A DNA stretch of 64,000 nt. Origin: Streptomyces sp. YIM 130001 (GTDB lineage: Bacteria > Actinomycetota > Actinomycetes > Streptomycetales > Streptomycetaceae). A program made the translations under genes and the position numbers. Every line of letters begins with the position of its first letter. Positions within the stretch are counted from its first letter, which is position 1. Location of the stretch: positions 1 to 64,000 of the forward strand of contig NZ_KZ984561.1 in assembly GCF_003574445.1 (NCBI RefSeq). Direction: 5' to 3'. Shown here piece after piece: positions 1 to 64,000 of this stretch. The notes under the pieces were generated by a model that saw only the letters and a list, made by a program, of their open reading frames with translations, was not told the origin of the DNA and ran no database searches.

Positions 1-2
1 AC

Positions 3-512
3 GGAGCCAAGGGCGACAAGGGAGACACCGGAGCCGTAGGGCCCCGAGGTCCTGAAGGGGCCAAGGGAGACACCGGAGCCGAAGGGCCCCGAGGTCCTGA
101 AGGGGCCAAGGGAGACACCGGAGCCGAAGGGCCCCGAGGTCCTGAAGGGGCCAAGGGAGACACCGGAGCCAGGGGAGAACCTGGCGCAGACGGCGCCGAC
201 GGGGCGCAGGGCCCCAGAGGGCCCGAAGGCCCGGCAGGCAAGGACGCCTCCAGGGCCCCGCTCGTCAAGGTGTCGAAAACGCACGAAATGGCGCCACACA
301 GCAACGGCCAGATGAACAGCCCAGGCTGCCCCGCAGGGACGCAGATGGTCAGCGGTGGATGGCACGCTAACACCGCGCCCGAGACCGGCACGCTCACCAT
401 CCTGGGAGATGGGCCACACGGTGGCAACTCATCGTGGATGGCCCACGTGTACAACGGGACAACCAAGACGATTCCCCTGACGATCTACGCCTTGTGTCAG
501 GCGACGACCTGA
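3..512 (+). CDS. Collagen-like repeat protein, C-terminal part (5' end outside window)
   Basis: The open frame enters from the left edge. It encodes Gly-X-Y triplets ([16 protein letters not shown] type) for about 80 residues, then a non-collagenous C-terminal domain of about 85 residues. That domain has a [12 protein letters not shown] motif and a second Cys near the end (ALCQATT). Gly-X-Y stretches of this kind form collagen-like triple helices, and in actinomycetes they occur in secreted fibrous proteins and in phage tail-fibre-like proteins. The C-terminal Cys pair suggests a disulfide-stabilised trimerisation or capping domain (inference). The start codon and any signal peptide lie off the window, so localisation cannot be read. 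The stop is TGA at 510-512. Confidence 0.75.
39..173 (+). repeat. Three 45-bp tandem repeats encoding collagen triplets
   Basis: Copies lie at 39-83, 84-128 and 129-173. They are identical except for the last codon of the third copy (AGG instead of GAA). Each encodes 15 residues as five Gly-X-Y triplets, so gain or loss of units keeps the frame. Near-identity at the nucleotide level suggests recent expansion by slippage or unequal recombination. Confidence 0.85.
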
Positions 513-663
513 CAGGCGGTCCCACCCTGGAGCGTGGCGGGTCTCTGTCGGCTGCCTTGCCCGCCCAGGCCAGGCCAGGCGGCCGACAGTCCCCCCACCC
601 CACCTCAGCTGACACCGGACAACCCGGCCGACCGGCCGCTCGGAGCGGCGGAACAGACAGTCT

Positions 664-1539
664 CTAAGACGGTGTCCTATGTGGTGAGGATGGGTAGGAC
701 TGTCCAACATGGTTCAGGGGATGTGGAGTTGGATTGTTCCGGACGGGCTGTGGGAGATGGCGAGGCCTCTCATCCCGTCTTCGAGGGTGCGGCCGCAGGG
801 TGGCGGGACGCAGGACACGCCTGATGAGACGTTGTTCGCGGCGATCGTGTATGTGCTGGTCAGCGGCTGTTCGTGGCGGGCTTTGCCGCCGTGTTTCGGG
901 GTGTCGAAGTCGACGGTGCACCGTCGGTTCATGATCTGGTCGAGAGCTGGTGTCTGGGGCCGTCTCCATGAAGCGGTGGTGCACCGCCTCGACGACGCCG
1001 GCCTCGTCAACGTCTCGCGCGTCGTGCTGGATTCCGCGCACGTGCGGGCAAAAAAGGGGGCGAACACACAGGTCCGAGCCCCGTGGACCGGGGTAAGCCG
1101 GGTTCCAGGATGCACGTCCTGTCGGACGCGAACGGACTGCCTCTGGTCGTTGGCATCTCCGCCGCGAACGTCCACGACAGCCTCGCCCTGAAGCCCATGG
1201 TTGCCGGTCACCAAACGAGACACGACCCCTGCCGCGGCCGCTACTTCAAACCCACCCGGCTGCACGCGGACAAGGCATACGACGTCCCCCACCTGCGGAA
1301 ATGGTTATGGGGCAGGCACATCGGCGTCCGCATCGCACGCAAAGGAGTCGAGTCCAGCGAACGGCTGGGACGCCGCAGGTGGGTGATCGAGCGGACCATG
1401 TCGTGGCTGACCGGCTACCGCCGGCTCAGCCCACGCTACGAGCGCCACCCCTCGAACTACCTGGCCTTTCTCGGGCTCGCCGCAGCAATCTGTTGCTACA
1501 AACGCCTCGTCCGACTCACCACATCGGACACCGTCCTAG
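664..1539 (+). mobile_element. IS5-family insertion sequence with 25-bp terminal inverted repeats
   Basis: Terminal inverted repeats are seen at 664-688 and 1515-1539 and match at 23 of 25 positions. They share the core GACGGTGTCC and end in ATGTGGTGAG. The element is about 0.87 kb and carries one transposase in two overlapping frames. CTA occurs at both outer ends (664-666 and 1536-1538), which would fit a short target duplication of the YTAR/TA type known for this family, but the precise boundary is uncertain. The right end sits exactly on the stop codon of the minus-strand gene at 1536-1865. Both ends and the frameshift window look intact, so the element may still be mobile. Confidence 0.85.
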
Positions 1540-1565
1540 TCATTCTCGATCCACTGTTTGCGTAG
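709..1565 (+). CDS. IS5-family transposase made by -1 frameshifting
   Basis: The first frame starts at ATG 709 (MVQGMWSWIVPDGLWE). It carries the N-terminal DUF4096-type DNA-binding region and the first catalytic Asp (VVLDSAH). The second frame (from about 1056 to 1565) carries the second Asp (ADKAYD) and the Glu region (RRWVIERTMSWL) of the DDE domain. The frames meet at A AAA AAG (1050-1056), a canonical -1 slippery heptamer. Slippage gives VRAKK followed by GGEHTGPSPVDRGKPG, the usual continuous family sequence. Split-frame transposases with -1 frameshifting are known in several IS5 subgroups. The second frame runs through the right inverted repeat and borrows its stop from flanking DNA, so the last ~8 residues are not native. 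Confidence 0.85.
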
Positions 1566-1865
1566 CCTCGGGATCACTAACTCCTCCTCGACCGCGTTCG
1601 TGGCGAACAGCGTCGCGGCGAAGTCGGCCGGATCAGGCGGCGGGTGCGAGGCGGCGTCGATGACGAGAGTGCGGCGGCGGTAGAGCTTGTCCACCCCGCG
1701 CAGCTCGATGACGATCTCGGCCCAGACGCCCCGCCCATCCTCTCGGATGCCGAAGCTCTGGATCGCCCCCGGGATGTCCCTGGTCAGGGTGTCCTCGACC
1801 TGCGCGCGCACGATGCGCTGATAGGTGTCCAGATACTCGGCGTACTGCTCAGTGAGTGATCGCAT
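1536..1865 (-). CDS. Conserved small protein of unknown function, paralogue A
   Basis: A 109-residue soluble protein starting MRSLTEQYAEYLDTYQ and ending RLRKQWIEND. I do not recognise the family. It is about 80% identical by eye to the 108-residue product of 22876-23202, and both keep a SFGIRED...GVW core and an ELRGVDKLY...TLVIDAASHPP stretch. No membrane segment or signal peptide is visible. Its TAG stop coincides with the right end of the IS5 element, so its former 3' flank and terminator have been replaced by IS sequence. The start is ATG 1865, with no strong ribosome binding site seen upstream. The duplication shows it is a genuine, selected gene family. Confidence 0.7.
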   Translation of the reverse strand: MRSLTEQYAEYLDTYQRIVRAQVEDTLTRDIPGAIQSFGIREDGRGVWAEIVIELRGVDKLYRRRTLVIDAASHPPPDPADFAATLFATNAVEEELVIPRLRKQWIEND

Positions 1866-2097
1866 GGCAGTGGGATGCTCTCATTTCCCCCTGCGGGATG
1901 GGGAGGGAACGGTCGAGACGCTGAGGGGCGCTTTTAGCAGGCACCGACGAGTCAGGCGCAGGGGCAAACCGGGTTGGATAGCGCTCCTGGTGACTGCCGC
2001 CGCTCTCGCGGGGCTGATCCCCCTCGCGCTCATGGCGCGGGACTCCGCTCCGGGGTACGACCGTGAGGGGCTCACGGGCGGCAGAGGGGAATGCTGA
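1864..2097 (+). CDS. Possible small membrane protein
   Basis: An open frame of about 77 residues from ATG 1864, with an Arg/Lys-rich stretch (RHRRVRRRGKPG) followed by one hydrophobic segment (WIALLVTAAALAGLIPLALM) and a short polar tail. That layout fits a small single-pass membrane protein. The start overlaps the divergent start of the gene at 1536-1865, which counts against it. In favour, its TGA at 2095-2097 overlaps the ATG of the next frame (ATGCTGA), a coupling pattern used throughout this window. The family is not recognised. Confidence 0.3.
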   Translation: MAVGCSHFPLRDGEGTVETLRGAFSRHRRVRRRGKPGWIALLVTAAALAGLIPLALMARDSAPGYDREGLTGGRGEC

Positions 2098-2300
2098 ACG
2101 TTGTATGGGTGGTGGCTGACGACACCATGTGGCTGGGCCGCGCTTCTCCCGGCGCGCTGCAAGCCGCACTGACGAAACTAGGCCGGCGGTGCGGCCACGG
2201 CGACGCGGCACAGCTGCGCGCTGTCGGATCGGTGCCGGGTGCCGAGCAGATGACGGGCGACGACCGGCGACGCATCTCAGGTGCCTACAGAGCCTATTGA
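2091..2300 (+). CDS. Possible small protein coupled to the preceding frame
   Basis: A 69-residue open frame (MLNVVWVVADDTMWLGRASP...) whose ATG overlaps the stop of the preceding frame. There are no recognisable domains. The only support is the overlap architecture and moderately GC-biased third positions, so it may be non-coding. Confidence 0.25.
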   Translation: MLNVVWVVADDTMWLGRASPGALQAALTKLGRRCGHGDAAQLRAVGSVPGAEQMTGDDRRRISGAYRAY

Positions 2301-2354
2301 GACAACGCCTCCGAGAAGTGACGGAACGCGCTACAGCGCACAGCTGTTTCGCGA

Positions 2355-2762
2355 TTAGCGGACCTGCGCGATCCCCTGGTCCAGCTTCTTCACTCCATCG
2401 TCAATTGCGTAGAACACGCCGACGATGACGAAGATCGTGAGGGCCATCCCGATGACCCCGAGGGCGATGCCCCAGATGCTCTTGCCCTTGCCAGCCCGTA
2501 CTCGGCGCGCGCGTCCGATCCCCACGAAGCCGAGGACGATCGCAGCGATGGCCACAACGCCGGACACGAGGTTGACCAGCGGGATGATGCCGCCGATGAC
2601 GGCGATGACGCCGCATACGAGGGCTGCTGTAGCGGGCCCGTTCTCGGCCGGAACCTGCCGAGGATCCGGATGATATTGAGGCGAGTACGGGTAGGCGTCC
2701 TGAGCCTGCGGGGTGGGGGCGGGCTGATTTTGACCCCAAGCATGTGGGTTGTGCTGTGCCAT
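2355..2762 (-). CDS. DUF4190-type membrane protein
   Basis: A protein of 135 residues. The N-terminus is Pro/Gln/Tyr-rich and disordered (about residues 1-45, MAQHNPHAWGQNQPAPTPQ), followed by two hydrophobic hairpins: ALVCGVIAVIGGIIPLVNLV with VVAIAAIVLGFVGIGRA, and IWGIALGVIGMALTIFVIVG. This is the usual arrangement of actinobacterial DUF4190 proteins, small inner-membrane proteins of unknown role. ATG 2762 is preferred over the upstream ATG because AGGGCAGGG precedes it at good spacing. It stands alone, with no operon partner. Confidence 0.75.
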   Translation of the reverse strand: MAQHNPHAWGQNQPAPTPQAQDAYPYSPQYHPDPRQVPAENGPATAALVCGVIAVIGGIIPLVNLVSGVVAIAAIVLGFVGIGRARRVRAGKGKSIWGIALGVIGMALTIFVIVGVFYAIDDGVKKLDQGIAQVR

Positions 2763-2877
2763 AAAACCCTGCCCTTTCACGGCCCTGACCGCTGAATCGA
2801 TCCAGGCTCACACGGCGGTATTTACCCCGCAATTCGACACAGACTGGCCTGTCCGCTGCTAACGATGCACGTCGGGC

Positions 2878-3178
2878 TCAATACGAGCGCTTCCCGATCC
2901 GGGCACCTGCCCGCCCGTTGCGGGCTGCGATCTCCTTGCGGGAGCCCTTCGGCGTCGACACCGGCTTCGCCGACGACGGCGGCCCGAGCAGGTATTCCGC
3001 CATGAGGACGGAGGCGTCGATGCGGTCCGGTGACCATGTCGAGTCCGGCTGGTGGACAAGCCATTCGCCGATGAGGTCGGACAGGATCGCCGACAGGCGC
3101 ACACAGTGACGGCCGCGATGTGGGTGAGGAGGGGTTCGACGTCGGGTGCGCAGTGCAGTTCGGACCCGGGCCCAATCT
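2878..3178 (-). pseudogene. Remnant of a small unknown gene, frameshifted
   Basis: The reverse strand reads ELHCAPDVEPLLTHIAAVTV in one frame (about 3110-3170). It then continues in another frame with RLSAILSDLIGEWLVHQPDS...LLGPP and a basic tail ending KRSY (stop at 2878). Both halves look like protein sequence and are joined only by a one-base shift near 3105. There is a stop just upstream and no clear start. The family is not recognised. Confidence 0.3.
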
Positions 3179-3372
3179 AGTGCTCTGACCGCATAGGTTC
3201 GCCGGGTTGGTGGTCGTGGCGGTTGGATGTGCGGGGTGCAACGATAACCACCAGCCGCACTGGGGCCGGCGAGCCATTAATTCATTGCCACGAGCCCTGG
3301 CTCCATGGCCTCAGAGTGCTGACGGGAGCTCCCTTGTCCGAACGGCCAGAAAAGGAAGTGCCGCGCATCCCC

Positions 3373-3960
3373 ATGACCGCCGAGGAGATCGATGCGGTCC
3401 ACGTGGTCGTGCCGCCCAAGCTCAACGGCCAAGTCACGCTGCGGGAGTACGACCCGCAGTGGCCCGCGGTCTTCGAGCAGGAGGCCGCCCGCATGCGTGA
3501 GTGCCTCAGCCATGTCGACCACCGGATCGAGCACGTCGGCTCCACGTCCGTGCCGGACCTGCCCGCCAAGCCGGTCATCGACATGCTCCTGACCGTCCCC
3601 GATCCTGGCGACGAGGCGGGCTACGTACCGGCCCTTGAGGGCCTGGGCTTCACGCTCGTCATCCGTGAGCCCGGATGGTACGAGCACCGCGTGCTGCGCA
3701 AGCACGGCCTCGACCCGAGCACCGAATCAGCCAACCTGCACGTCCTTCCCGAGGGCTGCCAGGAAGTCGTCCGTATGCTGCGCTTTCGCGACCGGCTGCG
3801 CACAGACAGCGGCGACCGCAAGCTATACGCGGACGCCAAGCGGTCGCTGTCCCGGCAGTCCTGGGAGTACATGCAGAACTACGCCGACGCCAAGTCCGAG
3901 GTCGTTGCGGCGATCCTCGACCGGGCGATGGCGGGTGATAGTTCCGAGTCGGATGCGTAG
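3373..3960 (+). CDS. GrpB-family (UPF0157) protein, nucleotidyltransferase-like
   Basis: A protein of 195 residues. The GrpB signature is present: EYDPQWPAVFEQEAARM, then HVGSTSVPDLPAKPVIDMLLTV, EPGWYEHRVL, and ESANLHVLPEG with FRDRLR. The GSTSV...KPVIDM block is the nucleotidyltransferase-like core (GS plus acidic residues) that relates this family to pol-beta-type enzymes. Family substrates are mostly unknown. ATG 3373 follows AAAGGAAG at workable spacing. A TTG at 3334 would add 13 residues, and the longer open frame upstream is unlikely to be coding. The gene stands alone between a gene remnant and an IS630 remnant. Confidence 0.8.
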   Translation: MTAEEIDAVHVVVPPKLNGQVTLREYDPQWPAVFEQEAARMRECLSHVDHRIEHVGSTSVPDLPAKPVIDMLLTVPDPGDEAGYVPALEGLGFTLVIREPGWYEHRVLRKHGLDPSTESANLHVLPEGCQEVVRMLRFRDRLRTDSGDRKLYADAKRSLSRQSWEYMQNYADAKSEVVAAILDRAMAGDSSESDA

Positions 3961-4027
3961 GCGGGCCGGGGTCGATCTCAGGCGCAACTCCCGGCAAAGT
4001 CGTCGGAAATGATCACTGGATGGCTGG

Positions 4028-4787
4028 TCATGCGGCGATGGTGAAGGGGCGTCCGCCCCATCGGATGCCTTTCTCACTGCGAGTGCGGGCGCGTTCCTTG
4101 CGTTCGGCGGCCAGGACGCCCGGGTGGCGGGCGTTGGCGTTGCGCCACCGCAGGTAGGCGTGCAGGGCCCGGGTCTGCACGGTGTGGCTGGGGGGGGTGG
4201 GAGTTGGCGATGGTGAATTGCCTCAGCGGTCCGAAGTGCGCCTCGATGGGGTTCGCCCACGAGGCGTAGGTCGGAGTGAAGCACAACTCGACCTTGTTCT
4301 TGTTCGCCCAGCGGCGGATGCCGGTGCCCTTGTGGGCGGACAGGTTGTCCATGATCACGTAGATCGGTGCGCCGTCGGGCCGGGCGGCGCGGATCGACTT
4401 CAGTGCGGCCAGCGTGTTCGCGGCACCCTTCCTGCGGCGGTTGACGCCCCACAGGCGGTCGTCGCCCAGCGAGTAGCAGCCGTGGAAGTATCGGACTCCG
4501 TGGGTGCGGTGGTAGGTGGCGGACAGCCGGTTGGGGAGCCGTTGTTCGGCCCAGCACGAGCCCGCGGTGGGCTTGATCCCGAGTGGGCCGAACTCGTCGA
4601 ACGCGAACACCCGGTCCGAGAAGCGGTCCAGGACTTCGTCGATCCGGTCGAGCTTGGCGTCGCGCTCGGGGTCCGGGGACTCTTTCCACGTCTTGGTGCG
4701 CTGGAAGGTGACGCCACGGCGGGCGAGCAGACAGCGTAATGCTTCGCGGCCGATGCGGATCATCCGGCCGGCACTAGCCATCCACAC
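4028..4787 (-). pseudogene. IS630-family transposase, N-terminally truncated and frameshifted
   Basis: The reading frame from 4787 encodes the catalytic part of an IS630 transposase: FAFDEFGPLG (first Asp), YVIMDNLSAHKG (second Asp) and YASWANPIEAHFGPLR (Glu). The N-terminal helix-turn-helix half is absent, since the readable part starts at IRIGREALRCLLARRG. A run of eight G at 4190-4197 shifts the frame. Beyond it the natural end (LRWRNANARHPGVLAAERK...GRPFTIAA, stop at 4028) is found in another frame. The homopolymer position means the indel could be a sequencing error, but the missing N-terminus is real. Confidence 0.85.
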
Positions 4788-4813
4788 GGACAGTTCGTGT
4801 CCGACTGTTTACT

Positions 4814-4903
4814 GTGTGTGGTTGGAGGCCCGGCGTTGCCCTCTCGCTCTCCCTCCCCGTGAGAGCCGTGGTGCACCGACGCGCCGGGCCTCCAACCACA
4901 CAC
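4814..4903. repeat. 22-bp perfect inverted repeat with 46-bp spacer
   Basis: The arms are 4814-4835 and 4882-4903, perfectly complementary, with the core TGGTTGGAGGCCCGGCG. The inner spacer also has a weak CTCTC/GAGAG pairing. It lies just beyond the truncated end of the IS630 transposase. It could be a large termination hairpin or a relic of an element end. No flanking open frame explains it. Confidence 0.7.
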
Positions 4904-4906
4904 GGA

Positions 4907-4946
4907 CGAAGTAGGGCCCGGACGACATCGGCCGGGCCCTACTTCG
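4907..4946 (-). terminator. Strong hairpin terminator, 15-bp stem
   Basis: CGAAGTAGGGCCCGG (4907-4921) pairs perfectly with 4932-4946 around a 10-base loop. It lies 38 bases past the stop of the small membrane protein gene at 4985-5206, so it most likely terminates that gene. There is no clear T-tract, which is common in high-GC actinomycetes. Confidence 0.75.
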
Positions 4947-4984
4947 AACGACGACAAGCAGTCGTTGCACCCTTGCCGTTCCTG

Positions 4985-5206
4985 CTACTGCCCGGTGCGT
5001 TTACGGCGGTACGAGCGCGCCGCCCACACCCCCGCCGCGCCACCGACGAGCAGACCTCCCAGGTCTACGACGGGCGAGCGCCCGAAGGCCACTGCGAACA
5101 CGACGGCGACGAGTACCGCGACACCGATCGTCGTGACGATGAAGACCGCGATTTCCCCCCACCACTGGGCGGTGGTGGGTGTCCTCTCGTCGTCGTCCTT
5201 CGGCAT
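4985..5206 (-). CDS. Small two-pass membrane protein
   Basis: A 73-residue protein beginning MPKDDDERTPTTAQWWGE. It has two hydrophobic segments (IAVFIVTTIGVAVLVAVVFAVA and VVDLGGLLVGGAAGVWAA) and a basic tail (RSYRRKRTGQ). The family is not recognised. Topology by the positive-inside rule places the basic C-terminus in the cytoplasm. ATG 5206 is chosen because GAGGAC precedes it at suitable spacing, and a longer start at 5239 lacks one. The strong hairpin downstream (4907-4946) supports it being an expressed gene. Confidence 0.65.
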   Translation of the reverse strand: MPKDDDERTPTTAQWWGEIAVFIVTTIGVAVLVAVVFAVAFGRSPVVDLGGLLVGGAAGVWAARSYRRKRTGQ

Positions 5207-5390
5207 CAGGGCTGTCCTCACTTGGTGATGTTGTGGCACTGCACCGCGCGGGACTTTCCACCCACGTACTGGCTTCGTTCATCTCCAGGAACAGCGTTTG
5301 TCGACTGGTTCTGGAGTCAGTTGTCGATCAGCCGACTCGCAAGTGTCGAGGAGAAATGACGGCACTGCCGAGTGAGTGAGGGGAACGCGG

Positions 5391-5424
5391 GACGGCCAGC
5401 CGCCCGTCAGGGCGGCTGGCCGTC
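5391..5424 (-). terminator. Hairpin terminator after the APH-like gene
   Basis: GACGGCCAGCCGCC (5391-5404) pairs perfectly with 5411-5424 around the loop CGTCAG. It lies 45 bases downstream of the stop of the phosphotransferase gene at 5470-6459. Confidence 0.75.
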
Positions 5425-5469
5425 GAGGCAGGTAGCGGCAGAAGCGATGCGTATGTGGCGGCCGCGGTG

Positions 5470-6459
5470 CTATGAGACCAACAGAGCCAGCGCTTCCTTC
5501 GCGTTGTGCTCGGCGATTTCCTGCATCGCCGTGCGGTGCGGGAAATCGCCGTCGAGCAGGCGAAGGGGTCCGGCCACCAGTGAGAGACGCATGGCGAGCA
5601 TGTAGAGGTCGAGCCGTGCCGGATCAAGTCCGGAGCGGGACAGAGCAGGGTACTGATCACCGAAGCGAAGCTGCAGGAACACGTGCTCCCACTCGACATC
5701 GAAGAACATCAGGCCCTCGATGTCGATGAGGACAGGGTGTCCGGAGGCATCGACCAGGACATGGTCGGGCCCGAGTTCGCCGTGGATCAGTCCGTGCTGC
5801 GTGCGCGGCGCCACTCGTGTGGCCAGCTCCTGCAAGCGATCGTGCAAAGAAGCTGCGGCTAATCCGATGCTGGGGTCGCGTTCGGCCGCCTCAGCGAGGT
5901 CCTCGATGGCACGTTCGAGCACCAGTTGCTCGCATGAATCGCCACTCGCTTTGTCGCCCCGTTCGAGCACGTCCACCCTGCCGTAGTGCTGACTGTGCTG
6001 CTGGTGCATCACGTCGAGCATGGCGGCCAGCTCACTCAAGGCATGTGATGCGCGTGCGGGATCCGTCTCTTGGAGCGCTTCCAGAGTGCCGCCGGCAACG
6101 TCCTCGACAACTGCCACGTCCGCCGGGTAGCGGCGTCGGCTGTCATCTGCGAAGAGCACCCCTGGAACCCGGACTCCAAGGCCGTCCAGTCTCCGCTGGG
6201 CCGCTAGGAAGGGGGCCAGCCCGGAGGCGGGAGCGAACGGGTGGGCCGGGTCGATGGCTTCCGCAGCCGGCCAGAAGTTCTCGGCCTCGGCCCAGCTGTA
6301 GACGATCACAGTCGCTGCACGTGATCCGCTCGTGTGAACCCGGTAGACCCCCTTCTTGCTCCCGCCGCGCAACCGGTCCACTCCGGCAACGCGGGCCTCC
6401 GCCCCCAGTGCCTCCTGCACGATCCCTGACAAGGCTTCACCATCCGTGAACTGGCGCAT
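5470..6459 (-). CDS. APH-like phosphotransferase family protein
   Basis: A protein of 329 residues with the aminoglycoside/choline-kinase-like fold. It shows a Gly-rich N-lobe (RLRGGSKKGVYRV), a phosphotransferase catalytic loop written HGELGPDHVLVD (family consensus HGDLxxxNxL) and a metal-binding DIEG. The HGD Asp is replaced by Glu and the loop Asn by His. Such variants occur in APH-like proteins of unknown substrate and make a genuine aminoglycoside kinase less likely. The substrate cannot be predicted. ATG 6459 follows AGGGATAGGG. The gene lies 54 bases downstream of istB in the same direction, so it may be transcribed from the IS21-type element. Confidence 0.7.
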   Translation of the reverse strand: MRQFTDGEALSGIVQEALGAEARVAGVDRLRGGSKKGVYRVHTSGSRAATVIVYSWAEAENFWPAAEAIDPAHPFAPASGLAPFLAAQRRLDGLGVRVPGVLFADDSRRRYPADVAVVEDVAGGTLEALQETDPARASHALSELAAMLDVMHQQHSQHYGRVDVLERGDKASGDSCEQLVLERAIEDLAEAAERDPSIGLAAASLHDRLQELATRVAPRTQHGLIHGELGPDHVLVDASGHPVLIDIEGLMFFDVEWEHVFLQLRFGDQYPALSRSGLDPARLDLYMLAMRLSLVAGPLRLLDGDFPHRTAMQEIAEHNAKEALALLVS

Positions 6460-6513
6460 CCGACGACCCTATCCCTGGCCAGATGCACCGTCGGGCCGAG
6501 TCGGCTTCCCGAA

Positions 6514-7311
6514 TCAGCCGGCCTTGGCAGGCTCTTCGGCTCGTGCTCGGGTGCTGGCGAGGCGGTAGGAGTCGGTGCCGGTCTCGATGATGGTGCCGTT
6601 GAAGGTGAGGCGGTCGACGATGGCCGCGCAGAGGCGGGGGTCGGTGAAGGTCTTGGTCCAGCCTCCGAACGACTCGTTGGAGGCGATGGCGACGCTGTTC
6701 TTCTCCTCGCGCTCGGTCAGTACCTGGAAAAGCAGTTCGGCGCCATGCCGGTCGAGTTCCATGTAGCCCAGTTCGTCGATGCAGAGGAGGTCGACTCGGC
6801 CGTAGCGGGCGATGGTCTTGTTCAGCTGCTTCTCGTCGGCGGCCTCGACCAGCTCGTTCACGAGCTTGGTGGCCAGCGTGTAGCGGACGCGGTAGCCCTT
6901 CATCGCGGCCTCGGTACCCAGGGCGATGAGCATGTGGGACTTGCCGGTGCCGGAGTCGCCGATCAGGCAGAGCGGCTGGCTCTTCTTGATCCACTCGCAG
7001 CTGGCGAGGGTGTGGATGGTGGCGGGGTCGATGTTGGGGTTGGCGTCGAAGTCGAAGGTCCGCAGGGACTTCTCCCGCGGGAAGCCTGCCGCCTTGATCC
7101 GCCGTTCCGAGCGGCGGCGGGCCCGGTCGTCGCACTCGGTCATCAGCAGCTCGGCGAGGAAGCCGCGATAGGTCATCTGGTCCTTCATCGCCCGGTCGGC
7201 GATCTCGGGGAACTCGTTGCGGATCGACGGCAGCCGCAGCATGCGGCAGGCGGTGTCGATGGCGGCGTCGGCGGCCTGCTCGGTCAAGCCTCGTTGGCGG
7301 GGCAGAGTCAC
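6514..7311 (-). CDS. istB: IS21-family ATP-binding protein IstB
   Basis: A 265-residue AAA+ ATPase that assists the IstA transposase in target choice and strand transfer. Walker A is LIGDSGTGKSHML and Walker B is DLLCIDELGYME; the domain end EEKNSVAIASNESFGGW is family-typical. It starts at GTG 7311, overlapping the istA stop by four bases (GTGA), which implies translational coupling. It is full length for the family. A decayed second copy lies at 24.0-24.3 kb. Confidence 0.95.
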   Translation of the reverse strand: MTLPRQRGLTEQAADAAIDTACRMLRLPSIRNEFPEIADRAMKDQMTYRGFLAELLMTECDDRARRRSERRIKAAGFPREKSLRTFDFDANPNIDPATIHTLASCEWIKKSQPLCLIGDSGTGKSHMLIALGTEAAMKGYRVRYTLATKLVNELVEAADEKQLNKTIARYGRVDLLCIDELGYMELDRHGAELLFQVLTEREEKNSVAIASNESFGGWTKTFTDPRLCAAIVDRLTFNGTIIETGTDSYRLASTRARAEEPAKAG

Positions 7312-8948
7312 TGTGCTTCTCCCTCTGGGTGGTCACCGCCGCTGGCGCGACGACGTCGGAGCAACTGGTCATAGGGGGTCACCGACGGCAGGGGCCTGGT
7401 GTCCGGCGGGAGGTGGGACAGCTTCCACTCGTGCAGGGACGTCACGTTCGTCGGCGGTGTGCCAGGCAGCGGCCGACCTGCCAGGTCGGGTTCGGTCTCG
7501 GCCTGGGCGGCCTTGCGGGCCTCCAGAGCGACTGCGTCGGCGGTCATCGCCCCGGCCCGCAGGGCCGCGGCCAGACCGGCGACGATGTGCTCGTGCGGCA
7601 GGTGCCGGCCCAGCAGCAGGACCTCGATCAGGGCCCGGGTGCCGTCCCGCTCGCCGTGGACCTTCTGAGCCTGAGCCCACCAGGCGTCGTGGACGGGGGT
7701 GAACTTGCCCGCTGAGCGGGCTTGCTCGAGGGCGGTGGAGCCGGGGAACGCACCGGGCTTGCGGACCAGGACCTCCAGGTAGTGATCCAGTTCCAGGCGG
7801 ACGGCGCCCTTGGCGATCAGCCTCTCGTGCCGGGCCACTTCCACGTTCTGGTCGTAAACCACCAGGTGAGAAGCGTGCAAGACGACCCGCACACGTTTGC
7901 CGATCAACCGGATCGGCACTGAGTAGCGGTTGGTGCGGACCGGGATCTGGCCATAGCGGTCGACCCGCGGGGTGAACAGCCGGCCCGTCTCGAACGGTTC
8001 CTCGGGCAGCGGCATCAGCAGCGGCTGTTCGAGTGCGAAGTACTCGGCGACGGTCTTGGACCGGGTGCCAATGCGGCGTGTGTCGTCCTGCCGGTCCCAC
8101 TGTTCGACCATTTCGTTCAGCTCGGTGAGCGAGGCGACCTCTGGAACGGGAACGAAGTGGTTGCGGCGGAAGTAGCCGATCTGCCCTTCGACACCGCCCT
8201 TCTCGTGGGCGCCTTCGATGCCCGGACGGCAGTAGAAGCTCTCGATGCCGAAGTGCGACTTGAACGCGATCCATCGTTCGGCCTCCACCCTGGCCCGACT
8301 GAGTCCCAGCACCCGTGCGACGGCGGCCTTGAGGTTGTCGTAGCGGACCTTGCTCCGCGGGACACCGCCCAGCGTCCGCAGCGCGTGGACATGGCCTTCG
8401 AAGAAGGCTTCCTGGCCGCATGAGGCGAACACCCGGTGGACGGCCTTGCCCGAATACGACAGGCGGAAGGAGAACAAGTAGCAGGTCACCAGCTCGCCGG
8501 CGAGACGGATCGTCACGTCCCCGAAGTCGACTTCCGCCTCGTGCCCGGGCTGGTGGGTCTGCGGGACGAACGCCTCCAGCGGGGCCTTGCCGGACTCGAC
8601 CAGGATCTCCGGCTTCCGGGCGGCAACGTAATAGCGGACCATCCCGTAGGAGACGTCCGCCCCGTGCTCGTCGACCAGGCGGTGAAAAATGCGGGTGACG
8701 GTGTGCCGCTGCTTGCGCGGCGCATCCAGATCCCCGCGGAGGATGCCGTCAATCACCGGCTTGTACGGGTCCAGAGCGGTCGCCCGGGGCGGCAGCTTCT
8801 TCCGAGGCTCAGGCCAGGCCGAATCCAATGCCTTGCGAACCGTCCGCCACGTCACGCCGTGCTTGCGCTCAAGCTCCCGCATCGACATGCCACCGCGATG
8901 GTCACGCCGGATCGCCGCGTACAGCTCGACCCTCGACATCTGCGGCAT
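7308..8948 (-). CDS. istA: IS21-family transposase IstA
   Basis: A 546-residue transposase. The N-terminal helix-turn-helix is MSMRELERKHGVTWRTVRKAL. The DDE catalytic core shows EVDFGDVTIRL (Asp), KVRYDNLKAAV (Asp) and KGGVEGQIGYFRRN (Glu), followed by a C-terminal beta-barrel region. ATG 8948 is preferred because AAAGG lies about eight bases upstream; an ATG at 8939 is also possible. No frame lesion is visible. A truncated paralogous copy lies at 24.3-24.7 kb. Confidence 0.95.
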   Translation of the reverse strand: MPQMSRVELYAAIRRDHRGGMSMRELERKHGVTWRTVRKALDSAWPEPRKKLPPRATALDPYKPVIDGILRGDLDAPRKQRHTVTRIFHRLVDEHGADVSYGMVRYYVAARKPEILVESGKAPLEAFVPQTHQPGHEAEVDFGDVTIRLAGELVTCYLFSFRLSYSGKAVHRVFASCGQEAFFEGHVHALRTLGGVPRSKVRYDNLKAAVARVLGLSRARVEAERWIAFKSHFGIESFYCRPGIEGAHEKGGVEGQIGYFRRNHFVPVPEVASLTELNEMVEQWDRQDDTRRIGTRSKTVAEYFALEQPLLMPLPEEPFETGRLFTPRVDRYGQIPVRTNRYSVPIRLIGKRVRVVLHASHLVVYDQNVEVARHERLIAKGAVRLELDHYLEVLVRKPGAFPGSTALEQARSAGKFTPVHDAWWAQAQKVHGERDGTRALIEVLLLGRHLPHEHIVAGLAAALRAGAMTADAVALEARKAAQAETEPDLAGRPLPGTPPTNVTSLHEWKLSHLPPDTRPLPSVTPYDQLLRRRRASGGDHPEGEAQ

Positions 8949-9000
8949 GACCAGCACCTTTCACCAGGAGCACCCCGATGCTGCCCTGGCAAGAGACCCA

Positions 9001-9062
9001 GTGCCTCCCAAACTCATCAACACCACCCGTCCGTGGAACGGGGCGCCTCCCAAACTCATCGA
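9001..9062. repeat. Two 20-bp direct repeats at the IS21 right end
   Basis: Copies at 9001-9020 and 9043-9062 share GCCTCCCAAACTCATC and differ at two of 20 bases. Repeated transposase-binding sites at the ends are a known feature of IS21-type elements. The element end is probably at or shortly beyond 9062. Confidence 0.7.
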
Positions 9063-9084
9063 CAAGCGACGTCACTACTGCTCG

Positions 9085-9567
9085 ATAAAGCCACACGTAC
9101 AGACGGGCACAGGCCTTGCCGTACTTCTTCAGCGTCTGCGGCGCATTGTGGCGCAGGTTCGTCCCGGCGGTCTTGCACGAGTTGTGTGTCGCACCCTTGG
9201 ACGTTTTGTACGTCTTGCCGTTGGTGCCGGCGTAGGCGAAGTCGATGCGCCAGTTACAGAACTTCGTGAACGCGCCCACTCCGGCGCAGTCTGCGCCGGC
9301 GAACTGGTTGGTGATTTTCTTACCCTTGCCCTTCACGGTGTGGGTGAAGAAACAGCCAGTGGGGATCTTGACCGAGACTCCGTTCCACGTGTAATTGAAG
9401 GACCCAATCACGGTGGAGCCCGTTGCACTCATCGGCACGATCTCGGTGCCGGACGGCGAAGGGGCCGGTGTAGCGTCCGCCGAGGCCAGCGGGGCCGTGC
9501 CAGTGATCAACGCTCCGGATGCAACAACCGTGACACCCATTACTGCGGCTCTGCGCTTGAAAGACAT
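9085..9567 (-). pseudogene. Secreted protein gene truncated by the IS21 insertion
   Basis: It starts at ATG 9567, with GGGG just upstream. A Sec signal peptide is clear: MSFKRRAAVMGVTVVASG, a hydrophobic core, and an Ala-rich cleavage site near ASA-DATPAP. The mature part has several Cys (GCFFTH, GADCAG, KFCNW, HNSCKTAG, GKACARLY), suggesting disulfides. The native sequence stops at about ...KACARLYVWLY, after which the frame runs into IS21 DNA. The family is not identified; similar small Cys-rich extracellular proteins are common in Streptomyces. The 3' remainder was not found elsewhere in the window. Confidence 0.7.
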
Positions 9568-9807
9568 AGGAAACCCCCCACGGGTTACTGGGCGACGTAA
9601 GCGCCCGATAAACGATCTCGGGGGACCGTACACCTTCACCGAAGGAAATGCACCACTACTTCTTATGCCTGACCTGGGATTATTCACCACTAGACGGCCA
9701 TTCGAGCCGACGCGTTGCCTCTATCGCCGTACTTTTTCGGAACGCAGTTCACCGGTACAGCGCCCAGGTGATGCGAGGCGAACAACAGTCTGCATTTGGG
9801 CGTAAGT

Positions 9808-9843
9808 TGGGGTCCGGCCGCCGCCGACAGTGGCCGGACCCCA
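9808..9843 (-). terminator. Hairpin terminator, 12-bp stem
   Basis: TGGGGTCCGGCC (9808-9819) pairs perfectly with 9832-9843 around a 12-base loop. It lies 15 bases downstream of the stop of the very small frame at 9858-9968 and supports transcription through it. Confidence 0.7.
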
Positions 9844-9857
9844 GTCCATTGACGGTG

Positions 9858-9968
9858 CTATACCAGCACCGCGAACGCATACCCGATGAGAACCCCGGCT
9901 CCCACGTTCACCACCAGCAACCCCCGCCGCACGCGCCCCAATATTACAACGTTGTACGCCAGGTTCAA
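9858..9968 (-). CDS. Very small membrane protein with TTG start
   Basis: A frame of 36 residues from TTG 9968, preceded by CGGGAGGGG, a strong ribosome binding site. The product has a short polar/basic part (GRVRRG) and one hydrophobic helix (LLVVNVGAGVLIGYAFAVLV) ending at the C-terminus. The stop is at 9858, and a perfect hairpin follows immediately. The function is unknown. It was found from the RBS, membrane segment and terminator rather than from length. Rival frames over this stretch lack these signals. Confidence 0.4.
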   Translation of the reverse strand: MNLAYNVVILGRVRRGLLVVNVGAGVLIGYAFAVLV

Positions 9969-10184
9969 GTTCCCCTCCCGTCACGCCAGTTCGGCGATGC
10001 CGACGGCACCGGATAGCTGGTCAATCGTCGCGGAGTTCGGGCGGCGCACACACCTGTCGCCTCCCGGAAAATGAGGTATGGGCGGGGAGGCTGTTAGGGG
10101 TGTCGGTCGTGGAGAAACACGCATGCAGGGCCGAGGACCGCTGGGCCGGGTATCTCGCGCATGAGGTGCCCGGCCCAGAATCGT

Positions 10185-10490
10185 TCACCAGGCCCGGGCC
10201 GCGAGCTGGGCCACGATCTGCTCGCGGGTCCAGCGGCCGTCGGCCACCACGATCCGTTAGCGGCGGGCGAGATCGGCGCCCGGGGCGAGTACCAGTTCCT
10301 CGTGAAAGGCCCAGGACGGCCCGACCACGGGGATCGGTTCGTTGCGCACGAACCAGTGGGCCGGGTGTGTCCCGGCCTCGCCCGCGTGGTCGTTCTCCGG
10401 GGCGTGCGCGAAGACCAGGGTGGCGTGCCCGTCCCGCTCATCGAACTCGCCGGTGTACGCGAGCCAGGGGGCGACCGGGGTGCATTCAAG
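10185..10490 (-). pseudogene. C-terminal remnant of a PmoA-like (DUF6807) gene
   Basis: The reverse strand reads VAPWLAYTGEFDERDGHATLVFAH, then HPAHWFVRNEPIPVVGPSWAF and EELVLAPGADLARR. It then meets TAA (10252-10254) where the family has Tyr in an RYR motif, and continues RIVVADGRWTREQIVAQLAARAW to a stop at 10185. The WxY...HPAHWFVR...LAPG...RYRIVVADG order matches the PmoA/DUF6807 C-terminus. About two thirds of the gene is missing upstream, so both truncation and nonsense mutation have inactivated it. Confidence 0.6.
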
Positions 10491-10692
10491 CCCTGAACAT
10501 TGGCGAGTTCGGCGCCGTCTGACGAAGCGCCACAACGCGGGGGCCACCCCAGGGAAGTTGGGGCCGCCGCCCCGCTCGAACGGGCGACAGGACCCTACTC
10601 GCTGGGACAACCCCCTCCCCGTCGGTGCTCCAGGAAAGCGCCATGGCCAGACGAATCGTGAGCATTTCGACTCATCGGTAGCCTGCATCACC

Positions 10693-11127
10693 ATGATGCG
10701 CGCTTGGATCCTGCCGATGCTGCTTGTTCTCAGCGGCTCAGCCCTCACGACCGGGCAGTTCAAGGAGAGCCCCGGCACAGCCGCAGCACTCTTCCTGACG
10801 TTCCTGGTGCTCGCCGGCGTGACCTCTCCCCTGATCTTCCCGAGGTCCATCGAAGCGCAGGAGGCACAACGCCGCGGCGCGGTCGACGGCCGGCCAGTCG
10901 TCTTCTGGCGGCCGGGCTGCACATACTGCATACGACTGCGCATCCGGCTGGGCCGCAGCGCCCGCCAGCTGCACTGGGTCAACATCTGGCGCGACCCGGC
11001 AGCAGCCGCAGCGGTGAGAGCAGCCAACGACGGCAACGAGACCGTGCCCACCGTCGTCGTGGCGGGCCAGCCACACACCAACCCTGATCCCGAATGGGTA
11101 CGCGAACAGCTCCCCCCTTCAGCGTGA
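10693..11127 (+). CDS. Glutaredoxin-domain membrane protein
   Basis: A protein of 144 residues. It has two N-terminal hydrophobic segments (MMRAWILPMLLVLSGSALTT and AAALFLTFLVLAGVTSPLIF). A thioredoxin-fold domain follows from about residue 70: RPVVFWRPGCTYCIRLR with a CxxC pair, VNIWRDPAAAAAVRAAN, and the cis-Pro segment NETVPTVVVAG. It is probably membrane-anchored with the redox domain in the cytoplasm, acting as a dithiol reductant for an unknown partner. ATG 10693 is followed by a second ATG at 10696, and either may be used. It stands alone between a broken gene and IS debris. Confidence 0.8.
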   Translation: MMRAWILPMLLVLSGSALTTGQFKESPGTAAALFLTFLVLAGVTSPLIFPRSIEAQEAQRRGAVDGRPVVFWRPGCTYCIRLRIRLGRSARQLHWVNIWRDPAAAAAVRAANDGNETVPTVVVAGQPHTNPDPEWVREQLPPSA

Positions 11128-11374
11128 TCAGAAGCCGCGCCCTACGGCGACACGCAAACTCAAGCGCACCGAGGTAAGGGCAAGTCGAGACACGGCTCGG
11201 GCTCATCGGCCGCCCCGTGCGGCACAGGGCGATCAGGACTAGGTAGGGCTGGACTGCCTCGGTCGGTCTGCTCGACCTTCAGACCTGACTATCTGATAGC
11301 CGGTCAGCGCGGACGTGGCACCGGTAGGCAGGCTCGCGCTGGTGTGGTGGTTACGGGGCGTCCCGCCCCCACGA

Positions 11375-11920
11375 GGGGATCGACGCGATCGCCTTGAAGT
11401 TCCAGACCGGATCGCAGTGGGTGCACCCGCCGGAGAAGTACGGCAACTGGCGAGGCGTCCACAACCGGCTACGCATGTAGGCGGCCGACGGCACGTGGGA
11501 GCGCGTGCTCGCCGCGCTGATAGCACAGGCCGACGCGGACGAGGACCTGAACTGACCACGCCATCGGGAGGTCCGCGGCAGACTGAGCACGAAGATCCAT
11601 CTCACCGCTGATGCCTGCTGCCGGCCGATAGCATTCGTCCTCACGGCCGGCCAGGCCGAGGACGCGCCCGCCTTCCCCGAGGTGATGGCCCGCCTGCGCG
11701 TTCCGCGCCGTCGCGGACGGCCCCGCACCAGACCGGATCTCGTCCTGGCCGACAAGGCCTACTCCTCACGTGCCGTCCGCCAACACCCCCGAAGGCGAGG
11801 CATCCGCACAGCTATCCCTGTCCCCGCCGACCAGCAGGGCTACCGGCTGCGACGAGGCAACCGAGGCGGAAGACCACCCGCTGCCCGCCGCAGTCCTCGT
11901 CCGTACCCTCGGCATGGACA
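11375..11920 (+). pseudogene. Decayed IS5-type transposase
   Basis: Fragments in several frames match the order of an IS5-type transposase. FQTGSQWVHPPEKYGNWRGV and ADGTWERVLAALIAQADADED come first, interrupted by TAG and TGA. Then come GRLSTKIHLTADACCRPIAF, LTAGQAEDAPAF, and DLVLADKAYSSRAVR with a catalytic Asp, ending RLRRGNRGGRPPA. The DDE Glu region is absent. It directly precedes the kinase gene at 12003, and the long open frame spanning the two is accidental. Confidence 0.75.
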
Positions 11921-12002
11921 TCGCCGTTGCCGTCACCGTCGAATGGCGGCGAGCCGCCGACGTCGCCAACCGGCGCCCCCAAGTATCCCGTTCAGAAGGG
12001 CA

Positions 12003-12608
12003 ATGATGACCAGCAGTCCGAAGGTATCGCCGAACGTGGACGAGCACGGCAGTCCCGAATTCCCGCAGCTCGAACAGGCGGTCATCCTCATCACCGGCAT
12101 CCAGGCTTCCGGGAAATCGACGGTCGCGCAGGCACTGGCCGAGCGGCTGCCGCGCTCCGTGCACGTGCGCGGCGACCAATTTCGCCGCATGGTGGTCAAC
12201 GACCGCGCCGACATGACCTCCGCCCCCAGCGACGAGGCCATCCGCCAGCTGCGGCTCCGTCACCAGCTGACCGCACACACCAGCGACGACTACTTCCGAG
12301 CCGGCTTCACCGTGGTCGCACAAGACGTCATCCTCGGCGAGCACCTCGCCCAGACCGTCGCGCAGATCCACAGCACGCCGCTGCTGGTCGTCGTCCTCGC
12401 GCCGGAACCAGAAGCCGTCCTGGAGCGCGAGGCCGTCAGAACCAAGAACGCCTACGACACGCTGACCGTCCACATGCTCGACAAGGTCCTTCGCAAAGAG
12501 ACTCCACACCTCGGCCTCTGGATCGACACATCGTTCCAGACTCCCACCGAGACTGTGGACGAGATCCTTGCACGCGCCTGGACCGAGGCCCGCATCGGGA
12601 GCCAATAG
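12003..12608 (+). CDS. P-loop kinase / phosphotransferase-like ATPase
   Basis: A protein of 201 residues. Walker A is LITGIQASGKSTVAQALAERL at about residues 25-45, followed by HVRGDQFRRMV, a lid-like Arg-rich region and DVILGEHLAQTVA. The layout resembles AAA_33-type small-molecule kinases and chloramphenicol-phosphotransferase-like proteins. The substrate is unknown. ATG 12003 (or 12006) follows AGAAGGG at five bases, so I do not accept the 100-residue N-terminal extension that is open upstream, which is transposase debris. It ends at TAG 12608. Confidence 0.75.
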   Translation: MMTSSPKVSPNVDEHGSPEFPQLEQAVILITGIQASGKSTVAQALAERLPRSVHVRGDQFRRMVVNDRADMTSAPSDEAIRQLRLRHQLTAHTSDDYFRAGFTVVAQDVILGEHLAQTVAQIHSTPLLVVVLAPEPEAVLEREAVRTKNAYDTLTVHMLDKVLRKETPHLGLWIDTSFQTPTETVDEILARAWTEARIGSQ

Positions 12609-12789
12609 CTTGATCCAGCAAGCATTGCCGGGTTAGAGCGACGAGTCACCCCGCTGCCCGCTCAGAACCGTTCGGGCCACTCATCGTGGCGCTCATGCAA
12701 GCCTCAAAGGGCGATTCAGGAGATCTGTGCTGTGCTCCTGCGCTGGCGGATGAGATATCCGCGGCGGCAGGAAGTGCGTACGAGCCGGG

Positions 12790-12985
12790 CACCCACAGTT
12801 CCGGGGGACGCCTCGGATGTCACGCTCGCGCATCACGCGGGCGATGCGCTTGCGGTTCACCCGCCGCCACAGACGCCGCAGTTCGGCATGGATGCGTGGG
12901 GGGCCGGTACGTGCGGCGGGAGGCTACGTGCACCGCGGCGAACTCGTGCGCGAGCGCATCGTCAGCGGTCTGCCGGGCATGAGGG
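12790..12985 (-). pseudogene. IS3-family OrfB fragment
   Basis: The reverse strand gives ALAHEFAAVHVASRRTY, then with a frame change RIHAELRRLWRRVNRKRIARVMRERDIRGV-like sequence. This is the HTH_21 region near the start of IS3-family OrfB transposases. Only about 65 codons survive, with at least one frameshift. Insertion here seems to have removed the front of the SRPBCC gene that follows. Confidence 0.55.
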
Positions 12986-12991
12986 CGGGCG

Positions 12992-13243
12992 GCCACACCT
13001 CCGCGTCTGCGCTACTCGTGGCAGGACGAAGGTGGCCGCGAGGTGACCGAGGTCGCCTATCGGCTCGAACCGCACGGCAGTGGAACCCGCTTCACCTACG
13101 ACCACACCGGCTTCACCGGCGCCGGAGGCTTCTTCATGGCCAAAATCCTCGGCTCCGTCCGCACCAAAATGCTCACCACGGGCCTGCCTGCCGTCCTCAG
13201 CGACCTCGACGACCAAGGCGCCCTGCGCCCAAAAAACCCCTGA
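12992..13243 (+). pseudogene. SRPBCC (AHSA1-like) protein, N-terminally truncated
   Basis: The readable part is PPRLRYSWQDEGG, VTEVAYRLEPHGSGTRFTYDHTGF, GGFFMAKILGSVRTKMLTTG and LPAVLSDLDDQG, the C-terminal half of an AHSA1-type START/SRPBCC ligand-binding domain. The N-terminal half is missing and replaced by the IS3 fragment. A GTG at 13043 could in principle start a 66-residue stub. It is probably not functional. Confidence 0.6.
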
Positions 13244-13715
13244 GCCCAAAGCAGCTCTTCAGGCAAGGCCAGCACGAGAACCCGCTGAACAGCAGGCACC
13301 TCCACGCAGCACCGTTCGCTGGCCACCTGATGGCCGGGGGCACGAGACGTCACTCATACACCTGGCCATCGTCACCCTTCACAGCGGAAAGACCGGCAAT
13401 GTCCACCACAATGCACCCGCCCACCATCCCCCCAGCCTCTCTGGTCAGTACACCTAGTTGAGGGTTGAAGCGAGTCGGGACATTGGTCCCGCTATGGCGG
13501 GACTTCTTACCGAGAATCTGGATTGGGGGGTCCGCTAGTTTTATGAGGGTCGGCACGGCGTCGGGGGACGCGTCGCCCCCACACGGGACATCACCGAATC
13601 ACGGGACTCGCGCACACTACAGTGCCTCTGACCTGCGGAAACACCGGTCGCCCTATACGGTTAGAGACATCGCAAGCGCGGCACCCGCCACAGAACAGAA
13701 AGACACCCCCGCGCC
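13244..13715. other. Gene-poor interval
   Basis: No convincing coding frame, RNA gene or repeat was seen. The final ~60 bases before 13716 presumably hold the promoter of the lipoprotein-like gene. The rest reads as debris. Confidence 0.5.
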
Positions 13716-14162
13716 ATGAACCGCACCCGTAAAACCCTCATCGCCGCTGCCTCCGTGATCGCCCTCGGCGCCGGCGCCAACGCCTGCGCGGGCACGGTCG
13801 ACGCCGAAACCGCCCCCAGCAAGAAGCCGTCCGCCGCCGCGAAGAAGAAGCCCAAGACCTCCGATAAGGCCAAGGACGTCAAGCTCGGCAAGTTCACCGT
13901 CAAGGACCAGGGCTACGGGCTCGAACAGGGCGAAGCGAAGGTCACCATCACCAACCACAGCAAGAAGACCTCGGACTACTCCATCACCGTCGAGTTCCTG
14001 AACAAGGCCGGCGAGCGCATCGGCGAGGACTTCGCCGGCGCCAGCAGCGTGCAGCCGGGGCAGGTCACGCGGGAGAAGGTCGGCGCTCTGCTGACGACCG
14101 ACGATCTACCGAAGGTCGACACCGTACGGATCGCGAAGATCGCACGCTGGGCCTCCCTGTAA
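13716..14162 (+). CDS. Secreted/lipoprotein-like protein with Lys-rich linker
   Basis: A protein of 148 residues. The N-terminus MNRTRKTLIAAASVIALGAGANAC is a signal peptide ending near a Cys, but the residues before the Cys (ANAC) are a poor lipobox, so lipidation is uncertain. A Lys/Ala/Pro-rich linker (SKKPSAAAKKKPKTSDK) follows. A beta-rich domain from about residue 52 (KLGKFTVKDQGYGLEQGEAKVTI and YSITVEFLNKAGERIGE) resembles the FxLYD-like Ig-type domains of actinobacterial surface proteins. The binding partner is unknown. It is monocistronic, and a hairpin follows at 14178-14196. Confidence 0.7.
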   Translation: MNRTRKTLIAAASVIALGAGANACAGTVDAETAPSKKPSAAAKKKPKTSDKAKDVKLGKFTVKDQGYGLEQGEAKVTITNHSKKTSDYSITVEFLNKAGERIGEDFAGASSVQPGQVTREKVGALLTTDDLPKVDTVRIAKIARWASL

Positions 14163-14177
14163 CCCCGTACCTGCCCA

Positions 14178-14196
14178 CAGCCCCGCGACGGGGCTG
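14178..14196 (+). terminator. Short hairpin terminator
   Basis: CAGCCCCG pairs with CGGGGCTG around CGA, 15 bases after the stop of the gene at 13716-14162. Confidence 0.6.
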
Positions 14197-14248
14197 ACGT
14201 CCAACGCGGAGTCGGCGGGCAGCATCAGTAGTCCCCCTCAGGTGCAGG

Positions 14249-14689
14249 TCATGGGCAAGCGTCGCGGGTGGCGAGAAGCAGGGCGAGTGGTCCGGCCGGT
14301 AGAAGGAATCGCCCTTGCGTTGCTGCGGTGATCGCATCGTGAATCGGCCACCAGGCGAGCTTGAAGTCCTGCTCGGATTCGGTGAGGTTCTGCGGGCCCA
14401 GGGTCAGGGAGCGTGCTTCGTACAGGTGGACGCGGCTGGTGGATCCGAGCGTGATCACGTACGAGCCGAGCGAACGCCACAGCTGCGCAGTGACGCCGGC
14501 CTCCTCGGCGAGTTCGCGGCGGGCGCACGCGGCAGGGTCCTCGCCCGTCTCGATGCGTCCGCCGGGCAGGAACAGGTACTCGCCTCCGTGCTCGGGGAAG
14601 GGCGCGGAGAGCAGGGCGACGTGGTCGCGATCGTCGCGGGCGACGATGACGGAGGCGTCACGACAGGGCTCAGTGCGGGTCTCGCTCAT
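14249..14689 (-). CDS. Nudix hydrolase
   Basis: A protein of 146 residues with a complete Nudix box, GGRIETGEDPAACARRELAEEAGV (only the spacing Gx5Ex7REUxEExGU matters). The family hydrolyses nucleoside diphosphates linked to another group; the substrate here cannot be told. It is the last gene of a five-gene minus-strand operon, and its ATG (14689) lies 20 bases inside the end of the sulfatase-like gene. A nucleotide substrate would fit the dTMP-kinase-like and radical SAM neighbours (inference). Confidence 0.85.
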   Translation of the reverse strand: MSETRTEPCRDASVIVARDDRDHVALLSAPFPEHGGEYLFLPGGRIETGEDPAACARRELAEEAGVTAQLWRSLGSYVITLGSTSRVHLYEARSLTLGPQNLTESEQDFKLAWWPIHDAITAATQGRFLLPAGPLALLLATRDACP

Positions 14690-15500
14690 GCGGCGTGAGC
14701 GTAGCGGGCTGGGCGTGCCAGGCGGCGTAGGGGACGTTGACGACCTTCGGGTGAGCGATGCCCCGGCCGTGGTAACCGTTGTCGCCGTAGGTGTCGCCGT
14801 GGTCGGCGCACAGGATGATCAGCCACGGGTTGCGGCGGGTCAACGAGGTGATGAGACGGCCGAGGTGGGGGTCTGCGTAGGCGAGGGCTGCCTGTTGAGA
14901 GCGGGTGGTGTCGGCGCTGTCGTCGAGGTAGTGGCCGTGGGGGACGTGGGTGGCCGAGACGTTGACGAACAGGAACAGAGGGCGGTCGGCGTGTGCGTCG
15001 GCGACGGCCAGGGCCTGGTCGACTTGGTGGCGGGTGGAGTCCGGCTCGGGTGAGCAGAACTCCGGGCGCCAGTGGTCGTCGTCGAACATGTCCGGCAGCA
15101 CTGATCCAAGGGGTGTCTCGCGCGAGAAGTAGGTGACGCCGCCAATGCACACGGTGCGGTAGCCGAACTGGGCAAGGCCAGCGAGCAGGTTCGGGGATTC
15201 GAAGACGAATGTTCCGGGTGTCACGGTCTTGAAGGCAGGCGGCCTGCACTCCCAGAGTCTCGGTGGCTGCTCTGGTTGCGGGAGCTTCGGCAGGAAGCCG
15301 GAGAAGAACGCCATGTGTGCAGGCAGCGTGAATGTGCCAGAGGTGTGCCGGCGTTCCCATGCCCCGTTGGGCAGCAGGCGTGCGAGTTGGGGTGTTTGGC
15401 CTTTGGCCAGCGCTGTATGGGCGACGTCGTAGCGCAGTGAGTCGAGCGTGACGAACAGAATGCCGGTGCCGCTGCGCACGATGTGGGCTGCGTCGATCAT
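14670..15500 (-). CDS. Sulfatase/alkaline-phosphatase-fold hydrolase (STM4013-like)
   Basis: A protein of 276 residues. The alkaline-phosphatase superfamily core is seen as ILFVTLDSLRYDVA (metal Asp), HTSGTFTLPAHMAFFSGFLP (nucleophile region, Thr/Ser), and late metal ligands in IILCADHGDTYGDNGYHGRG (DHGD). It lacks the CxPSR sulfatase signature that is processed to formylglycine, so it is more likely a phosphodiesterase or phosphonate-type hydrolase than a true sulfatase. It resembles the hydrolases that occur beside radical SAM genes. ATG 15500 follows AGGAG at good spacing. It overlaps both its neighbours in the operon. Confidence 0.75.
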   Translation of the reverse strand: MIDAAHIVRSGTGILFVTLDSLRYDVAHTALAKGQTPQLARLLPNGAWERRHTSGTFTLPAHMAFFSGFLPKLPQPEQPPRLWECRPPAFKTVTPGTFVFESPNLLAGLAQFGYRTVCIGGVTYFSRETPLGSVLPDMFDDDHWRPEFCSPEPDSTRHQVDQALAVADAHADRPLFLFVNVSATHVPHGHYLDDSADTTRSQQAALAYADPHLGRLITSLTRRNPWLIILCADHGDTYGDNGYHGRGIAHPKVVNVPYAAWHAQPATLTPHERDPH

Positions 15501-15990
15501 CCGGGCTCCTGGGGGTGCTGCAGGGGGTGATGCGCCCTTTCGCCGCGGCGTTGACGGGGATCGGCACGCGGTCGGCTGCGATCATCTGCCGGATGGCGTC
15601 GAGACCGCCGGAAGGGGTCAGGGGTGTGCCGTCCGCCTGTTGGACCCGGACGGACATGTGGGTCGTTGCGCCGTCTTGTGTGTGCGTGACGTACAACGCG
15701 GGCAGACCGTGGACCTGTTGAGCTGCGCGAAGCCGTTGGGGGGTTGCTTCGCCGAGGTCCATGACGGTGCAGGCGTAGTGCTGGGCGTTGATGGCGCCGG
15801 TGCACAGAGATTCGTGGAAGCTGCGGCTGATGGCGTGGCCGTCGTGCGCGGCGATCAGTTCGCGGGTGTGGGTGAGGACGACGAAGCAGGAGGCCAGCCA
15901 CCAGGCGACGCCGGGGTGGATGCTGCCCGGGTATGTGCCGTGGGCGCCTCCGTCACGGATCACGACGTCGGGGTCAATGGGATTGAGCAC
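15497..15990 (-). CDS. Unknown protein of the radical SAM operon, probable frameshift near its end
   Basis: From ATG 15990 the sequence MLNPIDPDVVIRDGGAHGTYPGSIHPGVAWW to about VPIPVNAAAKG reads as a real ~150-residue protein. I do not recognise the family. In the assembled frame no stop follows for another 280 codons, because it runs through the sulfatase-like gene in a wrong frame. In the next frame a TGA at 15497-15499 overlaps the sulfatase ATG (ATGA), the same coupling used by the other genes of the operon. The simplest reading is a one-base indel around 15530-15550. Whether it is a mutation or a sequence error cannot be decided here. The start lies 17 bases inside the dTMP-kinase-like gene. 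Confidence 0.5.
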
Positions 15991-16621
15991 GGGGCTGCTC
16001 CAGGTGCGTGCAGATGACGTCGGCCAGTTGGTCGGGCGTGCGGTGGTCGGTGTCGACGAGGACTGCTGTCGGGTCGTGTGCCGCCACGTGGTGGAAGTTG
16101 GCGGTGAGCTGCGCGTGCCGGCCTGGTATCGCGAAGAGGTCGGTGTCGTCGCGCTTGAGGTCGGTCTTCGTCTGCATTCGGCGACGCAGCGCGGTCGTGG
16201 AGCCGAGCAGGTAGAAGGTGCGATCCGGCGGCGCCAGGTAGGGGCGGAACGGGTCGATGAGGCGGGCCACGTCCGTCGGGTCGATGCCGTGTGCTGCGGC
16301 GTGGCATGCGGTGACGGAGGACGTGTAGCGGTCGGCGATCACCGGGCCGCTGGCCAGGCGCTGCCTGATCAGGTCGGAAGCGTGCAGGAGGCCAGACAGA
16401 TAGAACGCCATCTGCGGCAGTGCGCCCAGTTCTTGGTTGGCCGTCGAGGACCATGCTTGATGCGGGTCGGCCAGCGTGTGGATGCTGCTGGACTTGAGAC
16501 GCTGGGCCAGGAGCGCGGCGAGAGTGGATTTCCCGATCCCGGAGACACCCTCGAGAACGACGAACGGTCCCTGTCGACCTGTGGGTTGAGGCGTGTACGG
16601 GGCGGGGAGCGCGGAGGTCAC
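15974..16621 (-). CDS. Thymidylate-kinase-like P-loop kinase
   Basis: A protein of 215 residues. Walker A is VVLEGVSGIGKSTLAALLAQ and the DRY/H motif is VIADRYTSS, both typical of dTMP kinases. The lid region has TALRRRMQTKTDLKRDD. Thymidylate kinases outside core metabolism often act on modified nucleotides in specialised operons. GTG 16621 overlaps the stop of the radical SAM gene (GTGA). An ORF extending 64 codons upstream lies inside that gene and is rejected. The last bases overlap the next gene. Confidence 0.8.
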   Translation of the reverse strand: MTSALPAPYTPQPTGRQGPFVVLEGVSGIGKSTLAALLAQRLKSSSIHTLADPHQAWSSTANQELGALPQMAFYLSGLLHASDLIRQRLASGPVIADRYTSSVTACHAAAHGIDPTDVARLIDPFRPYLAPPDRTFYLLGSTTALRRRMQTKTDLKRDDTDLFAIPGRHAQLTANFHHVAAHDPTAVLVDTDHRTPDQLADVICTHLEQPRAQSH

Positions 16622-17634
16622 AGGGTCCCCTCCGTGAAGCCGGTGACGTGGTCGGCGACGGCAGCCGCGAGCTTGTCCGGCTCGTTGAGAAGGTCTTGGA
16701 CGTCGAGGCGGAGGTCGTCGCGTAGCAGGCAGGGCTGAACGCCTCCGCCGTGGTCGACGCGCAGGGCCCAGAAGCCCTCGACGCACTGCTTGCGGAGCGG
16801 GCACGGGCCGCATTGGCCGACGTGGTGGCGGCCGAGGTCGCGGTGGATGACGTCGACTTCGACGCCGTCGATCCTGAAGACCCGTCGCCCCTGGCCGACT
16901 CCAGCAATCTCCACGTGCTCCTCGCGGGTCAGCGTGCGCAGGTGGGACACGATGTCGTCGGCCGCGAGCGCGGACGAGGCGCGGTCGGCGTTGAAGTCGG
17001 TTCCGACCAGCTCGATGAACTGCACGGGCATCCGGCGTTCCAGGGCGTAGTCGAGGATCCTGCGGACCTCGTGCGCGTTCTCCTTCTGCAACAGGCAGTT
17101 CAGCTCAACGCGTTCAAACAGCTCGCGCGCGGTCTCGATGCCGTCGAGAACCCGGGAGATGGGCAGGCGGGTGCCGGCGATGGCCCGGAACGAGTCGTCG
17201 GAGAAGTAGTGCAGCGACACCTTGATCTTGTCGAGCGGTGCCTGCGCGAGCCACGAGCGGTGCGTACGGACGCGGGTTCCGTTCGTGATCAGCGTGTACG
17301 AGCCGTCCGCCCCGGCGGGCGTCAGGCCAGTGAGGACGTCTCGCGCCAGCGGCGAGGTCAAGGGCTCGCCGCCCGTGAAGTAGACGCGCTTGAGGCCTGC
17401 TTGACGCAACGCGTTGATCGTCGTCAGGAGATCGTCAGCCGTGAGCGTTCGCGCCCGGTGCTCCAGGCCCGGGGTGTTGCGGGTCAGCGCGGGCGGCGTA
17501 TCGGACTCGTTGTGGCAGAACCAGCATCCGATGTTGCACACAGGTGTGAGCGACACGCGTTGCTGCCCGCGCAGGGCCGCGAAGTTCCGTAACGCGGTCC
17601 AGTCCGTGTGGGCAGGTGCGGTGGAAGCAGTCAC
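16618..17634 (-). CDS. Radical SAM protein with C-terminal Cys cluster
   Basis: A protein of 338 residues. The [4Fe-4S]-SAM motif is CNIGCWFC (CxxxCxxC), followed by GGEPLTS (SAM-binding GGE). A C-terminal Cys cluster (CGPCPLRKQC and a later Cys in QPCLL) suggests an auxiliary cluster, as in MoaA-like and SPASM/twitch proteins. The reaction is unknown. GTG 17634 is chosen because GGAAGGA lies six bases upstream, whereas the longer ATG start at 17673 has no such site. It is the first gene of the operon that continues with the dTMP-kinase-like, unknown, sulfatase-like and Nudix genes. Confidence 0.85.
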   Translation of the reverse strand: MTASTAPAHTDWTALRNFAALRGQQRVSLTPVCNIGCWFCHNESDTPPALTRNTPGLEHRARTLTADDLLTTINALRQAGLKRVYFTGGEPLTSPLARDVLTGLTPAGADGSYTLITNGTRVRTHRSWLAQAPLDKIKVSLHYFSDDSFRAIAGTRLPISRVLDGIETARELFERVELNCLLQKENAHEVRRILDYALERRMPVQFIELVGTDFNADRASSALAADDIVSHLRTLTREEHVEIAGVGQGRRVFRIDGVEVDVIHRDLGRHHVGQCGPCPLRKQCVEGFWALRVDHGGGVQPCLLRDDLRLDVQDLLNEPDKLAAAVADHVTGFTEGTL

Positions 17635-17723
17635 CGGGGGTCCTTCCGTCGTTGGAACCGCTGGACCGGCCATCCGTTCGCGGGGAGGGCGCGGGCGGCG
17701 GTCGATCCCAGGCAGGGTTGGTG

Positions 17724-17769
17724 TCCAGCGCTCTCCCGAGCCGGACGGGCGCTTCGGGAGAGCGCTGGA
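17724..17769 (-). terminator. Strong hairpin terminator, 16-bp stem
   Basis: TCCAGCGCTCTCCCGA (17724-17739) pairs perfectly with 17754-17769 around a 14-base loop. It lies ten bases after the stop of the 34-residue gene, separating the small-gene operon from the radical SAM operon. Confidence 0.8.
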
Positions 17770-17779
17770 GAATAGGGGG

Positions 17780-17884
17780 TTACAGGACTTGCCACAGGGC
17801 GAGCAGGAACGCAGACACGGTGAGGGTGGCGAGTGTGCCGGTGATGGCGTGCTCGACGAGGGCGCGCCGCCGGGCCGGGCTCAC
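17780..17884 (-). CDS. 34-residue single-pass membrane protein
   Basis: From GTG 17884: VSPARRRALVEHAITGT, then one hydrophobic helix (TLATLTVSAFLLALWQVL) reaching the C-terminus. Its GTG overlaps the stop of the preceding gene (GTGA), and a strong terminator follows directly. Translational coupling to two further small genes is the main evidence that this very short frame is real. The function is unknown. Confidence 0.55.
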   Translation of the reverse strand: MSPARRRALVEHAITGTLATLTVSAFLLALWQVL

Positions 17885-18048
17885 GATGTGCGCCGCTTCC
17901 CGCGGCGGGGGGGGCAGACGCAGGCCGCGTGCGTGCGGGACGTGCACAGCGAGCACTCCTGCAGATGCACGGCGGGCGCGTAGGGGACGATGCGTTGCTC
18001 GTAGCAACACCACATCGTCGGCGGGCGCTGCGTCTGCGCGTACATCAT
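17881..18048 (-). CDS. 55-residue Cys-rich protein
   Basis: MMYAQTQRPPTMWCCYEQRI with further Cys in ECSLC and ACVCPPRRGKRRTS. The pairs WCC, CSLC and CVC could hold a zinc ion, so it is probably a small zinc-binding protein (inference). The ATG overlaps the stop of the upstream gene (ATGA) and the stop overlaps the next start (GTGA). The family is not recognised. Confidence 0.6.
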   Translation of the reverse strand: MMYAQTQRPPTMWCCYEQRIVPYAPAVHLQECSLCTSRTHAACVCPPRRGKRRTS

Positions 18049-18269
18049 GGCTGGCCCGGTCTCGTTGCGCGCAGAGGGGGCAGCGGATCGCCGATGATCT
18101 CCGCGTAGACCACGGCGCCCGACGCGGTACGCGTCGACTGCTCGCAGAACTGGCAGGACTCCGCGGGGTTTTCCCACAGGATGAGCGCGCGGCAATTCGC
18201 GCACTTGGGTACCTTCTTCAGCTCGGTTGCGTGGCGCCGAGCGATCGACGGTCGGTCTCGCGTGGTCAT
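18045..18269 (-). CDS. 74-residue zinc-ribbon-like protein
   Basis: MTTRDRPSIARRHATELKKV, then CANCRALILWENPAESCQFC, which is two CxxC knuckles about 14 residues apart, as in zinc ribbons; a short acidic-to-neutral tail follows. ATG 18269 follows GGGAGG. It is the first gene of the three-gene small operon. It is divergent from the HTH-TPR regulator gene, with about 155 bases between them that should hold both promoters. The pairing of such a regulator with divergent small genes suggests direct control, but the regulator copy is broken. Confidence 0.65.
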   Translation of the reverse strand: MTTRDRPSIARRHATELKKVPKCANCRALILWENPAESCQFCEQSTRTASGAVVYAEIIGDPLPPLRATRPGQP

Positions 18270-18425
18270 GGTGCCTCCCAGGGCGCCCTCGTGTGCCGTG
18301 GATTCAGCATCGGCAGGGGCGGGGAATCTCGCTTCCCGGGCAGGGGTATCCCCATGATGGGTAGGCTTTCGTCCGCCTGATCAGCAAAGGTGATCTTCGA
18401 CAAGCCAGACGCGAGGCGACACGGT

Positions 18426-19722
18426 ATGGACGAGCTCCGGCCCCCCACTGCCCTGCCGCAACACGTCCTGGATCAGGCAGAGATGCGGGCAGCGATCACG
18501 GCGCACGACTTCGGCACCGTGTTCCGGCTTGCCCGTGAACTGGGAAAGATCAGCTACTCGAAGATCGCGGCAGAGTGCGGCATCAAGCCGGAACGGGTCG
18601 GGCAACTGGCCCGGAGCCAGGGGCAGATCACCACGACAAGATCGTGCTGATCGCGGACGCGTTCCGCATCCTGGGCCGGCTCCTCGGACTCGCCTCCCGC
18701 TACTGGGAGATGCCCGACGCGTCGGGCGCAGCTGAGTACGGAGAGAGCATGCGGCGCCGGGACTTGCTGAAGGCTTCGGGGGCAGCGGGTGCGGCGATCA
18801 GCCTCGCCAGCCTCGCCCCTCCCCCGTCAACGGGATCCAGAATCGGCAGTGACGTACCCGCCTACCTACGTCGGCGAACGGCCCGCCTCAGGCGCCTCGA
18901 CAACGTGCTCGGCGGCGGCGACACCTACCGTGCCTACCTCTCCGAGTACCAGTCCACGAAAGCTCTCCTGCGCGACCGCACCTACAGCGACGCCACCGGA
19001 CGCGCGCTGCGCTCGGTCCTCGCGGAACAGGGCCAGCAAGCAGGCTGGGCGGCCTTCGACGCAGGCAAGCCCGCCGACGCCCGCGGCCTGTATCTGGAGA
19101 GCCGGCAAGCCGCACTCGACGCGGATGACGCCGCACTGGCGGGCAACGCACTGGCCTTCCTCGCCTACCAGCAAGCCCATCCGAAACAAGCCGTGGAGAC
19201 CGCAGCCGAGGCCTGCCGCACCGCAGGCCCCGACGCACCACGAGAGGTGCGGGCGCTTCTCCATGAACGTCTCGCATGGGCCCACGCGGTCGCCGGGCAT
19301 GCCACTGAAACCGAGGCGGCCCTGGCCTGCGCGACCCTGGCTCTCGCGGAGGCACCACGCACCGACACGGTGGACTGGGCGGCCTGGGTGGACGAAGACG
19401 AACTCGACATCATGGGGGGGGCCGCTGCTGGACCGAGCTGCGCCGGCCCTTGCGCGCCGTTCCGGTACTGGAGGCCGTTCTCGACGGTTTCGAGGACTCG
19501 CACGCCCGGGACAAGAGTCTGTACATGTCGTGGCTGGCCGAGTCCTACCTCGCGGCGGGCGAGGTGGAGCACGCGGCCACGGTCACGGGGCGCGCTCTGG
19601 AACTGTGCAGTGGAGTGTCGTCCGTCAGACCGCGTCAACGCCTGGACAACGTCCTTGACCTGCTGGCCGCACACAAGGCGGTGCCAGAGGTCAGGGACGT
19701 ACTGGAACAAGCGGCGTCCTAG
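18426..19722 (+). pseudogene. HTH-TPR type transcriptional regulator with two frameshifts
   Basis: The gene starts at ATG 18426. The HTH is KISYSKIAAECGIKPERVGQLAR. A frameshift near 18635-18640 moves into the frame reading IADAFRILGRLLGLASRYWEM, then RRRDLLKASGAAGAAISLASL and TPR-like helices (AFDAGKPADARGLYLESRQA, AAEACRTAG, LAWAHAVAGHATETEAALA). A second shift at a run of eight G (19414-19421) leads to the frame ending AATVTGRALELCSG...VPEVRDVLEQAAS (stop 19722). Together these make an approximately 430-residue Streptomyces regulator of the XRE-plus-TPR type. The G-run indel could be an assembly error; the first indel has no homopolymer. Confidence 0.75.
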
Positions 19723-19776
19723 GCCGTTTCGTTTGGATCACGACCTCGACCGGTGTCCCACTGGTTCAATGCCCGT

Positions 19777-20295
19777 ATGCCACTTGGGAGATCGCTTGAG
19801 GTCGGCATTGGCCTGGTTGCGGATCGACGTCCGCTTCTTCTGTTAGATGTCGACGGGGTGCTGAACCCCTTTGCCGCAGATGACTGTCCTGAGGGCTATC
19901 GCGAGCACGCGTTCTTCCCCGAGGACGAGTCGCCAGTTCGTTTGTGCGACGCTCATGGCCCCTGGCTCAATGACCTCGCCCAAGGGTTCGACTTGGTCTG
20001 GGCGACAGGTTGGGAAGACGAAGCGAACACATTTATCACCCCCGTTCTGAGCCTGCCCCTCCTGCCAGTCGTCCGTTTCCCACCCGCACCGTTCGACGCT
20101 GCGGAAAAAGTGCCGGCCATCGACGCCTTCGCCGACGGCCGGCCTGCTGCCTGGGTGGATGATGCCCATGCTCCCGAAGCATGGGCCTGGGCCGACGCCC
20201 GTGTTGCACCGACGATGCTGGTCGCCACAGATCCATCGCGTGGTCTGACCGCAAAGACGGTCGAAGAGCTCTTGTGCTGGCGAACTTCCTTGTGA
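19777..20295 (+). CDS. HAD-like hydrolase domain protein
   Basis: A protein of 172 residues. HAD motif I is LLLLDVDGVLNP (nucleophile Asp and DxD), a motif II-like Thr occurs in LVWATGWEDEAN, and an acidic motif is AAWVDDAHAPEA. This short HAD form without a cap domain is common in Streptomyces and of unknown substrate. ATG 19777 gives a compact N-terminus; a GTG at 19753 is an alternative. The gene begins 54 bases after the broken regulator and may share its promoter. Confidence 0.75.
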   Translation: MPLGRSLEVGIGLVADRRPLLLLDVDGVLNPFAADDCPEGYREHAFFPEDESPVRLCDAHGPWLNDLAQGFDLVWATGWEDEANTFITPVLSLPLLPVVRFPPAPFDAAEKVPAIDAFADGRPAAWVDDAHAPEAWAWADARVAPTMLVATDPSRGLTAKTVEELLCWRTSL

Positions 20296-20458
20296 GGAGG
20301 TCTCGTCCCGATCCGTCTGATGACCTGGTCGCACATGCCGCCTCAAACAGCGGCGTGGAATCGCCACCCGCTACGAGAAGACGGAAACCATCTACCTCGC
20401 GGAACTCCACATCGCAGGCATTTTCCTCTCGTCAGCAAGGTGATCCGAACGGAACGGC

Positions 20459-20785
20459 CTAGGCGTCGAGGGTCTTGTCCATCCACGCCGTGTAGCCGTC
20501 GGACGACGCATCGAGCACCTTCGCGGTGATTTCCGGGTTCGTCCACGGGTGGTGCTCGATGAGAGTGCCCTCCAAGGCGTCGTACTTATCGCCTCGGGTC
20601 TTCAGCACCAGTCGGAATTCCTCGCCCATGCCGAACTGACCGTCATGCCAGAACGCCGAGCCGACCGGTCCGATGACCTGCGCGCCGGCAGCGAGTCGAG
20701 CCTCTACCAGCACCTTCGCCAGCGTGTTGGCCTGCTCACGGCTCTCGGTAGCGGTGGCCACCTCGATGTACTGATCCCGATCCAT
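20459..20785 (-). CDS. cutA: CutA1-like divalent cation tolerance protein
   Basis: A protein of 108 residues, the family's usual length. It begins MDRDQYIEVATATESREQAN and carries LVEARLAAGAQVIGPVGSAFWH, EFRLVLKTRGDKYDALEGTL and EHHPWTNPEITAKVLD, the conserved CutA1 blocks. CutA1 forms trimers with a ferredoxin-like fold. It is named for copper tolerance, but its cellular role is unsettled. ATG 20785 is preferred over the 43-residue upstream extension, which is Arg-rich shadow sequence. Confidence 0.9.
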   Translation of the reverse strand: MDRDQYIEVATATESREQANTLAKVLVEARLAAGAQVIGPVGSAFWHDGQFGMGEEFRLVLKTRGDKYDALEGTLIEHHPWTNPEITAKVLDASSDGYTAWMDKTLDA

Positions 20786-21015
20786 CTGCCCTGCCTTTCG
20801 CGAAAGAGGGTGCGCTCCTCGACGAAGGCGGAACACCCCTGGCCGCCCCGCCACAGGCTGCGATGTTGCCCTGTCTTCCCCGTCAACACCAGTGCTCCGA
20901 TCCACAGATGGCACGGGTGGCGGGGCGATCGTGTGAACAGCCGGTTCCGGAAGCCGACTTCGATCGCTTACCGGCCCCTACCTCGTTATTCAGTGCCCGA
21001 AGAATTGGAGGACTC

Positions 21016-21246
21016 CCTCATCCGCAAGAAGGCCTTGCCGCCGGCGCGGTCGCGATGGCCGGTCTGGGAGCCTGCAGTGCTTCGGCCCACGGCGACCCGG
21101 GCGCCGTGCTCATCAACGGCGATGTGGCCGACATGGACAAGCTCTGTGTCCCGATCGCCCAGTGGCACTGGAACGGGCCGCTGAACACCCTCAGCGACGC
21201 AGCGCCGAACGAGTGCATCATCGGCGACGACACCCTGTCCTACTGA
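21016..21246 (+). pseudogene. Small secreted protein gene with lost start and one-base deletion
   Basis: TTGGAGGACTCCCTC is followed by ATC CGC AAG AAG GCC TTG, exactly where an ATG-initiated signal peptide (MRKKALAAGAVAMAGLGACSASAHG) would start. Compared with that expectation the initiation codon reads ATC, and one base is missing after GCCTTG. The remaining frame encodes DPGAVLINGDVADMDKLCVPIA and ends ECIIGDDTLSY at 21246. Two Cys in the mature part suggest an extracellular disulfide protein of unknown family. An internal ATG at 21055 would give a product without a usable signal peptide. Confidence 0.5.
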
Positions 21247-21269
21247 CCTGCCGCCCCGCCCCGAATCTG

Positions 21270-21797
21270 CTACTGCGCGTCCGGGCCGCTGCCGGACCTT
21301 CCCGCAACACGGGACGTGCGCCGCTGCCTCGCCACGCGCACCGCCGAATAGACCGCCCCCGCCGCGCACAGCACGGTAGTCGCACTCGACAGCCACGCCA
21401 ACGGGAGCATCCCTCCCCCGTCGAGATCGTCCACGCGCACCACCTCCTGCGGATCGCTCGCCCGGTAGCGGACGGCCCACTCGGTGCCGACGGAGTCCTT
21501 GCCTCCGGCACTGCCGATGGGAAGGCCTGCCTCCACCGTCCGCCCGCCCGCCTGGAACTCGATCCGGCAATGGCCGGCCATACAGGCACCGGCTTCAATC
21601 AGCGTGGCGTTGGCCCTAGTTCCGCCCCGGAGCGAGCGGAACTGCTCCGCCGCCGGATACAGCACCAGTACGGACAGTGCACCCAGAACCACGGCGAGAA
21701 ACAGCGTCACCCACAAGGACACGCGCGGGGAGAGCGTGGTCGCAGGCATGGCCTGGTCATAGATGCTGGGGCCGCCTGCTCGCGATATGTCGTCCAC
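21270..21797 (-). CDS. DUF3592-like membrane protein
   Basis: A protein of 175 residues. It has an N-terminal membrane helix (SLWVTLFLAVVLGALSVLVLY), an extracytoplasmic beta-rich domain with a Cys pair (GACMAGHC) and EWAVRYRASDPQEVVRVDD, then a second helix (AWLSSATTVLCAAGAVYSAV) and a basic tail. This helix-beta domain-helix order with YRxxxPxxxR fits DUF3592 proteins, whose function is unknown. It starts 17 bases after the stop of the Ig-like gene upstream, so the two form an operon. Confidence 0.65.
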   Translation of the reverse strand: MDDISRAGGPSIYDQAMPATTLSPRVSLWVTLFLAVVLGALSVLVLYPAAEQFRSLRGGTRANATLIEAGACMAGHCRIEFQAGGRTVEAGLPIGSAGGKDSVGTEWAVRYRASDPQEVVRVDDLDGGGMLPLAWLSSATTVLCAAGAVYSAVRVARQRRTSRVAGRSGSGPDAQ

Positions 21798-21814
21798 GCG
21801 TCACACTCTCCGCT

Positions 21815-22459
21815 TCACAGGCAGGCCTTGAAGTGCTTCGTGCCCGCGCAGGCACGCGGCCCGCCGCCACCTCCGCTACCGCCGGACGACCCGCCCGACG
21901 TCACCGGCTCGTACACGGTGGCCCGGACGCGGCCGGTGTGCTTCTTGCCGTCGGCCTTCACCGTGTACGAGAAGACGTCGGAGCCCGCGAACCCGGCCTC
22001 GGGGGTGTAGACGACCGCACCGGCCTTCACCTTCGCCGTGCCGTGGTCCGGCCTGCCGACGCTGAGGAGCGTCACGTCCCGGTCCAGGTTCTCCACGTCG
22101 GAGGCGTCATCGACGTTCGTCAGGTGCACCGCGTCCTGCGGGTCGCCGTCGCCGGTCTGGCCCTGCTCGGTGGAGATCTCCATTACTCCGGCGGTGACCC
22201 GGTAGGCGGTGGGCGACTGCACGGGCGACGGCGGCGGCTCGGCCGACTCGATCCTCGGTGTGGGCGTCGGCGTGGGGGCTGCGGCGGCCGTGTCGAGCTT
22301 CGGCGGCTTGGGCAGGGGCGGGGGCTCGTAGGTGGCCACGGACACGGCGAGGCCGAGTGCGAGGACGCCCGCCCCGGTGCCGACGGCGATCTGGGTGGGC
22401 CGGTTCAGGCGGCGCCACTGTGCGGCGATGCGGCGTATGTCGACATTGGGGCGGGCCAT
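21815..22459 (-). CDS. Membrane-anchored protein with cadherin/Ig-like domain
   Basis: It starts MARPNVDIRRIAAQWRRLNR, a cytoplasmic basic segment. One helix follows (AVGTGAGVLALGLAVSVAT), then a Pro/Thr/Ala-rich linker (PPPLPKPPKLDTAAAAPTPT). The beta-sandwich domain includes LSVGRPDHGTAKVKAGAVVYTPEAGFAGSDVFSYTV, the classic pattern of cadherin-like/VCBS repeats, and a Gly/Ser tail ends CAGTKHFKACL. It is probably a type II surface protein. The longer upstream start (22543) is rejected because the MARPN start has GAAGGATC upstream. It is the first gene of a two-gene operon. Confidence 0.7.
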   Translation of the reverse strand: MARPNVDIRRIAAQWRRLNRPTQIAVGTGAGVLALGLAVSVATYEPPPLPKPPKLDTAAAAPTPTPTPRIESAEPPPSPVQSPTAYRVTAGVMEISTEQGQTGDGDPQDAVHLTNVDDASDVENLDRDVTLLSVGRPDHGTAKVKAGAVVYTPEAGFAGSDVFSYTVKADGKKHTGRVRATVYEPVTSGGSSGGSGGGGGPRACAGTKHFKACL

Positions 22460-22545
22460 GGTGCGGGGTGATCCTTCAGCTGTGCGAGTGGAGAGCGCAC
22501 GGTAAAACGGCATTGCTGATCGAATCCACTCCGACCAGGGCATTT

Positions 22546-22875
22546 GTGCCGGTGATCACAGCCCGATACGCCCTGGCAGGTTCAGCTCGTACGGGGTGGT
22601 TGCACCGCGAGACGATCACGTGGAAGAGCTTCGACATCGACATCCAGGACACGCTCGACGACTCGACGTGTGAGTCGAGAGGCGGGGAGAAGTGGGCGTG
22701 CACGTCCAAGAAGAAAGTCAGCTCCATGTTCGGGAGGATGAAGGTCGTCTACACCCACGCTGACGGCCACACTCCCGACGGCCGGGCGGGCGGCGTCATC
22801 ACTGCCTTCTACCTCGGAACCGACGGCTGCTTCGCTGCCCGTGACACAGTCGAAAACGCCCCGATGGACTGCTGA
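22546..22875 (+). pseudogene. Unknown gene, probably lacking its N-terminus
   Basis: The frame reads convincingly from about TGWLHRETITWKSFDIDIQDT through CESRGGEKWACTSKKKVSSM and VVYTHADGHTPDGRAGGVIT to GCFAARDTVENAPMDC. Four Cys point to an exported domain. No signal peptide or good ribosome binding site precedes it, because upstream the strand is the 5' region of the divergent gene. A recombination event probably joined it here; GTG 22546 is the longest plausible start. It ends immediately before the ATG of paralogue B, suggesting an original operon. Confidence 0.45.
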
Positions 22876-23202
22876 ATGACACTCACCGAGCAGTACGCCG
22901 AGTACCTGGATACCTATCAGTGCACCGTGCGCGATCAGGTCGAGCACACCCTGACCAGTGACGCCCCGGGGGTGATCCAGAGTTTCGGCATCCGGGAGGA
23001 TGAACGGGGCGTCTGGGCCGATATCGTGATCGAACTGCGCGGAGTGGACAAGCTGTACTGCCGCAGCACCCTCGTCATCGACGCCGCCTCGCACCCGCCG
23101 ACGGATCCGGCCGGATTCGCCGCCACGTTGTTCTCCACGAACGGGAATGAGGAGGAATTGGTGATCACGAGACTGCGGAGGCAGTGGGTCGAGAACGATT
23201 AG
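22876..23202 (+). CDS. Conserved small protein of unknown function, paralogue B
   Basis: A protein of 108 residues starting MTLTEQYAEYLDTYQCTV and ending RLRRQWVEND. It is about 80% identical to the gene at 1536-1865, with the strongest conservation in SFGIRED and IVIELRGVDKLY and TLVIDAASHPP. No known domain is visible; it looks like a soluble alpha/beta protein. The ATG directly follows the stop of the truncated Cys-containing gene. A hairpin at 23222-23252 terminates it. Its partner may have been an exported toxin-like or carrier protein of which only the C-terminus remains (speculative). Confidence 0.75.
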   Translation: MTLTEQYAEYLDTYQCTVRDQVEHTLTSDAPGVIQSFGIREDERGVWADIVIELRGVDKLYCRSTLVIDAASHPPTDPAGFAATLFSTNGNEEELVITRLRRQWVEND

Positions 23203-23221
23203 CGCGGCTTGAATCGGGCAT

Positions 23222-23252
23222 CGCGGCCTCCCCCGCCCGGCGGGAGGCCGCG
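23222..23252 (+). terminator. Hairpin terminator after paralogue B
   Basis: CGCGGCCTCCC (23222-23232) pairs with GGGAGGCCGCG (23242-23252), 20 bases after the stop at 23202. Confidence 0.65.
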
Positions 23253-23527
23253 ACGCATTTCACGACGCCCCAGGGCCCGTACGGCAGTTGAACGGCCCCT
23301 TCCCGAGATGGCGCATCGGCAGCGCGCAGAAGTCCACGACCGCGCCCGATGACGCCCCCACCGTCAACCCCCTGTGCTTCGCCTGACTTTCCCCTACCCC
23401 TGCAAACAGTAGGCTCTGAACTGCGTCAACTCTGCGCCTCTTTCGGCTACTTCGGCGGTGGACCATACGAGACTCCCCCGGCTCGATCATCGGTGCATCC
23501 GCGCCACGAGCCACCTCAGGAGGTGCG

Positions 23528-23851
23528 ATGTCCTGCTCGGCCCATCACCTGTCGGCCTTCCTGCCGATACTGCTTGTGCTCGGCACGTTCCTTGGTGTCG
23601 TTCTGCCTGCCGTCTGGTCCACCCAACCGACTCGGCGGCACGCCGCAGCGCAGGTCCTGGCCCAACTCCTCGCCGCCTTGCGACCGCACACCGCCTTGAT
23701 CCATTCGGCTCTGCCCCCGCAGATCCACACCTCTATGCGACGGATTGACCAGTGCTGTACCGACGACGGACAGGCACCACACCGCACCTGCCCGGTCCAC
23801 CACACACCGCCATGCCTCTGTCGGTCCGGCCTCGCTGGCCCCGTCCGCTGA
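23528..23851 (+). CDS. Small single-pass membrane protein
   Basis: A 107-residue protein starting MSCSAHHLSAFLPILLVLGTFLGVVLPAVW. One hydrophobic segment is followed by an Ala/Leu-rich amphipathic stretch (HAAAQVLAQLLAALRP) and a Cys/His-rich tail. A strong ribosome binding site (CAGGAGGTGCG) lies just before ATG 23528, which is the main reason to call it. The family is not recognised. The C-terminal 50 residues are compositionally odd, so the natural end may have been altered. Confidence 0.5.
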   Translation: MSCSAHHLSAFLPILLVLGTFLGVVLPAVWSTQPTRRHAAAQVLAQLLAALRPHTALIHSALPPQIHTSMRRIDQCCTDDGQAPHRTCPVHHTPPCLCRSGLAGPVR

Positions 23852-24039
23852 TGTCACCCTGTTGCGCACCCGGGCCAAGCCGGTGAGCATCGGCAGCGAC
23901 GCCATGCGTGAGGTGGGGTATGTGCATGGTGGATCCCGACTGACCTGGCAGAGGCCAGTGCCACTACTGGAGTGGCCGTGAGCGCAACCGAGGCCGGCTG
24001 CCTCACGGCCACCAGAGCCCTTTCACCGTTAAAGAGAAT

Positions 24040-24740
24040 GGTGGCCGCGTCGATGTTCGAGGTGGCGTCGAAGTCGAACGCCCAAAGCGACTTCTCCCGC
24101 GGGAAGCCAGCCGCCTTGATCCGTCGTTCTGAGCATCGCCGGGCCCGGTCGTCGCACCGGTCATCAGCAACTCGGCGAGACAGCCCCGGTAGGTCATCGC
24201 GTCCGTGACCGCACGGTCGGCGATGTCGGTGAACTCCTTGCGGAGCGACGGCAGTCTAAGCAAACGGCAGGCGGTGTCGATCGCGGCGTCGGCGGCCTGC
24301 TCGGTCAAGCCTCGCTGGCGGGGCAGGGTCACTGAGCTTCTCCCTCACGTTGGTCGGCACCGCTGGTGCGACGGCTTCGGAGCATTTGGTCATAGGAGGC
24401 GCCGACGGCAGAGGTCTCGTGTCCGGCGGAAGGTGTGCCAGCCGCCACTCCTGCAGGGATGTGACAGTTGTCGGGCCTGCCCAGAAACCGGCGGGATAGG
24501 TGTGCCGTCGGTTGGCTCGTCCTCTGACTGGGCGCCCTTGCGGGCCTCCAGGGCGACCGCGTCGGCGGTCAGGGCGCTGGCCTGAAGCGCGGTGACCAGG
24601 CCCGCGACCACATGTTCGACGGCGAGGTGCCGGTTCAGCAGCAGGAACTCGATCAACGCCCGGGTGCAGTCCCGCTCGCCGTGAACCTTGCGGGCCTGGG
24701 CCCACCAGGCGTCATGGACCGGGGTGAACTTGCCCGCTGA
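24040..24740 (-). mobile_element. Internal fragment of a second IS21-family element
   Basis: It matches the element at 6514-9062. The region from about 24040 to 24332 corresponds to the first ~95 codons of istB (TLPRQRGLTEQAADAAIDTACRLL), with a one-base deletion at the position of CGCACTCGG in the intact copy. The region up to 24740 corresponds to the last ~130 codons of istA (KFTPVHDAWWAQARKVHGERD and HVVAGLVTALQA), with further indels. Both outer ends are missing. The nucleotide divergence shows an old, separate copy. Confidence 0.85.
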
Positions 24741-24823
24741 AGTTGCGACCCCTCGAGGGGCGATGAGGGCGGCGTTCGACCCGGCGCTGCCCGGCTCGTG
24801 GCTGGTGTTGTGCCACACGCCAA

Positions 24824-24946
24824 CTCCTCCTCGACCACGCCGACGACAAACGCCGCCGCATCGAGAAGGCCTCCGACCAGGCCCGCGCCCGCCACGGCGA
24901 CCACGCAGTACGGCCCGGCACACTGGCTCAACCGCATCGGGGCTGA
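24824..24946 (+). pseudogene. C-terminal fragment of a DinB/Pol IV-like gene
   Basis: The frame LLLDHADDKRRRIEKASDQARARHGDHAVRPGTLAQPHRG ends at TGA 24946 and resembles the C-terminal tail of Y-family DNA polymerases (ARxRYGxDAVRPGTL). Only about 40 codons remain, abutting the IS21 fragment. Recognition is from a short motif, so it is tentative. Confidence 0.4.
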
Positions 24947-25051
24947 GCCCGCTCCAACGCGAGCTGTCCATCGACATTGTTGGATAGCTCAGCACTCCGA
25001 AAGCTCGGGCTGAGTGTGGCGTTCGCTCGGGCAGCGGAGTAGGGAGCCTTG

Positions 25052-25909
25052 GTGAGCGTTGCGGTCGGCATGAGCTTCGGCGCCGATATTCTGCACGACG
25101 TGATCAATTCATACGTGGGGCTTGACGATGCTGGGGTCGCGATAACTGCGGCACGTGCCGGCGCGGACGTCGTGCACAACATGTACGGCCAGCGGTTCAC
25201 CCACATCGACAAGGGCGCTGGGGACTTCGCCACCGCCGCCGATGTCGAGGCCGAGAAGGCGATCCTCGGCGTCATCCGTGCCGCTCGACCCGATGATGCG
25301 GTGCTCGGCGAGGAGAGCGGGCATCAGGGTGCCGCCGAGGCTGAGCGTCAGTGGTTGGTGGATCCTTTGTGCGGCACGCTGAACTATGCCGTCGGCAACA
25401 TGCTGGTGGCCGTCAACGTGGCGCTGCGTGACGGGGCGGCAGCCGTGGCCGACCCGTTCAGCGGCGAAGTCTTCTTCACCGACGGTGAGACCGCCTGGGT
25501 GAAGCACGTGGGGGCCGATGCGCAATTGGCCCCCACGTCCGCGACCCAGCTGGTGGATGTCAACCTGGACCCGCCGTTCCCGAGCGCTCCCGGCTTCCGG
25601 GCCGTGGATCTGCTGGCCCACTCCGGGTTCGTTGAGCGGTTCCGACCGCGAGTCGTGTCCACGACGCTGGCGTTGGCCTGGGTCGCTGCAGGCAAGCGCG
25701 CGGCGTACGTCACCGACGGCGGTGACCTGTCCGGGAGCGTGCATTTCGCCGCCGGCATCGCTCTGTGCCAGGCCGCTGGCTGTGTAGTCACCGGAATCGA
25801 TGGCGCCCCGATTGGGCAGGAAGGCCGCGGACTTGTCGTGGCCGCCGACGCCGAGACCCACGGCCTGCTGATGTCGATGATCCGCAGCCGAAGTCAGGAC
25901 TACACCTGA
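25052..25909 (+). CDS. Inositol-monophosphatase-like protein with altered metal site
   Basis: A protein of about 285 residues with the IMPase fold: GDFATAADVEAEKAILGVI, GEESG (Glu ligand), WLVDPLCGTLNYAVGN, and a late motif SVHFAAGIALCQAAG. The family consensus is WxVDPxDGTxNF and WDxAAG. Here the second Asp of DPxDGT is Cys, and the Asp of WDxAAG is replaced by His. Both are metal ligands in characterised enzymes, so phosphatase activity is doubtful, and the protein may bind a ligand or use another chemistry. GTG 25052 follows AGGGAG. It is monocistronic, between debris regions. Confidence 0.75.
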   Translation: MSVAVGMSFGADILHDVINSYVGLDDAGVAITAARAGADVVHNMYGQRFTHIDKGAGDFATAADVEAEKAILGVIRAARPDDAVLGEESGHQGAAEAERQWLVDPLCGTLNYAVGNMLVAVNVALRDGAAAVADPFSGEVFFTDGETAWVKHVGADAQLAPTSATQLVDVNLDPPFPSAPGFRAVDLLAHSGFVERFRPRVVSTTLALAWVAAGKRAAYVTDGGDLSGSVHFAAGIALCQAAGCVVTGIDGAPIGQEGRGLVVAADAETHGLLMSMIRSRSQDYT

Positions 25910-26138
25910 GCAATCGTCCGAGCGCTGGCCTCAAAGCGCGATCGGGACGCAGTCCCACCTTACGGGGGTGCTCAACTGTCCGGCAGGCGTCGGTTCTGGA
26001 CACGAAGGACGAGACGCCAGACACCGTCCCCGCCGCCTCGGCCTCGAAGCCGGTCTCGTGGATCGTCCTCGCCGCCGCAGCGCTGTCCTCCACCGCTCTC
26101 ATACTCGCCCTGTCTGATGCGGCTCCCTCCTCACCGGT
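25910..26138. other. Gene-poor interval
   Basis: An in-frame stretch ASKPVSWIVLAAAALSSTALILALSDAA (about 26040-26125) looks like one membrane helix without a plausible start or stop context. Nothing else is supportable. Confidence 0.3.
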
Positions 26139-26714
26139 TCAGGCGGCGAAGCCGATGTTGGTGCACTACTCGTAGGCGCCGTAGTCGGAGCCGAGGTCGG
26201 GCAAGACGCCGTCGGTCCATGCGTCGTCGAGGCCCCGGTTGTTGCCTCCGGCCCAGACGTCGACGATCGAGTCTCGGCGGCGGACGTTCATGGTGCGGTA
26301 GGGCAGCACGCACTCGTGGGGCGGTTGCCCTGGGACTGGTTGAGCGGGTGGATCTCGACGCGGGCGCCGCGGCCGTCGCGGTTGAGGCGTTTGAGGAGGT
26401 GACGGGCAACGTTGTGGCGGCGCACGGTGCGGTAGGTCTACTCGATGCGGGCGAGGTTCTTCTTCGACGGGGAGCGTTTACCGTCGAGCCAGGCCTTCAG
26501 GGTGCGGTCGGTGACGGTGAGGCCGGCGTCGCGGGCGGCTGTGCGGGCGTGGTCGGTGCGGGTGAGGTAGTTCAGCCGCGCCATCAGGCCGCGCTTGTGC
26601 GGTGACGGGGGTGGCGACGCCGCCCGCGAGGTCGTCGAGGCAAAGAGCGACGAGATCGGCGCCCTTGGCGCCGCGGGCACCGAACTTGCCGAAATCCAGG
26701 TTCCTGTCGGGCAT
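26139..26714 (-). pseudogene. HTH-type DNA-binding protein gene, multiply disrupted
   Basis: The start MPDRNLDFGKFGARGAKGAD at 26714 leads into LVALCLDDLAGGVATP. After a shift it reads GLMARLNYLTRTDHARTAAR, AGLTVTDRTLKAWLDGKRSPS and KKNLARIE followed by TAG. Next come YRTVRRHNVARHLLKRLNRDGRG, RVEIHPLNQSQ, and finally LDDAWTDGVLPDLGSDYGAYE, TAG, CTNIGFAA and a stop at 26139. The parts form one ~190-residue protein with a central XRE-like helix-turn-helix. Similar genes occur on actinomycete plasmids and integrative elements. At least two stops and two shifts inactivate it. Confidence 0.6.
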
Positions 26715-26882
26715 CTACCGATCCTGTTGTGGGGACGGGTCGGTTCCCGCGGTGTAGGAGTCTTTGACCTTGACCTCACTGACGCCGCGGCCTTCGGGGA
26801 ACACGTCACGCCAGGCGCCGATGAGGTGGAGTTCGTCGGTGCCCATCGCGCGGACGACCGTGAGGCCTGCTTCGTGGGCCTT
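26715..26882 (-). pseudogene. C-terminal fragment of the gene upstream of the HTH gene
   Basis: The frame KAHEAGLTVVRAMGTDELHLIG, then AWRDVFPEGRGVSEVKVKDS, ends at TAG 26715-26717, whose last base directly precedes the HTH gene ATG (TAGATG). The two were therefore an operon. The N-terminal part is missing beyond about 26885, where IS110 debris begins. The family is not recognised. Confidence 0.4.
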
Positions 26883-26910
26883 GACCCACACTCAGGCCCT
26901 TCTGTGACTC

Positions 26911-27000
26911 GCCCGACACCGCATCAGCGTCCTCTTCGCCATGCTCCGCGACGGCACCTTCTACGAACACCGAATCCTCGCACCGCTTGACGAAGAACAT
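26911..27000 (+). pseudogene. C-terminal tip of an IS110-family transposase
   Basis: RHRISVLFAMLRDGTFYEHR is the characteristic C-terminal end of IS110/IS1111-type transposases. Nothing upstream in this frame matches the rest of the protein, so only the tip remains. Confidence 0.55.
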
Positions 27001-27132
27001 AGGGGCCCCACAAGTGGAATTGACGCCTCACCAGTAGCGCGCTTTGCGCCGACCGGTGTGCCCCAGCGGGCGCACGCGGATGGCCTTGCGGCATGGGACC
27101 TGGTGGTCGTCGACGAGGCGCACGATGCGATG

Positions 27133-28815
27133 TCACCGCTTGATACGACCGCGGACGGCGAGGACAGCGAGACCGAGCAGCACCGGCTCGCCGATACGGG
27201 AGAGCATCTCCGTGTAGGTACCCCTGGTGGTTAGTTCCTGGCCGGAGGAGCGGAATACCACCGAGTTGATGACGACTTGCAGCGACTTCTCGAACCGCCC
27301 GGCCGAAAGGCGCTCCCGGTAAGGCCCGTCGGGGTTGACCGGGTTGGCTGTGTCGGTCGTCATCGAGATGCGCTGTCCGTCGACCGTGCCAGTGCTCTCT
27401 GGCTTCGGATCGTCCTTCGGCAGGCCCCACAGCATCATCGCGAGCACCGTGGCGGTCATGGCCAGCAGCAGCCAGCCCAAGGCACGCGAGGCGCGCAGAC
27501 CATAGCCGGAGATCGCCCAGTATGCGGCGAGTAGGCTCCGCTCGGCCCAGGGAATGTCGTCGGCGTGGCGGCGCATCTCCATCTCGCCGTAGTAGAAGTC
27601 GGCGGCTCCGGGCTCGTGCTTGCCGTCTTCGAAAGTCTTCCGCAGCTGCCGGTACACCGGTGCCAGCGTGGTCGGCTCCAGCACTTCCACCGTCTCAGGC
27701 GCGGATGTCCAGCCGCCGGCGGTGGTGCCACGGGCCGCCCGCCAGTGCTGCTCCTCGGCCAGCGTCCGGCGCCGCGTCCATCGCAGCGGCACCCAGTTAC
27801 GCCAACGCACCCCGGAGGGTGTGAGAGGTAGGAGATATCGTCCCTCCAGCCGCAGTTGGTCGAGGTGGGTGGTCCCGGCGAAGAGGCAGTCGGTGAGGTC
27901 AACGTTGATGAGCGTCAGGTGTGCTGCGTCCGCCCCTCGCAATGACGCCACCCGCGCGCGAGCGTCCGGTAGTTCTGGTTCGGCCACCGGGCCCCGTACC
28001 GTGAAGAACGGCCGGGAGTGGGCGACGATGCTCACTGGGTGTTCCATGACCGCGTCACTTAAATCGACGGTGGCATACCGCAGCCGCAGCGATGCGGTAG
28101 AGGCCCAGCGCGTCCGTTCGCACCGCAAGACCGCGGTGGCCGCCTCAATGGTCAGGGCGCTCTCGAAAGTTGCCTGGGTGAAGTCCAATGTCCCATGGCA
28201 CGTCAGCGGCCCCACTGCCCGAGCACGTTCCAGCTCCGATTCGCCTAAGTCGACGTCGCCGACTATTTCCGCTCCATGGAACCGGAACTCGCCGCCAAAC
28301 TTCACGGCTCGGAACCAGGCGTTGCCACCGATCTTCACCGACGCGAACCCGGCATCGAGGCGTATTTCCGCCCTATCAAACTGGACGTTACCGCTGATCT
28401 GCGTCCCACTGAACCAGGCGTCTTTGCCGAACTCTGCCCATGTGAACGAGGCGTCGCCACCGAACTCTGCCCGGTCGAACCGGGCACTGCTGCCAAACTG
28501 CGCTAAGTCGAATCTCGCATCGCCCTCGAACTGCGCCTCCTGGAACCAGGTCTCTCCCAGTTGGGGGCGGTTGCTGATCGGGTCTTTGAGTGTGGAGAGC
28601 AGCTCATCCAGCAATTCCGTGGTCAACCGGGTTCCGCGGTGGTCGATGTCGGCTCCGGGCTGGAGGCCAGCCAAGTAGACGGCACGATCAGTGTCCGTGA
28701 GGTGGGCAAGGCATTCGGCATACGGATCGACCCGGCGGCCACGACAGCCGAACGAGTCGTCAGACGCGGCACCCTGCCTGCAATGCGGCCAGCCGGGCGT
28801 GCTGGAGGCGGCCAT
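27133..28815 (-). CDS. Pentapeptide-repeat membrane protein
   Basis: A protein of 560 residues. From about residue 85 to 210 it has pentapeptide-type repeats with A(D/N/R)F patterns (AQFEGDARFDLAQFGSSARF, DRAEFGGDASFTWAEFGKDA, continuing through GNVQFDRAEI and GGEFRFHGAEI), forming a right-handed quadrilateral helix. A second repeat-like zone follows around LTLINVDLTDCLFAGTTHL. The C-terminal 150 residues include helices such as ALGWLLLAMTATVLAMMLWGL and a late ion-channel-like segment (VVFRSSGQELTTRG and LLGLAVLAVRG). This order occurs in actinobacterial membrane proteins of unknown function. ATG 28815 follows AGGAAGG at seven bases. Confidence 0.85.
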   Translation of the reverse strand: MAASSTPGWPHCRQGAASDDSFGCRGRRVDPYAECLAHLTDTDRAVYLAGLQPGADIDHRGTRLTTELLDELLSTLKDPISNRPQLGETWFQEAQFEGDARFDLAQFGSSARFDRAEFGGDASFTWAEFGKDAWFSGTQISGNVQFDRAEIRLDAGFASVKIGGNAWFRAVKFGGEFRFHGAEIVGDVDLGESELERARAVGPLTCHGTLDFTQATFESALTIEAATAVLRCERTRWASTASLRLRYATVDLSDAVMEHPVSIVAHSRPFFTVRGPVAEPELPDARARVASLRGADAAHLTLINVDLTDCLFAGTTHLDQLRLEGRYLLPLTPSGVRWRNWVPLRWTRRRTLAEEQHWRAARGTTAGGWTSAPETVEVLEPTTLAPVYRQLRKTFEDGKHEPGAADFYYGEMEMRRHADDIPWAERSLLAAYWAISGYGLRASRALGWLLLAMTATVLAMMLWGLPKDDPKPESTGTVDGQRISMTTDTANPVNPDGPYRERLSAGRFEKSLQVVINSVVFRSSGQELTTRGTYTEMLSRIGEPVLLGLAVLAVRGRIKR

Positions 28816-28962
28816 ACGGCATCCTTCCTACGTGGTGACTCACAGCGTGCCAGGCGCCACTGACCGACCGTCATCGCGGGAAGCATCGGACGCGGCCGCA
28901 GAAGGGGACGCGCACATCGGCCCGGCCCCCCATACCGTGCGACCTGTGTACGCAGATCACTG

Positions 28963-29061
28963 ATGACGAAAACGCCGAGACGGGAGACGAAGCTGCTTGC
29001 GCCAGCTGTACACGGTGCCCTGTGACACTCCTAGGACACCTTTCATTCGGATCATCTGATC
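28963..29061 (-). pseudogene. Helix-turn-helix fragment
   Basis: The frame MIRMKGVLGVSQGTVYSWRK, then QLRLPSRRFRHQ, ends at about 28963 and contains a convincing turn (GVSQGTVYSWRK). There are only about 35 codons with no N-terminal part, and a transposase fragment abuts on the other strand. Confidence 0.35.
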
Positions 29062-29064
29062 GTT

Positions 29065-29170
29065 GGCTCGAGTGGCTTTAACTGACAAACAGTGGCAGCG
29101 GGTTGAGCCGTTGCTTCCGGTCGTCCGGTCCCGCCTTCCGCACCCTGGAACGGCCGTGCGGCTGCAGCGG
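29065..29170 (+). pseudogene. N-terminal tip of an IS5-type transposase
   Basis: ALTDKQWQRVEPLLPVVRSR is the standard opening of an IS5-type transposase (LTDxQWxxxxPLLP). The frame then degenerates and stops. Confidence 0.45.
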
Positions 29171-29318
29171 CACCATCAACATCCACGCCACCACGCGTCG
29201 CCCACTGCAATGGCTGCGGGCCTCTGAACGAAGGGCGGGTTGTTGGTCGCCTAAGGGTTGTCCTGTAAATGATCTTCGGCGTGGCCAGGGTGCGTCCGGC
29301 CGCCGTGGGGCCCGTCGT

Positions 29319-30114
29319 CTATCCGGCGAGGTTGAGGTTGTGCAGGCGGGCGATGCCGAGCATGGCGTGATGGACGCCGTCACCCTTGAGTCGGCGATCG
29401 CGCAGGATCTTCCAGCACTTCATGCGGGCGAAGACGTGCTCGACGCGGGCGCGGACCTGTTTATGGGAGGTGTTGTGCGTCTTCTGTCAGTCGGCCAGTT
29501 CTTCGCCCTTACGGCGGCAGTGCGGCATGATCAGGTCGGTGCCCGGATAGCCGCCGTCCGCAATGGTCATCGTCTTGCCGACGGCGTCCTTCGCGCCGGA
29601 TTCCTCCCACGCCTTGCTGTCGTTGCGGTTTCCGGGCAGTGGCCGGCCGACGACCACGACGAGCCGAGTGTCGGCATCGATGACGACCTGGTGGCTGGTG
29701 GCTGGTGGCTGGTGGCTGGTGGCTGGTGGAGTAGCGGTAGTTCTTCGACTGCTCGGCCACCGTGTGGTCGCGGGTGGGTACCAGGGTGCCGTCCACGATC
29801 AGCACGGTGTCCTTCGCGAACCGCTGCCTCGGCCGGAGCGCCAGCATCGGACCGATGTGGTCGATGATCCGGTCGGCGGCGGACTTTGAGACGCCGAACA
29901 GCGGGGCGAGTTGGCGCAGCGTCAGGTTGGTGCGCCAGTACGCCGCGACCAGCAGTACCCGGTCCTCCAATGGCAGGATCCACGGCCGTCCACGCCGTGG
30001 CTCGTCCGAGTCCTCACGTCGCACTACGGTCATCAACTTGGCGAAGCTGCACGGACTCAGCCCGGTGAACGGGGCTATCCAGGACGGCTCTGACGCCGTG
30101 ATCACACCAGTCAC
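29319..30114 (-). pseudogene. IS5-type transposase broken by a 7-bp repeat expansion
   Basis: From 30114 the frame encodes LRQLAPLFGVSKSAADRIID (helix-turn-helix) and VLIVDGTLVPTRDHTVAEQS (first Asp). At SKNYRYST the CTGGTGG repeat begins and the frame is lost. The rest (DADTRLVVVVGRPLPGNRND, TIADGGYPGTDLIMPHCR, RARVEHVFARMKCWKILRD, LGIARLHNLNLAG, stop 29319) lies in another frame. A TGA also replaces the Trp expected in EELADW. Catalytic residues are otherwise preserved, so inactivation looks recent. Confidence 0.85.
29688..29729. repeat. Six perfect copies of CTGGTGG
   Basis: 42 bases consist of six exact 7-bp units inside the transposase gene. The continuous protein expected here needs only about two units (14 bases), so roughly four units, 28 bases, have been added. 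That is not a multiple of three and shifts the frame. Confidence 0.9.
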
Positions 30115-30170
30115 CTGAAGATCATGTCAGGGGCGTGCAGCCGGCACCGCGCCCGCGTTACGTTCGCGGG

Positions 30171-30704
30171 ATGCAGCAGCCTCCGGAACAGGTCCCCGCA
30201 CTCCTCGATGGCCCGGCCGCCGACGTCTCCGACGCCCATGAACTGCTCCTCGGCTACCTGGAGTGGTATCGCGAGGCCCTGATGCGCAAGCTCGACGGAC
30301 TCTCCGACGACCAACTGCGCACGCCCGTCGAACCGCTCGGCTGGTCGCCGCTCGGCCTGGTACAGCACCTCGGCCGGGTTGAACGCCGATGGGTGCGCTG
30401 GGGGTTCGGCGCCCAGGACGTCGTCGCCTATCCACCCGGCGGAGATGCCGAGGAGTGGACGGTCGCCGCCAACACCTCGACCGTCCAGGTCATCGCCGAC
30501 TACCAAGCAGAAGTGGCCGTTGCGGGCTCGCTGACGGCACCTGCCCTGTTGAGCGACAAGGCACGTCTCGGAGGCCGCTTCAAGACACCCGACCAAGCCC
30601 CCTCGCTCGGACGGATCCTCTTTCACCTGCTTCAGGAGTACGCCCGCCACGTCGGTCACCTCGACGTCGCGCGCGAGCTCATCGACGGCCAGACCGGCGA
30701 GTGA
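30171..30704 (+). CDS. DinB-family (DUF664, mycothiol-transferase-like) protein
   Basis: A protein of 177 residues. It has a four-helix-bundle DinB fold: LLLGYLEWYREALMRKLDGL, PLGWSPLGLVQHLGRVERRW (first His ligand), and RILFHLLQEYARHVGHLDVA with the HxxxH-type end. Actinobacterial DUF664 members include mycothiol-dependent S-transferases; the substrate here is unknown. ATG 30171 is taken over the GTG 36 bases upstream, which lies in the IS5 end region. It begins 45 bases after the IS5-type element and may be influenced by it. Confidence 0.8.
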   Translation: MQQPPEQVPALLDGPAADVSDAHELLLGYLEWYREALMRKLDGLSDDQLRTPVEPLGWSPLGLVQHLGRVERRWVRWGFGAQDVVAYPPGGDAEEWTVAANTSTVQVIADYQAEVAVAGSLTAPALLSDKARLGGRFKTPDQAPSLGRILFHLLQEYARHVGHLDVARELIDGQTGE

Positions 30705-31008
30705 GTCACCTGTGACTGCTGAGGCACTGCAGGACAACCCTTAGGGGGAACCTCCCTGGGCGCGGTCTTCGGTGACACCTGCTTCTGGGAAAGAAAGCGC
30801 CAACAGAAGCTGTTCGGAGACCCCTGACAGCCCAACGCCGGTGCGCCGAGAACGTGCAACACTCGCGTCCCCGGACCACCGCACGCCGGAGGATCGGGCC
30901 GCACGCCATGGAGCCGGTCGGTGGCTGCGCCCTTGCCGGTACGGCCGGCCGGCAGCCCCGGTGGCGTCGATTCCCTGCCCTGCGGCGACCAGCCGTTGAG
31001 TCAGTTCG
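30705..31008. other. Interval between the accessory region and the biosynthetic cluster
   Basis: No supportable gene. A short plus-strand frame GAVFGDTCFWERKRQQKLFG (about 30757-30830) could be a gene tail, but nothing precedes it. This is the natural left boundary of the cluster. Confidence 0.4.
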
Positions 31009-31479
31009 TCAGCGTTGATCGTGTCGCGTGGTGGTGGCTCGGAGCAGTGCGCGTCCCAACCAGTGGCCGGTGGCTGCTTGCAGCAGGGCGACCAGGAGTG
31101 TCAGCGCAATGGTCACGGCCGCCGAGGCGGGTAGCCCGGCGAGGCCGGCCGTCGTGCGTGCGGTGCCGCCGATCGTGTCCCCCGCGAGCGCGCGGATGAC
31201 CAGCAGTACGCCCCAGGGCACCGGTCCCAGCACGACCGGCAGCATGGCGGCGCGCAGGAGGCCTGGCCGACGCCATGCGCTGAAAGCTCCAGCGACGAGG
31301 CCGGCGACGAACGGCAGATACCAGAACTCCACCCACGCACCGAGCCCTACAACCACCACAGCCGACACAACAAGAACCGGTGCGGGCAGCGGTAGCTTTC
31401 CGGTTCCTCGTTGTGCGGTGGGTGCCGTGTCCGGGGTGATCTGGTCGGGTGGTTCCACGGCGGTGTCGGTGGCGGTCAT
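31009..31479 (-). CDS. Four-helix membrane protein at the end of the acylase operon
   Basis: A protein of 156 residues. The N-terminus is hydrophilic, and membrane segments follow: VLVVSAVVVVGLGAWVEFWYL, FVAGLVAGAFSAW, AAMLPVVLGPVPWGVLLVIRAL and AVTIALTLLVALLQAATGHW. The family is not recognised. The ATG lies one base after the penicillin-acylase stop, so it is translationally coupled and probably acts with the acylase in export, anchoring or tolerance at the membrane (inference). Confidence 0.7.
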   Translation of the reverse strand: MTATDTAVEPPDQITPDTAPTAQRGTGKLPLPAPVLVVSAVVVVGLGAWVEFWYLPFVAGLVAGAFSAWRRPGLLRAAMLPVVLGPVPWGVLLVIRALAGDTIGGTARTTAGLAGLPASAAVTIALTLLVALLQAATGHWLGRALLRATTTRHDQR

Positions 31480-31480
31480 G

Positions 31481-34009
31481 TCACTCTCCTGCTCGAAGGG
31501 ACCAGGTTGCCGTGGCGTTCGCCTTGCCGTCCGGCGGTGGCAAGGGCAGGTATTTCTTCTCTCTCCAGGGCGTGACGAGGTTGTCGTACCAGGTGGAGGT
31601 GGGGGTGTCGCTCTGTCCGCCGGGGTAGATCGCGAGTGCTCGGCGGGTGCTCGGTCCGGTCCAGTGGACGATGAGGCGGAAGCTCGGGCCGAAGGTCGAA
31701 TTCAGTTCGCCGCCTGCCGCGTTCACGGTCCAGGGGTTGCCTCCGTCGGCGTAGGGCTCGTATCCGAGTCCGGGGGCTTCGGTGATGGAGGGGATCTCTC
31801 GGGTGTGTAGTTTTCCCCAGGTCCAGGCGGAAGGGCGTGTGCCGAGCTTGTCGGTCAACTCGGCCACGGCCGTGCGGAATGCGGTCCGCATGGCTTGCGG
31901 GGCGGCGCGGTGCGCGGCGCCCGGTGGGGTGAAGGCCGCGTTGTCCGGGTCGTCGAGTGTGTAGTGCTGGAGCATCTCGCGCAGTGGGATGGGTGAGCGT
32001 TCGAGGTCGAGGATCCAGCGGTCCTTGCTCTCGGGGACCTTCTTCTCGTCCCACCACGGCTGGAAGACCTCATGAAGGTAGGAGTCCAGGAACGTCCACC
32101 ACACGGAGGCGGCGGGTGAGTCGCTGTCCATCGAGTGGTCCCACTTGGTGAGCAGGTCGCGCGCGGCACGTTGCCGGTCGGTGAGTTTCGTGCCGTCGAG
32201 CGCGGTGAGGAGCTCGGGTACGAGTTGTGCGGCCAGGTCGTCGGTGACGTTGTTCTGAAGTGCGGTGTAGTCCTCGGGCTTGAGGGCGTCCCGGTCGGTG
32301 TGGAACTGCTCGATCACCGTTTGCCGGTAGCCGGGGTCGAAGTTCATGGAGGTGCCGAGGAAGTACGGGTAGTCCGGGCCGGCGGGGCGTTGGTTGGTCG
32401 AGGCGACGAGGTGGCTGGGTGGGTCGTAGCTCTGGGGCAGCGCCTCGTAGGGGATGGTGCCCACGACGTCTTCGTGTCCGGTGCCGGAGAGGGGCAGCCA
32501 CGGCTGGGAGCCCTTGGGTGTCTGGGGGACGTCGCCGGCGAGGAGGGTGCCGATGTGCCCCTTGTCGTCGGCGTACACGAAGTTCAGTGCCGGGGCCTTC
32601 CAGCCGCGCAGTGCCTTGCGGAAGGAGGTGTAGTCGTGTGCTCGGTTGGCTTTGAGCAGTGCGTCCAGGTCGTTGTGTGCGAAGTTGCCCATCCAGTTGA
32701 CCGAGACCTGTTGGCCGAGCACTTTCATCATCGGTCCGTGCACGGTGAGTTCGGTGGTGTGGTCGACTGTCGGGCCGCCTCGTACCGGGATGGTGTAGTG
32801 CGCCTTCTTCATCGGCCGCCAGGCGCCCTTCCAGTAGTAGGAGTCGGGCCGGGTGGGCGAGAGCTGCTCTTCGTAGTAGAGCGTGCCGACGGTCTGGGCG
32901 TTGGTCAGGGACCAGGAGATGTGTTCGTTGTGGCCGACGAGTATCCCGGGTATGCCGGGCAGGGAGCCGCCTGTGACCTGGTAGCCGGGCGAGCGCAGGG
33001 ACACCTGGAACCAGTACGAGGGCAGTGTGGTCTGCAGGTGTGGGTCACCGGCCAGCATCGCGCCGCCTTTGGCCACGTTCGGGCCGTTCGCAGCCCAGGC
33101 GTTGCTGTTGAAGTCGAGTTGCCGCACGGAGTCGGGCAGGGCGGTGTCCTCGCGTGCGGGTGTGTGTGGCGTGGTCTGTGGGGCCGGGGAGGTGGATGTG
33201 CTCGCCGGGTCGGCCGCGTTGGCGTTCTGTGCGGTCAGGGGTGTCGGCGGCTCGTGCTGGTAGGGGCCGGGGTCGTAGGGGCGCTGGGAGGTGGCGGTCG
33301 GCGCCTGTACGGGGAACCAGTCCTTTGTCAGTTTCGGTCCGAGGGAGCGTTGCAGGAGTTTGTAGTCGATCGGGATGGTGTTGAAGTTCATCTGCTGGGT
33401 GAGCACGCCCTGTACGACGAGGGTGTCGGTCGGCGTCCAAGGCTTTGGCCGTACTCCGGTGAGTCCGTAGATCGTCGGCCATTCGCCGGTCTTCTCAAGC
33501 CTGCTCATCCAGGAGTTGATGCCCGAGGCGTACGCGGTCATCGCCTGGCCCGCTGCGCTGTCCGGCGCGGTGGCGTCCCATCGGGCGCGGGCGGTGCGCA
33601 GCAGTCCGAGGCTCAGTTCGAACTTGTCGCTCTTGACTCCGGCCGCTCCGATCAGTTCCGACAGGCGGCCCTGCCCCATCCTGCGCTGGAGGTCGAGTTG
33701 GGTGAACCGCAGCCGGGCGGTGACGTATCCCTGGGCGAGGAAGAGGTCGTGGTCGCTCTCGGCTTCGATGGATGCGTATCCCTCGGCGGTGAAGGACACC
33801 TTCACGGGTTTGTCGAGGTCGGGGAGTGTCAGGGACTCGGATCGGATGGTGGTCTGTGCTGCGGCGGATGCCCACGCTCCTCCGCCCGGCACGAGTGCTT
33901 TGCCGAGTGCGGGCACGGGGCCGTAGCCGACGCCGAGCAGCAGGAGCACGGCGAGGGCGACCGCGGCCGAGAAGACCAGGTGGATCGCGCGACTGACCTT
34001 GCTTGCCAT
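31481..34009 (-). CDS. Exported penicillin-acylase-family hydrolase
   Basis: A protein of 842 residues, the usual size of Ntn-hydrolase acylase precursors. The N-terminal hydrophobic segment (IHLVFSAAVALAVLLLLGVGY) is a signal anchor. An alpha-subunit region runs to about residue 240, followed by a Pro/Thr/Ala-rich spacer (about 240-296). The beta subunit then begins at DFNSNAWAANGPNVAKGGAM, where Ser302 is the expected self-processing nucleophile and GGAMLAGDPHL is family-typical. Related enzymes remove acyl chains from peptides or lactones outside the cytoplasm. It lies downstream of the NRPS that starts with a fatty-acyl-AMP ligase, so removing that acyl group during export is the obvious hypothesis. 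Confidence 0.85.
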   Translation of the reverse strand: MASKVSRAIHLVFSAAVALAVLLLLGVGYGPVPALGKALVPGGGAWASAAAQTTIRSESLTLPDLDKPVKVSFTAEGYASIEAESDHDLFLAQGYVTARLRFTQLDLQRRMGQGRLSELIGAAGVKSDKFELSLGLLRTARARWDATAPDSAAGQAMTAYASGINSWMSRLEKTGEWPTIYGLTGVRPKPWTPTDTLVVQGVLTQQMNFNTIPIDYKLLQRSLGPKLTKDWFPVQAPTATSQRPYDPGPYQHEPPTPLTAQNANAADPASTSTSPAPQTTPHTPAREDTALPDSVRQLDFNSNAWAANGPNVAKGGAMLAGDPHLQTTLPSYWFQVSLRSPGYQVTGGSLPGIPGILVGHNEHISWSLTNAQTVGTLYYEEQLSPTRPDSYYWKGAWRPMKKAHYTIPVRGGPTVDHTTELTVHGPMMKVLGQQVSVNWMGNFAHNDLDALLKANRAHDYTSFRKALRGWKAPALNFVYADDKGHIGTLLAGDVPQTPKGSQPWLPLSGTGHEDVVGTIPYEALPQSYDPPSHLVASTNQRPAGPDYPYFLGTSMNFDPGYRQTVIEQFHTDRDALKPEDYTALQNNVTDDLAAQLVPELLTALDGTKLTDRQRAARDLLTKWDHSMDSDSPAASVWWTFLDSYLHEVFQPWWDEKKVPESKDRWILDLERSPIPLREMLQHYTLDDPDNAAFTPPGAAHRAAPQAMRTAFRTAVAELTDKLGTRPSAWTWGKLHTREIPSITEAPGLGYEPYADGGNPWTVNAAGGELNSTFGPSFRLIVHWTGPSTRRALAIYPGGQSDTPTSTWYDNLVTPWREKKYLPLPPPDGKANATATWSLRAGE

Positions 34010-34124
34010 CGTGTCCTCGTCTTCGCAGGGGGCTCCGCCGGGGAAGTTTTGCCGTGCTCGGCGGTACCTGTGGGTCGGGAAGGTGTGTCAAGTTCTTCGC
34101 GGCCGATGGGCCGCGCGGTGTGTG

Positions 34125-37100
34125 TCAGGTCCGGTGTTCGCCGTCCGTTTCCATGGCGAGGAGTGCGGAGACCTCTTCGTCGGAGAGTTCGGACAGCCAT
34201 CCGAGTACGTCGTCCACCTCGTTGCTGCCGGCCTGGGTGAGCTGTCTGCTCTGTACCAGGGTGGACAGTCGCTCGACGGTCAGTGAGCCGCTGAGCAGTT
34301 CTCCGGCGGCCAGGGTGACTCCGAACGCGTCGCGCACGCGCATGGCGACGCGGGTGGCCATGAGGGAGTGCCCACCGAGTCGGAAGAAGTCGGCCGTGAC
34401 TGATGGCACGGGTACGCCCAGTACATCGCTCCAGATGGCGGTCATCCGGTGTTCCACGGGGTTGCGGGGTGCGATGGTGTCCTGCGGTGTCTCCGCGGGC
34501 GGGACCGGGTCGGGCAGCGCCGCGCGGTCGAGCTTGCCGTGTGGGCCTACCGGGAGCTCTGCCAGCACGGTCACCGCGTCCGGGACCAGGCCGGAGGGCA
34601 GGGACTGTTCGAGGTGGTCGCGCAGGGCGCCGGGTGAGGGGGGTTCTGCGCCTGTCGGCACGACCCAGGCCATCAGCCGTGGCTGGCCCGAGATGTCGGG
34701 TCGTGCTTCGACGACGGAGATGCGTACGAGCGGGTGACGGTTCAACACCGCCTCGATCTCGCCGGGTTCCACGCGCTGACCGCGGATCTTGAGCTGTCGG
34801 TCGAGTCGGCCCAGGTATTCGAAGGTGCCGTCGGGGTGCATGCGTGCCCGGTCGCCGGTCCGGTACAGGCGTGCGCCGTGATGGTAGGGGTCGGGCACGA
34901 AGCGTTCGGCGGTCAGGCCGGGGCGGCCGAGGTAGCCGCGGGCCGGGGCTGTTCCGCCGATGTAGAGCTCTCCGGGGACGAGCGGCGGGGCGATGCCGCC
35001 GGACGAGTCGAAGACGTACAGGTGGGTGCCGGCGATCGCGCGGCCGATGGGGACGCGGATCGGTCGGGTCTTCGTGGGTGTGACGGGCTGGGCGGTGACG
35101 TCGATCGCGGCTTCGGTCGGCCCGTAGAGGTTGTGCAGTTCCGTGTCGGGCAGTACTTCGGCGCAGCGTTCGGCCAGGGCGGGGGACAGTTCTTCGCCGA
35201 TGCATACGATTCGGCGCAGTGTCCGTGCGGCGTGTGCGGCGTCGGGGTCCTCGAGGAAGGTCTGCAGCATCGAGGGGACGAACTGGCAGCTGGTGACGGA
35301 CTGTCGAGCGATCAGGTGGGCGAGGTAGTGGGGGTCGCGGTGGCCTTCCGGGCGGGCGATGACCACGGTGGCGCCGGCGACGAGTGGTCCGAGCAGTTCG
35401 AGTCCGGCCACGTCGAAGCTGACCGGGGTTTTGAGCAGGACTGCCTCGCCGGCGTTCAGTTCGTAGGCTCGCTGGAACCATACGAGTTGGTTCGCGAGGG
35501 CGGCGTGGGTGGTCATGACGGCTTTGGGTTCGCCTGTCGAGCCCGAGGTGAACAGTATGTTGGCGAGGTGGTCGGGCAGTGGTTGCGGGAGTTCGCAGGG
35601 CTGGGCGCCGCTTTCTCTCGGGTCGACCAGCACGGTTTTCTCGGGAGGGGTGAGGTCCGGCAGGGAGCCGATGAGTATCCGTGCTCCGGAGCGGCTGATC
35701 TGTTGTGCGAGGCGGGCCGCCGGGTGGGCGGTGTCCAGGGGGAGGTAGGCGCCGCCGGCGAGCAGGACGGCGTATACCGCGATGATCAGCTCGGGTGACC
35801 GCGGCAGGCAGACGGCGACCGGTTCGTCGCGGTCCACGCCGAGTTCGTGCAGTCGGGCCGCGAGTTCGCGTGCCCGTGTGGTGAGGTCTCCGTAGGCGAG
35901 GGAGCCTCCGTCCCAGGACACGGCTGGTGCTTCGGGGGCCGCTTGTGCGACGCGCTCGATGATCTGGTGGACCAGCCCGTCGCCGAGTTCCGCCGGTCCT
36001 CCGTCGGTGACGGTCCGGGTGATCCGCTTGGCTTCGGCGGGTGTCAGGGCGGGCAGGCCGGCGACTGCGGTGGCCGGTTCGGTGAGCGCCGCGTCGAGGA
36101 GGGTGGGCAGTCCGGCCAGGAGGGCGGCGACGGTCTGTTCCTCGAACAGGTCGGCCGCGTAGACGGCGTGGCCGCTCAGTGAGCCGTCGTCCTGTGGGAC
36201 GAGGTGGACGGACAGTTCGAACTGGGCGCCGGGTGTGGGCAGTTCAAACGGTTCGGCGCGCACTCCCCGGGCTTCCCAGGGGGCGACGGGGAGGGCTTGG
36301 AGGGCGAGGAGGGCTCGTGCCAGTGGGGCGCGGCCGTCGGTGGGCCGTTCGGCGGCCGCGCGGACTATCTCGTCGTACGGCGGCTGCTCGTTGCCGTAGA
36401 CCGCGAGGCATTGGGTCCGCACCTCGTCGATGACGGTGTGGAAGTCGGCCGAGGCTGTTCGTACGCGCAGCGGCAGTGTGTCGGCGAGCATGCCGATGGC
36501 GGTTTCGGCGCCGGGCTGGTCTCGTCGCGCGGCCACGGTGGCGACCACCACGTCGTCCTGGCCGCTCCACCGGCTGAGGAGCATGCCGAAGGCGGCCATG
36601 AGGACCATGAAGGGGGTGGCTCCCCGGTCCGCGGCGAGCGTCCTTATCCGTTCGGCGAGATCGGCTGGTATCTCCACGGGCAGGGAGGCGCCGTGCCAGG
36701 AGGGGGTGGCCGGAACGGGGTGGTCGGTGGGCAGTTCCAGTGTCTGTGCCCCCTGGAGCCGGTCTCGCCATGCGGCGAGGGTCTCGTCGCTCCAGGGTTG
36801 TCGGGCGGGGACGGCTGTCGGCAGGTGCTCGACCGTTCCGCCGTCCCGGTAGGCGTTGCCGAGCCGCTGGAGCAGCAGGCCGAGCGACCAGCCGTCGAGT
36901 ACGGCGTGGTGGGCTGCGACGGCGAGCACCCAGTCCTGCGGTCCTTGCTGCAGCAGGAGCAGGCGTACGAGCGGGCCTGCGGTGAAGTCGAACGGTTCGG
37001 CGGCCAGTGCGCGCAGTTCCCCGGCCACGCTGTCTTCGCCGGAGGTCCGCAGGTCGCGGGAGGGGAGTTGGAACATGTCTGCGGTGGGGCGGACGGATGT

Positions 37101-39284
37101 GGTCAGTGTCCCGTCCGGTCCGGTCCGGAACACGGTGCGCAGGAGGGGGACTTCGTCGAAGAGTCCGGTGAGGCAGCGCTGAAGGAGTTGCGGGTCGAGC
37201 GGGCCGTGCAGCCGCAGTCCGCCGGCGACGTGGTAGGCGTCGCCGGCGCCCATGTGGTCGAGCAGCCACATGCGTTCCTGGTCGGGAGTGACGGCGGTGG
37301 GGTCCGCGGTCGTGGTCTCGGGCGGGTGCGCGGGCACGTTCGCCGGCAGTGCGGCGAGGTCGAGGAGGGTGAGGCCGTCCAGGAACCGGGTGAGTGGGAC
37401 GTCCACGCCGCGTGTTTCGCGCAGGGCCGTCCTGAGGCGGGCGGCGCCCAGCGAGCCGAGTCGTTGTCCGATGAGCGGTGTGTCGACGACGAGCGCCGCG
37501 GGGTCGATCTCCAGTTCGGCTGCGACGAGTTCGGCGAGCTCGGCGGGGATCGTCCCGGTTCCCTGGGCGGGTTTGTGGGCCGGTCCTGTTGTGCCTACCG
37601 GCTGGAGTGTTCCGGCGAGCCAGCGTGTGCGGCATTCCGAGCGCCTGACCTTGCCGCTGCTGGTTCGTGGGATCTTGCCGGTGCGGACGAGGACGACGTC
37701 GGCGAGGGCGAGTCCGTGTTCGGCCGCCACGGCTTCGCGTACGGCTGCGACGACGAGGGGTCCGTCTTGTTCCCTGAAGCCGCGGACCACTTCGTGTACG
37801 AGGACGACCTGTTCGGAGGTTCCGTTGTCGACGGACAGCGCCGCGCTTCGGCCCGGGTGCAGGAGCGGGTGGGCGCGCTCGGCGGTCGTCTCGATGTCCG
37901 GCGGGTAGAGGTTGCGGCCCCGCACGATGATCAGGTCCTTGATCCGGCCGTTCACGTACAGCTCGGTGCCGTGTGTGAAGCCGAGGTCTCCGGTGCGCAG
38001 GAAGGTGCGTTGCGGGTGTCCGTCGGCCACGCCCGCGAAGGTCTGGGCTGTCCGCTCGGGCCGGTTCCAGTAGCCGTGGGCGACGGTGGGGCCGCTGACC
38101 CAGACCTCGCCGACGGTGCCCGGGGGCTGTGGTCGACCGGTGTCGGGGTCGACGATCAGTACGAGGTCGTGGTGGTGTGCCCAGCCGCAGCTGGTCAGTT
38201 CGACCGCGGGCTCGTCGGGTGCGGCCTCGACGGCCCGGCCCTGTTCCATGTCCGGCCGCCGCAGGCGCAGGACGGTGGGGTCGGTCGCCGGGTCCGCTCT
38301 GCCGGTGACGAACAAGGTGGCCTCGGCGAGGCCGTAGCACGGGTAGAACGCCGAGCGCCGGAAGCCGTTGTCGCGGAAGGCTTCGGCGAAGGCGTCCAAG
38401 GTGGTCGGCCGTACCGGCTCGGCGCCGACGAGAGCGTGCCGCAGTGCGGACAGGTCGAGGCCGTCGTGGTCCTTCGGCTTGGCGCGGCGCAGTACTTCGG
38501 CGTAGGCGAAGTCGGGGGCGGCGGTGACGGTGGCTCTGGTGCGGCTGAGTGCTCGCAGCCAGCGCATGGGCTGGTGGAGGAAGGTCATCGGTGGGAGCAG
38601 GGTGCAGGCGAAGCCTGCGTGCACCGGCTGCAGGATGCCGCCGATGAGGCCCATGTCGTGGTAGGGCGGCAGCCAGCTCACGGCGCGGCTGTTCTCGTCG
38701 AGGCCGAGTGCCTGTGCGGTCGTCGCCGCGTTGTGCACGAGGTTGGCGTGGCTGAGCATGACGCCTTTGGGTGTGCCGGTGGATCCCGACGTGTACTGGA
38801 GGAATGCCAGGTCGTCCGGGGCTGCCTGCGGGTCCTGCCAGTCCTCCGCCGCGGTGGCGGTGTCGTCGGTGGTGACCCACTCGAGGGGGGCGGGCAGGTC
38901 GAGGTGGTCGCGGCGCTCGTCGACGGCGGTGAGCGTGGCGGAGTCGGTCAGGGCGAGCGTGGCGCCGCAGTCGGCGGCGATGGCCCGTACCCGCTCGAGG
39001 CCGCCTGTGCCGAGTGGCGGGTAGACGGGGACGGCGACCGCTCCTGCGTACAGGCAGCCGAAGAACGCGGTCACGTAGTCGGGGCCGGGCTGGTGGAGGA
39101 GCAGGACCCGGTCGCCGCGGCCGGCACGCTGCTGGATCAGTGCGGCCACCGCTCTGGCGCCGCGGTCGAGTTCGGCGTAGTCGAGCGCGCGGATCTCGGT
39201 CTCGGAGAGTTCGAACTCCAGGGCCAGGCGGTGGGGGGTGTTCTCAGCCCGCCGGCGGAGCGTCTCGATGAAGGTCGGGTACAC
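34125..39284 (-). CDS. NRPS: fatty-acyl-AMP ligase, carrier, C, A, PCP
   Basis: A protein of 1719 residues. Residues 1-565 are a FAAL-type ligase (QYTSGSTGTPKGVMLSHANL, SWLPPYHDMGLIGG, YRxxYGLAEATLFV-type region, TGDLGFTHGTELYVNGR). Residues 570-648 are a carrier with Ser611 in RLGSLGA, where the usual DSL is GSL. From 665 a condensation domain has HHAVLDG at 792-798. An adenylation domain starts at about 1105 (LFTSGSTGEPKAVM, NLYGPTEAAIDV, YRTGDRARMHPDGTFEYLGR). A PCP near the end has DFFRLGGHSLMATR. There is no thioesterase. By eye the A-domain code is D-V-L-Q-V-I-L-I-D-K, which I cannot assign. GTG 39284 follows GAGGAG. It should load a fatty acid and add the first residue. Confidence 0.92.
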   Translation of the reverse strand: MYPTFIETLRRRAENTPHRLALEFELSETEIRALDYAELDRGARAVAALIQQRAGRGDRVLLLHQPGPDYVTAFFGCLYAGAVAVPVYPPLGTGGLERVRAIAADCGATLALTDSATLTAVDERRDHLDLPAPLEWVTTDDTATAAEDWQDPQAAPDDLAFLQYTSGSTGTPKGVMLSHANLVHNAATTAQALGLDENSRAVSWLPPYHDMGLIGGILQPVHAGFACTLLPPMTFLHQPMRWLRALSRTRATVTAAPDFAYAEVLRRAKPKDHDGLDLSALRHALVGAEPVRPTTLDAFAEAFRDNGFRRSAFYPCYGLAEATLFVTGRADPATDPTVLRLRRPDMEQGRAVEAAPDEPAVELTSCGWAHHHDLVLIVDPDTGRPQPPGTVGEVWVSGPTVAHGYWNRPERTAQTFAGVADGHPQRTFLRTGDLGFTHGTELYVNGRIKDLIIVRGRNLYPPDIETTAERAHPLLHPGRSAALSVDNGTSEQVVLVHEVVRGFREQDGPLVVAAVREAVAAEHGLALADVVLVRTGKIPRTSSGKVRRSECRTRWLAGTLQPVGTTGPAHKPAQGTGTIPAELAELVAAELEIDPAALVVDTPLIGQRLGSLGAARLRTALRETRGVDVPLTRFLDGLTLLDLAALPANVPAHPPETTTADPTAVTPDQERMWLLDHMGAGDAYHVAGGLRLHGPLDPQLLQRCLTGLFDEVPLLRTVFRTGPDGTLTTSVRPTADMFQLPSRDLRTSGEDSVAGELRALAAEPFDFTAGPLVRLLLLQQGPQDWVLAVAAHHAVLDGWSLGLLLQRLGNAYRDGGTVEHLPTAVPARQPWSDETLAAWRDRLQGAQTLELPTDHPVPATPSWHGASLPVEIPADLAERIRTLAADRGATPFMVLMAAFGMLLSRWSGQDDVVVATVAARRDQPGAETAIGMLADTLPLRVRTASADFHTVIDEVRTQCLAVYGNEQPPYDEIVRAAAERPTDGRAPLARALLALQALPVAPWEARGVRAEPFELPTPGAQFELSVHLVPQDDGSLSGHAVYAADLFEEQTVAALLAGLPTLLDAALTEPATAVAGLPALTPAEAKRITRTVTDGGPAELGDGLVHQIIERVAQAAPEAPAVSWDGGSLAYGDLTTRARELAARLHELGVDRDEPVAVCLPRSPELIIAVYAVLLAGGAYLPLDTAHPAARLAQQISRSGARILIGSLPDLTPPEKTVLVDPRESGAQPCELPQPLPDHLANILFTSGSTGEPKAVMTTHAALANQLVWFQRAYELNAGEAVLLKTPVSFDVAGLELLGPLVAGATVVIARPEGHRDPHYLAHLIARQSVTSCQFVPSMLQTFLEDPDAAHAARTLRRIVCIGEELSPALAERCAEVLPDTELHNLYGPTEAAIDVTAQPVTPTKTRPIRVPIGRAIAGTHLYVFDSSGGIAPPLVPGELYIGGTAPARGYLGRPGLTAERFVPDPYHHGARLYRTGDRARMHPDGTFEYLGRLDRQLKIRGQRVEPGEIEAVLNRHPLVRISVVEARPDISGQPRLMAWVVPTGAEPPSPGALRDHLEQSLPSGLVPDAVTVLAELPVGPHGKLDRAALPDPVPPAETPQDTIAPRNPVEHRMTAIWSDVLGVPVPSVTADFFRLGGHSLMATRVAMRVRDAFGVTLAAGELLSGSLTVERLSTLVQSRQLTQAGSNEVDDVLGWLSELSDEEVSALLAMETDGEHRT

Positions 39285-39308
39285 GTGAACTCCTCGAACG
39301 ACGGTCGG

Positions 39309-40622
39309 TCAGCGGTAGCGGAGCATGAGGTCGTGGAAGCGGTCGGCACCGAAGCGCACGGCTTCGACGGGCACTCGCTCGTCGGCGGCGTGCATGGCGT
39401 CCTGGTAGCGGCTGCCGGCCGGGAGCAGCATCGGTACCCAGCCGTAGCAGGCGATGCCGAGTCCGGCGAAGAGCCGGGCGTCGGTGGACGCCGGGGTGAT
39501 CATGGGCAGGGGCAGTCCGTCGGGGTCGGCGTCGCGCATCACGGAGGCGATGGTGTCGAAGAAGCCGCCGAAGGCCGGCGGGGGCATGGCGTCGCCTTCC
39601 AGCAGCAGTTCGAGTTCGCCGTCCGGTCCGATGAGTGTGCGCAGTTCCGTTTCGAAGTCCTCGACCGTCCAGTCGCCCGGCAGGATGCGTCCGTCGAAGT
39701 CCACGGAGAACTCGCTCGGCAGCATGTTGATCTTCTCGGGCGTGCGGATGATGGTCGTGTTGACGGTGTTGCGCAGTACGGAGTCCAGGTAGACGGCGTC
39801 GGCCTCGGGCAGCAGGTCGTAGGGGATCTGCGCGGTGCTGTCGGGATCGCGCAGGTCGCGCAGCCGGCCGGCGAGCGGTTCGTCGGCGGCAGCGGCGAGG
39901 GCGTCGAGCATGCGGTCGAGGGCGGGGGTCACATGCTTCGGCAGGCGGCCCTCCTCCAGGCGCCCGAGCAGGTGGGCGAGTTTGCTCATCGCGGTGCCGG
40001 ACCAGCCCTGCCGCGAGGCGTGACCACCGCGTCCTCGACGTGAAAGGCGCATCCAGCAGGCGCGCTTCTCGGCGACCACGATGGGGTGCACACGGCCGGG
40101 CAGGCAGCTCAGTACCGCCCCGCCGTCCTCGCCCACTCCGTAGGCGATGCCGTCGAACAGGTCGGGGTGTTCCCTGACGAGATAGCCGGCGCCGACCTTG
40201 CTGCCTGCCTCCTCGTCGGGTGAGACGGCGAGGATGATGTCGCCCGCCGGCGCGGTGCCTTCGGCTCGCAACCGGTTCAGCGCGGAGACCATCATCGACA
40301 GGCTGCCCAGCATGTCGATGGCGCCACGGCCCCAGACGTGGCCGTCGATGATCCGCCCTTCGAAGGGCGGATGCGTCCAGTGCTGGCCGTCGGTGGGCAC
40401 CACATCGGCGTGTGCGTGCAGCAGCAACGGAGGCGCGAGACCCGCTCCGCGTACGCGGGCGACCAGGTTCGGGCGTTCGGGATCGGATCCGAGCAGTCGT
40501 ACGTCCGCGCCGGCGTTCTCCATGAGGGCGGCGACGTGACGGACACAGGCGCCTTCGTTCCCGGGTGGGTTGACTCCGCGGAACCTGATCATCTGCTGGA
40601 GCAGGGGCACCGGGTCGCTCAT
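39309..40622 (-). CDS. M20-family metallopeptidase/deacylase
   Basis: A protein of 437 residues. Zinc-site motifs are LLLHAHADVVPTD, HVWGRGAIDMLGS, AVSPDEEAGSK and a late His in YQDAMHAADERVP, with a dimerisation domain between. M20 enzymes hydrolyse terminal amide bonds (ArgE, DapE, LysK, carboxypeptidases). It sits in the AmCP operon after the LysZ-like gene. It could release or trim a peptide or acyl-amino acid, as a second hydrolase besides the LysK-like one at 50172-51275. ATG 40622 follows AAGGAG; a GTG at 40679 overlapping the previous stop is the alternative. FAAL-NRPS follows after 24 bases. Confidence 0.85.
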   Translation of the reverse strand: MSDPVPLLQQMIRFRGVNPPGNEGACVRHVAALMENAGADVRLLGSDPERPNLVARVRGAGLAPPLLLHAHADVVPTDGQHWTHPPFEGRIIDGHVWGRGAIDMLGSLSMMVSALNRLRAEGTAPAGDIILAVSPDEEAGSKVGAGYLVREHPDLFDGIAYGVGEDGGAVLSCLPGRVHPIVVAEKRACWMRLSRRGRGGHASRQGWSGTAMSKLAHLLGRLEEGRLPKHVTPALDRMLDALAAAADEPLAGRLRDLRDPDSTAQIPYDLLPEADAVYLDSVLRNTVNTTIIRTPEKINMLPSEFSVDFDGRILPGDWTVEDFETELRTLIGPDGELELLLEGDAMPPPAFGGFFDTIASVMRDADPDGLPLPMITPASTDARLFAGLGIACYGWVPMLLPAGSRYQDAMHAADERVPVEAVRFGADRFHDLMLRYR

Positions 40623-40675
40623 CGGGGTGTTCTCCTTGTCCGGGCGGGCGTGCGCGGTGGGCCGCGCCGTGCGGG

Positions 40676-41518
40676 TCACGGCCGTGCCGCGGCGGGTGCG
40701 GCGGCGCCGACGATCCGGGTGCCGCCTCGCCCGTCCAACGCGTCGGCGACGGTTTTGGGGTAGCGGCCGTCGGCGATCCGTACGTCCTCGACTCCGGCCT
40801 CCAACGCCTCGCGCGCCGCGGTGAGTTTGACGGTCATGCCGCCGCCGACCGCCGGGTCACGGCCGTCGTGCGTGCGGTACTCCGTGTGTACCGATCCCGG
40901 GTCGGAGCTGTCGGCGAGCACGCCCGGTGCGCCGGTGAGCAGTACCAGCCGCTGGGCACCCATCGCCGCGGCGACGCAGGCGGCGACCCGGTCGGCGTTG
41001 ACGTTGACGGGCCGGCCGTCCTCGGCGAGTGCGGGCGGTGACAGTACGGGCACCATCCCGTCGGCCAGCAAGGTGTGCAGCAGCGGCGTCTTGACCGAGG
41101 AGATCCGGCCGCTGCGGTCGTCGCGGACCACCACGGTCCGGCCGTCGACGACGGAGCGCAGCGCGGTCTTGCGCCGGGCGCGCAGCAGGCCGGCGTCGAG
41201 TCCGGTCAGTCCGACGGCGGGCACGGCGAGACGAGCCAGTTCCAGCAGCAGCGCCGGTTTGGCCTTCCCGGCGAGTGCCAGGGTGAGGACTTCGAGTGTG
41301 GCCGGGTCGGTGCGCCGGCTGACGGTGCCGTCCGGTGCCACCAGTTCACCGAGCGGCACGCCGAGGCGGCCGGCCAGTTCGGTGACCATCGCGGATCCGC
41401 CGTGCACCAGGACGACCTGCCTGCCTTCGCGGACCAGGTCGGCCACACCGGCGCATACTGCCTCGGTCTGCACTTCTGCGGTGCCGCCGCACTTCACCAC
41501 GGTCAGTCCCGTGCCCAC
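40676..41518 (-). CDS. lysZ: LysZ/ArgB-like amino-acid kinase (AmCP pathway)
   Basis: A protein of 280 residues of the amino acid kinase family: VVKCGGTAEV, VLVHGGSAMV, SPPALAEDGRPVNVNADRVA and GGMTVKLTAA are ArgB/LysZ blocks. In LysW pathways this enzyme phosphorylates the distal carboxylate of the amino acid held on the carrier protein. With AmCP, LysX- and LysY-like genes beside it, this role is much more likely than arginine synthesis. GTG 41518 follows AAGGAG. It overlaps the possible GTG start of the M20 gene. Confidence 0.85.
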   Translation of the reverse strand: MGTGLTVVKCGGTAEVQTEAVCAGVADLVREGRQVVLVHGGSAMVTELAGRLGVPLGELVAPDGTVSRRTDPATLEVLTLALAGKAKPALLLELARLAVPAVGLTGLDAGLLRARRKTALRSVVDGRTVVVRDDRSGRISSVKTPLLHTLLADGMVPVLSPPALAEDGRPVNVNADRVAACVAAAMGAQRLVLLTGAPGVLADSSDPGSVHTEYRTHDGRDPAVGGGMTVKLTAAREALEAGVEDVRIADGRYPKTVADALDGRGGTRIVGAAAPAAARP

Positions 41519-41646
41519 GCGGTCTCCTTCCTGAGTGGATGTACCGGACGCTGTGCGCTTCGGTTGTGGCCGGTGCCGTCCGCGGGACGGACGGCCGGAA
41601 GGCTCGCGGCCGGGTCGGGAGCCGGCGAGCCGTTCCGGACACCGCT

Positions 41647-42672
41647 CTAGACGGGGTGCAGGCCGGGGAATTCGAGGCCGAGGTTCTCCGGCCATCCCAT
41701 GCGCACGTTCAGGCACTGAACCGCGCCGCCTGCGCCGCCTTTGACGAGGTTGTCCAGCGCTGCGACGGCCACCACGGTGGACGTGGCCGGGTCGGTGGCG
41801 AATCCGACGTCGCAGTAGTTGGTGCCGGACAGGATCTTGGGCTCGGGAAGCCGGTAGAGGCCGCGGCGCTGGGCGATGATGCGGACGAAGGGTTCGTCCT
41901 GGTAGTGGCCGCGGTACAGCCGCCGTACCGCCTTGTCGTCCAGGGGTTCGCGCACCGGCACCCGGCAGACCACCTGGGCACCGCGTACCGCCTCCACGCC
42001 GGTCGCGCCCATCCGTGCCTCGATGCCGGTCGCCTGCGCGATCTCGGCTTCGTGCCGGTGGCCCGTGGGTGCGAACAGCCGCATGGTGCCGCTGCGTTCG
42101 GCGTGCAGGTTCATCTGCTCTGCGCGCACGCCGGAGCCGCTCGAACCGATCCGCCCGTCCACCGTTACGGGTCCGTCGACCACGCCCGCCTCGGCGAGGG
42201 GGCGCAGTGCCAGGATCGATGCGACGGCCATGCAGCCGGGCATGCTGATGGCGTCGGCTCCGGCCAGTTCGGCGCGGTGTGTCTCCGGCAGTCCGGGGAC
42301 GAACGAGGCGAGCAACTCGGGTGCGGTGTGCGCCGTTTTGTAATAGCGCTCGTAGAGTTCCGGGTCCCGCAGCCGGAAGTCGGATCCGAGGTCGATCAGG
42401 CACTTGGCCTGTTCGCGCAATCGGGGTACGAGTTCCAGGCCGGCGGCCTGACCGACTGCCACGAACACCACGTCGTGATCACCCAGCGCGTCGGGGCCGA
42501 TGAACGTGAGGTCGGTCCGGCCGCGCAGGTTCGGGTGGACGCGGTCCACCCTGCTGCCTGCGAGCCTGGTGGACACCGCGGCGGCCACCCGCACCTCTCG
42601 GTGGTCGAGCAGCAACCGCAGCAGTTCACCGCCGATGTAGCCCGAGGCCCCGACTACCGCGACATCGATCAC
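41647..42672 (-). CDS. lysY: LysY/ArgC-like semialdehyde-forming reductase (AmCP pathway)
   Basis: A protein of 341 residues. The NAD(P)-binding motif is AVVGASGYIGGELLRLLLDH, the catalytic Cys is in SMPGCMAVASI, and NNAxR-type and active-site His regions occur in LFAPTGHRHEAEIAQ and GHYQDEPFVRI. It reduces the acyl phosphate made by the kinase to the semialdehyde while the substrate stays on the AmCP. GTG 42672 starts two bases after the AmCP stop, so the carrier and reductase are translated together. Confidence 0.88.
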   Translation of the reverse strand: MIDVAVVGASGYIGGELLRLLLDHREVRVAAAVSTRLAGSRVDRVHPNLRGRTDLTFIGPDALGDHDVVFVAVGQAAGLELVPRLREQAKCLIDLGSDFRLRDPELYERYYKTAHTAPELLASFVPGLPETHRAELAGADAISMPGCMAVASILALRPLAEAGVVDGPVTVDGRIGSSGSGVRAEQMNLHAERSGTMRLFAPTGHRHEAEIAQATGIEARMGATGVEAVRGAQVVCRVPVREPLDDKAVRRLYRGHYQDEPFVRIIAQRRGLYRLPEPKILSGTNYCDVGFATDPATSTVVAVAALDNLVKGGAGGAVQCLNVRMGWPENLGLEFPGLHPV

Positions 42673-42674
42673 GG

Positions 42675-42860
42675 CTACTCGCCCCAGTCCTCGTCGGCGT
42701 CGGGTGCCAGCGCCAGCAGCAGCGGTGACACTCCCACGACCTCGAGTTCGGCCGCGCACTCCGGGCATTCGACGATCTCGCCGGCCCGTGCGTCGCTCTC
42801 CACTCCTACCCGGCCCTCGCACTCCGGGCAGGCTTCCACGGTCGTCTCCGCTGTGGGCAT
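42675..42860 (-). CDS. lysW: Amino-group carrier protein (LysW-like AmCP)
   Basis: A protein of 61 residues. Two CPEC knuckles (ACPECEGRV and VECPECAAE) form the zinc ribbon, followed by an acidic stretch. The C-terminus is EDWGE, the hallmark of LysW carriers, whose terminal Glu side-chain carboxylate forms an isopeptide with the amino group of the substrate. Strong ribosome binding site AGGAGGAGAGG before ATG 42860. It is the first gene of the minus-strand run AmCP, LysY-, LysZ-, M20, FAAL-NRPS, acylase, membrane protein. No other LysW-like gene or lysine/arginine pathway genes are seen here, which points to secondary metabolism. Confidence 0.93.
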   Translation of the reverse strand: MPTAETTVEACPECEGRVGVESDARAGEIVECPECAAELEVVGVSPLLLALAPDADEDWGE

Positions 42861-43005
42861 AAGGTCCTCTCCTCCTGGTCGGACACCTGCGGGCCTCAGC
42901 TTCGTTCCTGCGCCGTGACCCCAGTAGTCAGGTAGATCCCGGACTTGTGGGCCGGGGCAGGGTCGGCAAATACTCTGAGGCTCCGTCCGCACGACTAGGA
43001 GTGAC
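42861..43005. promoter_or_regulatory. Divergent promoter region between AmCP and VOC genes
   Basis: 145 bases separate the divergent starts at 42860 (minus) and 43006 (plus). Both operon promoters should lie here. No operator repeat is obvious by eye. Confidence 0.5.
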
Positions 43006-43401
43006 ATGACGAGCAGATTCACGGAACTGGCAGTCGACTGTCGCGATCCGGAGAGGCTCGCGGCCTTCTGGTGCGAGGTCTTGGGCTTCGAGGTGATCGA
43101 CCGGAGCGAGGGCAAGGTCGAGATCGGCTCCTGGGTGCCGACCGTCGAGGAGGTCCGGGCCCGTCAGATGCCGCCCACGGTGCTGTTCATCGAGGTGCCC
43201 GAGGGCAGGTCGGTGAAGAACCGGCTTCACCTCGACGTCAGTCCGATCGACCGCAGTACCGACGACGAGGCGAACAGGCTGCTCGCCCTCGGGGCCACCA
43301 GGGCCGATGTCGGGCAGGGCCCGGACCGGAAATGGGTGGTCATGGCCGACCCCGAGGGCAACGAGTTCTGTGTGCTGCGCAGCCTGGCCCCGAAGAGCTA
43401 G
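43006..43401 (+). CDS. VOC (glyoxalase/bleomycin-resistance-like) protein
   Basis: A protein of 131 residues with two beta-alpha-beta-beta-beta modules: FTELAVDCRDPERLAAFWCE, LGFEVIDRSEGKVEIGS, then VKNRLHLDVSPIDRS and WVVMADPEGNEFCVLRS. The pattern His/Glu metal-site residues plus the DPEGNEFC end is standard for this superfamily, which includes antibiotic-binding resistance proteins and isomerases. It is one of only two plus-strand genes inside the cluster, opposite the AmCP operon. A self-protection role by drug binding is possible, but no residue proves it. Confidence 0.8.
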   Translation: MTSRFTELAVDCRDPERLAAFWCEVLGFEVIDRSEGKVEIGSWVPTVEEVRARQMPPTVLFIEVPEGRSVKNRLHLDVSPIDRSTDDEANRLLALGATRADVGQGPDRKWVVMADPEGNEFCVLRSLAPKS

Positions 43402-43414
43402 GGCGTCGTTCGGA

Positions 43415-44461
43415 TCAGCGGGGAACGGGCCGTGCGAGGAGATCGAGGGCGCGGTCCTGGTCGGCCAGGAGCGCCGCGGACCTGCGCTCGAGGTCGTCCG
43501 CCGCTGCCGCGGTGTCGGCACGGGCGTTGGCGACGATGATCCGTACCGCGCTCCAGTGGTGGGCGACCCGCTCCACCTGACGGGATGCCTCCGTCAATTC
43601 GGGCCGGCCGAAGGTGTGGCCCGCGGCGGCGAGCCAGTCGGCGTGCACTCCGGTCTCGGCGAGTACGGTGCCGGCCACGACGAAGGTCTCGTCCACCACC
43701 TCGGTATCGCCGCCCGTGCGCATCCGCGCTGCGGCGGCGTCGAGGTAGCGGGCCAGGCCGCGGCGCCCGGCGAACAGTTCCGCGCCGTCGTCGGCGTATC
43801 CGTCCCGCAGGGTGCGATCGCCTTCCAGCGCGGCCACGTTGGCGCTGATCACCGTGCGCACATGGTCGAGGTCCCAGGGCGGCATGTCGGGGCCGACCGT
43901 GACCTCCAGCCATCGCCCGTCGATCGGATTGCGGGTGAAGAACAGGTCCCGGTCGTGGTCCTCGGGGTTGGCCGAGGCGCGTGCGGCGGCGAACTCGGCT
44001 CGTGTGATGGCGCCTTGGAAGCGTGGCGGCACCGGATCGGCCAGCAGCACCTCGTCCCGTTCGTCGTCGAACCCGTACACGGTCAGCAGGTGGTTGGTGT
44101 GCACGTCCCGGTATGCCGGACGGAAAGGCAGATGGAAGTTGTCGACCGCCGCGGCGACGGCGTGTCCGTCCCTGAGCGCGTCGCGTACTTGTGTCCAGGC
44201 CGTCTCGGGGTCCGGTGGGCGGTGCCAGCGCGATGTCACCGGATGGTGCGGGGCCACTGCCCCGAGCAGCGACTCGACGCCGAAGGGGACGTAGTACTCC
44301 TCGCGCCGCAGATCGCCCGACCGGTAGCCGAATCCCCAGGCCGCGCCGAGTACGTGGAGCGGGTCGGCGCCATGGCAGCCGAGCAGCACCCCCATCGTCG
44401 CGTGCAGGCAGTGTCCGAGGTCGTGGCGCCACGGCCGCACGTTGTCCAGCTCGACTCTCAT
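43415..44461 (-). CDS. BtrH-like acyltransferase (cysteine-protease fold)
   Basis: A protein of 348 residues. The N-terminal BtrH_N-type domain shows GHCLHATMGVLLGCHG with the probable nucleophile Cys, HTNHLLTVYGFDDERDEVLL with the His, and an Asp in ADPVPP. The C-terminal half is helical (DUF4872-like). In butirosin synthesis BtrH moves an acyl group from a carrier protein to an amine. Here it could transfer a peptidyl or acyl group from a carrier to the amine of an AmCP-derived amino acid, which matters because the NRPSs lack a release domain. ATG 44461 overlaps the stop of the upstream gene (ATGA). Confidence 0.75.
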   Translation of the reverse strand: MRVELDNVRPWRHDLGHCLHATMGVLLGCHGADPLHVLGAAWGFGYRSGDLRREEYYVPFGVESLLGAVAPHHPVTSRWHRPPDPETAWTQVRDALRDGHAVAAAVDNFHLPFRPAYRDVHTNHLLTVYGFDDERDEVLLADPVPPRFQGAITRAEFAAARASANPEDHDRDLFFTRNPIDGRWLEVTVGPDMPPWDLDHVRTVISANVAALEGDRTLRDGYADDGAELFAGRRGLARYLDAAAARMRTGGDTEVVDETFVVAGTVLAETGVHADWLAAAGHTFGRPELTEASRQVERVAHHWSAVRIIVANARADTAAAADDLERRSAALLADQDRALDLLARPVPR

Positions 44462-45057
44462 GCCGCCTCCGTCACCAGGGTCAGCGCGAACAGATGCATG
44501 GCCGGGTTGTGGGGCAGGACGAGCGCGCTCAATCCGTCGGCCACCGCGAGAGGCACCCGCTGGTGCCAGATCGACGGGCTCATCGTGTTCTGCTCGTGTC
44601 TCGGGTACAGCATCGCGGTGGTCCGGAAGGCGAGACGCTCACCGAACCGCGGACCGGTCTGGGGCCAGAAATCCGACAGCCGCAGCCATTGCCTGCGGAC
44701 GGTTCCGTCGGCGTACTCGACGAGCACGCTGTCTTCGGTACGGCGCTCGGCGGCGCCGAGGACGTGGATCCAGTCGGCCCGCACGGCAGGCAGCGGGATG
44801 CGTTGGCCGCGGCAGCGCAGATGGTCCGGCCGCTTCCCGTCGGCCGCGGGGAAGCGAAACGGCACCCGGTCGAGTTCCGTGAGGTTGCCGCAGGGCAGTT
44901 CCTCGGCCGGAAAGGCATTGCCCCAGATGTTGAACGCACCGCGACCGGAGCGGCTGTTCGGTTCGACGCCGACGCTGTCGAGGTAGTCCTCGATCGCGAC
45001 CGGGTGGGCCGCTCCGACCGTGGACCGGACGAGAGTGGGAGTGACGTGCTTGACCAC
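44458..45057 (-). CDS. Unknown beta-sandwich-like protein coupled to the BtrH-like gene
   Basis: A protein of 199 residues. Recognisable patches are NSRSGRGAFNIWGNAFPAEE, VPFRFPAADGKRPDHLRCRG, WIHVLGAAERRTEDSVLVEY, LRLSDFWPQT and LPHNPAMHLFALTLV. The order FNxxGxAFPAEEL, VPFxFP, PDxxxxxGQxIPLP and VxYADGT resembles galactose-binding-like beta-sandwich domains of bacterial glycoside hydrolases, but here it stands alone and without a signal peptide. GTG 45057 follows CCAAGGAGG. It overlaps the BtrH-like gene by ATGA, so the pair should act together. The function is unknown; one idea is a binding partner for the substrate of the transferase. Confidence 0.65.
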   Translation of the reverse strand: MVKHVTPTLVRSTVGAAHPVAIEDYLDSVGVEPNSRSGRGAFNIWGNAFPAEELPCGNLTELDRVPFRFPAADGKRPDHLRCRGQRIPLPAVRADWIHVLGAAERRTEDSVLVEYADGTVRRQWLRLSDFWPQTGPRFGERLAFRTTAMLYPRHEQNTMSPSIWHQRVPLAVADGLSALVLPHNPAMHLFALTLVTEAA

Positions 45058-45093
45058 AGGAACCTCCTTGGAGCACAGGACGCGATACGGACG
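45058..45093. promoter_or_regulatory. Short divergent start region
   Basis: Only 36 bases separate the divergent starts at 45057 (minus) and 45094 (plus). They include the strong minus-strand ribosome binding site. Promoters must overlap the coding regions or lie inside this short space. Confidence 0.4.
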
Positions 45094-45882
45094 GTGGAGA
45101 CGCGTGAGCGTGATCCGGCCGTCATGGAGCGGACCGCGGCGCTGGTCCGGGCCGCGTTCGCCGTGGGCGACCGGTATCCCGGTCTGCCGCCCGCCGACGG
45201 TTCCGCGGAGACGGGCGCCGACGTACTGGCCGAGCTGGAGCGCGGGACACGGATGTGGACGGGCTTGGACCGGCGCGGCGACGTGGTCGGCTGTGTGCGC
45301 GCGATACCCGGCGCGGACGTGTGGGCGGTACGGCGGCTCGCGGTCGCACCGCGGGCCAGGGGCAGGTCGGTCGGACGGCTCTTGATGCACGCGATCGAGG
45401 ACGGTGCGCGCGCCGGTGGTGCGGCACGCGTGGTCCTCGACGCCGTGGTCGAGCGCGGCAACCCGCCGTTCTACTGCCGGCTGGGCTATCGCACCACGGC
45501 TCATTTCCCCGGGCCTGACAAGCCGTTGTCCGAGGTCCGTATGGTGAAGGATCTCGCCGCTGCGGATGAGGAGTTGCCCTATCCGTGGGGCGGCGAGCCC
45601 GTCCCGTTGTGGGACGGGCCGATGCGGGTGTGGTTCGGCGGGCCGCGGGGCAGTGTGGCGCTGCCCGCCCAGACCGGCGCCGCCCTCGAGGCGGGGCTTG
45701 CGGCGCTGGCCGGGCTCGCGGCACTGCATGTGGGCACTCCGGCGCGGTTCCTCGGCGGCGACGGACTCCCCCGCTCCGGTGGCCTCCTGGTGGATTCCCG
45801 GCCCACCGAGGCCGTGCCCGCGTTCCGGATGCCGCGGCGCGTGGACGGCGGTGCGCTCGCGCTGTGGCGCATCGGCGGCTGA
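45094..45882 (+). CDS. GNAT-family N-acetyltransferase with C-terminal extension
   Basis: A protein of 262 residues. The GNAT core occupies the first ~150: ALVRAAFAVGDRYPGLPPAD, WAVRRLAVAPRARGRSVGRLL (acetyl-CoA loop RxxGRSVG), VVLDAVVERGNPPFYCRLGY. A C-terminal part of about 110 residues is rich in Gly/Leu and unassigned. GTG 45094 gives the longest N-terminus; ATG 45124 is possible. It lies between the two minus-strand operons, converging with the transketolase gene (5-base gap). It may acetylate a pathway amine as protecting group or resistance mechanism, both known for this kind of cluster. Confidence 0.8.
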   Translation: METRERDPAVMERTAALVRAAFAVGDRYPGLPPADGSAETGADVLAELERGTRMWTGLDRRGDVVGCVRAIPGADVWAVRRLAVAPRARGRSVGRLLMHAIEDGARAGGAARVVLDAVVERGNPPFYCRLGYRTTAHFPGPDKPLSEVRMVKDLAAADEELPYPWGGEPVPLWDGPMRVWFGGPRGSVALPAQTGAALEAGLAALAGLAALHVGTPARFLGGDGLPRSGGLLVDSRPTEAVPAFRMPRRVDGGALALWRIGG

Positions 45883-45887
45883 GTCCA

Positions 45888-46883
45888 TCAGTTCACCGCT
45901 GCGGTCAGCAGCCGGGCCTCGGCGACGATCCGTTCCGGGGTGATTCCGGCGTGCTCGAGCAGGTCGAGCTCTCCGCCGACCCGGTCGCTGAACCGGTCGG
46001 GCACCCCGATCCTGCGCACCGGGCAGCCGCCGCGGGCTGCGACGGTCTCGCAGACCGCGCTGCCCAGTCCGCCGACGACCAGGTGGTCCTCGATCGTGAT
46101 GATGCCGCGGGTCTCGGCCGCTGCGCGCAGGACCGCTTCCTCGTCCAACGGTTTGATGGTGTGCATGTTGAGCACACGGGCCCGGATGCCTGCGGCGGCC
46201 AGCGTCTCGGCGGCGCGCAGCGCCATCACCACCGGATACGGCCCGGAAGCGATGAGCGTGACGTCGTCGCCGTCGGCGAGGGTCACGGCCCGGCCGATGC
46301 GGAAGTCGTAGGGCTGCCGGTAGACGAGTGGTGTTTCGGTGCGGCCCAACCGCAGGAAGACCGGGCCGGGAAGGCCGGCGGAGGCGATCAGTGCCTGTTC
46401 CGCCTCCACCGCGTCGGCGGGCACCAGCACGGTGAGGTTGGGCATCAGCCGCATGATCCCGAGGTCGTCCACCGCGTGGTGGGTGGGCCCGTAGTGTCCG
46501 GCGGACAGGCCGCCGTGGGAGACGACGATGCGCACGGGCAGGTCGTTGCCCGCCACGTCCACCTTGATCTGCTCGCAGGCGCGGGTCGCTGCGAAGCCGC
46601 TCAGGGTGTGCGCGAACGGTACGAGACCGGCGGCCGCCATGCCCGCGGCCGTGCCGATCAGGTTGGACTCGGCGATGCCCACGTTGACGTACTGCTCGGG
46701 CAGGTCGGCGAAGAGGCTCTCCAGTCCGCCGACGTCGGAGTCCACACACATGATCCGCGGGTCGCGCCGGGCCAGGTCGACGAGCGCGAGCCGGCAGATC
46801 TCCCGGCTCGGTCCCCCGTACCGTTCCTGCCACGAGGGTTCCTGCTCGGAGGGCGCCTCCTGGGCGATCGTCAGCTCGGTCAC
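45888..46883 (-). CDS. Transketolase, C-terminal subunit (pyrimidine-binding plus C domain)
   Basis: A protein of 331 residues. The pyrimidine-binding domain starts at REICRLALVDLARRDPRIMC and includes CVDSDVGGLESLF, QYVNVGIAESNLIGTAAGMA (catalytic Glu) and SHGGLSAGHYGPTHHAVDD; a transketolase C domain follows (DDVTLIASGPYPVVMALRAA). GTG 46883 overlaps the stop of the N-terminal subunit (GTGA). Split transketolases of this form serve specialised two-carbon transfers. In the AmCP pathway of Streptomyces the pair adds a C2 unit to the carrier-bound semialdehyde. Confidence 0.9.
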   Translation of the reverse strand: MTELTIAQEAPSEQEPSWQERYGGPSREICRLALVDLARRDPRIMCVDSDVGGLESLFADLPEQYVNVGIAESNLIGTAAGMAAAGLVPFAHTLSGFAATRACEQIKVDVAGNDLPVRIVVSHGGLSAGHYGPTHHAVDDLGIMRLMPNLTVLVPADAVEAEQALIASAGLPGPVFLRLGRTETPLVYRQPYDFRIGRAVTLADGDDVTLIASGPYPVVMALRAAETLAAAGIRARVLNMHTIKPLDEEAVLRAAAETRGIITIEDHLVVGGLGSAVCETVAARGGCPVRRIGVPDRFSDRVGGELDLLEHAGITPERIVAEARLLTAAVN

Positions 46884-47716
46884 TGTTGTCGCTCCCTGCG
46901 GTTGCGGAGTCCCGCCAACGCGCGCAGGTGGAGCTTCGGCGTCAGCTTGACGAAATGGCTCTTCTTGCGGTCCTCGAGCATCGGGACGCCACGGCCCTTG
47001 ACCGTGCGGGCCAGTACGACCGTGGGCCGTCCCTCGGTGTCCGGCAGCCCGTCGAAGGTGGTGAGCAGCGCGTTCAGGTCGTGTCCGTCCACCTCGCGTA
47101 CGGCCCAGCCGAAGGCGCGCCAGCGGTCGGCCAGCGGTTCCAGCGACAGGCACTCCTCCGTGGTGCCGCTGATCTGCCAGCCGTTGCGGTCCACTACGGC
47201 GATCAGGTTGTCCAGGCGGTGGTGGGCCGCGCCCATCACCGCCTCCCATACCGAGCCCTCCTGGAGTTCGCCGTCGCCGAGCAGTGCGAACGCCCGGGCG
47301 GGGCTGCCGAGTCGGCGGGCGGCGAGTGCGGTGCCCGCGGCCAGCGAGAGGCCGTGGCCCAGGGAGCCGGTGGGGAATTCCACGCCCTCGACGCGGCGTA
47401 GCGGATGGGCGGCGAGCCGGCTTCCCGGTTTCGCGTAGTCGGCGCATTCCTCGGCCGGGATGAATCCGTACTCGGCGAGCACGGCGTACAGGGCTGCGCC
47501 CGCGTGGCCCTTGCTGAGCACGAAGCGGTCGCGGTCGGGCCAGTCGGGGCTCTCGGGTCGTACGCGCAGCACCGAGCCGTAGAGCACGGTCAGCAGGTCG
47601 GTGGCGGAGAGGCTGCCACCGAGGTGGGTGCCGGTCTCGCCGGCCCCCATCTCCAGCACGCGCTCGCGTATTCGGTGCGCCCGTTCGGCGAGCACGTCGA
47701 CGTCGTCTGTGCTCAT
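46880..47716 (-). CDS. Transketolase, N-terminal subunit (thiamine diphosphate-binding)
   Basis: A protein of 278 residues. RIRERVLEMGAGETGTHLGG, FVLSKGHAGAALYAVLAEYG, GSLGHGLSLAAGTALAAR and the TPP motif LLGDGELQEGSVWEAVMGAA with LIAVVDRNG are all present. ATG 47716 overlaps the aminotransferase stop (ATGA), and its own stop overlaps the partner subunit. The two subunits together make one full transketolase. Confidence 0.92.
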   Translation of the reverse strand: MSTDDVDVLAERAHRIRERVLEMGAGETGTHLGGSLSATDLLTVLYGSVLRVRPESPDWPDRDRFVLSKGHAGAALYAVLAEYGFIPAEECADYAKPGSRLAAHPLRRVEGVEFPTGSLGHGLSLAAGTALAARRLGSPARAFALLGDGELQEGSVWEAVMGAAHHRLDNLIAVVDRNGWQISGTTEECLSLEPLADRWRAFGWAVREVDGHDLNALLTTFDGLPDTEGRPTVVLARTVKGRGVPMLEDRKKSHFVKLTPKLHLRALAGLRNRRERQQ

Positions 47717-49041
47717 CGCACGGCCTCCGACGGGGTGGGGCTCATCGCACGGGCGAGCGTCGCCACCTGGTCGAGGTTCGCCCAGACCTTCTCGAACGCG
47801 GCCGCGCAGTCCTGGAGGACCGGGCCTGCGGCCGGGTTGAGGTGCCAGCGCTGGAGGGTCAGGGAGTCCTCGATGACGGCGAGGGTGTTCGGGTAGGTGT
47901 CGGTCGGCCCGTACTCGCCGGGCCGCAGTTTCCACGGGTATCCGCCGAAGCCCTTGCGGCTCACGAGCGCCTCCTGCTCGGGCAGGGGGACGGGCTGGTA
48001 CTGCTGGAGCGGAACGCCCTCTGCGCGCATCACCCGCTCGACGGCGGCACGGACTGCGCCCGGTGAAGCGTCCTCGATGCCCATCCGTCCGGGAGAGAAG
48101 CGGAAGCGGAGGATGTGCCAGGCGTGCGTGCGGTCGTCGGGGCAGTGCGGTGTCTGGAGGCCGGGCAGCACGCTGAGCCGGTCGAGCATGGCCCGGACAT
48201 TGCGGTCACGGGCCTGGTGGTACTCCTCGAGCCGGTCGAGCTGGCAGCGGGTGAAGGCCGCCTGGATGGCGCTGAGTTTGGCGTTGCCGGCCAGTTCGTG
48301 GGAGATGTAGTCGCGCTTGCCGCGTCCTTCGAGCTGTTCGCCGAACTGGCGGTGGCGCAGCAGCCGGTTGTGCAGGGCGGAGTCGTCCGTGGTGATGAGG
48401 CCGCCCTCCCCGCAGGTCGGCAGGTTCTTGACCACGTTGAGGCTGAAGGCGGCTACGTCGCCGAGCGCGCCGGTGCGGGTTCCGCGGTACTGCGCGGCGT
48501 GGGCCTGGGCGGCGTCCTCGACGAGCAGCAGATCGTGGCGGCGGGCGAGATCGTTCAGCTCGTCCATGTCGCAGGGCAGTCCGTGCAGATGGACGGCGAG
48601 GATCGCGGCGGTGCGTGGGGTGATGGCCGCGGCGGCGGCGCGCGGGTCCATGGTGAAGGTGACCGGGTCGATGTCCACGAAGACGGGGACGACGAGCCGG
48701 TGCACCGGGGCCACGGCGCTCGCGATGAACGACAGCGCAGGGACCAGGATTTCCGAGCCCGGTTCGACTCCGGCGGCGGCGAGGGCGAGTTCCAGTGCGG
48801 TGGTGCCGTTGGAGACCGCCGCGCAGTGTGCGGTGCCCACCAGGTCGGCCCACTCGCGCTCGAGGAGCTGCACTTGTCCGGAGCCGGGGTTGTTCGAGGT
48901 GAACTGGCCGCTGTCGAGTACGCCGACGACCGCGTGGCGCTCGGCGTCGGTGATCACCGGCCAGCCGACCAGGTCCTTCGCGGCCCGTTCCCGTGGGACG
49001 GCGCGGGGACCGCCGAACATAGCCAGCCCGTTACGGGTCAT
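47713..49041 (-). CDS. DegT/DnrJ/EryC1/StrS-type aminotransferase
   Basis: A protein of 442 residues. The PLP fold shows AVSNGTTALELALAAAGVEP, VPALSFIASAVAP, LVEDAAQAHAAQYRG and FSLNVVKNLPTCGEGGLITT, where the Lys is the Schiff-base residue. Enzymes of this type aminate keto groups of sugars and keto acids. Next to the transketolase subunits it is the logical enzyme to aminate the new ketone (C6) of the AmCP-bound intermediate, giving the second amino group of a DADH-like residue. ATG 49041 overlaps the stop of the 93-residue gene (ATGA). Confidence 0.9.
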   Translation of the reverse strand: MTRNGLAMFGGPRAVPRERAAKDLVGWPVITDAERHAVVGVLDSGQFTSNNPGSGQVQLLEREWADLVGTAHCAAVSNGTTALELALAAAGVEPGSEILVPALSFIASAVAPVHRLVVPVFVDIDPVTFTMDPRAAAAAITPRTAAILAVHLHGLPCDMDELNDLARRHDLLLVEDAAQAHAAQYRGTRTGALGDVAAFSLNVVKNLPTCGEGGLITTDDSALHNRLLRHRQFGEQLEGRGKRDYISHELAGNAKLSAIQAAFTRCQLDRLEEYHQARDRNVRAMLDRLSVLPGLQTPHCPDDRTHAWHILRFRFSPGRMGIEDASPGAVRAAVERVMRAEGVPLQQYQPVPLPEQEALVSRKGFGGYPWKLRPGEYGPTDTYPNTLAVIEDSLTLQRWHLNPAAGPVLQDCAAAFEKVWANLDQVATLARAMSPTPSEAVR

Positions 49042-49319
49042 GCGGCAGCCTCCTCGATGTGGACCCATACGCCCGGACGGTCGGGCAGGCGGATCGCGAT
49101 GGGGTTCTCGGGCCGGATGAGCGGGACGCGGGCCCGGCCCAGGCCCGGCGGGCAGTGGATCCATTCGGGCTCCACCGCGTCGGGGTAGTGCACCAGGACT
49201 TCGGCCCCGTCGACGGCTCGCGCCTGGTCGTGGCCGTCGAACACCAGCGGCAGCCAGTCCCGGTGGCCGTGGGGCAGGGGCACGAGGCCGCCTCGGCACT
49301 CGATGGAGTCGTCACGCAC
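49038..49319 (-). CDS. 93-residue unknown protein in the AmCP operon
   Basis: It begins MRDDSIECRGGLVPLPHGHR, continues DWLPLVFDGHDQARAVDGAE and LVHYPDAVEPEWIHCPPGLG, and ends PGVWVHIEEAAA. It looks like a small beta-rich domain; no known family is recognised. Its GTG overlaps the end of the LysX-like gene by eight bases and its stop overlaps the aminotransferase start. This tight placement suggests a role on the carrier-bound intermediate, for example as a docking or accessory subunit (inference). Confidence 0.65.
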   Translation of the reverse strand: MRDDSIECRGGLVPLPHGHRDWLPLVFDGHDQARAVDGAEVLVHYPDAVEPEWIHCPPGLGRARVPLIRPENPIAIRLPDRPGVWVHIEEAAA

Positions 49320-50175
49320 CGGATCGCCCCGTCCTGCTCAGGACGTGGTCGACATAGCGGCCGACCAGATCCACCTGGAGTACTTCCAAGGCGCCATGGA
49401 ACTCCGGGGTGTGGTTGACCTCGTTGACGTAGTAGGCCCCCGAGCGGTCCTCCAGTACGTCGATGCCGAGGACACCGTCGCCGATCGCGTCGGCCGTGGC
49501 CGTGAGGAGCTTCAGGAGGTCGTCGTCCGGCGTGCACACCGAAGGGGTGCCGCCGCGCTTGGTGTTGGTGCGCCATTCGTCCGAGCTCTTGTAGATCGCT
49601 CCGATCGTCTCGCCGCCCATCACATAGGCCTTGATCTCGCGGCCGGGCTTGTCGATGTACTCCTGGATGTAGGTGATCCGGTTGACCGGGCCGGGCAGCG
49701 CGTCGCGGTGTTCGAGGACCGCCTCGGCGGCGTCGTGGCTCTCGAGGCGGGCGGCCAGCCGGCCCCAGGACCCGACGACGGGCTTGGCCACGGCGGGGTA
49801 TCCGAAGTCCGCGAGCGCGGGCAGTGCCCCCTGCGGGGTGAGGGTCGTCATCCAGCGGGGCACCGGCAGCCCGGCCGCCTCCAGCGCGAGTGTGGTGAGC
49901 AGCTTGTCGCCGCAGGTGTCCAGGATGGAGGAGTCGTTCACCACCCTCACGCCCGCGTGCTCGAGCAGCCGTGTGGCGTAGAGATTGCGGGTGTGTCCGA
50001 TCTCGCGGGTGAGGGCGCCGTGGTAGCGGAGGTCGTTGCCGGGCCCGAAGACGGTCGTCCTGGTGTCCACGACTTCGAACGGGACCCGGCGCCGTTCGAG
50101 TTCGGCGAGGAGCAGTTTCTCCTCGAGTCTGATCCGGGAGGCCAGCACGGCCAGCGGGAGGTCGTCGACGCTCAC
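49312..50175 (-). CDS. lysX: LysX-like ATP-grasp ligase (loads AmCP)
   Basis: A protein of 287 residues of the RimK/LysX ATP-grasp family: SVDDLPLAVLASRIRLEEKL, ALEAAGLPVPRWMTTLTPQG, PAVAKPVVGSWGRLAARLES, IQEYIDKPGREIKAYVMGG, KRGGTPSVCTP and YYVNEVNHTPEFHGAL (metal ligands). LysX joins the amino group of glutamate or aminoadipate to the C-terminal Glu of the carrier. The acceptor AmCP is encoded 7 kb downstream. GTG 50175 overlaps the LysK-like stop (GTGA). Confidence 0.92.
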   Translation of the reverse strand: MSVDDLPLAVLASRIRLEEKLLLAELERRRVPFEVVDTRTTVFGPGNDLRYHGALTREIGHTRNLYATRLLEHAGVRVVNDSSILDTCGDKLLTTLALEAAGLPVPRWMTTLTPQGALPALADFGYPAVAKPVVGSWGRLAARLESHDAAEAVLEHRDALPGPVNRITYIQEYIDKPGREIKAYVMGGETIGAIYKSSDEWRTNTKRGGTPSVCTPDDDLLKLLTATADAIGDGVLGIDVLEDRSGAYYVNEVNHTPEFHGALEVLQVDLVGRYVDHVLSRTGRSGA

Positions 50176-51275
50176 GTTCGCCTCTCTTCGGGGTAGGGGC
50201 CGGCGGCTCGTACCGGCCGGGCCAGGGAGCTCGCGATGTCCGGGAGTGCCTCGGCCAGGATGTCGATGGCGAGCAGGTACTCCTCCAGCCGGATGTGTTC
50301 CTCGTCTGTGTGGTCGAGCTTCGAGTCCCCGGGGCCGTAGGCGAGGGCGGGCGCCGACCAGTGGGGCGCCAGGACGTTCATGTCGGAGGTGCCGAGCTTG
50401 ACCTTGACGGCGACCGCGCCGGTGCTGCGGCGCACCGCACCGGCGAACGCGCGGACCAGGGGCGCGCCGCGCCCCGTCCGGACGGCCGGCACCTGCTCGA
50501 CCACGGTGATCTCGCCGTCCGCCGCGTGCTTGCGTACCTCGTCCAGGAATCCGGTGGTGTCGAAGCCGCGCGGGATCCGGCAGGAGATCTCGGCGCGTGC
50601 GTGGGTGAGGCCGCCGTCCAGGCCGACAAGTGCCGGCGAGGCGTGGTCGAAGAGGGGGGCGTCGACGGGCGCGGGAGGCAGCAGGGTCCGCACCTGCTGC
50701 CACAGGTCGCTCGCGAGCTCCACCGCCCGTTCCGCGGGGCTGCTCGTGTGTGCGGGCGGGCGGCGCACCTCGTAGCAGAACCGCAGGACTCCGCGGTAGC
50801 CGACGACCAGGGTGCCGGCTCCGCTGGGCTCGCCGATGAGCAGGGCGTCCGGGGGTGCCAGGGTGGTGGTGAGGTGGTGGGCGCCTCGCGAGGCGGCCTC
50901 CTCCTCCACCGCGCCGATGACGACGATCCGCCCGCATCCGGACGAGGCCGCCCGTGCACCGGCGTGCACCATGGTGGCGAGCGGGCCCTTTGCGTCCACC
51001 GTGCCCCGCCCGAACAGCAGGCCGCCGGACTCGTGTACCGGGAGTGTCCCCGCCACGGTGTCAAGGTGGCCGACCATCATGATCACCGGTCCGGTGGGGT
51101 CGCCGATCTCGCCGATCACGTTCCCGACGGCGTCGGTGCGCACGTCGTACCCGAGTGCTGTCATCCGCGCGGCGAGGAAGGCGCCCGCCGCGGCCTCTGA
51201 TCCGGACGGCGAGGGGATCTCCACCAGGCCGCGCAGCGTCCGCGTCTCCTCGACGCGCGTGGGGTCAGCGCTCAT
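50172..51275 (-). CDS. lysK: LysK-like M20 hydrolase (releases product from AmCP)
   Basis: A protein of 367 residues. The zinc motifs are MVGHLDTVAG, GRGTVDAKGPLATM and AVEEEAASRGAHH, and the late part is LGTSDMNVLAPHWSAPALAY with DHTDEEH. This is the LysK (LysW-lysine hydrolase) arrangement rather than a general peptidase. The expected reaction is hydrolysis of the isopeptide, freeing the finished amino acid from the carrier. The ATG lies 11 bases inside the end of the dioxygenase gene, and the stop overlaps the LysX-like start. Confidence 0.88.
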   Translation of the reverse strand: MSADPTRVEETRTLRGLVEIPSPSGSEAAAGAFLAARMTALGYDVRTDAVGNVIGEIGDPTGPVIMMVGHLDTVAGTLPVHESGGLLFGRGTVDAKGPLATMVHAGARAASSGCGRIVVIGAVEEEAASRGAHHLTTTLAPPDALLIGEPSGAGTLVVGYRGVLRFCYEVRRPPAHTSSPAERAVELASDLWQQVRTLLPPAPVDAPLFDHASPALVGLDGGLTHARAEISCRIPRGFDTTGFLDEVRKHAADGEITVVEQVPAVRTGRGAPLVRAFAGAVRRSTGAVAVKVKLGTSDMNVLAPHWSAPALAYGPGDSKLDHTDEEHIRLEEYLLAIDILAEALPDIASSLARPVRAAGPYPEERRT

Positions 51276-52044
51276 TGATGTCGACCAGCAGCATGTCCCG
51301 TACGCCGGTGGTGCCGTCGGCGACGGTGGGCGTGACCTCGTGGGTTATCCGGGTGTCGGACACGACCAGCGAGTCCAGCCGATCGGTGAGCGTCATCCGC
51401 GTCTGCGGCAGGCCGTCGCGGTGGATCACGGACTCGCCGCCCGCGCAGTGCACCCGGCCCATCAGGTGCATGCCGATGAAGTCGTGGCCGTCGCGGTGCC
51501 TGCCCTCGGGGGTCGGGCTGCCCGGCGCATCGGGGGTGGCCAGCACCCGGATCTGATGCAGTCCCACCTCGGCCCTGGACAGTTGCGGGGCGGCCGCTGC
51601 GACGACGGCCAGGTCGATGCCGATCAGTTCGGTCAGCGCCGGATCGGTCAGCGTGCTCTCCGGGATCGGGCTGAACATCCTGGCCTGTCCGTCGTAGAGC
51701 GGGATGTGTTCCGCGGTCTGCTGGAAGGCCCGGTGCGGCAGTGGGGCGAAACTCCACTGACCGGTGGGGCCGCGCGAGGCCATCAGGCGCCCGTACCTTC
51801 GCTCGCGGACCACGCCGCCGGTGACCGTCTCGTCGCGTGGCAGGTGTTCCCAGGTGGCGGCGAATCGCGCGAGGTCCGCCGGCGGGAACCAGCCGGTCAA
51901 CTCGCTGCCCGGCAGTGCGACGAAGTCGTCGCCCGCCAGGGCGTCCCCCCACTTCCCGAGTGCTTCAGCCCGACGCGTCAGGGCCACTGTTGCAACCGAC
52001 ATCCTTCCCACTTTCTGTGTGCGCTGTTGGTAGGCGGACCTCAT
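51265..52044 (-). CDS. 2OG-Fe(II) dioxygenase (PF10014-like)
   Basis: A protein of about 259 residues. The Fe-binding HxD is in GRHRDGHDFIGMHLMGRVHC, the distal His in ITHEVTPTV and the Arg region in GVRDMLLVDINER. This matches the 2OG-Fe_Oxy_2 family, which hydroxylates free amino acids (for example isoleucine 4-hydroxylases). A substrate such as a free amino acid for one NRPS module or the AmCP product is plausible. ATG 52044 overlaps the NRPS stop (ATGA). An internal ATG at 52002 with a purine-rich AAAGTGGGAAGG in front is an alternative start. Confidence 0.85.
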   Translation of the reverse strand: MRSAYQQRTQKVGRMSVATVALTRRAEALGKWGDALAGDDFVALPGSELTGWFPPADLARFAATWEHLPRDETVTGGVVRERRYGRLMASRGPTGQWSFAPLPHRAFQQTAEHIPLYDGQARMFSPIPESTLTDPALTELIGIDLAVVAAAAPQLSRAEVGLHQIRVLATPDAPGSPTPEGRHRDGHDFIGMHLMGRVHCAGGESVIHRDGLPQTRMTLTDRLDSLVVSDTRITHEVTPTVADGTTGVRDMLLVDINER

Positions 52045-55000
52045 AGCAGTCGATCGATGTCGTGCAGGGTCTCGCCGGAGCTGGTGGCGAGACCGGCCGC
52101 CAGCTGTTCGATGGTGTGGTCGCCGAGCATGGGCTCGAGGGCCATCAGGAGTCCTTCTTCCTGGGTGCGCTGGAAGACCCGTACCGCCCGCAGCGAATTG
52201 CCGCCGAGCTCGTAGAAGTTGTCCCGGATGCCGACGTCGCCGAGTTGGAGCACGTCCGTCCAGATCCCGGCCAGCAGCCTCTCGGCAGGTGTGCGCGGCG
52301 GTACGGTCTGCGTCTTGTCCTGTCGGCCGGGGCCGGCCTCGGGTAACGCGGCGCGGTCGAGTTTGCCGTTGGATGTCACCGGCAGCGCCGCAAGGACGAC
52401 ATACGTGCTCGGCACCAGGGCCGCGGGCAGCGTCCGCAGCAGGAAGCTGCGCAGGTCCTCACCGGTCGGCTGGTGTCCCGGGCATCCCACGTAGGCGACT
52501 GGCCGGATGTCGGCGCCGGAGCCTCGCACCAGGACCACGGTCTGTGCGACGCCCGGATACCGGCCGAGCGCGGCCTCGATCTCTCCCAACTCCACGCGGA
52601 TGCCCCGGAGTTTCACCTGGTGGTCGTAGCGGCCGAGGAACTCCAGTGCGCCGTCGGGGAGTCGGCGGACCCGGTCGCCGGTGCGGTACAGGCGGGCGCC
52701 GTCGGCGGCGAACGGGTCGGGGACGAACCGTTGTGCGGTGAGCGCGGGCGCCGACAGGTAGCCGCGGCCCACCGCGACCCCGCCGATGTGCAGTTCACCG
52801 GGCACGCCCGGCGGCACCGGCTCGCCGCGCCGGTCGAGAACGTGCAGCCTGGAGCCGGGAATCTGGTGTCCGATGGGCAGTCGGGAGTGGTCGAGGTCCT
52901 GGGGGGCGACCTGGTGGTAGCTGACGTCGACGCAGGTCTCGGCCGGCCCGTAGAGGTTCCAGAGTTCGGTGTCCGGCAGGATCTCCTTGAAACGCCGGGC
53001 CGTCGCGACCGGCAGCTCCTCACCGCTGCACTGCACACGGCGCAGTACGCCCGCGCACGTGGCGGCGGCGGGGTCGGCGAGGAAGGCCTGGAGCATCGAC
53101 GGAACGAAGTGGCAGGTCGTCACCGACTCCTCGGTGACGAGGCCGGCGAGGTACCGGGGGTCACGGTGGCCGCCCGGTTCCGCGAGGACGATCCGGGCCG
53201 CCGCGGTGAGCGGCCACAGCCACTCGGCGGCGGAGACGTCGAAGCTCCACGGGGTCTTGTGCAGGACGGCCTCGCCGGGCTCGAGTCCGAAGACCCGCTG
53301 CGCCCAGCCCACCCGGTTCGCCAGGGCCCGGTGGGTGTTCATCGCCCCCTTCGGGGTGCCGGTGGAGCCGGAGGTGTGGATGACGTAGACGAGGGAGTCC
53401 GGGTTCTGGTCCTGCGCTGCGCGCGATGGGCCGTCGTACGGGACATCCTCCGGCACGGTGTCGGCGCGCAGCAGCTCGGCGGCGGTGCTGTCCGCGAAGA
53501 GGCCGGCCGTGGTCGCGTCGGTCAGGACGACGGGCGTGCCGGTGTCCGCGACGAGGCAGGCCAGTCGCTCCTCGGGGTGGGCGGGGTCGAGCGGCAGATA
53601 GGCCGCGCCGCTCTTGAGGATGCCTAGGGCCGCGACGAGTTGGGCGATCGAGCGCTGCATGCAGATGGCGACCGGGCGTTCCGGTCCGACGCCGACGCCG
53701 TGCGAGCGCAGCAGCCGCGCCCACCGGCCCGACCTCTCCTCCAGCTCGCGGTAGGTGATCTCGTCGTCGGCACTGCTGATCGCGATCCTGTCGGGGTGTT
53801 CCCTGGCCGCCGCGGAGATCCAGTGGTGCACCAGGCCGTCGGCGACGGGCGGTCGGGCCTCCTCGGCACCGTCTCCCTGCACGCCGAGTGACAGCTGTCC
53901 GACCGGTTCGGCCGGGTCGGCCAGCGCGTCGGTGAGCAGGGCGAGCCAGCCCGCCACGAGGCGCCGCACGTCAGCGGGGTCCCATTGGGCGTTGTGCACC
54001 AGCCGCCCGGTCAGTCCCGCGTCCGCCGTCTCCGACAGGTAGAGGTTGAGGCCGAACTGGGCGGGGAGGTCGGCGAGTTCGACCGGTTCGGCCGTGATGC
54101 CGGGCAGGTCCCATCGTGGGGTGGGCGTGTTCTGCAGGGCGATGAGCGCGCCGACCAGCGGGGTGCGGCCCTGGACCCGGTCGGCTCCCGAGACCTCGAC
54201 GATCCGCTCGAACGGCAGGTCCTGGTGCTCGAAGGCGCCCAGGCAGGTCTCGCGTACCGCACCGAGCAGCGTACGGAACGATGATCCGGTGTCCACGCGG
54301 GTGCGAAGCGGCAACGTGTTGACGAAGAAGCCGACGAGGTGGTGGAGTTCGGGCCGCGGCCGGCCGGCGACCGGCGTGCCCACCACGACGTCGTCCCGTT
54401 CGGTCCAGCGTGCGAGGACCGCCATGTATGCGGCGGTCAGCACCATGAAGGGCGTCGCGGACTCCTGCTTCGCCAGTCGGCCGACGGCCTCCATCAGCGC
54501 TGCGGGCACCTCGACGGGCACGTCCGACGAGGTGCCGTCGACGGGTTCCGCGGGCTCCAGCGCAACGGCGCCCGCCATGCGCTCCTGCCAGTAGTCGGTG
54601 AACTCCGGTCCGGCGGCGGCAACGGTCTCGCGCTGCCATGCGGCGAAGTCGCCGTACTGGATGGGCAGTTCGGGCAGTTCGGGCAGTTCGGGCAGTTCGG
54701 CCGGGCCGGTGGCGGTCTCGGCACGGTAGAACGCGGCGAGTTCGTGGTGGAACACACCGATCGACCAGCCGTCGGACACGATGTGGTGCATCGAGACGCC
54801 GAACAACCAGGACGTCTCGCCGAATCGGACGAGCGCGGTGCGCAGCAGGGGGCCGGTGGCGAGGTCGAAGGGCGCGTCGAGATGCTCGGCCAGGGTGTGG
54901 CGGGCGGCGGCGAGCGTGGGCTGCGGTGCTTGGAGCCGGGCGGTCGTCGCCCGGGTGCCCGGGTGGACGAGCTGCACCAGTTGCCCGTCGGGGCCCAGTT

Positions 55001-55211
55001 CCAGTGTGGTGCGCAGGATCTCGTGCCGTTCGACGAGACATGTGACGGCGCGGGCGAGGGCGTCCGGGTCGAGCTGACCGTCCAGGCGGATGGCGCCGCC
55101 GAGATGGTAGGCGTTGCCGGCGCCGAGCCGGTCGAGCAGCCACAGCCGTTCCTGCCCGAACGAGGCGGGCAGTTCGAACGGTTCGTCGTCGGCCAGGGCC
55201 TGTTCGCTCAT
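52041..55211 (-). CDS. NRPS module C-A-PCP
   Basis: A protein of 1056 residues. The C domain (HHIVSDGWS) is followed by an A domain (VIHTSGSTGTPKGAMNTHRA, SFDVSAAEWLWPL, NLYGPAETCVDVSY, YRTGDRVRRLPDGALEFLGR) and a PCP (NFYELGGNSLRAVRV). It ends shortly after the PCP with DIDRLL, so no thioesterase. Residues read as D-V-A-H-Q-S-L-V-D-K, close to serine codes but with Ala and Gln at two positions, so the substrate is open. ATG 55211 follows AAGGAG and overlaps the previous stop (ATGA). A ProGluLeu repeat lies in the C-domain region. Confidence 0.92.
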   Translation of the reverse strand: MSEQALADDEPFELPASFGQERLWLLDRLGAGNAYHLGGAIRLDGQLDPDALARAVTCLVERHEILRTTLELGPDGQLVQLVHPGTRATTARLQAPQPTLAAARHTLAEHLDAPFDLATGPLLRTALVRFGETSWLFGVSMHHIVSDGWSIGVFHHELAAFYRAETATGPAELPELPELPELPIQYGDFAAWQRETVAAAGPEFTDYWQERMAGAVALEPAEPVDGTSSDVPVEVPAALMEAVGRLAKQESATPFMVLTAAYMAVLARWTERDDVVVGTPVAGRPRPELHHLVGFFVNTLPLRTRVDTGSSFRTLLGAVRETCLGAFEHQDLPFERIVEVSGADRVQGRTPLVGALIALQNTPTPRWDLPGITAEPVELADLPAQFGLNLYLSETADAGLTGRLVHNAQWDPADVRRLVAGWLALLTDALADPAEPVGQLSLGVQGDGAEEARPPVADGLVHHWISAAAREHPDRIAISSADDEITYRELEERSGRWARLLRSHGVGVGPERPVAICMQRSIAQLVAALGILKSGAAYLPLDPAHPEERLACLVADTGTPVVLTDATTAGLFADSTAAELLRADTVPEDVPYDGPSRAAQDQNPDSLVYVIHTSGSTGTPKGAMNTHRALANRVGWAQRVFGLEPGEAVLHKTPWSFDVSAAEWLWPLTAAARIVLAEPGGHRDPRYLAGLVTEESVTTCHFVPSMLQAFLADPAAATCAGVLRRVQCSGEELPVATARRFKEILPDTELWNLYGPAETCVDVSYHQVAPQDLDHSRLPIGHQIPGSRLHVLDRRGEPVPPGVPGELHIGGVAVGRGYLSAPALTAQRFVPDPFAADGARLYRTGDRVRRLPDGALEFLGRYDHQVKLRGIRVELGEIEAALGRYPGVAQTVVLVRGSGADIRPVAYVGCPGHQPTGEDLRSFLLRTLPAALVPSTYVVLAALPVTSNGKLDRAALPEAGPGRQDKTQTVPPRTPAERLLAGIWTDVLQLGDVGIRDNFYELGGNSLRAVRVFQRTQEEGLLMALEPMLGDHTIEQLAAGLATSSGETLHDIDRLL
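54663..54698 (-). repeat. Four 9-bp repeats encoding a Glu-Leu-Pro run
   Basis: GGGCAGTTC occurs four times in tandem inside the NRPS gene and encodes a repeated Glu-Leu-Pro segment. It keeps the frame. It probably forms a flexible loop in the condensation domain. Confidence 0.8.
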
Positions 55212-58200
55212 GGTCGGGCTCCTTGTTCGGCCGGGGTCGCGAGACCGGGTCCGCGGTGCCGGCGGGCGGCGCGCGCGATGGGTGCGAGCCGCGGCGCCCG
55301 GCTGCCGGAGTGCTGGGTGATCCATGTGCCGACGGCGGCGATCGTCGGGGCGCGCAGCAGCACGCCGAGCGGCAGTTCGCAGGCGAACGCGTCCTGGATC
55401 CGGCCGACGATCTGGACGGCGAGCAGGGAGTGCCCGCCCAGCGAGAAGAAGTCGTCGTGGACGCCGATCCGGTCGAGGCCGAGAGCTTCCTGCCACATCC
55501 GGGTGATGATCCGCTCGGTGTCGTCGCGCGGGGCGACGTAGCCGGTCGCGAGGGCCGGCCTGAGCGAGCTGGGCGACGGCAGTGCGGCGCGGTCCAACTT
55601 GCCGTTGGGTCCGATCGGCCACTGGTCGACCACCATCAGGGAGGCGGGGACCATGTAGTCGGGCAGTGTCCGGTGCAGATGTTCGCGCAGCCCCGCCACG
55701 GTCAGCCGCTCGCGGATCGCGCGCCGGGGGTCGTTCGCGAAGGCCCCGTCGGTGGGCGGCAGTTGAGCGGGACGGCCACCCGCCGGGCGGTTCGCCCCGC
55801 GAAACTCCGGGTCGAGCACACCGGGTGCGGCGCCGAGCCGGGGCATCAGGGTGTATCCGTCGGGTACGGGCAGGTCCGCGGGTTCACCTGCCGGCTGCGG
55901 ATCGCGATCGGCGAGGGCGCGGCGCAACGCGCCCACGGTGTCCGCGTCTGCCTCGCGCAGCAGCCGCACCCTGGCCAGGTCCTCGCTCAGTCGTGCGTCG
56001 GGCAGGCCCGACAGGCCGTACGACCCGTCCTGGTCGGGCGGGCCGGATGCCCAGGGGCGCCAGGCGTCCGGCACCTCGGGGGCGGATTCCCCGCCCGGCG
56101 CGGCGATGATCACGTCGTAGCGGAACCGGGTCAACTCGTTGCGGTGCGGGGAGGACTTGGCGAGCAGGCAGACCTGGGAGCTGGGGGCGACCGTCTCGAA
56201 GAGGGCCGGGTGGATGAGCAGTTCCTCCTCGTGGGCGATCTGCTGGTCCACGAGCCTGCGCAGGTCGGCGGCCGGTGTGCGGTCGGGCAGCCTGGCCGCC
56301 TGCACGGAGCAGTGGAACGCCTCGATCAGGCGCAGGTCCCGTACGTCGCCCACGTAGAGGTGGCCGCCGGGCGCGAGCAGGGCGAGTGCGCCGCGCAGGA
56401 CCCGCTGCAGATAGTCGACGTCGGGGAAGTACTGCACGACCGAGTTGAGGATGATCGTGTCGAACTCGCCCTCGGCGAATTTGGTGAAGTCGTCGGCCGG
56501 CTGTTGCGACAGCTCCACGTTCGTGTCCGTGTCCAGGTGCGCGGCGAGCCGGGTGAGGGCCTCGGGCGAGATTTCGGTTCCGACGTATCGCGCGCAGTGC
56601 GGGGCGAGCCGAAGGAGGAACTGTCCGGTGCCGCAGCCGATCTCGAGCACGTTCGACGGCCGCAGCGCGGTGATCCTGTCCACGGTCTCGTCGACCCAGA
56701 CGCGCATCTCCTCCTCCGGGATGGGCTCTCCGGTGGCGGAGTCGTTCCATCCGGCGAGGTCGATCGCGTCCGCTGAGGGGGTGGATGCCTGGTAGGTGTC
56801 GTCGAAGACCGTGCGCCAGCGGTCGGCGTGATCGCTGTTGTCCTCCGGCTGGGCCGCACTCTCCTCGTGGGGTCCGAGGCCGGCGTAGGCCGCGAGCTGA
56901 AGGTCTCCCTCCGCGTCGCGGTACGGCAGGACGACGGCCCGTTCGACGGCCGGGTGCGCGCCGAGGACGGCCTCGATCTCGCCCGGCTCGATCCGCTGGC
57001 CGCGGACCTTGAGCTGATGGTCGGCCCGTCCGAGGTAGTCGATCGTGCCGTCGGCGCCCCACCGTGCCCGGTCACCGGTGCGGTAGAGCCGTCCGCCCGG
57101 CGTGAACGGGTCGGGCAGGAATTTCTCGGCGGTCAGGCCGGGCCTGCCCCGGTAGCCGCGGGCGAGCGGGATTCCGCCGATGTACAGGTCGCCGGCCGCT
57201 CCCGGTGGCACCGGTTCGAAGTGGGCGTCGAGGACGTAGAGCCGGGCACCGGCGATCGGGGTGCCGATGGGCAGGCGTGCCTCGTGCTCCGGTGCGAGGG
57301 GCCTCGGCACCTGCCAGGCCGTCACGTCGATGGCGGCCTCGGTGGGCCCGTAGAGGTTGTACAGCCGGGTGCCGGGCAGCGCGTTCATGAATCGGCGCGC
57401 GGTCGCGGGCGGGAGTTCCTCGCCGCTGCACACGACCCGGCGCAGTACGCCCGCGCAGTCCGCGGCGGGCCCGTCGAGGAAGGCGCGCAGCATGGAGGGG
57501 ACGAAGTGGCAGGTGGTGACCGCGTGTTCGCGGATCAGGTGGGCGATGACGCGCGGGTCGCGGCGGCCGTCGTCGCCCGCCACGACGATGCGCGCGCCGA
57601 CGGCCAGCGGCCAGAGCCACTCCCACCCGGAGACATCGAAGCCGAGCGGAGTCTTGTGCAGTACCGCTTCCCCGGGCTGCAGGCCGTAGGCCTCCTGCAT
57701 CCACAGGATCCGGTTGGCGACCGCCGCGTGCTCGTTGGTCACGCCCTTGGGCCGGCCGGTCGAGCCGGAGGTGTAGAGCACGTACGCACTCGCGCCCGGT
57801 GGGACGGCGACGGCGGGACGGGTGGCGGGAGCCGACGGATCGCCGGTGGTCTCGGTGATCACGAGGCGGGCGCCCGCGTCCTGGGCGAGTTCCGCCAGTC
57901 GTTGCGGCGGATGCGCGGGATCGAGCGGCAGGTAGGCGGCGCCGGCCTTGAGCACCGCGAGCATCGCGACGACGGCGTCGGCCGAGCGGGAGAGTTGTAC
58001 GCCCACGACATCGTCGACGTGTACGTCCCGGGCGATCAGATGGTGTGCCAGGCGGTTGGCGCGCGCCTCCAGCTCCGCGTAGGTCAGTGTGAGCGCGCCG
58101 TCGACCAGGGCGACCGCTTCCGGTGCCCGGTCCGCGGCGCTTTCGAACAGCTGGTGGAGCAGGCCGGAGCCGGCCGGAGCCGCCGCCGATCCGCTCCACT

Positions 58201-59689
58201 GTGCAAGGACGGTCTGCCGGTCGGTGCCGGACAGCATCCGCAGCTCGTCGGCGGGGGCGTCCGGCCGTTCGACACCGTCGTCGAGCAACGCCAGCAGGCC
58301 TTCGGTCAGCCGGGCCGCCGTGGCCTCGTCGAACAGGTCCGTAGCGTATTCGAGCCAGCCGCCGAGACCGCCGTCCTCGGTGGGGGTCAGTTCGATCTGG
58401 ATCTCGAACTTGGCGGTGCCGGTGTCCAGGGGGAGCACCTCGACCTCGAGGCCGGGCAGGTTCAGCTTGGGACGCGGGCTGTTGTGCAGCACGAGCATGT
58501 GTCGTACCAGTGGCACCCGGGCGCCCGGTTCCCGGTCCGGCTGAAGCCGCTCGACGATCTGCTCGAAGGGAACGTCCTGGCCGGCGTAGCCGTCCAGGCA
58601 GGCGGTTCGCGCCCGGCCCACCAGAGTGCGCAACGAGGGCTGTCCGCCGAGATCCAGGCGCAGCGGGAGGGTGTTCACGAAGAAGCCGATGAGCGGCTCG
58701 ATCTCACTGCGGTTGCGGCCGGCGACGGCGCAGCCCAGGACGACGTCCTCGCGGCCGCCGCTCCATCTGCCGAGCAGGGCGGTGAGGGCCGCCACGAGCA
58801 CCATGTAGGGCGTCGCCCGTTCCTGGTCGGCCAGTTGCTTGATCCGGGCCATCAGATCGGCGGACAGGGTCAGCGGCACCTGGCCGCCCACGAAGGATCC
58901 CGATTCCCGCCGCGGGCGATCCGTGGGCAGGTCCAGGGCGGAGGCTCCCTCGAGGCGGTCGACCCAGGCGTGCAGCGCCTCCTCGTGGCCGGGCTCGCGC
59001 ATGCGCTCGTTGAGCCAGGCCGCGTAGTCGGCGTACTGCACGGCGGGTTCGGGCAGCGGCGAGGGCTCGCCCTGTGAGAAGGCCGGGTAGAGCGCGCCCA
59101 GTTCGCGCAGCAGCACACCGAGCGACCAGCCGTCGGCGGCGATGTGGTGCATCGACAGCTGCAACAGGTGCAGGTCGGGGGCGAGGCGCAGCAGCCCTGC
59201 GCGCAGCATCAGGTCACCGGAGAGGTCGAAGGGGCGCAGGGCCTCGGCGTCGAGCCTCTCGCGCACCGCGTGCTGCCGGGTGGCCTCCGGCAGCGCGGAC
59301 AGGTCGGCGAACTCCAGCGGTACGGGTGCCACCGGCTCGACCCGGGTGAACAGTTCGTCGCCGTCACCGTGGAAGGTGGTGCGCAGCGTCTCGTGCCGGC
59401 GTACGACCTCGGTCAGGCAGCGGGAGAGCACCTCGGGATCGAGGGCGCCGCGCAGTTCGGCGACGCCGGTGATGGTGTAGAGCGCGGAGCCGGGCTGGAG
59501 TCGGTCGAAGAACCAGATGCGGTGCTGGGCGGAGGACGGCTCGGCGTGCGCGCGGTCCACGGCGTTCGGCCGTATCTCCGGGCGCGGCGCGGGTGCGGAG
59601 TCCTGTTCGGCCAGCAGGCGTTCCAGCAGGCGGAGTTGGTCGGGGGCCATGCTCCCGGGGCGGAACCCGGCGGCGTCGGAGAGAGTCAT
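55208..59689 (-). CDS. NRPS module C-A(with methyltransferase)-PCP, predicted serine
   Basis: A protein of 1493 residues. The C domain has HHIAADGWS at about 181-189. The A domain includes YTSGSTGRPKGVTNEHAA, GFDVSGWEWLWPL and NLYGPTEAAIDVTA; code residues D-V-W-H-V-S-L-I-D-K match serine-activating domains. After IEPGEIEAVLGAHPAVERAV a methyltransferase of roughly 250-350 residues is inserted, with SAM motif VLEIGCGTGQFLLRLAPH and GGHLYVGDVRDLRLIEAFHC, before the end of the A domain (PDYMVPASLMV and IGPNGKLDR). PCP: DFFSLGGHSLLAVQ. Such insertions usually N-methylate the residue, so N-methylserine is predicted. ATG 59689 overlaps the previous stop. Confidence 0.93.
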   Translation of the reverse strand: MTLSDAAGFRPGSMAPDQLRLLERLLAEQDSAPAPRPEIRPNAVDRAHAEPSSAQHRIWFFDRLQPGSALYTITGVAELRGALDPEVLSRCLTEVVRRHETLRTTFHGDGDELFTRVEPVAPVPLEFADLSALPEATRQHAVRERLDAEALRPFDLSGDLMLRAGLLRLAPDLHLLQLSMHHIAADGWSLGVLLRELGALYPAFSQGEPSPLPEPAVQYADYAAWLNERMREPGHEEALHAWVDRLEGASALDLPTDRPRRESGSFVGGQVPLTLSADLMARIKQLADQERATPYMVLVAALTALLGRWSGGREDVVLGCAVAGRNRSEIEPLIGFFVNTLPLRLDLGGQPSLRTLVGRARTACLDGYAGQDVPFEQIVERLQPDREPGARVPLVRHMLVLHNSPRPKLNLPGLEVEVLPLDTGTAKFEIQIELTPTEDGGLGGWLEYATDLFDEATAARLTEGLLALLDDGVERPDAPADELRMLSGTDRQTVLAQWSGSAAAPAGSGLLHQLFESAADRAPEAVALVDGALTLTYAELEARANRLAHHLIARDVHVDDVVGVQLSRSADAVVAMLAVLKAGAAYLPLDPAHPPQRLAELAQDAGARLVITETTGDPSAPATRPAVAVPPGASAYVLYTSGSTGRPKGVTNEHAAVANRILWMQEAYGLQPGEAVLHKTPLGFDVSGWEWLWPLAVGARIVVAGDDGRRDPRVIAHLIREHAVTTCHFVPSMLRAFLDGPAADCAGVLRRVVCSGEELPPATARRFMNALPGTRLYNLYGPTEAAIDVTAWQVPRPLAPEHEARLPIGTPIAGARLYVLDAHFEPVPPGAAGDLYIGGIPLARGYRGRPGLTAEKFLPDPFTPGGRLYRTGDRARWGADGTIDYLGRADHQLKVRGQRIEPGEIEAVLGAHPAVERAVVLPYRDAEGDLQLAAYAGLGPHEESAAQPEDNSDHADRWRTVFDDTYQASTPSADAIDLAGWNDSATGEPIPEEEMRVWVDETVDRITALRPSNVLEIGCGTGQFLLRLAPHCARYVGTEISPEALTRLAAHLDTDTNVELSQQPADDFTKFAEGEFDTIILNSVVQYFPDVDYLQRVLRGALALLAPGGHLYVGDVRDLRLIEAFHCSVQAARLPDRTPAADLRRLVDQQIAHEEELLIHPALFETVAPSSQVCLLAKSSPHRNELTRFRYDVIIAAPGGESAPEVPDAWRPWASGPPDQDGSYGLSGLPDARLSEDLARVRLLREADADTVGALRRALADRDPQPAGEPADLPVPDGYTLMPRLGAAPGVLDPEFRGANRPAGGRPAQLPPTDGAFANDPRRAIRERLTVAGLREHLHRTLPDYMVPASLMVVDQWPIGPNGKLDRAALPSPSSLRPALATGYVAPRDDTERIITRMWQEALGLDRIGVHDDFFSLGGHSLLAVQIVGRIQDAFACELPLGVLLRAPTIAAVGTWITQHSGSRAPRLAPIARAARRHRGPGLATPAEQGARP

Positions 59690-62600
59690 GCGCCGAGCCT
59701 CCTGGTCACCTGGTCGGCGTCCATGCCGCTTACCTGGAGGATCAGCTCCGCGACATGGTCGGCGTCCGATCCCGCCTCGGCTGCCGCGGAGCGCAGCCGG
59801 CCGGCCAGCGCGCGGACGGTGCCCGCCGTGAGGAAGCCGCGGATCGGGAAGTCCACCCGGAACAGGTCGCGGATCCGGGAGACCACCTGTGTCACGAGCA
59901 GCGAGTGACCGCCGAGGTCGAAGAAGTCGTCGCTCACCCCCACCCGGTCGAGTTCGAGTACCTCGGCCCAGATTCCGGCGAGGACCTTCTCCAGGGCATC
60001 GGCGGGCTCGGTGTAGCCGCCGGACAGTTCGGGCCGGATCGCGGCCGGGTCCGGCAGCGCGGTCCGGTCGAGCTTGCCGCTCGGCTGGAGCGGGAACTCG
60101 TCCATGAGGACGAACGCCGAGGGCACCATGTGGTCGGGTACGCGGTCGAGCAGGTACTGGCGCAGTTCTCCGACGCTCGGTGGCAGTGGGCCCCGGGTGG
60201 TCAGGTAGGCCACCAGACGCCGGTCGGCGCCCTCGCCGCGCAGGAGGACGGCGCAGCGCTTGACGTCCTCGTGGGAGGTGAGCGCGGCCTCGATCTCACC
60301 CGGCTCGATCCGCAGTCCGCGCAGCTTCACCTGGTGGTCGAGCCTGCCCAGGAACTCCAGCTCACCCGAGGTGCGCCAGCGGGCGGCGTCCCCGGTGCGG
60401 TAGAGCCGCCCCGAGGAGGTGGGGTCGAACGGGTCGGGGATGAACCGCTCGGCCGACAGGCCCGGCCGTCGCCAGTATCCGCGGCGCACACCGGCGCCGC
60501 CGATGAAGAGCTCGCCGCGCACGCCCACGGGGACGGGTTCACCGTGCGCGTCCAGGACGTACAGGTGCTGGTTGGGCAGCGGGCGGCCCCAGGGGATGGT
60601 GCCGGGGACCGGCTCGGGCCGGCGCACGAGGTGGTAGGTCGAGCAGTACGAGACCTCCGTCATGCCGGCGAGGTTGTACAGCCGCAGATCCGGCAGGAGT
60701 TCACCGAGCCGGTCGGCGAGCGCGGAGGGCGGCCGGTCGCCGCCGAGGGCGGCCAGGCGCAGCGCGGCTCCGTCGAGACCGGGGCCGCCGTGCGCGTGGT
60801 TGACCAGCAGTTCGAGCAGTGCCGGCGCGGAACTCCACGCGGTGACCTGGGCGTCGATGAGCAGCTGGCGCAGCCGCACCGGGTCGGTGACCTCGAGGTC
60901 GTCCGGCGGGACGACCACACAGGCGCCCGCGAGCAGGCTGCCGAGTATCTCGTAGACCGACATGTCGTAGTTGAGGCTGGACACCGCGAGCATCCGGTCC
61001 GCGGGGCCGAGACCGAGGGTGCGGTTCAGTCCGGTCAGGGTGTTGACCACGCCGCCGTGTTCGTTGGCCGAGCCCTTGGGCACGCCGGTGGAGCCGGAGG
61101 TGTAGATGACGTAGGCCAGCGTGCGCGGGTGCACCGGGCCGGGCCGGGCCGCCCGCGGGCCGTCGGCGCCGATGTCGTCCATGAGCACCAGTTCGGGGCC
61201 GGTGTCCGCGTCGTCGGATGCGTGCAGCCGGCCGGTGTCGGCCACCGTGTGGTCGGTGATGATCAGCGAGACGCCCGAGTCGCGGACCATCAACTCGACG
61301 CGGCTCTGCGGGTAGCCGGGGTCGAGCGGCATGTATCCGGCGCCCGACTTGAGCACCCCGAGCACGGCCACCACCATGTCGGCCGAGCGCGGAAGGCTGA
61401 TCCCGACGACGTGTTCGGGACCCGCGCCCAGCGAACGCAGCCGGTGCGCGAGCCGGTCGGCGCGCTCGGTCAGCTCGCGGTAGGTGAGCACGGTGTCGCC
61501 GCACTCGACCGCCGGGGCATCGGGCCCGGCGTCCGCCGTCGCGTCGATGAGGGTGTGCAGGCAGCCCGCTTCGTCGGCGGCGCTCGCGTCGCCGGCGCCG
61601 GACAACTCGCCGACGAGGCGCCCCCGTTCGTCCGCGGACAGCAGGGGCAGTCGGTCGACCGGTTGGTCCGGGCCGGCCAGCGCGGTCTCGATCACCCGGA
61701 CGAACGCGTCGGCGATACGGCCCGCGGTGTCGGCCTCGAAGAGGTCGGTGCTGTATTCGACCCGGCTGCGCAACTGGCCGTCGGGCTCCGGGACCAGGTC
61801 GAGCACCAGGTCGAACTTGCTGGCGTCCTGGCTGCTCGCCAGGTCCAGTTCCTCCACGTCGAGGCCGGCGAGTGCGGGCCGCTGTCCCGGTACGTCACGC
61901 AGTGCGAGCATCACCTGCACCAGCGGCACGGGGCCCAGGGAGCGGTCCGGCCGCAGGGCCTGGACCAACTTGCCGAAGGGGACGTCCTGATGGGCGTACG
62001 CCTCGGTGCAGGACTGCTTGACCTCGCCGAGCAGTGAAGTGAACGTGGACGTGCCCGGCACGCCCACCCGCAGCGGCAGGGTGTTGACGAAGAACCCGGT
62101 CAGCGGCTCCAGTTCGGGGTGGGCCCGCCCGGCGACCGGCGAGCCGATCACGACGTCCCTCTGGCCGCTCCACCGGGCGAGTACGACGGCGAACGCGGCG
62201 ACCAGGACCATGTACGGGGTCGTCCCGCGTTCCTCGGCGAAGGAGACCACGGCCTTCCACAGGTGCGGCGGGAAGGAGAACGGTTCGGACGCTCCGTGCC
62301 AGGTGCGTGCCGCGCTGGGTGCGGTGTCCGCGGGCAGCTCCAGCACCGGGGCGTCGTCGAGGCGCTCGCGCCAGTAGGCGATCTGCTCGTCCAGCGGACC
62401 GGTGGCGAGCCAGTCTCGCTGCCAGACGGCGTAGTCGGCGTACTGGATGTCGAGTTCCGGCAGCGGCGAGTCCTGCCCGCGCCGGTAGGTGTCGTAGAGG
62501 ACACCGAGCTCGTGCAGCAGGACGCCGAGCGACCAGCCGTCGGCGGCGATGTGGTGCAGGCCGAGGACGAGCACGTGGTGGTCGTCGGACAGGCGAAGCA

Positions 62601-63126
62601 GCCGGGCGCGCACCATGAGGTCGGACGCGAGGTCGAAAGGTGTGGTGGCCTCGGCCCGGCACGCGGCGAGCGTGTCCTCGTCGTCGGCGTCCACCACGGG
62701 AAGCGGCACGGGCCGGGGAGGTCCGACGCGCTGCTCGGGCAGGCCGTCCTGGTCGGGGAAGGTGGTGCGGAGCACCTCGTGGCGGCGCACGATCTCGTCG
62801 AGGGCCGCGCTGAGCGCCGTCCGGTCGAGTGCGCCGCGAAGGCGCAGCGCGCCGGACATCACATACGCGGTCGAACCCGGGTCGGCCTGGGCGAGGAACC
62901 AGAGCCGCTCCTGTGCGTAGGAGAGCGGGAAGCGCGGCTCGGCGCCATCGCGGGGCAGCGGCCGCGGCTTGAGTGCCGCCGCCTTACGCCGGGCGAGCTC
63001 CAGCGTGAGCAGCGACCGGCGCTCCGCCGACAGCCCCTCGAGAGCGGGCTTCCCCTCCGGTCCGGCCGTCACCGTCGCCGTGCCGCCGGCCGTGTCACGT
63101 CCTCCGGACGAATCCGCCTTGCCCAT
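59686..63126 (-). CDS. NRPS module C-A-PCP with unusual A-domain code
   Basis: A protein of about 1146 residues. C domain: HHIAADGWSLGVLLHELG. A domain: YTSGSTGVPKGSANEHGG, NYDMSVYEILGSLLAGA, AWSSAPALLELLV, LAALGGDRPPS, NLAGMTEVSYCSTY, YRTGDAARW. PCP: DFFDLGGHSLLVTQ. By eye the code is D-M-Y-S-A-G-L-Y-C-K. The architecture belongs to the group with SLGGATEA-type motifs, but I know no matching substrate. ATG 63126 follows GGGAGGA at good spacing; an ATG at 63174 overlapping the thioesterase stop is possible. It is a candidate for activating the AmCP-derived amino acid (inference). Confidence 0.9.
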   Translation of the reverse strand: MGKADSSGGRDTAGGTATVTAGPEGKPALEGLSAERRSLLTLELARRKAAALKPRPLPRDGAEPRFPLSYAQERLWFLAQADPGSTAYVMSGALRLRGALDRTALSAALDEIVRRHEVLRTTFPDQDGLPEQRVGPPRPVPLPVVDADDEDTLAACRAEATTPFDLASDLMVRARLLRLSDDHHVLVLGLHHIAADGWSLGVLLHELGVLYDTYRRGQDSPLPELDIQYADYAVWQRDWLATGPLDEQIAYWRERLDDAPVLELPADTAPSAARTWHGASEPFSFPPHLWKAVVSFAEERGTTPYMVLVAAFAVVLARWSGQRDVVIGSPVAGRAHPELEPLTGFFVNTLPLRVGVPGTSTFTSLLGEVKQSCTEAYAHQDVPFGKLVQALRPDRSLGPVPLVQVMLALRDVPGQRPALAGLDVEELDLASSQDASKFDLVLDLVPEPDGQLRSRVEYSTDLFEADTAGRIADAFVRVIETALAGPDQPVDRLPLLSADERGRLVGELSGAGDASAADEAGCLHTLIDATADAGPDAPAVECGDTVLTYRELTERADRLAHRLRSLGAGPEHVVGISLPRSADMVVAVLGVLKSGAGYMPLDPGYPQSRVELMVRDSGVSLIITDHTVADTGRLHASDDADTGPELVLMDDIGADGPRAARPGPVHPRTLAYVIYTSGSTGVPKGSANEHGGVVNTLTGLNRTLGLGPADRMLAVSSLNYDMSVYEILGSLLAGACVVVPPDDLEVTDPVRLRQLLIDAQVTAWSSAPALLELLVNHAHGGPGLDGAALRLAALGGDRPPSALADRLGELLPDLRLYNLAGMTEVSYCSTYHLVRRPEPVPGTIPWGRPLPNQHLYVLDAHGEPVPVGVRGELFIGGAGVRRGYWRRPGLSAERFIPDPFDPTSSGRLYRTGDAARWRTSGELEFLGRLDHQVKLRGLRIEPGEIEAALTSHEDVKRCAVLLRGEGADRRLVAYLTTRGPLPPSVGELRQYLLDRVPDHMVPSAFVLMDEFPLQPSGKLDRTALPDPAAIRPELSGGYTEPADALEKVLAGIWAEVLELDRVGVSDDFFDLGGHSLLVTQVVSRIRDLFRVDFPIRGFLTAGTVRALAGRLRSAAAEAGSDADHVAELILQVSGMDADQVTRRLGA

Positions 63127-63170
63127 GCCTGTTCCTCCCAATCGGCCTTGCGGCCGTGCGTCCGACATGC

Positions 63171-63932
63171 TCATCGGGACCGAAGGAGCCGGCCGCCGAC
63201 CGCCGCATCCGCGTCCTCGGCCAGTGCTGCCAGCACGCGTTCGGCGGATTCCTGAACGAAGAAGTGGCCACCCGGGAAGCTGCGGGGCGGCTGTTCACGC
63301 GTCGTGTGCGCGGCCCAGCCGCGCTGCGCCGCAGTGCCGTCGACCATCGGGTCGTGTTCGCCGAGGTAGACGTGGATCGGGCAGCCGAGCGGCGGCGGCG
63401 CTCGCCGCGTCCGGCGTTCGAGGAGGCCGAGGTCGGCGCGCAGTACCGGCAGCAGCTCGGCGAGGTACTCCGGGTCGGCGAGCAGTTCCTCGGGCGTGCC
63501 GCCGAGGGTGCGCAGCCATCGCACCAGTTCTTCGTCTCCGGCGTCGGAGGGGGTCTGCCGGATTTGCCGCTTCAGCGGCCCGCTGGCGGCGGCGATCAGC
63601 GCCAGCGGCTCAATGCCTTGCCGGGAGCGCAGTTCGTGGGCCAGATCGAGGGCGAGGACCGCCCCCATGCTGTGCCCGTAGAACATCACCGGCCGTTCGA
63701 GCAGCGGTGCCGCGGCGTCGGCGAATTCCCCGACGGCGGCCTCGATGCTCGCGGCCCACGGTTCGCCCTGCCGGCCGCCGTGGCCGGGCAGTTCGAGCGC
63801 CGCCACTCCCATGCTCTCGGGAAGGTGCGCGGGCCAGTTTCTGAACAGTCGTGCGTCACCGCCACCGGGAGGCAGGCAGAGCAGCCACATCCGGACCTCG
63901 TCCGCCTTCGACCACACCCGTAGCGCGTTCAT
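63171..63932 (-). CDS. Type II thioesterase
   Basis: A protein of 253 residues of the alpha/beta-hydrolase type II thioesterase family. CLPPGGGDARLFRNWPAHLP, ALELPGHGGRQGE, MFYGHSMGAVLALDLAHEL (nucleophile Ser in GHSMG), VYLGEHDPMVD (Asp) and FPGGHFFVQE (His) are all in order. These enzymes clear wrongly loaded carriers; they usually do not release the main product. ATG 63932 is taken; GTG 63944 is possible. It is the first gene seen of the long minus-strand operon that continues through three NRPSs to the transketolase. Confidence 0.9.
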   Translation of the reverse strand: MNALRVWSKADEVRMWLLCLPPGGGDARLFRNWPAHLPESMGVAALELPGHGGRQGEPWAASIEAAVGEFADAAAPLLERPVMFYGHSMGAVLALDLAHELRSRQGIEPLALIAAASGPLKRQIRQTPSDAGDEELVRWLRTLGGTPEELLADPEYLAELLPVLRADLGLLERRTRRAPPPLGCPIHVYLGEHDPMVDGTAAQRGWAAHTTREQPPRSFPGGHFFVQESAERVLAALAEDADAAVGGRLLRSR

Positions 63933-63944
63933 GCGACACCACAC

Positions 63945-64000
63945 TGTTCCCGTCGAGTCGGACGATCCCTCAGAGCTGGTTCGAGGTTCGCAGCCGGTAC
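63945..64000. other. Right edge, upstream of the thioesterase
   Basis: Too short to assign; it probably contains the upstream region of the thioesterase operon. The cluster may continue to the right. Confidence 0.3.

Follow-up and report, generated by a model that had tools for sequence, protein, structure and literature searches.

The window, a 64,000-nucleotide stretch of Streptomyces sp. YIM 130001, holds nonribosomal peptide synthetase (NRPS), acylase and AmCP genes (Table 1). A Pfam profile search of the starter NRPS returned two AMP-binding domains (the second at residues 1110-1452), a DIP2-like AMP C-domain (450-561), a Condensation domain (663-1088) and two PP-binding domains (the last at 1614-1676). 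PF23024 scored 38.1 bits against a cut-off of 27, and the NCBIfam fatty-acyl-AMP-ligase (FAAL) models matched approximately residues 6-561, all under their curated cut-offs (466.5 of 922, 460 of 775, 455.5 of 975 and 433 of 600 bits). Three orthologues retain the core motifs of the carrier, the C domain (HHAVLDG) and the FAAL; together with the domain profiles, this supports the claim of an earlier note on this DNA that the NRPS starts with a FAAL and a carrier. A FAAL of this kind occurs once in the 8.04-Mb genome, where the five remaining FAAL matches (E ≤ 1e-20) share 31 to 33% identity. The signature letters of the first-module A domain, DVLQVILID in the window, DVLHVILID in S. parvulus and DVRHVSQID in SID14478, look Ser-like under the Stachelhaus code. 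A Ser-like first amino acid of the peptide is a guess.

Table 1. Features of the locus, with coordinates in the window
Feature	Coordinates	Strand	Basis or remark
156-aa membrane protein, no known family, directly behind acylase	31009..31479	-	conservation; likely partner
Exported penicillin-amidase-family Ntn acylase, 842 aa	31481..34009	-	PF01804, E 3e-176
Ser302 codon, predicted N-terminal nucleophile after self-cleavage (FN/SNAW)	33104..33106	-	PDB beta-chain alignment; invariant in 40/40
Hydrophobic stretch, acylase residues 9-27, signal peptide or anchor	33929..33985	-	hydropathy scan
NRPS starter gene, FAAL-carrier-C-A-PCP	34125..39284	-	1719 aa; domain profile matches
FAAL domain, residues 1-565 of starter NRPS	37590..39284	-	only copy of its kind in genome; FAAL tree
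M20 peptidase M20a (second one, not LysK type)	39309..40679	-	conserved order in orthologues
LysZ-type kinase	40676..41518	-	start inferred from CL7 annotation
LysY-type semialdehyde dehydrogenase	41647..42672	-	start inferred from CL7
AmCP (LysW homologue) ending EDWGE	42675..42860	-	annotated LysW in CL7
VOC-family protein	43006..43401	+	86% to CL7 annotated gene
BtrH-like protein	43415..44461	-	profile match; CL7
Uncharacterized protein, ~198 aa, co-occurs with BtrH in AmCP loci	44458..45057	-	
GNAT acetyltransferase	45094..45879	+	81% to CL7 annotated gene
Transketolase C half	45888..46883	-	start approximate
Transketolase N half	46880..47716	-	start approximate
DegT-type aminotransferase	47713..49041	-	start approximate
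LysX-type ATP-grasp ligase	49312..50175	-	start approximate
LysK-type M20 hydrolase	50172..51275	-	profile match
2OG-Fe dioxygenase	51265..52044	-	profile match
NRPS C-A-PCP	52041..55211	-	start approximate
NRPS C-A-MT-PCP	55208..59689	-	A-domain signature DVWHVSLID, presumably Ser
NRPS C-A-PCP	59686..63174	-	profile match
Stand-alone thioesterase	63171..63944	-	profile match

The next gene in the same direction, separated from the starter NRPS by 115 bases, encodes a member of the penicillin amidase family (PF01804, 588.8 bits against a cut-off of 21.3). Because the beta chains of solved PDB structures begin to align at query residue 302, the serine of DFNSNAW can be assigned as the nucleophile, in agreement with the earlier note, which had placed a penicillin-acylase-type Ntn hydrolase here with Ser302 in FNSNAW. 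All 40 aligned sequences have S302, H324, N539 and R562, and with N539 and R562 as the presumed assisting Asn and Arg, the catalytic set is intact. A hydrophobic stretch similar to that at the N terminus was detected by hydropathy in all 10 NRPS-linked relatives scanned, as expected of an export signal. The AF2 model (pLDDT, 88.1; pTM, 0.88) shares its fold with D-succinylase 7ea4 as the best match (Z, 38.5; rmsd, 2.6; 696 aligned residues). D-succinylase is also the nearest solved relative by sequence, at 25% identity, with penicillin G and cephalosporin acylases next; phmmer gave 152 bits for D-succinylase, 133 for penicillin G acylase, 45 for PvdQ and 38 for MacQ, and the PvdQ equivalog model NF051460 reached 57.1 of the 950 bits needed for membership. 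Such fold matches carry no information on the substrate. L325 and V358 align with Phe24 and Phe57 of penicillin G acylase, presumably acyl-pocket positions, and would suit an aliphatic chain, which falls short of proof.

Directly behind the acylase lies a small membrane protein gene, absent from the earlier note. The protein is 59 to 64% identical across three orthologous clusters, matches nothing in Pfam above cut-off, and has W53, L93, G115, T127 and W140 invariant in 11 aligned clade sequences. It accompanies the acylase across most of the acylase clade, including loci without an NRPS, in a count that took only match positions over the membrane protein and not the overlapping acylase DNA. 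A simple ORF scan did not see it at seven loci (L065, L068, L069, L073, L074, L076 and L077); at L063, L064, L066 and L067, fewer than 300 bases follow the acylase, which placed them outside its reach. The protein is a likely partner of the acylase, judged from this conservation, which also shows that the conserved region extends past the acylase. An antiporter gene is common to CL7 and S. parvulus; the stretch of the window that was tested is without it.

The order M20a, FAAL NRPS, acylase is kept in three other Streptomyces, SID14478, S. parvulus JCM 4068 and CL7, whose acylases are 79 to 84% identical to that of the window; the CL7 cluster lies on plasmid pSALBX2. With dN/dS values of 0.24 to 0.33 for the acylase and 0.28 to 0.33 for the FAAL NRPS, and nearly equal dN, the two genes are under like purifying selection. 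Of the 12 NRPS-linked acylase relatives, 11 share their contig with a FAAL-bearing NRPS: those of the window, SID14478, S. parvulus, CL7, S. megasporus, JJ66, G038, G046, two Amycolatopsis strains and Catenulispora rubra (G049). For the twelfth, CBMA123, the FAAL is on a separate 5-kb contig of a draft assembly. In S. megasporus and JJ66, the acylase and FAAL genes lie on opposite strands, ~24 kb apart. The window cluster includes an MFS gene; in G046, A. vancoresmycina and C. rubra, an MFS gene lies no more than ~2 kb from the acylase. No acylase was found near any of 10 control FAALs, taken from four of the linked genomes in stretches of 17 to 20 kb. The single FAAL of its kind in 8 Mb, the conserved gene order, the similar selection and the clade-wide contig link together rule out a chance neighborhood of FAAL and acylase, and the cluster encodes the acylase together with an acyl-loading start, as would a cluster with a maturation acylase.

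The acylase tree was built from 42 sequences (36 scanned loci, the window, G046, G038 and three paralogues from the same genome); 80 acylase loci were scanned, and the tree excludes L070, which has a broken frame, and L078, which is partial. No NRPS was found in the stretches, some of only 6 to 12 kb, around 16 clade members from Bacillota, Chloroflexota/Dormibacterota and two actinomycetes, and six genomes of such NRPS-free members lack a FAAL of this kind. The acylase clade is thus older than its link to FAALs. Since both the acylase and the membrane protein also co-occur at clade loci without an NRPS, neither one implies prodrug maturation by itself. The tree requires two recruitments for the five cluster types, which are therefore not five independent events. 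Among 54 more distant acylase loci (L079-L132), none had a FAAL match comparable to the cluster FAALs; NRPS-like matches were found at L108, L128, L130 and L131, and a 25% acyl-ligase match at L104.

At the level of genes, the AmCP chemistry proposed in the earlier note is supported. The AmCP ending in EDWGE is found in the window with LysX, LysZ, LysY and LysK homologues (the NCBIfam equivalog cut-offs for LysX, LysZ and LysK were narrowly missed), a two-part transketolase and a sugar-type aminotransferase, as in AmCP/DADH clusters. Just outside the window, the gene at C14:64120-64866 is 81% identical to an annotated CL7 sulfotransferase, and CysC, CysD and CysN, which would supply PAPS, are likewise encoded outside it. 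The name sulfotransferase is taken from this identity to a database annotation; the Sulfotransfer_1 and Sulfotransfer_3 Pfam models and a motif scan gave no match in the genome. The gene content is therefore consistent with a reactive azabicycle.

Saframycin offers one point of comparison, although its warhead is a tetrahydroisoquinoline; its deacylase SfmE is not known to be an Ntn acylase, nor is saframycin known to involve AmCP genes. According to a review, this DNA-alkylating NRPS product is exported with a fatty chain, which the membrane-anchored SfmE removes outside the cell (PMC9570651). The same review describes for azinomycin, vazabitide A and ficellomycin an AmCP/DADH pathway, with the AmCP, transketolase pair and aminotransferase also seen here, in which sulfation precedes aziridine closure; the word acylase is absent from it. 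Telomycin Tem25, encoded inside its own cluster, and glidonin GdnD are acylases linked to the fatty-acyl part of their NRPS lipopeptides, with natural functions still to be resolved according to the accessible text of PMC10587159; they resemble the window enzyme by description only, and that text mentions no AmCP chemistry for either. PvdQ, an Ntn acylase, takes myristate off the NRPS precursor of pyoverdine and matches the window model in fold (2wyb; Z, 27.4; rmsd, 3.5; 484 aligned residues), but is 20 to 22% identical in these alignments, and the window acylase falls under the PvdQ equivalog cut-off. Corramycin and vioprolide are myxobacterial products of FAAL-led NRPSs whose final forms have no fatty acid; in the available text of PMC10099666, deacylation is stated for vioprolide and proposed for corramycin, with ComB as the hypothesized hydrolase, and AmCP genes are not mentioned. 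Deacylation of this general kind has precedents in SfmE, Tem25, PvdQ and vioprolide. Literature searches for the combination found no case of FAAL/acylase masking joined to AmCP chemistry.

The gene identities, intact motifs, conserved pairing and purifying selection described above suggest a model that we consider probable as a whole. The FAAL would activate a fatty acid and load it onto the first carrier, and the C domain that follows would acylate the first amino acid. Assembly would thus give an N-acyl lipopeptide, which probably leaves the cell in that form. The acylase, carrying an export signal and cleaving itself at Ser302, would be located outside the membrane, perhaps held there by the 156-aa protein, and would hydrolyze the fatty-acyl amide to yield a product with a free amine. 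An AmCP/DADH-derived residue is very likely part of this product, and sulfation followed by loss of sulfate probably closes it to a 1-azabicyclo[3.1.0]hexane. The acyl chain would serve as a mask, or as a membrane tether, for as long as the compound remains in the cell; masking of an azabicycle-bearing product could protect the producer. The earlier note's proposal that the chain loaded by the FAAL is taken off outside the cell is well supported by comparison (the contig link, the matched dN/dS values and the controls); with the pairing conserved and the control FAALs lacking an acylase, it is the best reading, and we hold it with good confidence.

It is possible, though somewhat doubtful, that deacylation is real and the chain only tethers the peptide to the membrane or guides its export or tailoring, the acylase being a maturation enzyme and nothing more. 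PvdQ, which removes myristate during siderophore maturation (PMC10587159), and the small membrane protein would both suit such a role. Relatives of the acylase also belong to NRPS clusters that gave no AmCP gene match, so the FAAL/acylase system does not depend on a reactive azabicycle. However, neither a FAAL nor an acylase was found in the stretches read of 16 other AmCP loci, which argues that AmCP products do not generally need a tether; absence is weaker evidence at the stretches ended by contig ends (G002, 22.7 kb; G139, 4.9 kb; G160; G080; and G078:C235), and the set was compiled without five weak LysX matches (33 to 34%). AlkZ-like glycosylases lean weakly toward protection: they occur in 3 of the 16 loci (G113, G114 and G123), and searches with five of the seven genome copies (L182 was possibly read in the wrong frame) gave no match in the contig stretch of the window, in CL7 or in S. 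parvulus, the last covered by three stretches exclusive of the acylase region. None of the seven AlkZ-like proteins of the genome is on contig C14. These loci are too few to prove a trade-off between mask and DNA repair.

It is unlikely that the product stays a lipopeptide and that the acylase scavenges or hydrolyzes N-acyl compounds in general, its place at the cluster edge being accidental. Among the genes tested, the acylase and membrane protein do form the outer edge of the overlap with SID14478 and S. parvulus, and in five Chloroflexota loci the acylase follows an AMP-ligase gene, which suits a catabolic ancestor. Against this stand the adjacency conserved in four genomes, the FAAL link, a dN/dS like that of the neighbor and the three further PF01804 genes, out of four in the genome, that lie elsewhere. 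Removal of the chain inside the cell by M20a, leaving the exported acylase another job, is very improbable: the gene is directly upstream of the FAAL NRPS, and the M20 family includes N-acyl amino-acid amidohydrolases (matches below cut-off), but a 53% identical relative occurs in the AmCP cluster G078:C216, whose 75.7-kb contig gave no FAAL or acylase match, and M20a thus belongs to AmCP or peptide chemistry rather than to the cap. Least credible is a quorum-quenching or beta-lactam acylase directed at competing organisms or conferring resistance, which finds support in the superfamily and fold common to MacQ, PvdQ, penicillin G acylase and cephalosporin acylase and none beyond, given the low PvdQ and MacQ scores, the genomic location and the FAAL link; by sequence, penicillin G and cephalosporin acylases rank behind D-succinylase, and PvdQ and MacQ lower still.

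Extending the model of a chain removed outside the cell, we tentatively propose, as a speculative generalization, that a FAAL start, an exported Ntn-clade acylase and a membrane partner form a recurring set, joined at least twice to unrelated actinomycete NRPS lines and here to AmCP azabicycle chemistry. The outcome would be an aziridine DNA alkylator masked by a lipid and freed of it outside the cell, whether this replaces or accompanies self-resistance through DNA repair. If so, the FAAL/acylase pair would be a sequence handle for lipid-masked actinomycete NRPS products, which may have been missed because short-lived acylated and freed reactive forms are hard to isolate. The cluster would then add a masked compound to the azabicycle family, and the closely related AmCP cluster G078:C216, which lacks the pair, would offer a natural test of mask versus DNA repair. 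The 156-aa membrane protein, found after the acylase across phyla, may be a new lead on how acylases meet lipid substrates.

Matches to the acylase, a PF01804 Ntn hydrolase, were found at an E value of 1e-30 in 43 of 61 genomes, its own included, and exceeded 35% identity outside the window only in the comparison genomes G046 (52%), G038 (49%), and G049 (39%). A genome scan yielded 354 relatives, of which 80 were kept, 26 (loci L053 to L078) at 38 to 84% identity and 54 at 33% or less. The NRPS-linked members of the clade were assigned to cluster types by NRPS layout: type 1, the window, SID14478, S. parvulus, and CL7; type 2, S. megasporus, JJ66, and CBMA123; type 3, two Amycolatopsis members and Catenulispora rubra (G049, the same genome as L074); type 4, G038; and type 5, G046. 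A FAAL-bearing NRPS lies on the acylase's own contig in 11 of these 12 members, at distances ranging from direct adjacency to about 24 kb, with FAAL gene and acylase on opposite strands in S. megasporus and JJ66; in the twelfth, CBMA123, the FAAL sits on a different contig of 5 kb, and a link to the acylase is only possible. As a reverse check, we took all other FAAL matches at 1e-60 in G064, G066, G067, and G068; none of these 10 (two of which, L185 and L192, are parts of NRPSs) had an acylase match (E, 1e-5) in stretches of 17 to 20 kb.

In a 42-row acylase tree, FAAL-linked enzymes occupy two places, one of eight rows (SH-aLRT, 97) and one of the three type 3 rows (100), and the FAAL-linked state needs two changes. 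The association is thus recurrent but falls short of five independent events. In the FAAL tree, the FAALs of the acylase clusters form one group that includes one control, with a support of 88, which is not strong. Sixteen clade members in the acylase tree, from Bacillota, Chloroflexota, Dormibacterota, Trebonia kvetii, and one actinomycete MAG, have no NRPS within the stretches read, and a FAAL match at 1e-60 was absent from six genomes of such members. In five Chloroflexota loci (L066, L068, L069, L077, and L078), an AMP-ligase gene, acetyl-CoA-synthetase-like in L077, lies directly upstream of the acylase, which suggests that an amide is broken down and its acid reused. Since the clade includes NRPS-less members and these AMP-ligase neighbors, the acylase family is older than the FAAL link, its original job probably being hydrolysis of other amides. 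Distant acylases (29 to 30%) near NRPS-like modules in Anaerolineae and related Chloroflexota (L108, L128, L130, and L131) perhaps represent a separate acylase-NRPS link.

The acylase is followed, after a 1-base gap, by a protein of 156 aa that has roughly three hydrophobic stretches and no Pfam family above cutoff. Sequence matches to this protein follow the acylase in SID14478, S. parvulus, CL7, S. megasporus, JJ66, CBMA123, G038, and G046, with weaker matches in Trebonia and one Amycolatopsis (L071). Small hydrophobic open reading frames occupy the equivalent place in L057 to L062; the four tried (L057, L058, L061, and L062) all align, and five columns are invariant in 11 of 11 sequences. 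The protein trails the acylase in actinomycetes, Bacillota, and others, and since it is also present where the NRPS is absent, it is probably a partner of the acylase rather than of the FAAL. Our guess is that it docks the acylase or presents the lipid.

Both proteins of the pair have intact motifs. In the acylase, which belongs to PF01804 over its full length (588.8 bits), Ser302, His324, Asn539, and Arg562 are invariant across 40 of 40 aligned sequences. Its AlphaFold2 model (pLDDT, 88.1; pTM, 0.88) best fits D-succinylase (Z, 38.5; rmsd, 2.6; 696 aligned; 25% identity), followed by cephalosporin acylase (Z, 36.5), MacQ (31.7), penicillin G acylase (29.6), and PvdQ (about 27.5), a common fold, from which the substrate does not follow. 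In the NRPS, the FAAL, carrier, C, A, and PCP domains are all present with motifs; the first carrier motif (residues 609 to 611 region, alignment 593 to 633) reads GSL versus DSL in the three orthologues, the serine being kept. Against these orthologues, the acylase has dN values of 0.093, 0.130, and 0.120 and the NRPS has values of 0.107, 0.138, and 0.112; dN/dS is 0.24 to 0.33 and 0.28 to 0.33, respectively, and both genes are maintained in function at similar rates.

Features of the cluster, in leftward order, and of its surroundings (C14, contig NZ_KZ984561.1)
Feature	Coordinates	Strand
Stand-alone thioesterase (start of series)	63944	-
Three NRPS genes, 2OG-Fe dioxygenase, LysK, LysX, aminotransferase, two transketolase halves		-
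198-aa unknown	44458-45057	-
BtrH, AmCP, LysY, LysZ		-
M20a (second M20 peptidase)	39309-40679	-
FAAL NRPS	34125-39284	-
Acylase	31481-34009	-
156-aa membrane protein	31009-31479	-
VOC and GNAT genes, interspersed		+
Small unknown-family protein	49041-49319	
Sulfotransferase (past window end)	C14:64120-64866	
Adenylation protein, free carrier, chlorinating enzyme (L010/L011)	C14:80890-83688	
Radical SAM protein (left of cluster)	16618-17673	
Pentapeptide-repeat protein (left of cluster)	27133-28815	
CL7 orthologous cluster (L145, L176)	NZ_CP139176.1 ~29736-86229	

LysX was matched in 19 of 150 same-genus genomes, its own included, and 16 other loci with the AmCP (LysW homologue) gene set, from 15 genomes, were read over 4.9 to 75.7 kb. 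Within these stretches, none of the 16 gave an acylase match (E, 1e-3), and the FAAL query found only adenylation-domain-level matches (25 to 36%). The nearest cluster, on contig G078:C216, shares the AmCP operon and includes a relative of M20a; the 75.7 kb of this contig hold no FAAL, acylase, or sulfotransferase match. A sulfotransferase occurs in 7 of 13 AmCP loci tested (one partial), and azabicycle formation by sulfation is predicted after the azinomycin scheme described in PMC9570651. The gene past the window end is a sulfotransferase by CL7 annotation, with relatives in several AmCP loci; PF00685 and PF13469 miss it in a whole-genome scan. AlkZ-like self-resistance glycosylases occur in ficellomycin- and vazabitide-like clusters, according to PMC9040887; matches were found in 3 of the 16 other loci and none in the window's cluster or the CL7 and S. 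parvulus stretches, a pattern that is suggestive only. The two small unknown-family proteins recur in AmCP loci, the 198-aa one together with BtrH in 8 of 16.

Most likely, the peptide would receive an acyl start, be assembled and tailored inside the cell, and be exported in acylated form, whereupon the exported acylase would take off the chain. We regard removal of the acyl chain from the product as probable; deacylation, azabicycle, and masking taken jointly make a tentative and somewhat doubtful combination. N-acyl masking with removal outside the cell is of a known kind. The saframycin line uses the same route with a different removing enzyme (PMC9570651); telomycin, glidonin, and pyoverdine have acylases (PMC10587159), and corramycin and vioprolide are FAAL cases (PMC10099666). 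As far as our literature searches show, masking joined to the AmCP line and a FAAL-linked Ntn clade across several cluster types are new; we also count the membrane partner as new, the searches having covered the other two points only.

Past the sulfotransferase, C14 carries, in order, an AMP ligase, MFS exporter, C-A-PCP, C-PCP-TE, two acyl-CoA dehydrogenases, thioesterase, MbtH, LuxR-type regulator, third acyl-CoA dehydrogenase, adenylation protein, PCP, chlorinating enzyme, CysC, CysD, and CysN. The chlorinating enzyme is 93% identical to that of CL7, and an acyl-CoA dehydrogenase adjoins this segment; the product may contain a chlorinated or cyclized residue in addition to the AmCP-derived one. 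S. parvulus shares DNA with C14 from 38782 to 81999, gapped, with main pieces at 83 to 87% identity, and its mapping extends left as far as 31040. The radical SAM and pentapeptide-repeat proteins apparently have no relation to the cluster. In CL7, the orthologous cluster is on the 458 kb linear plasmid pSALBX2, and therefore the cluster may travel.
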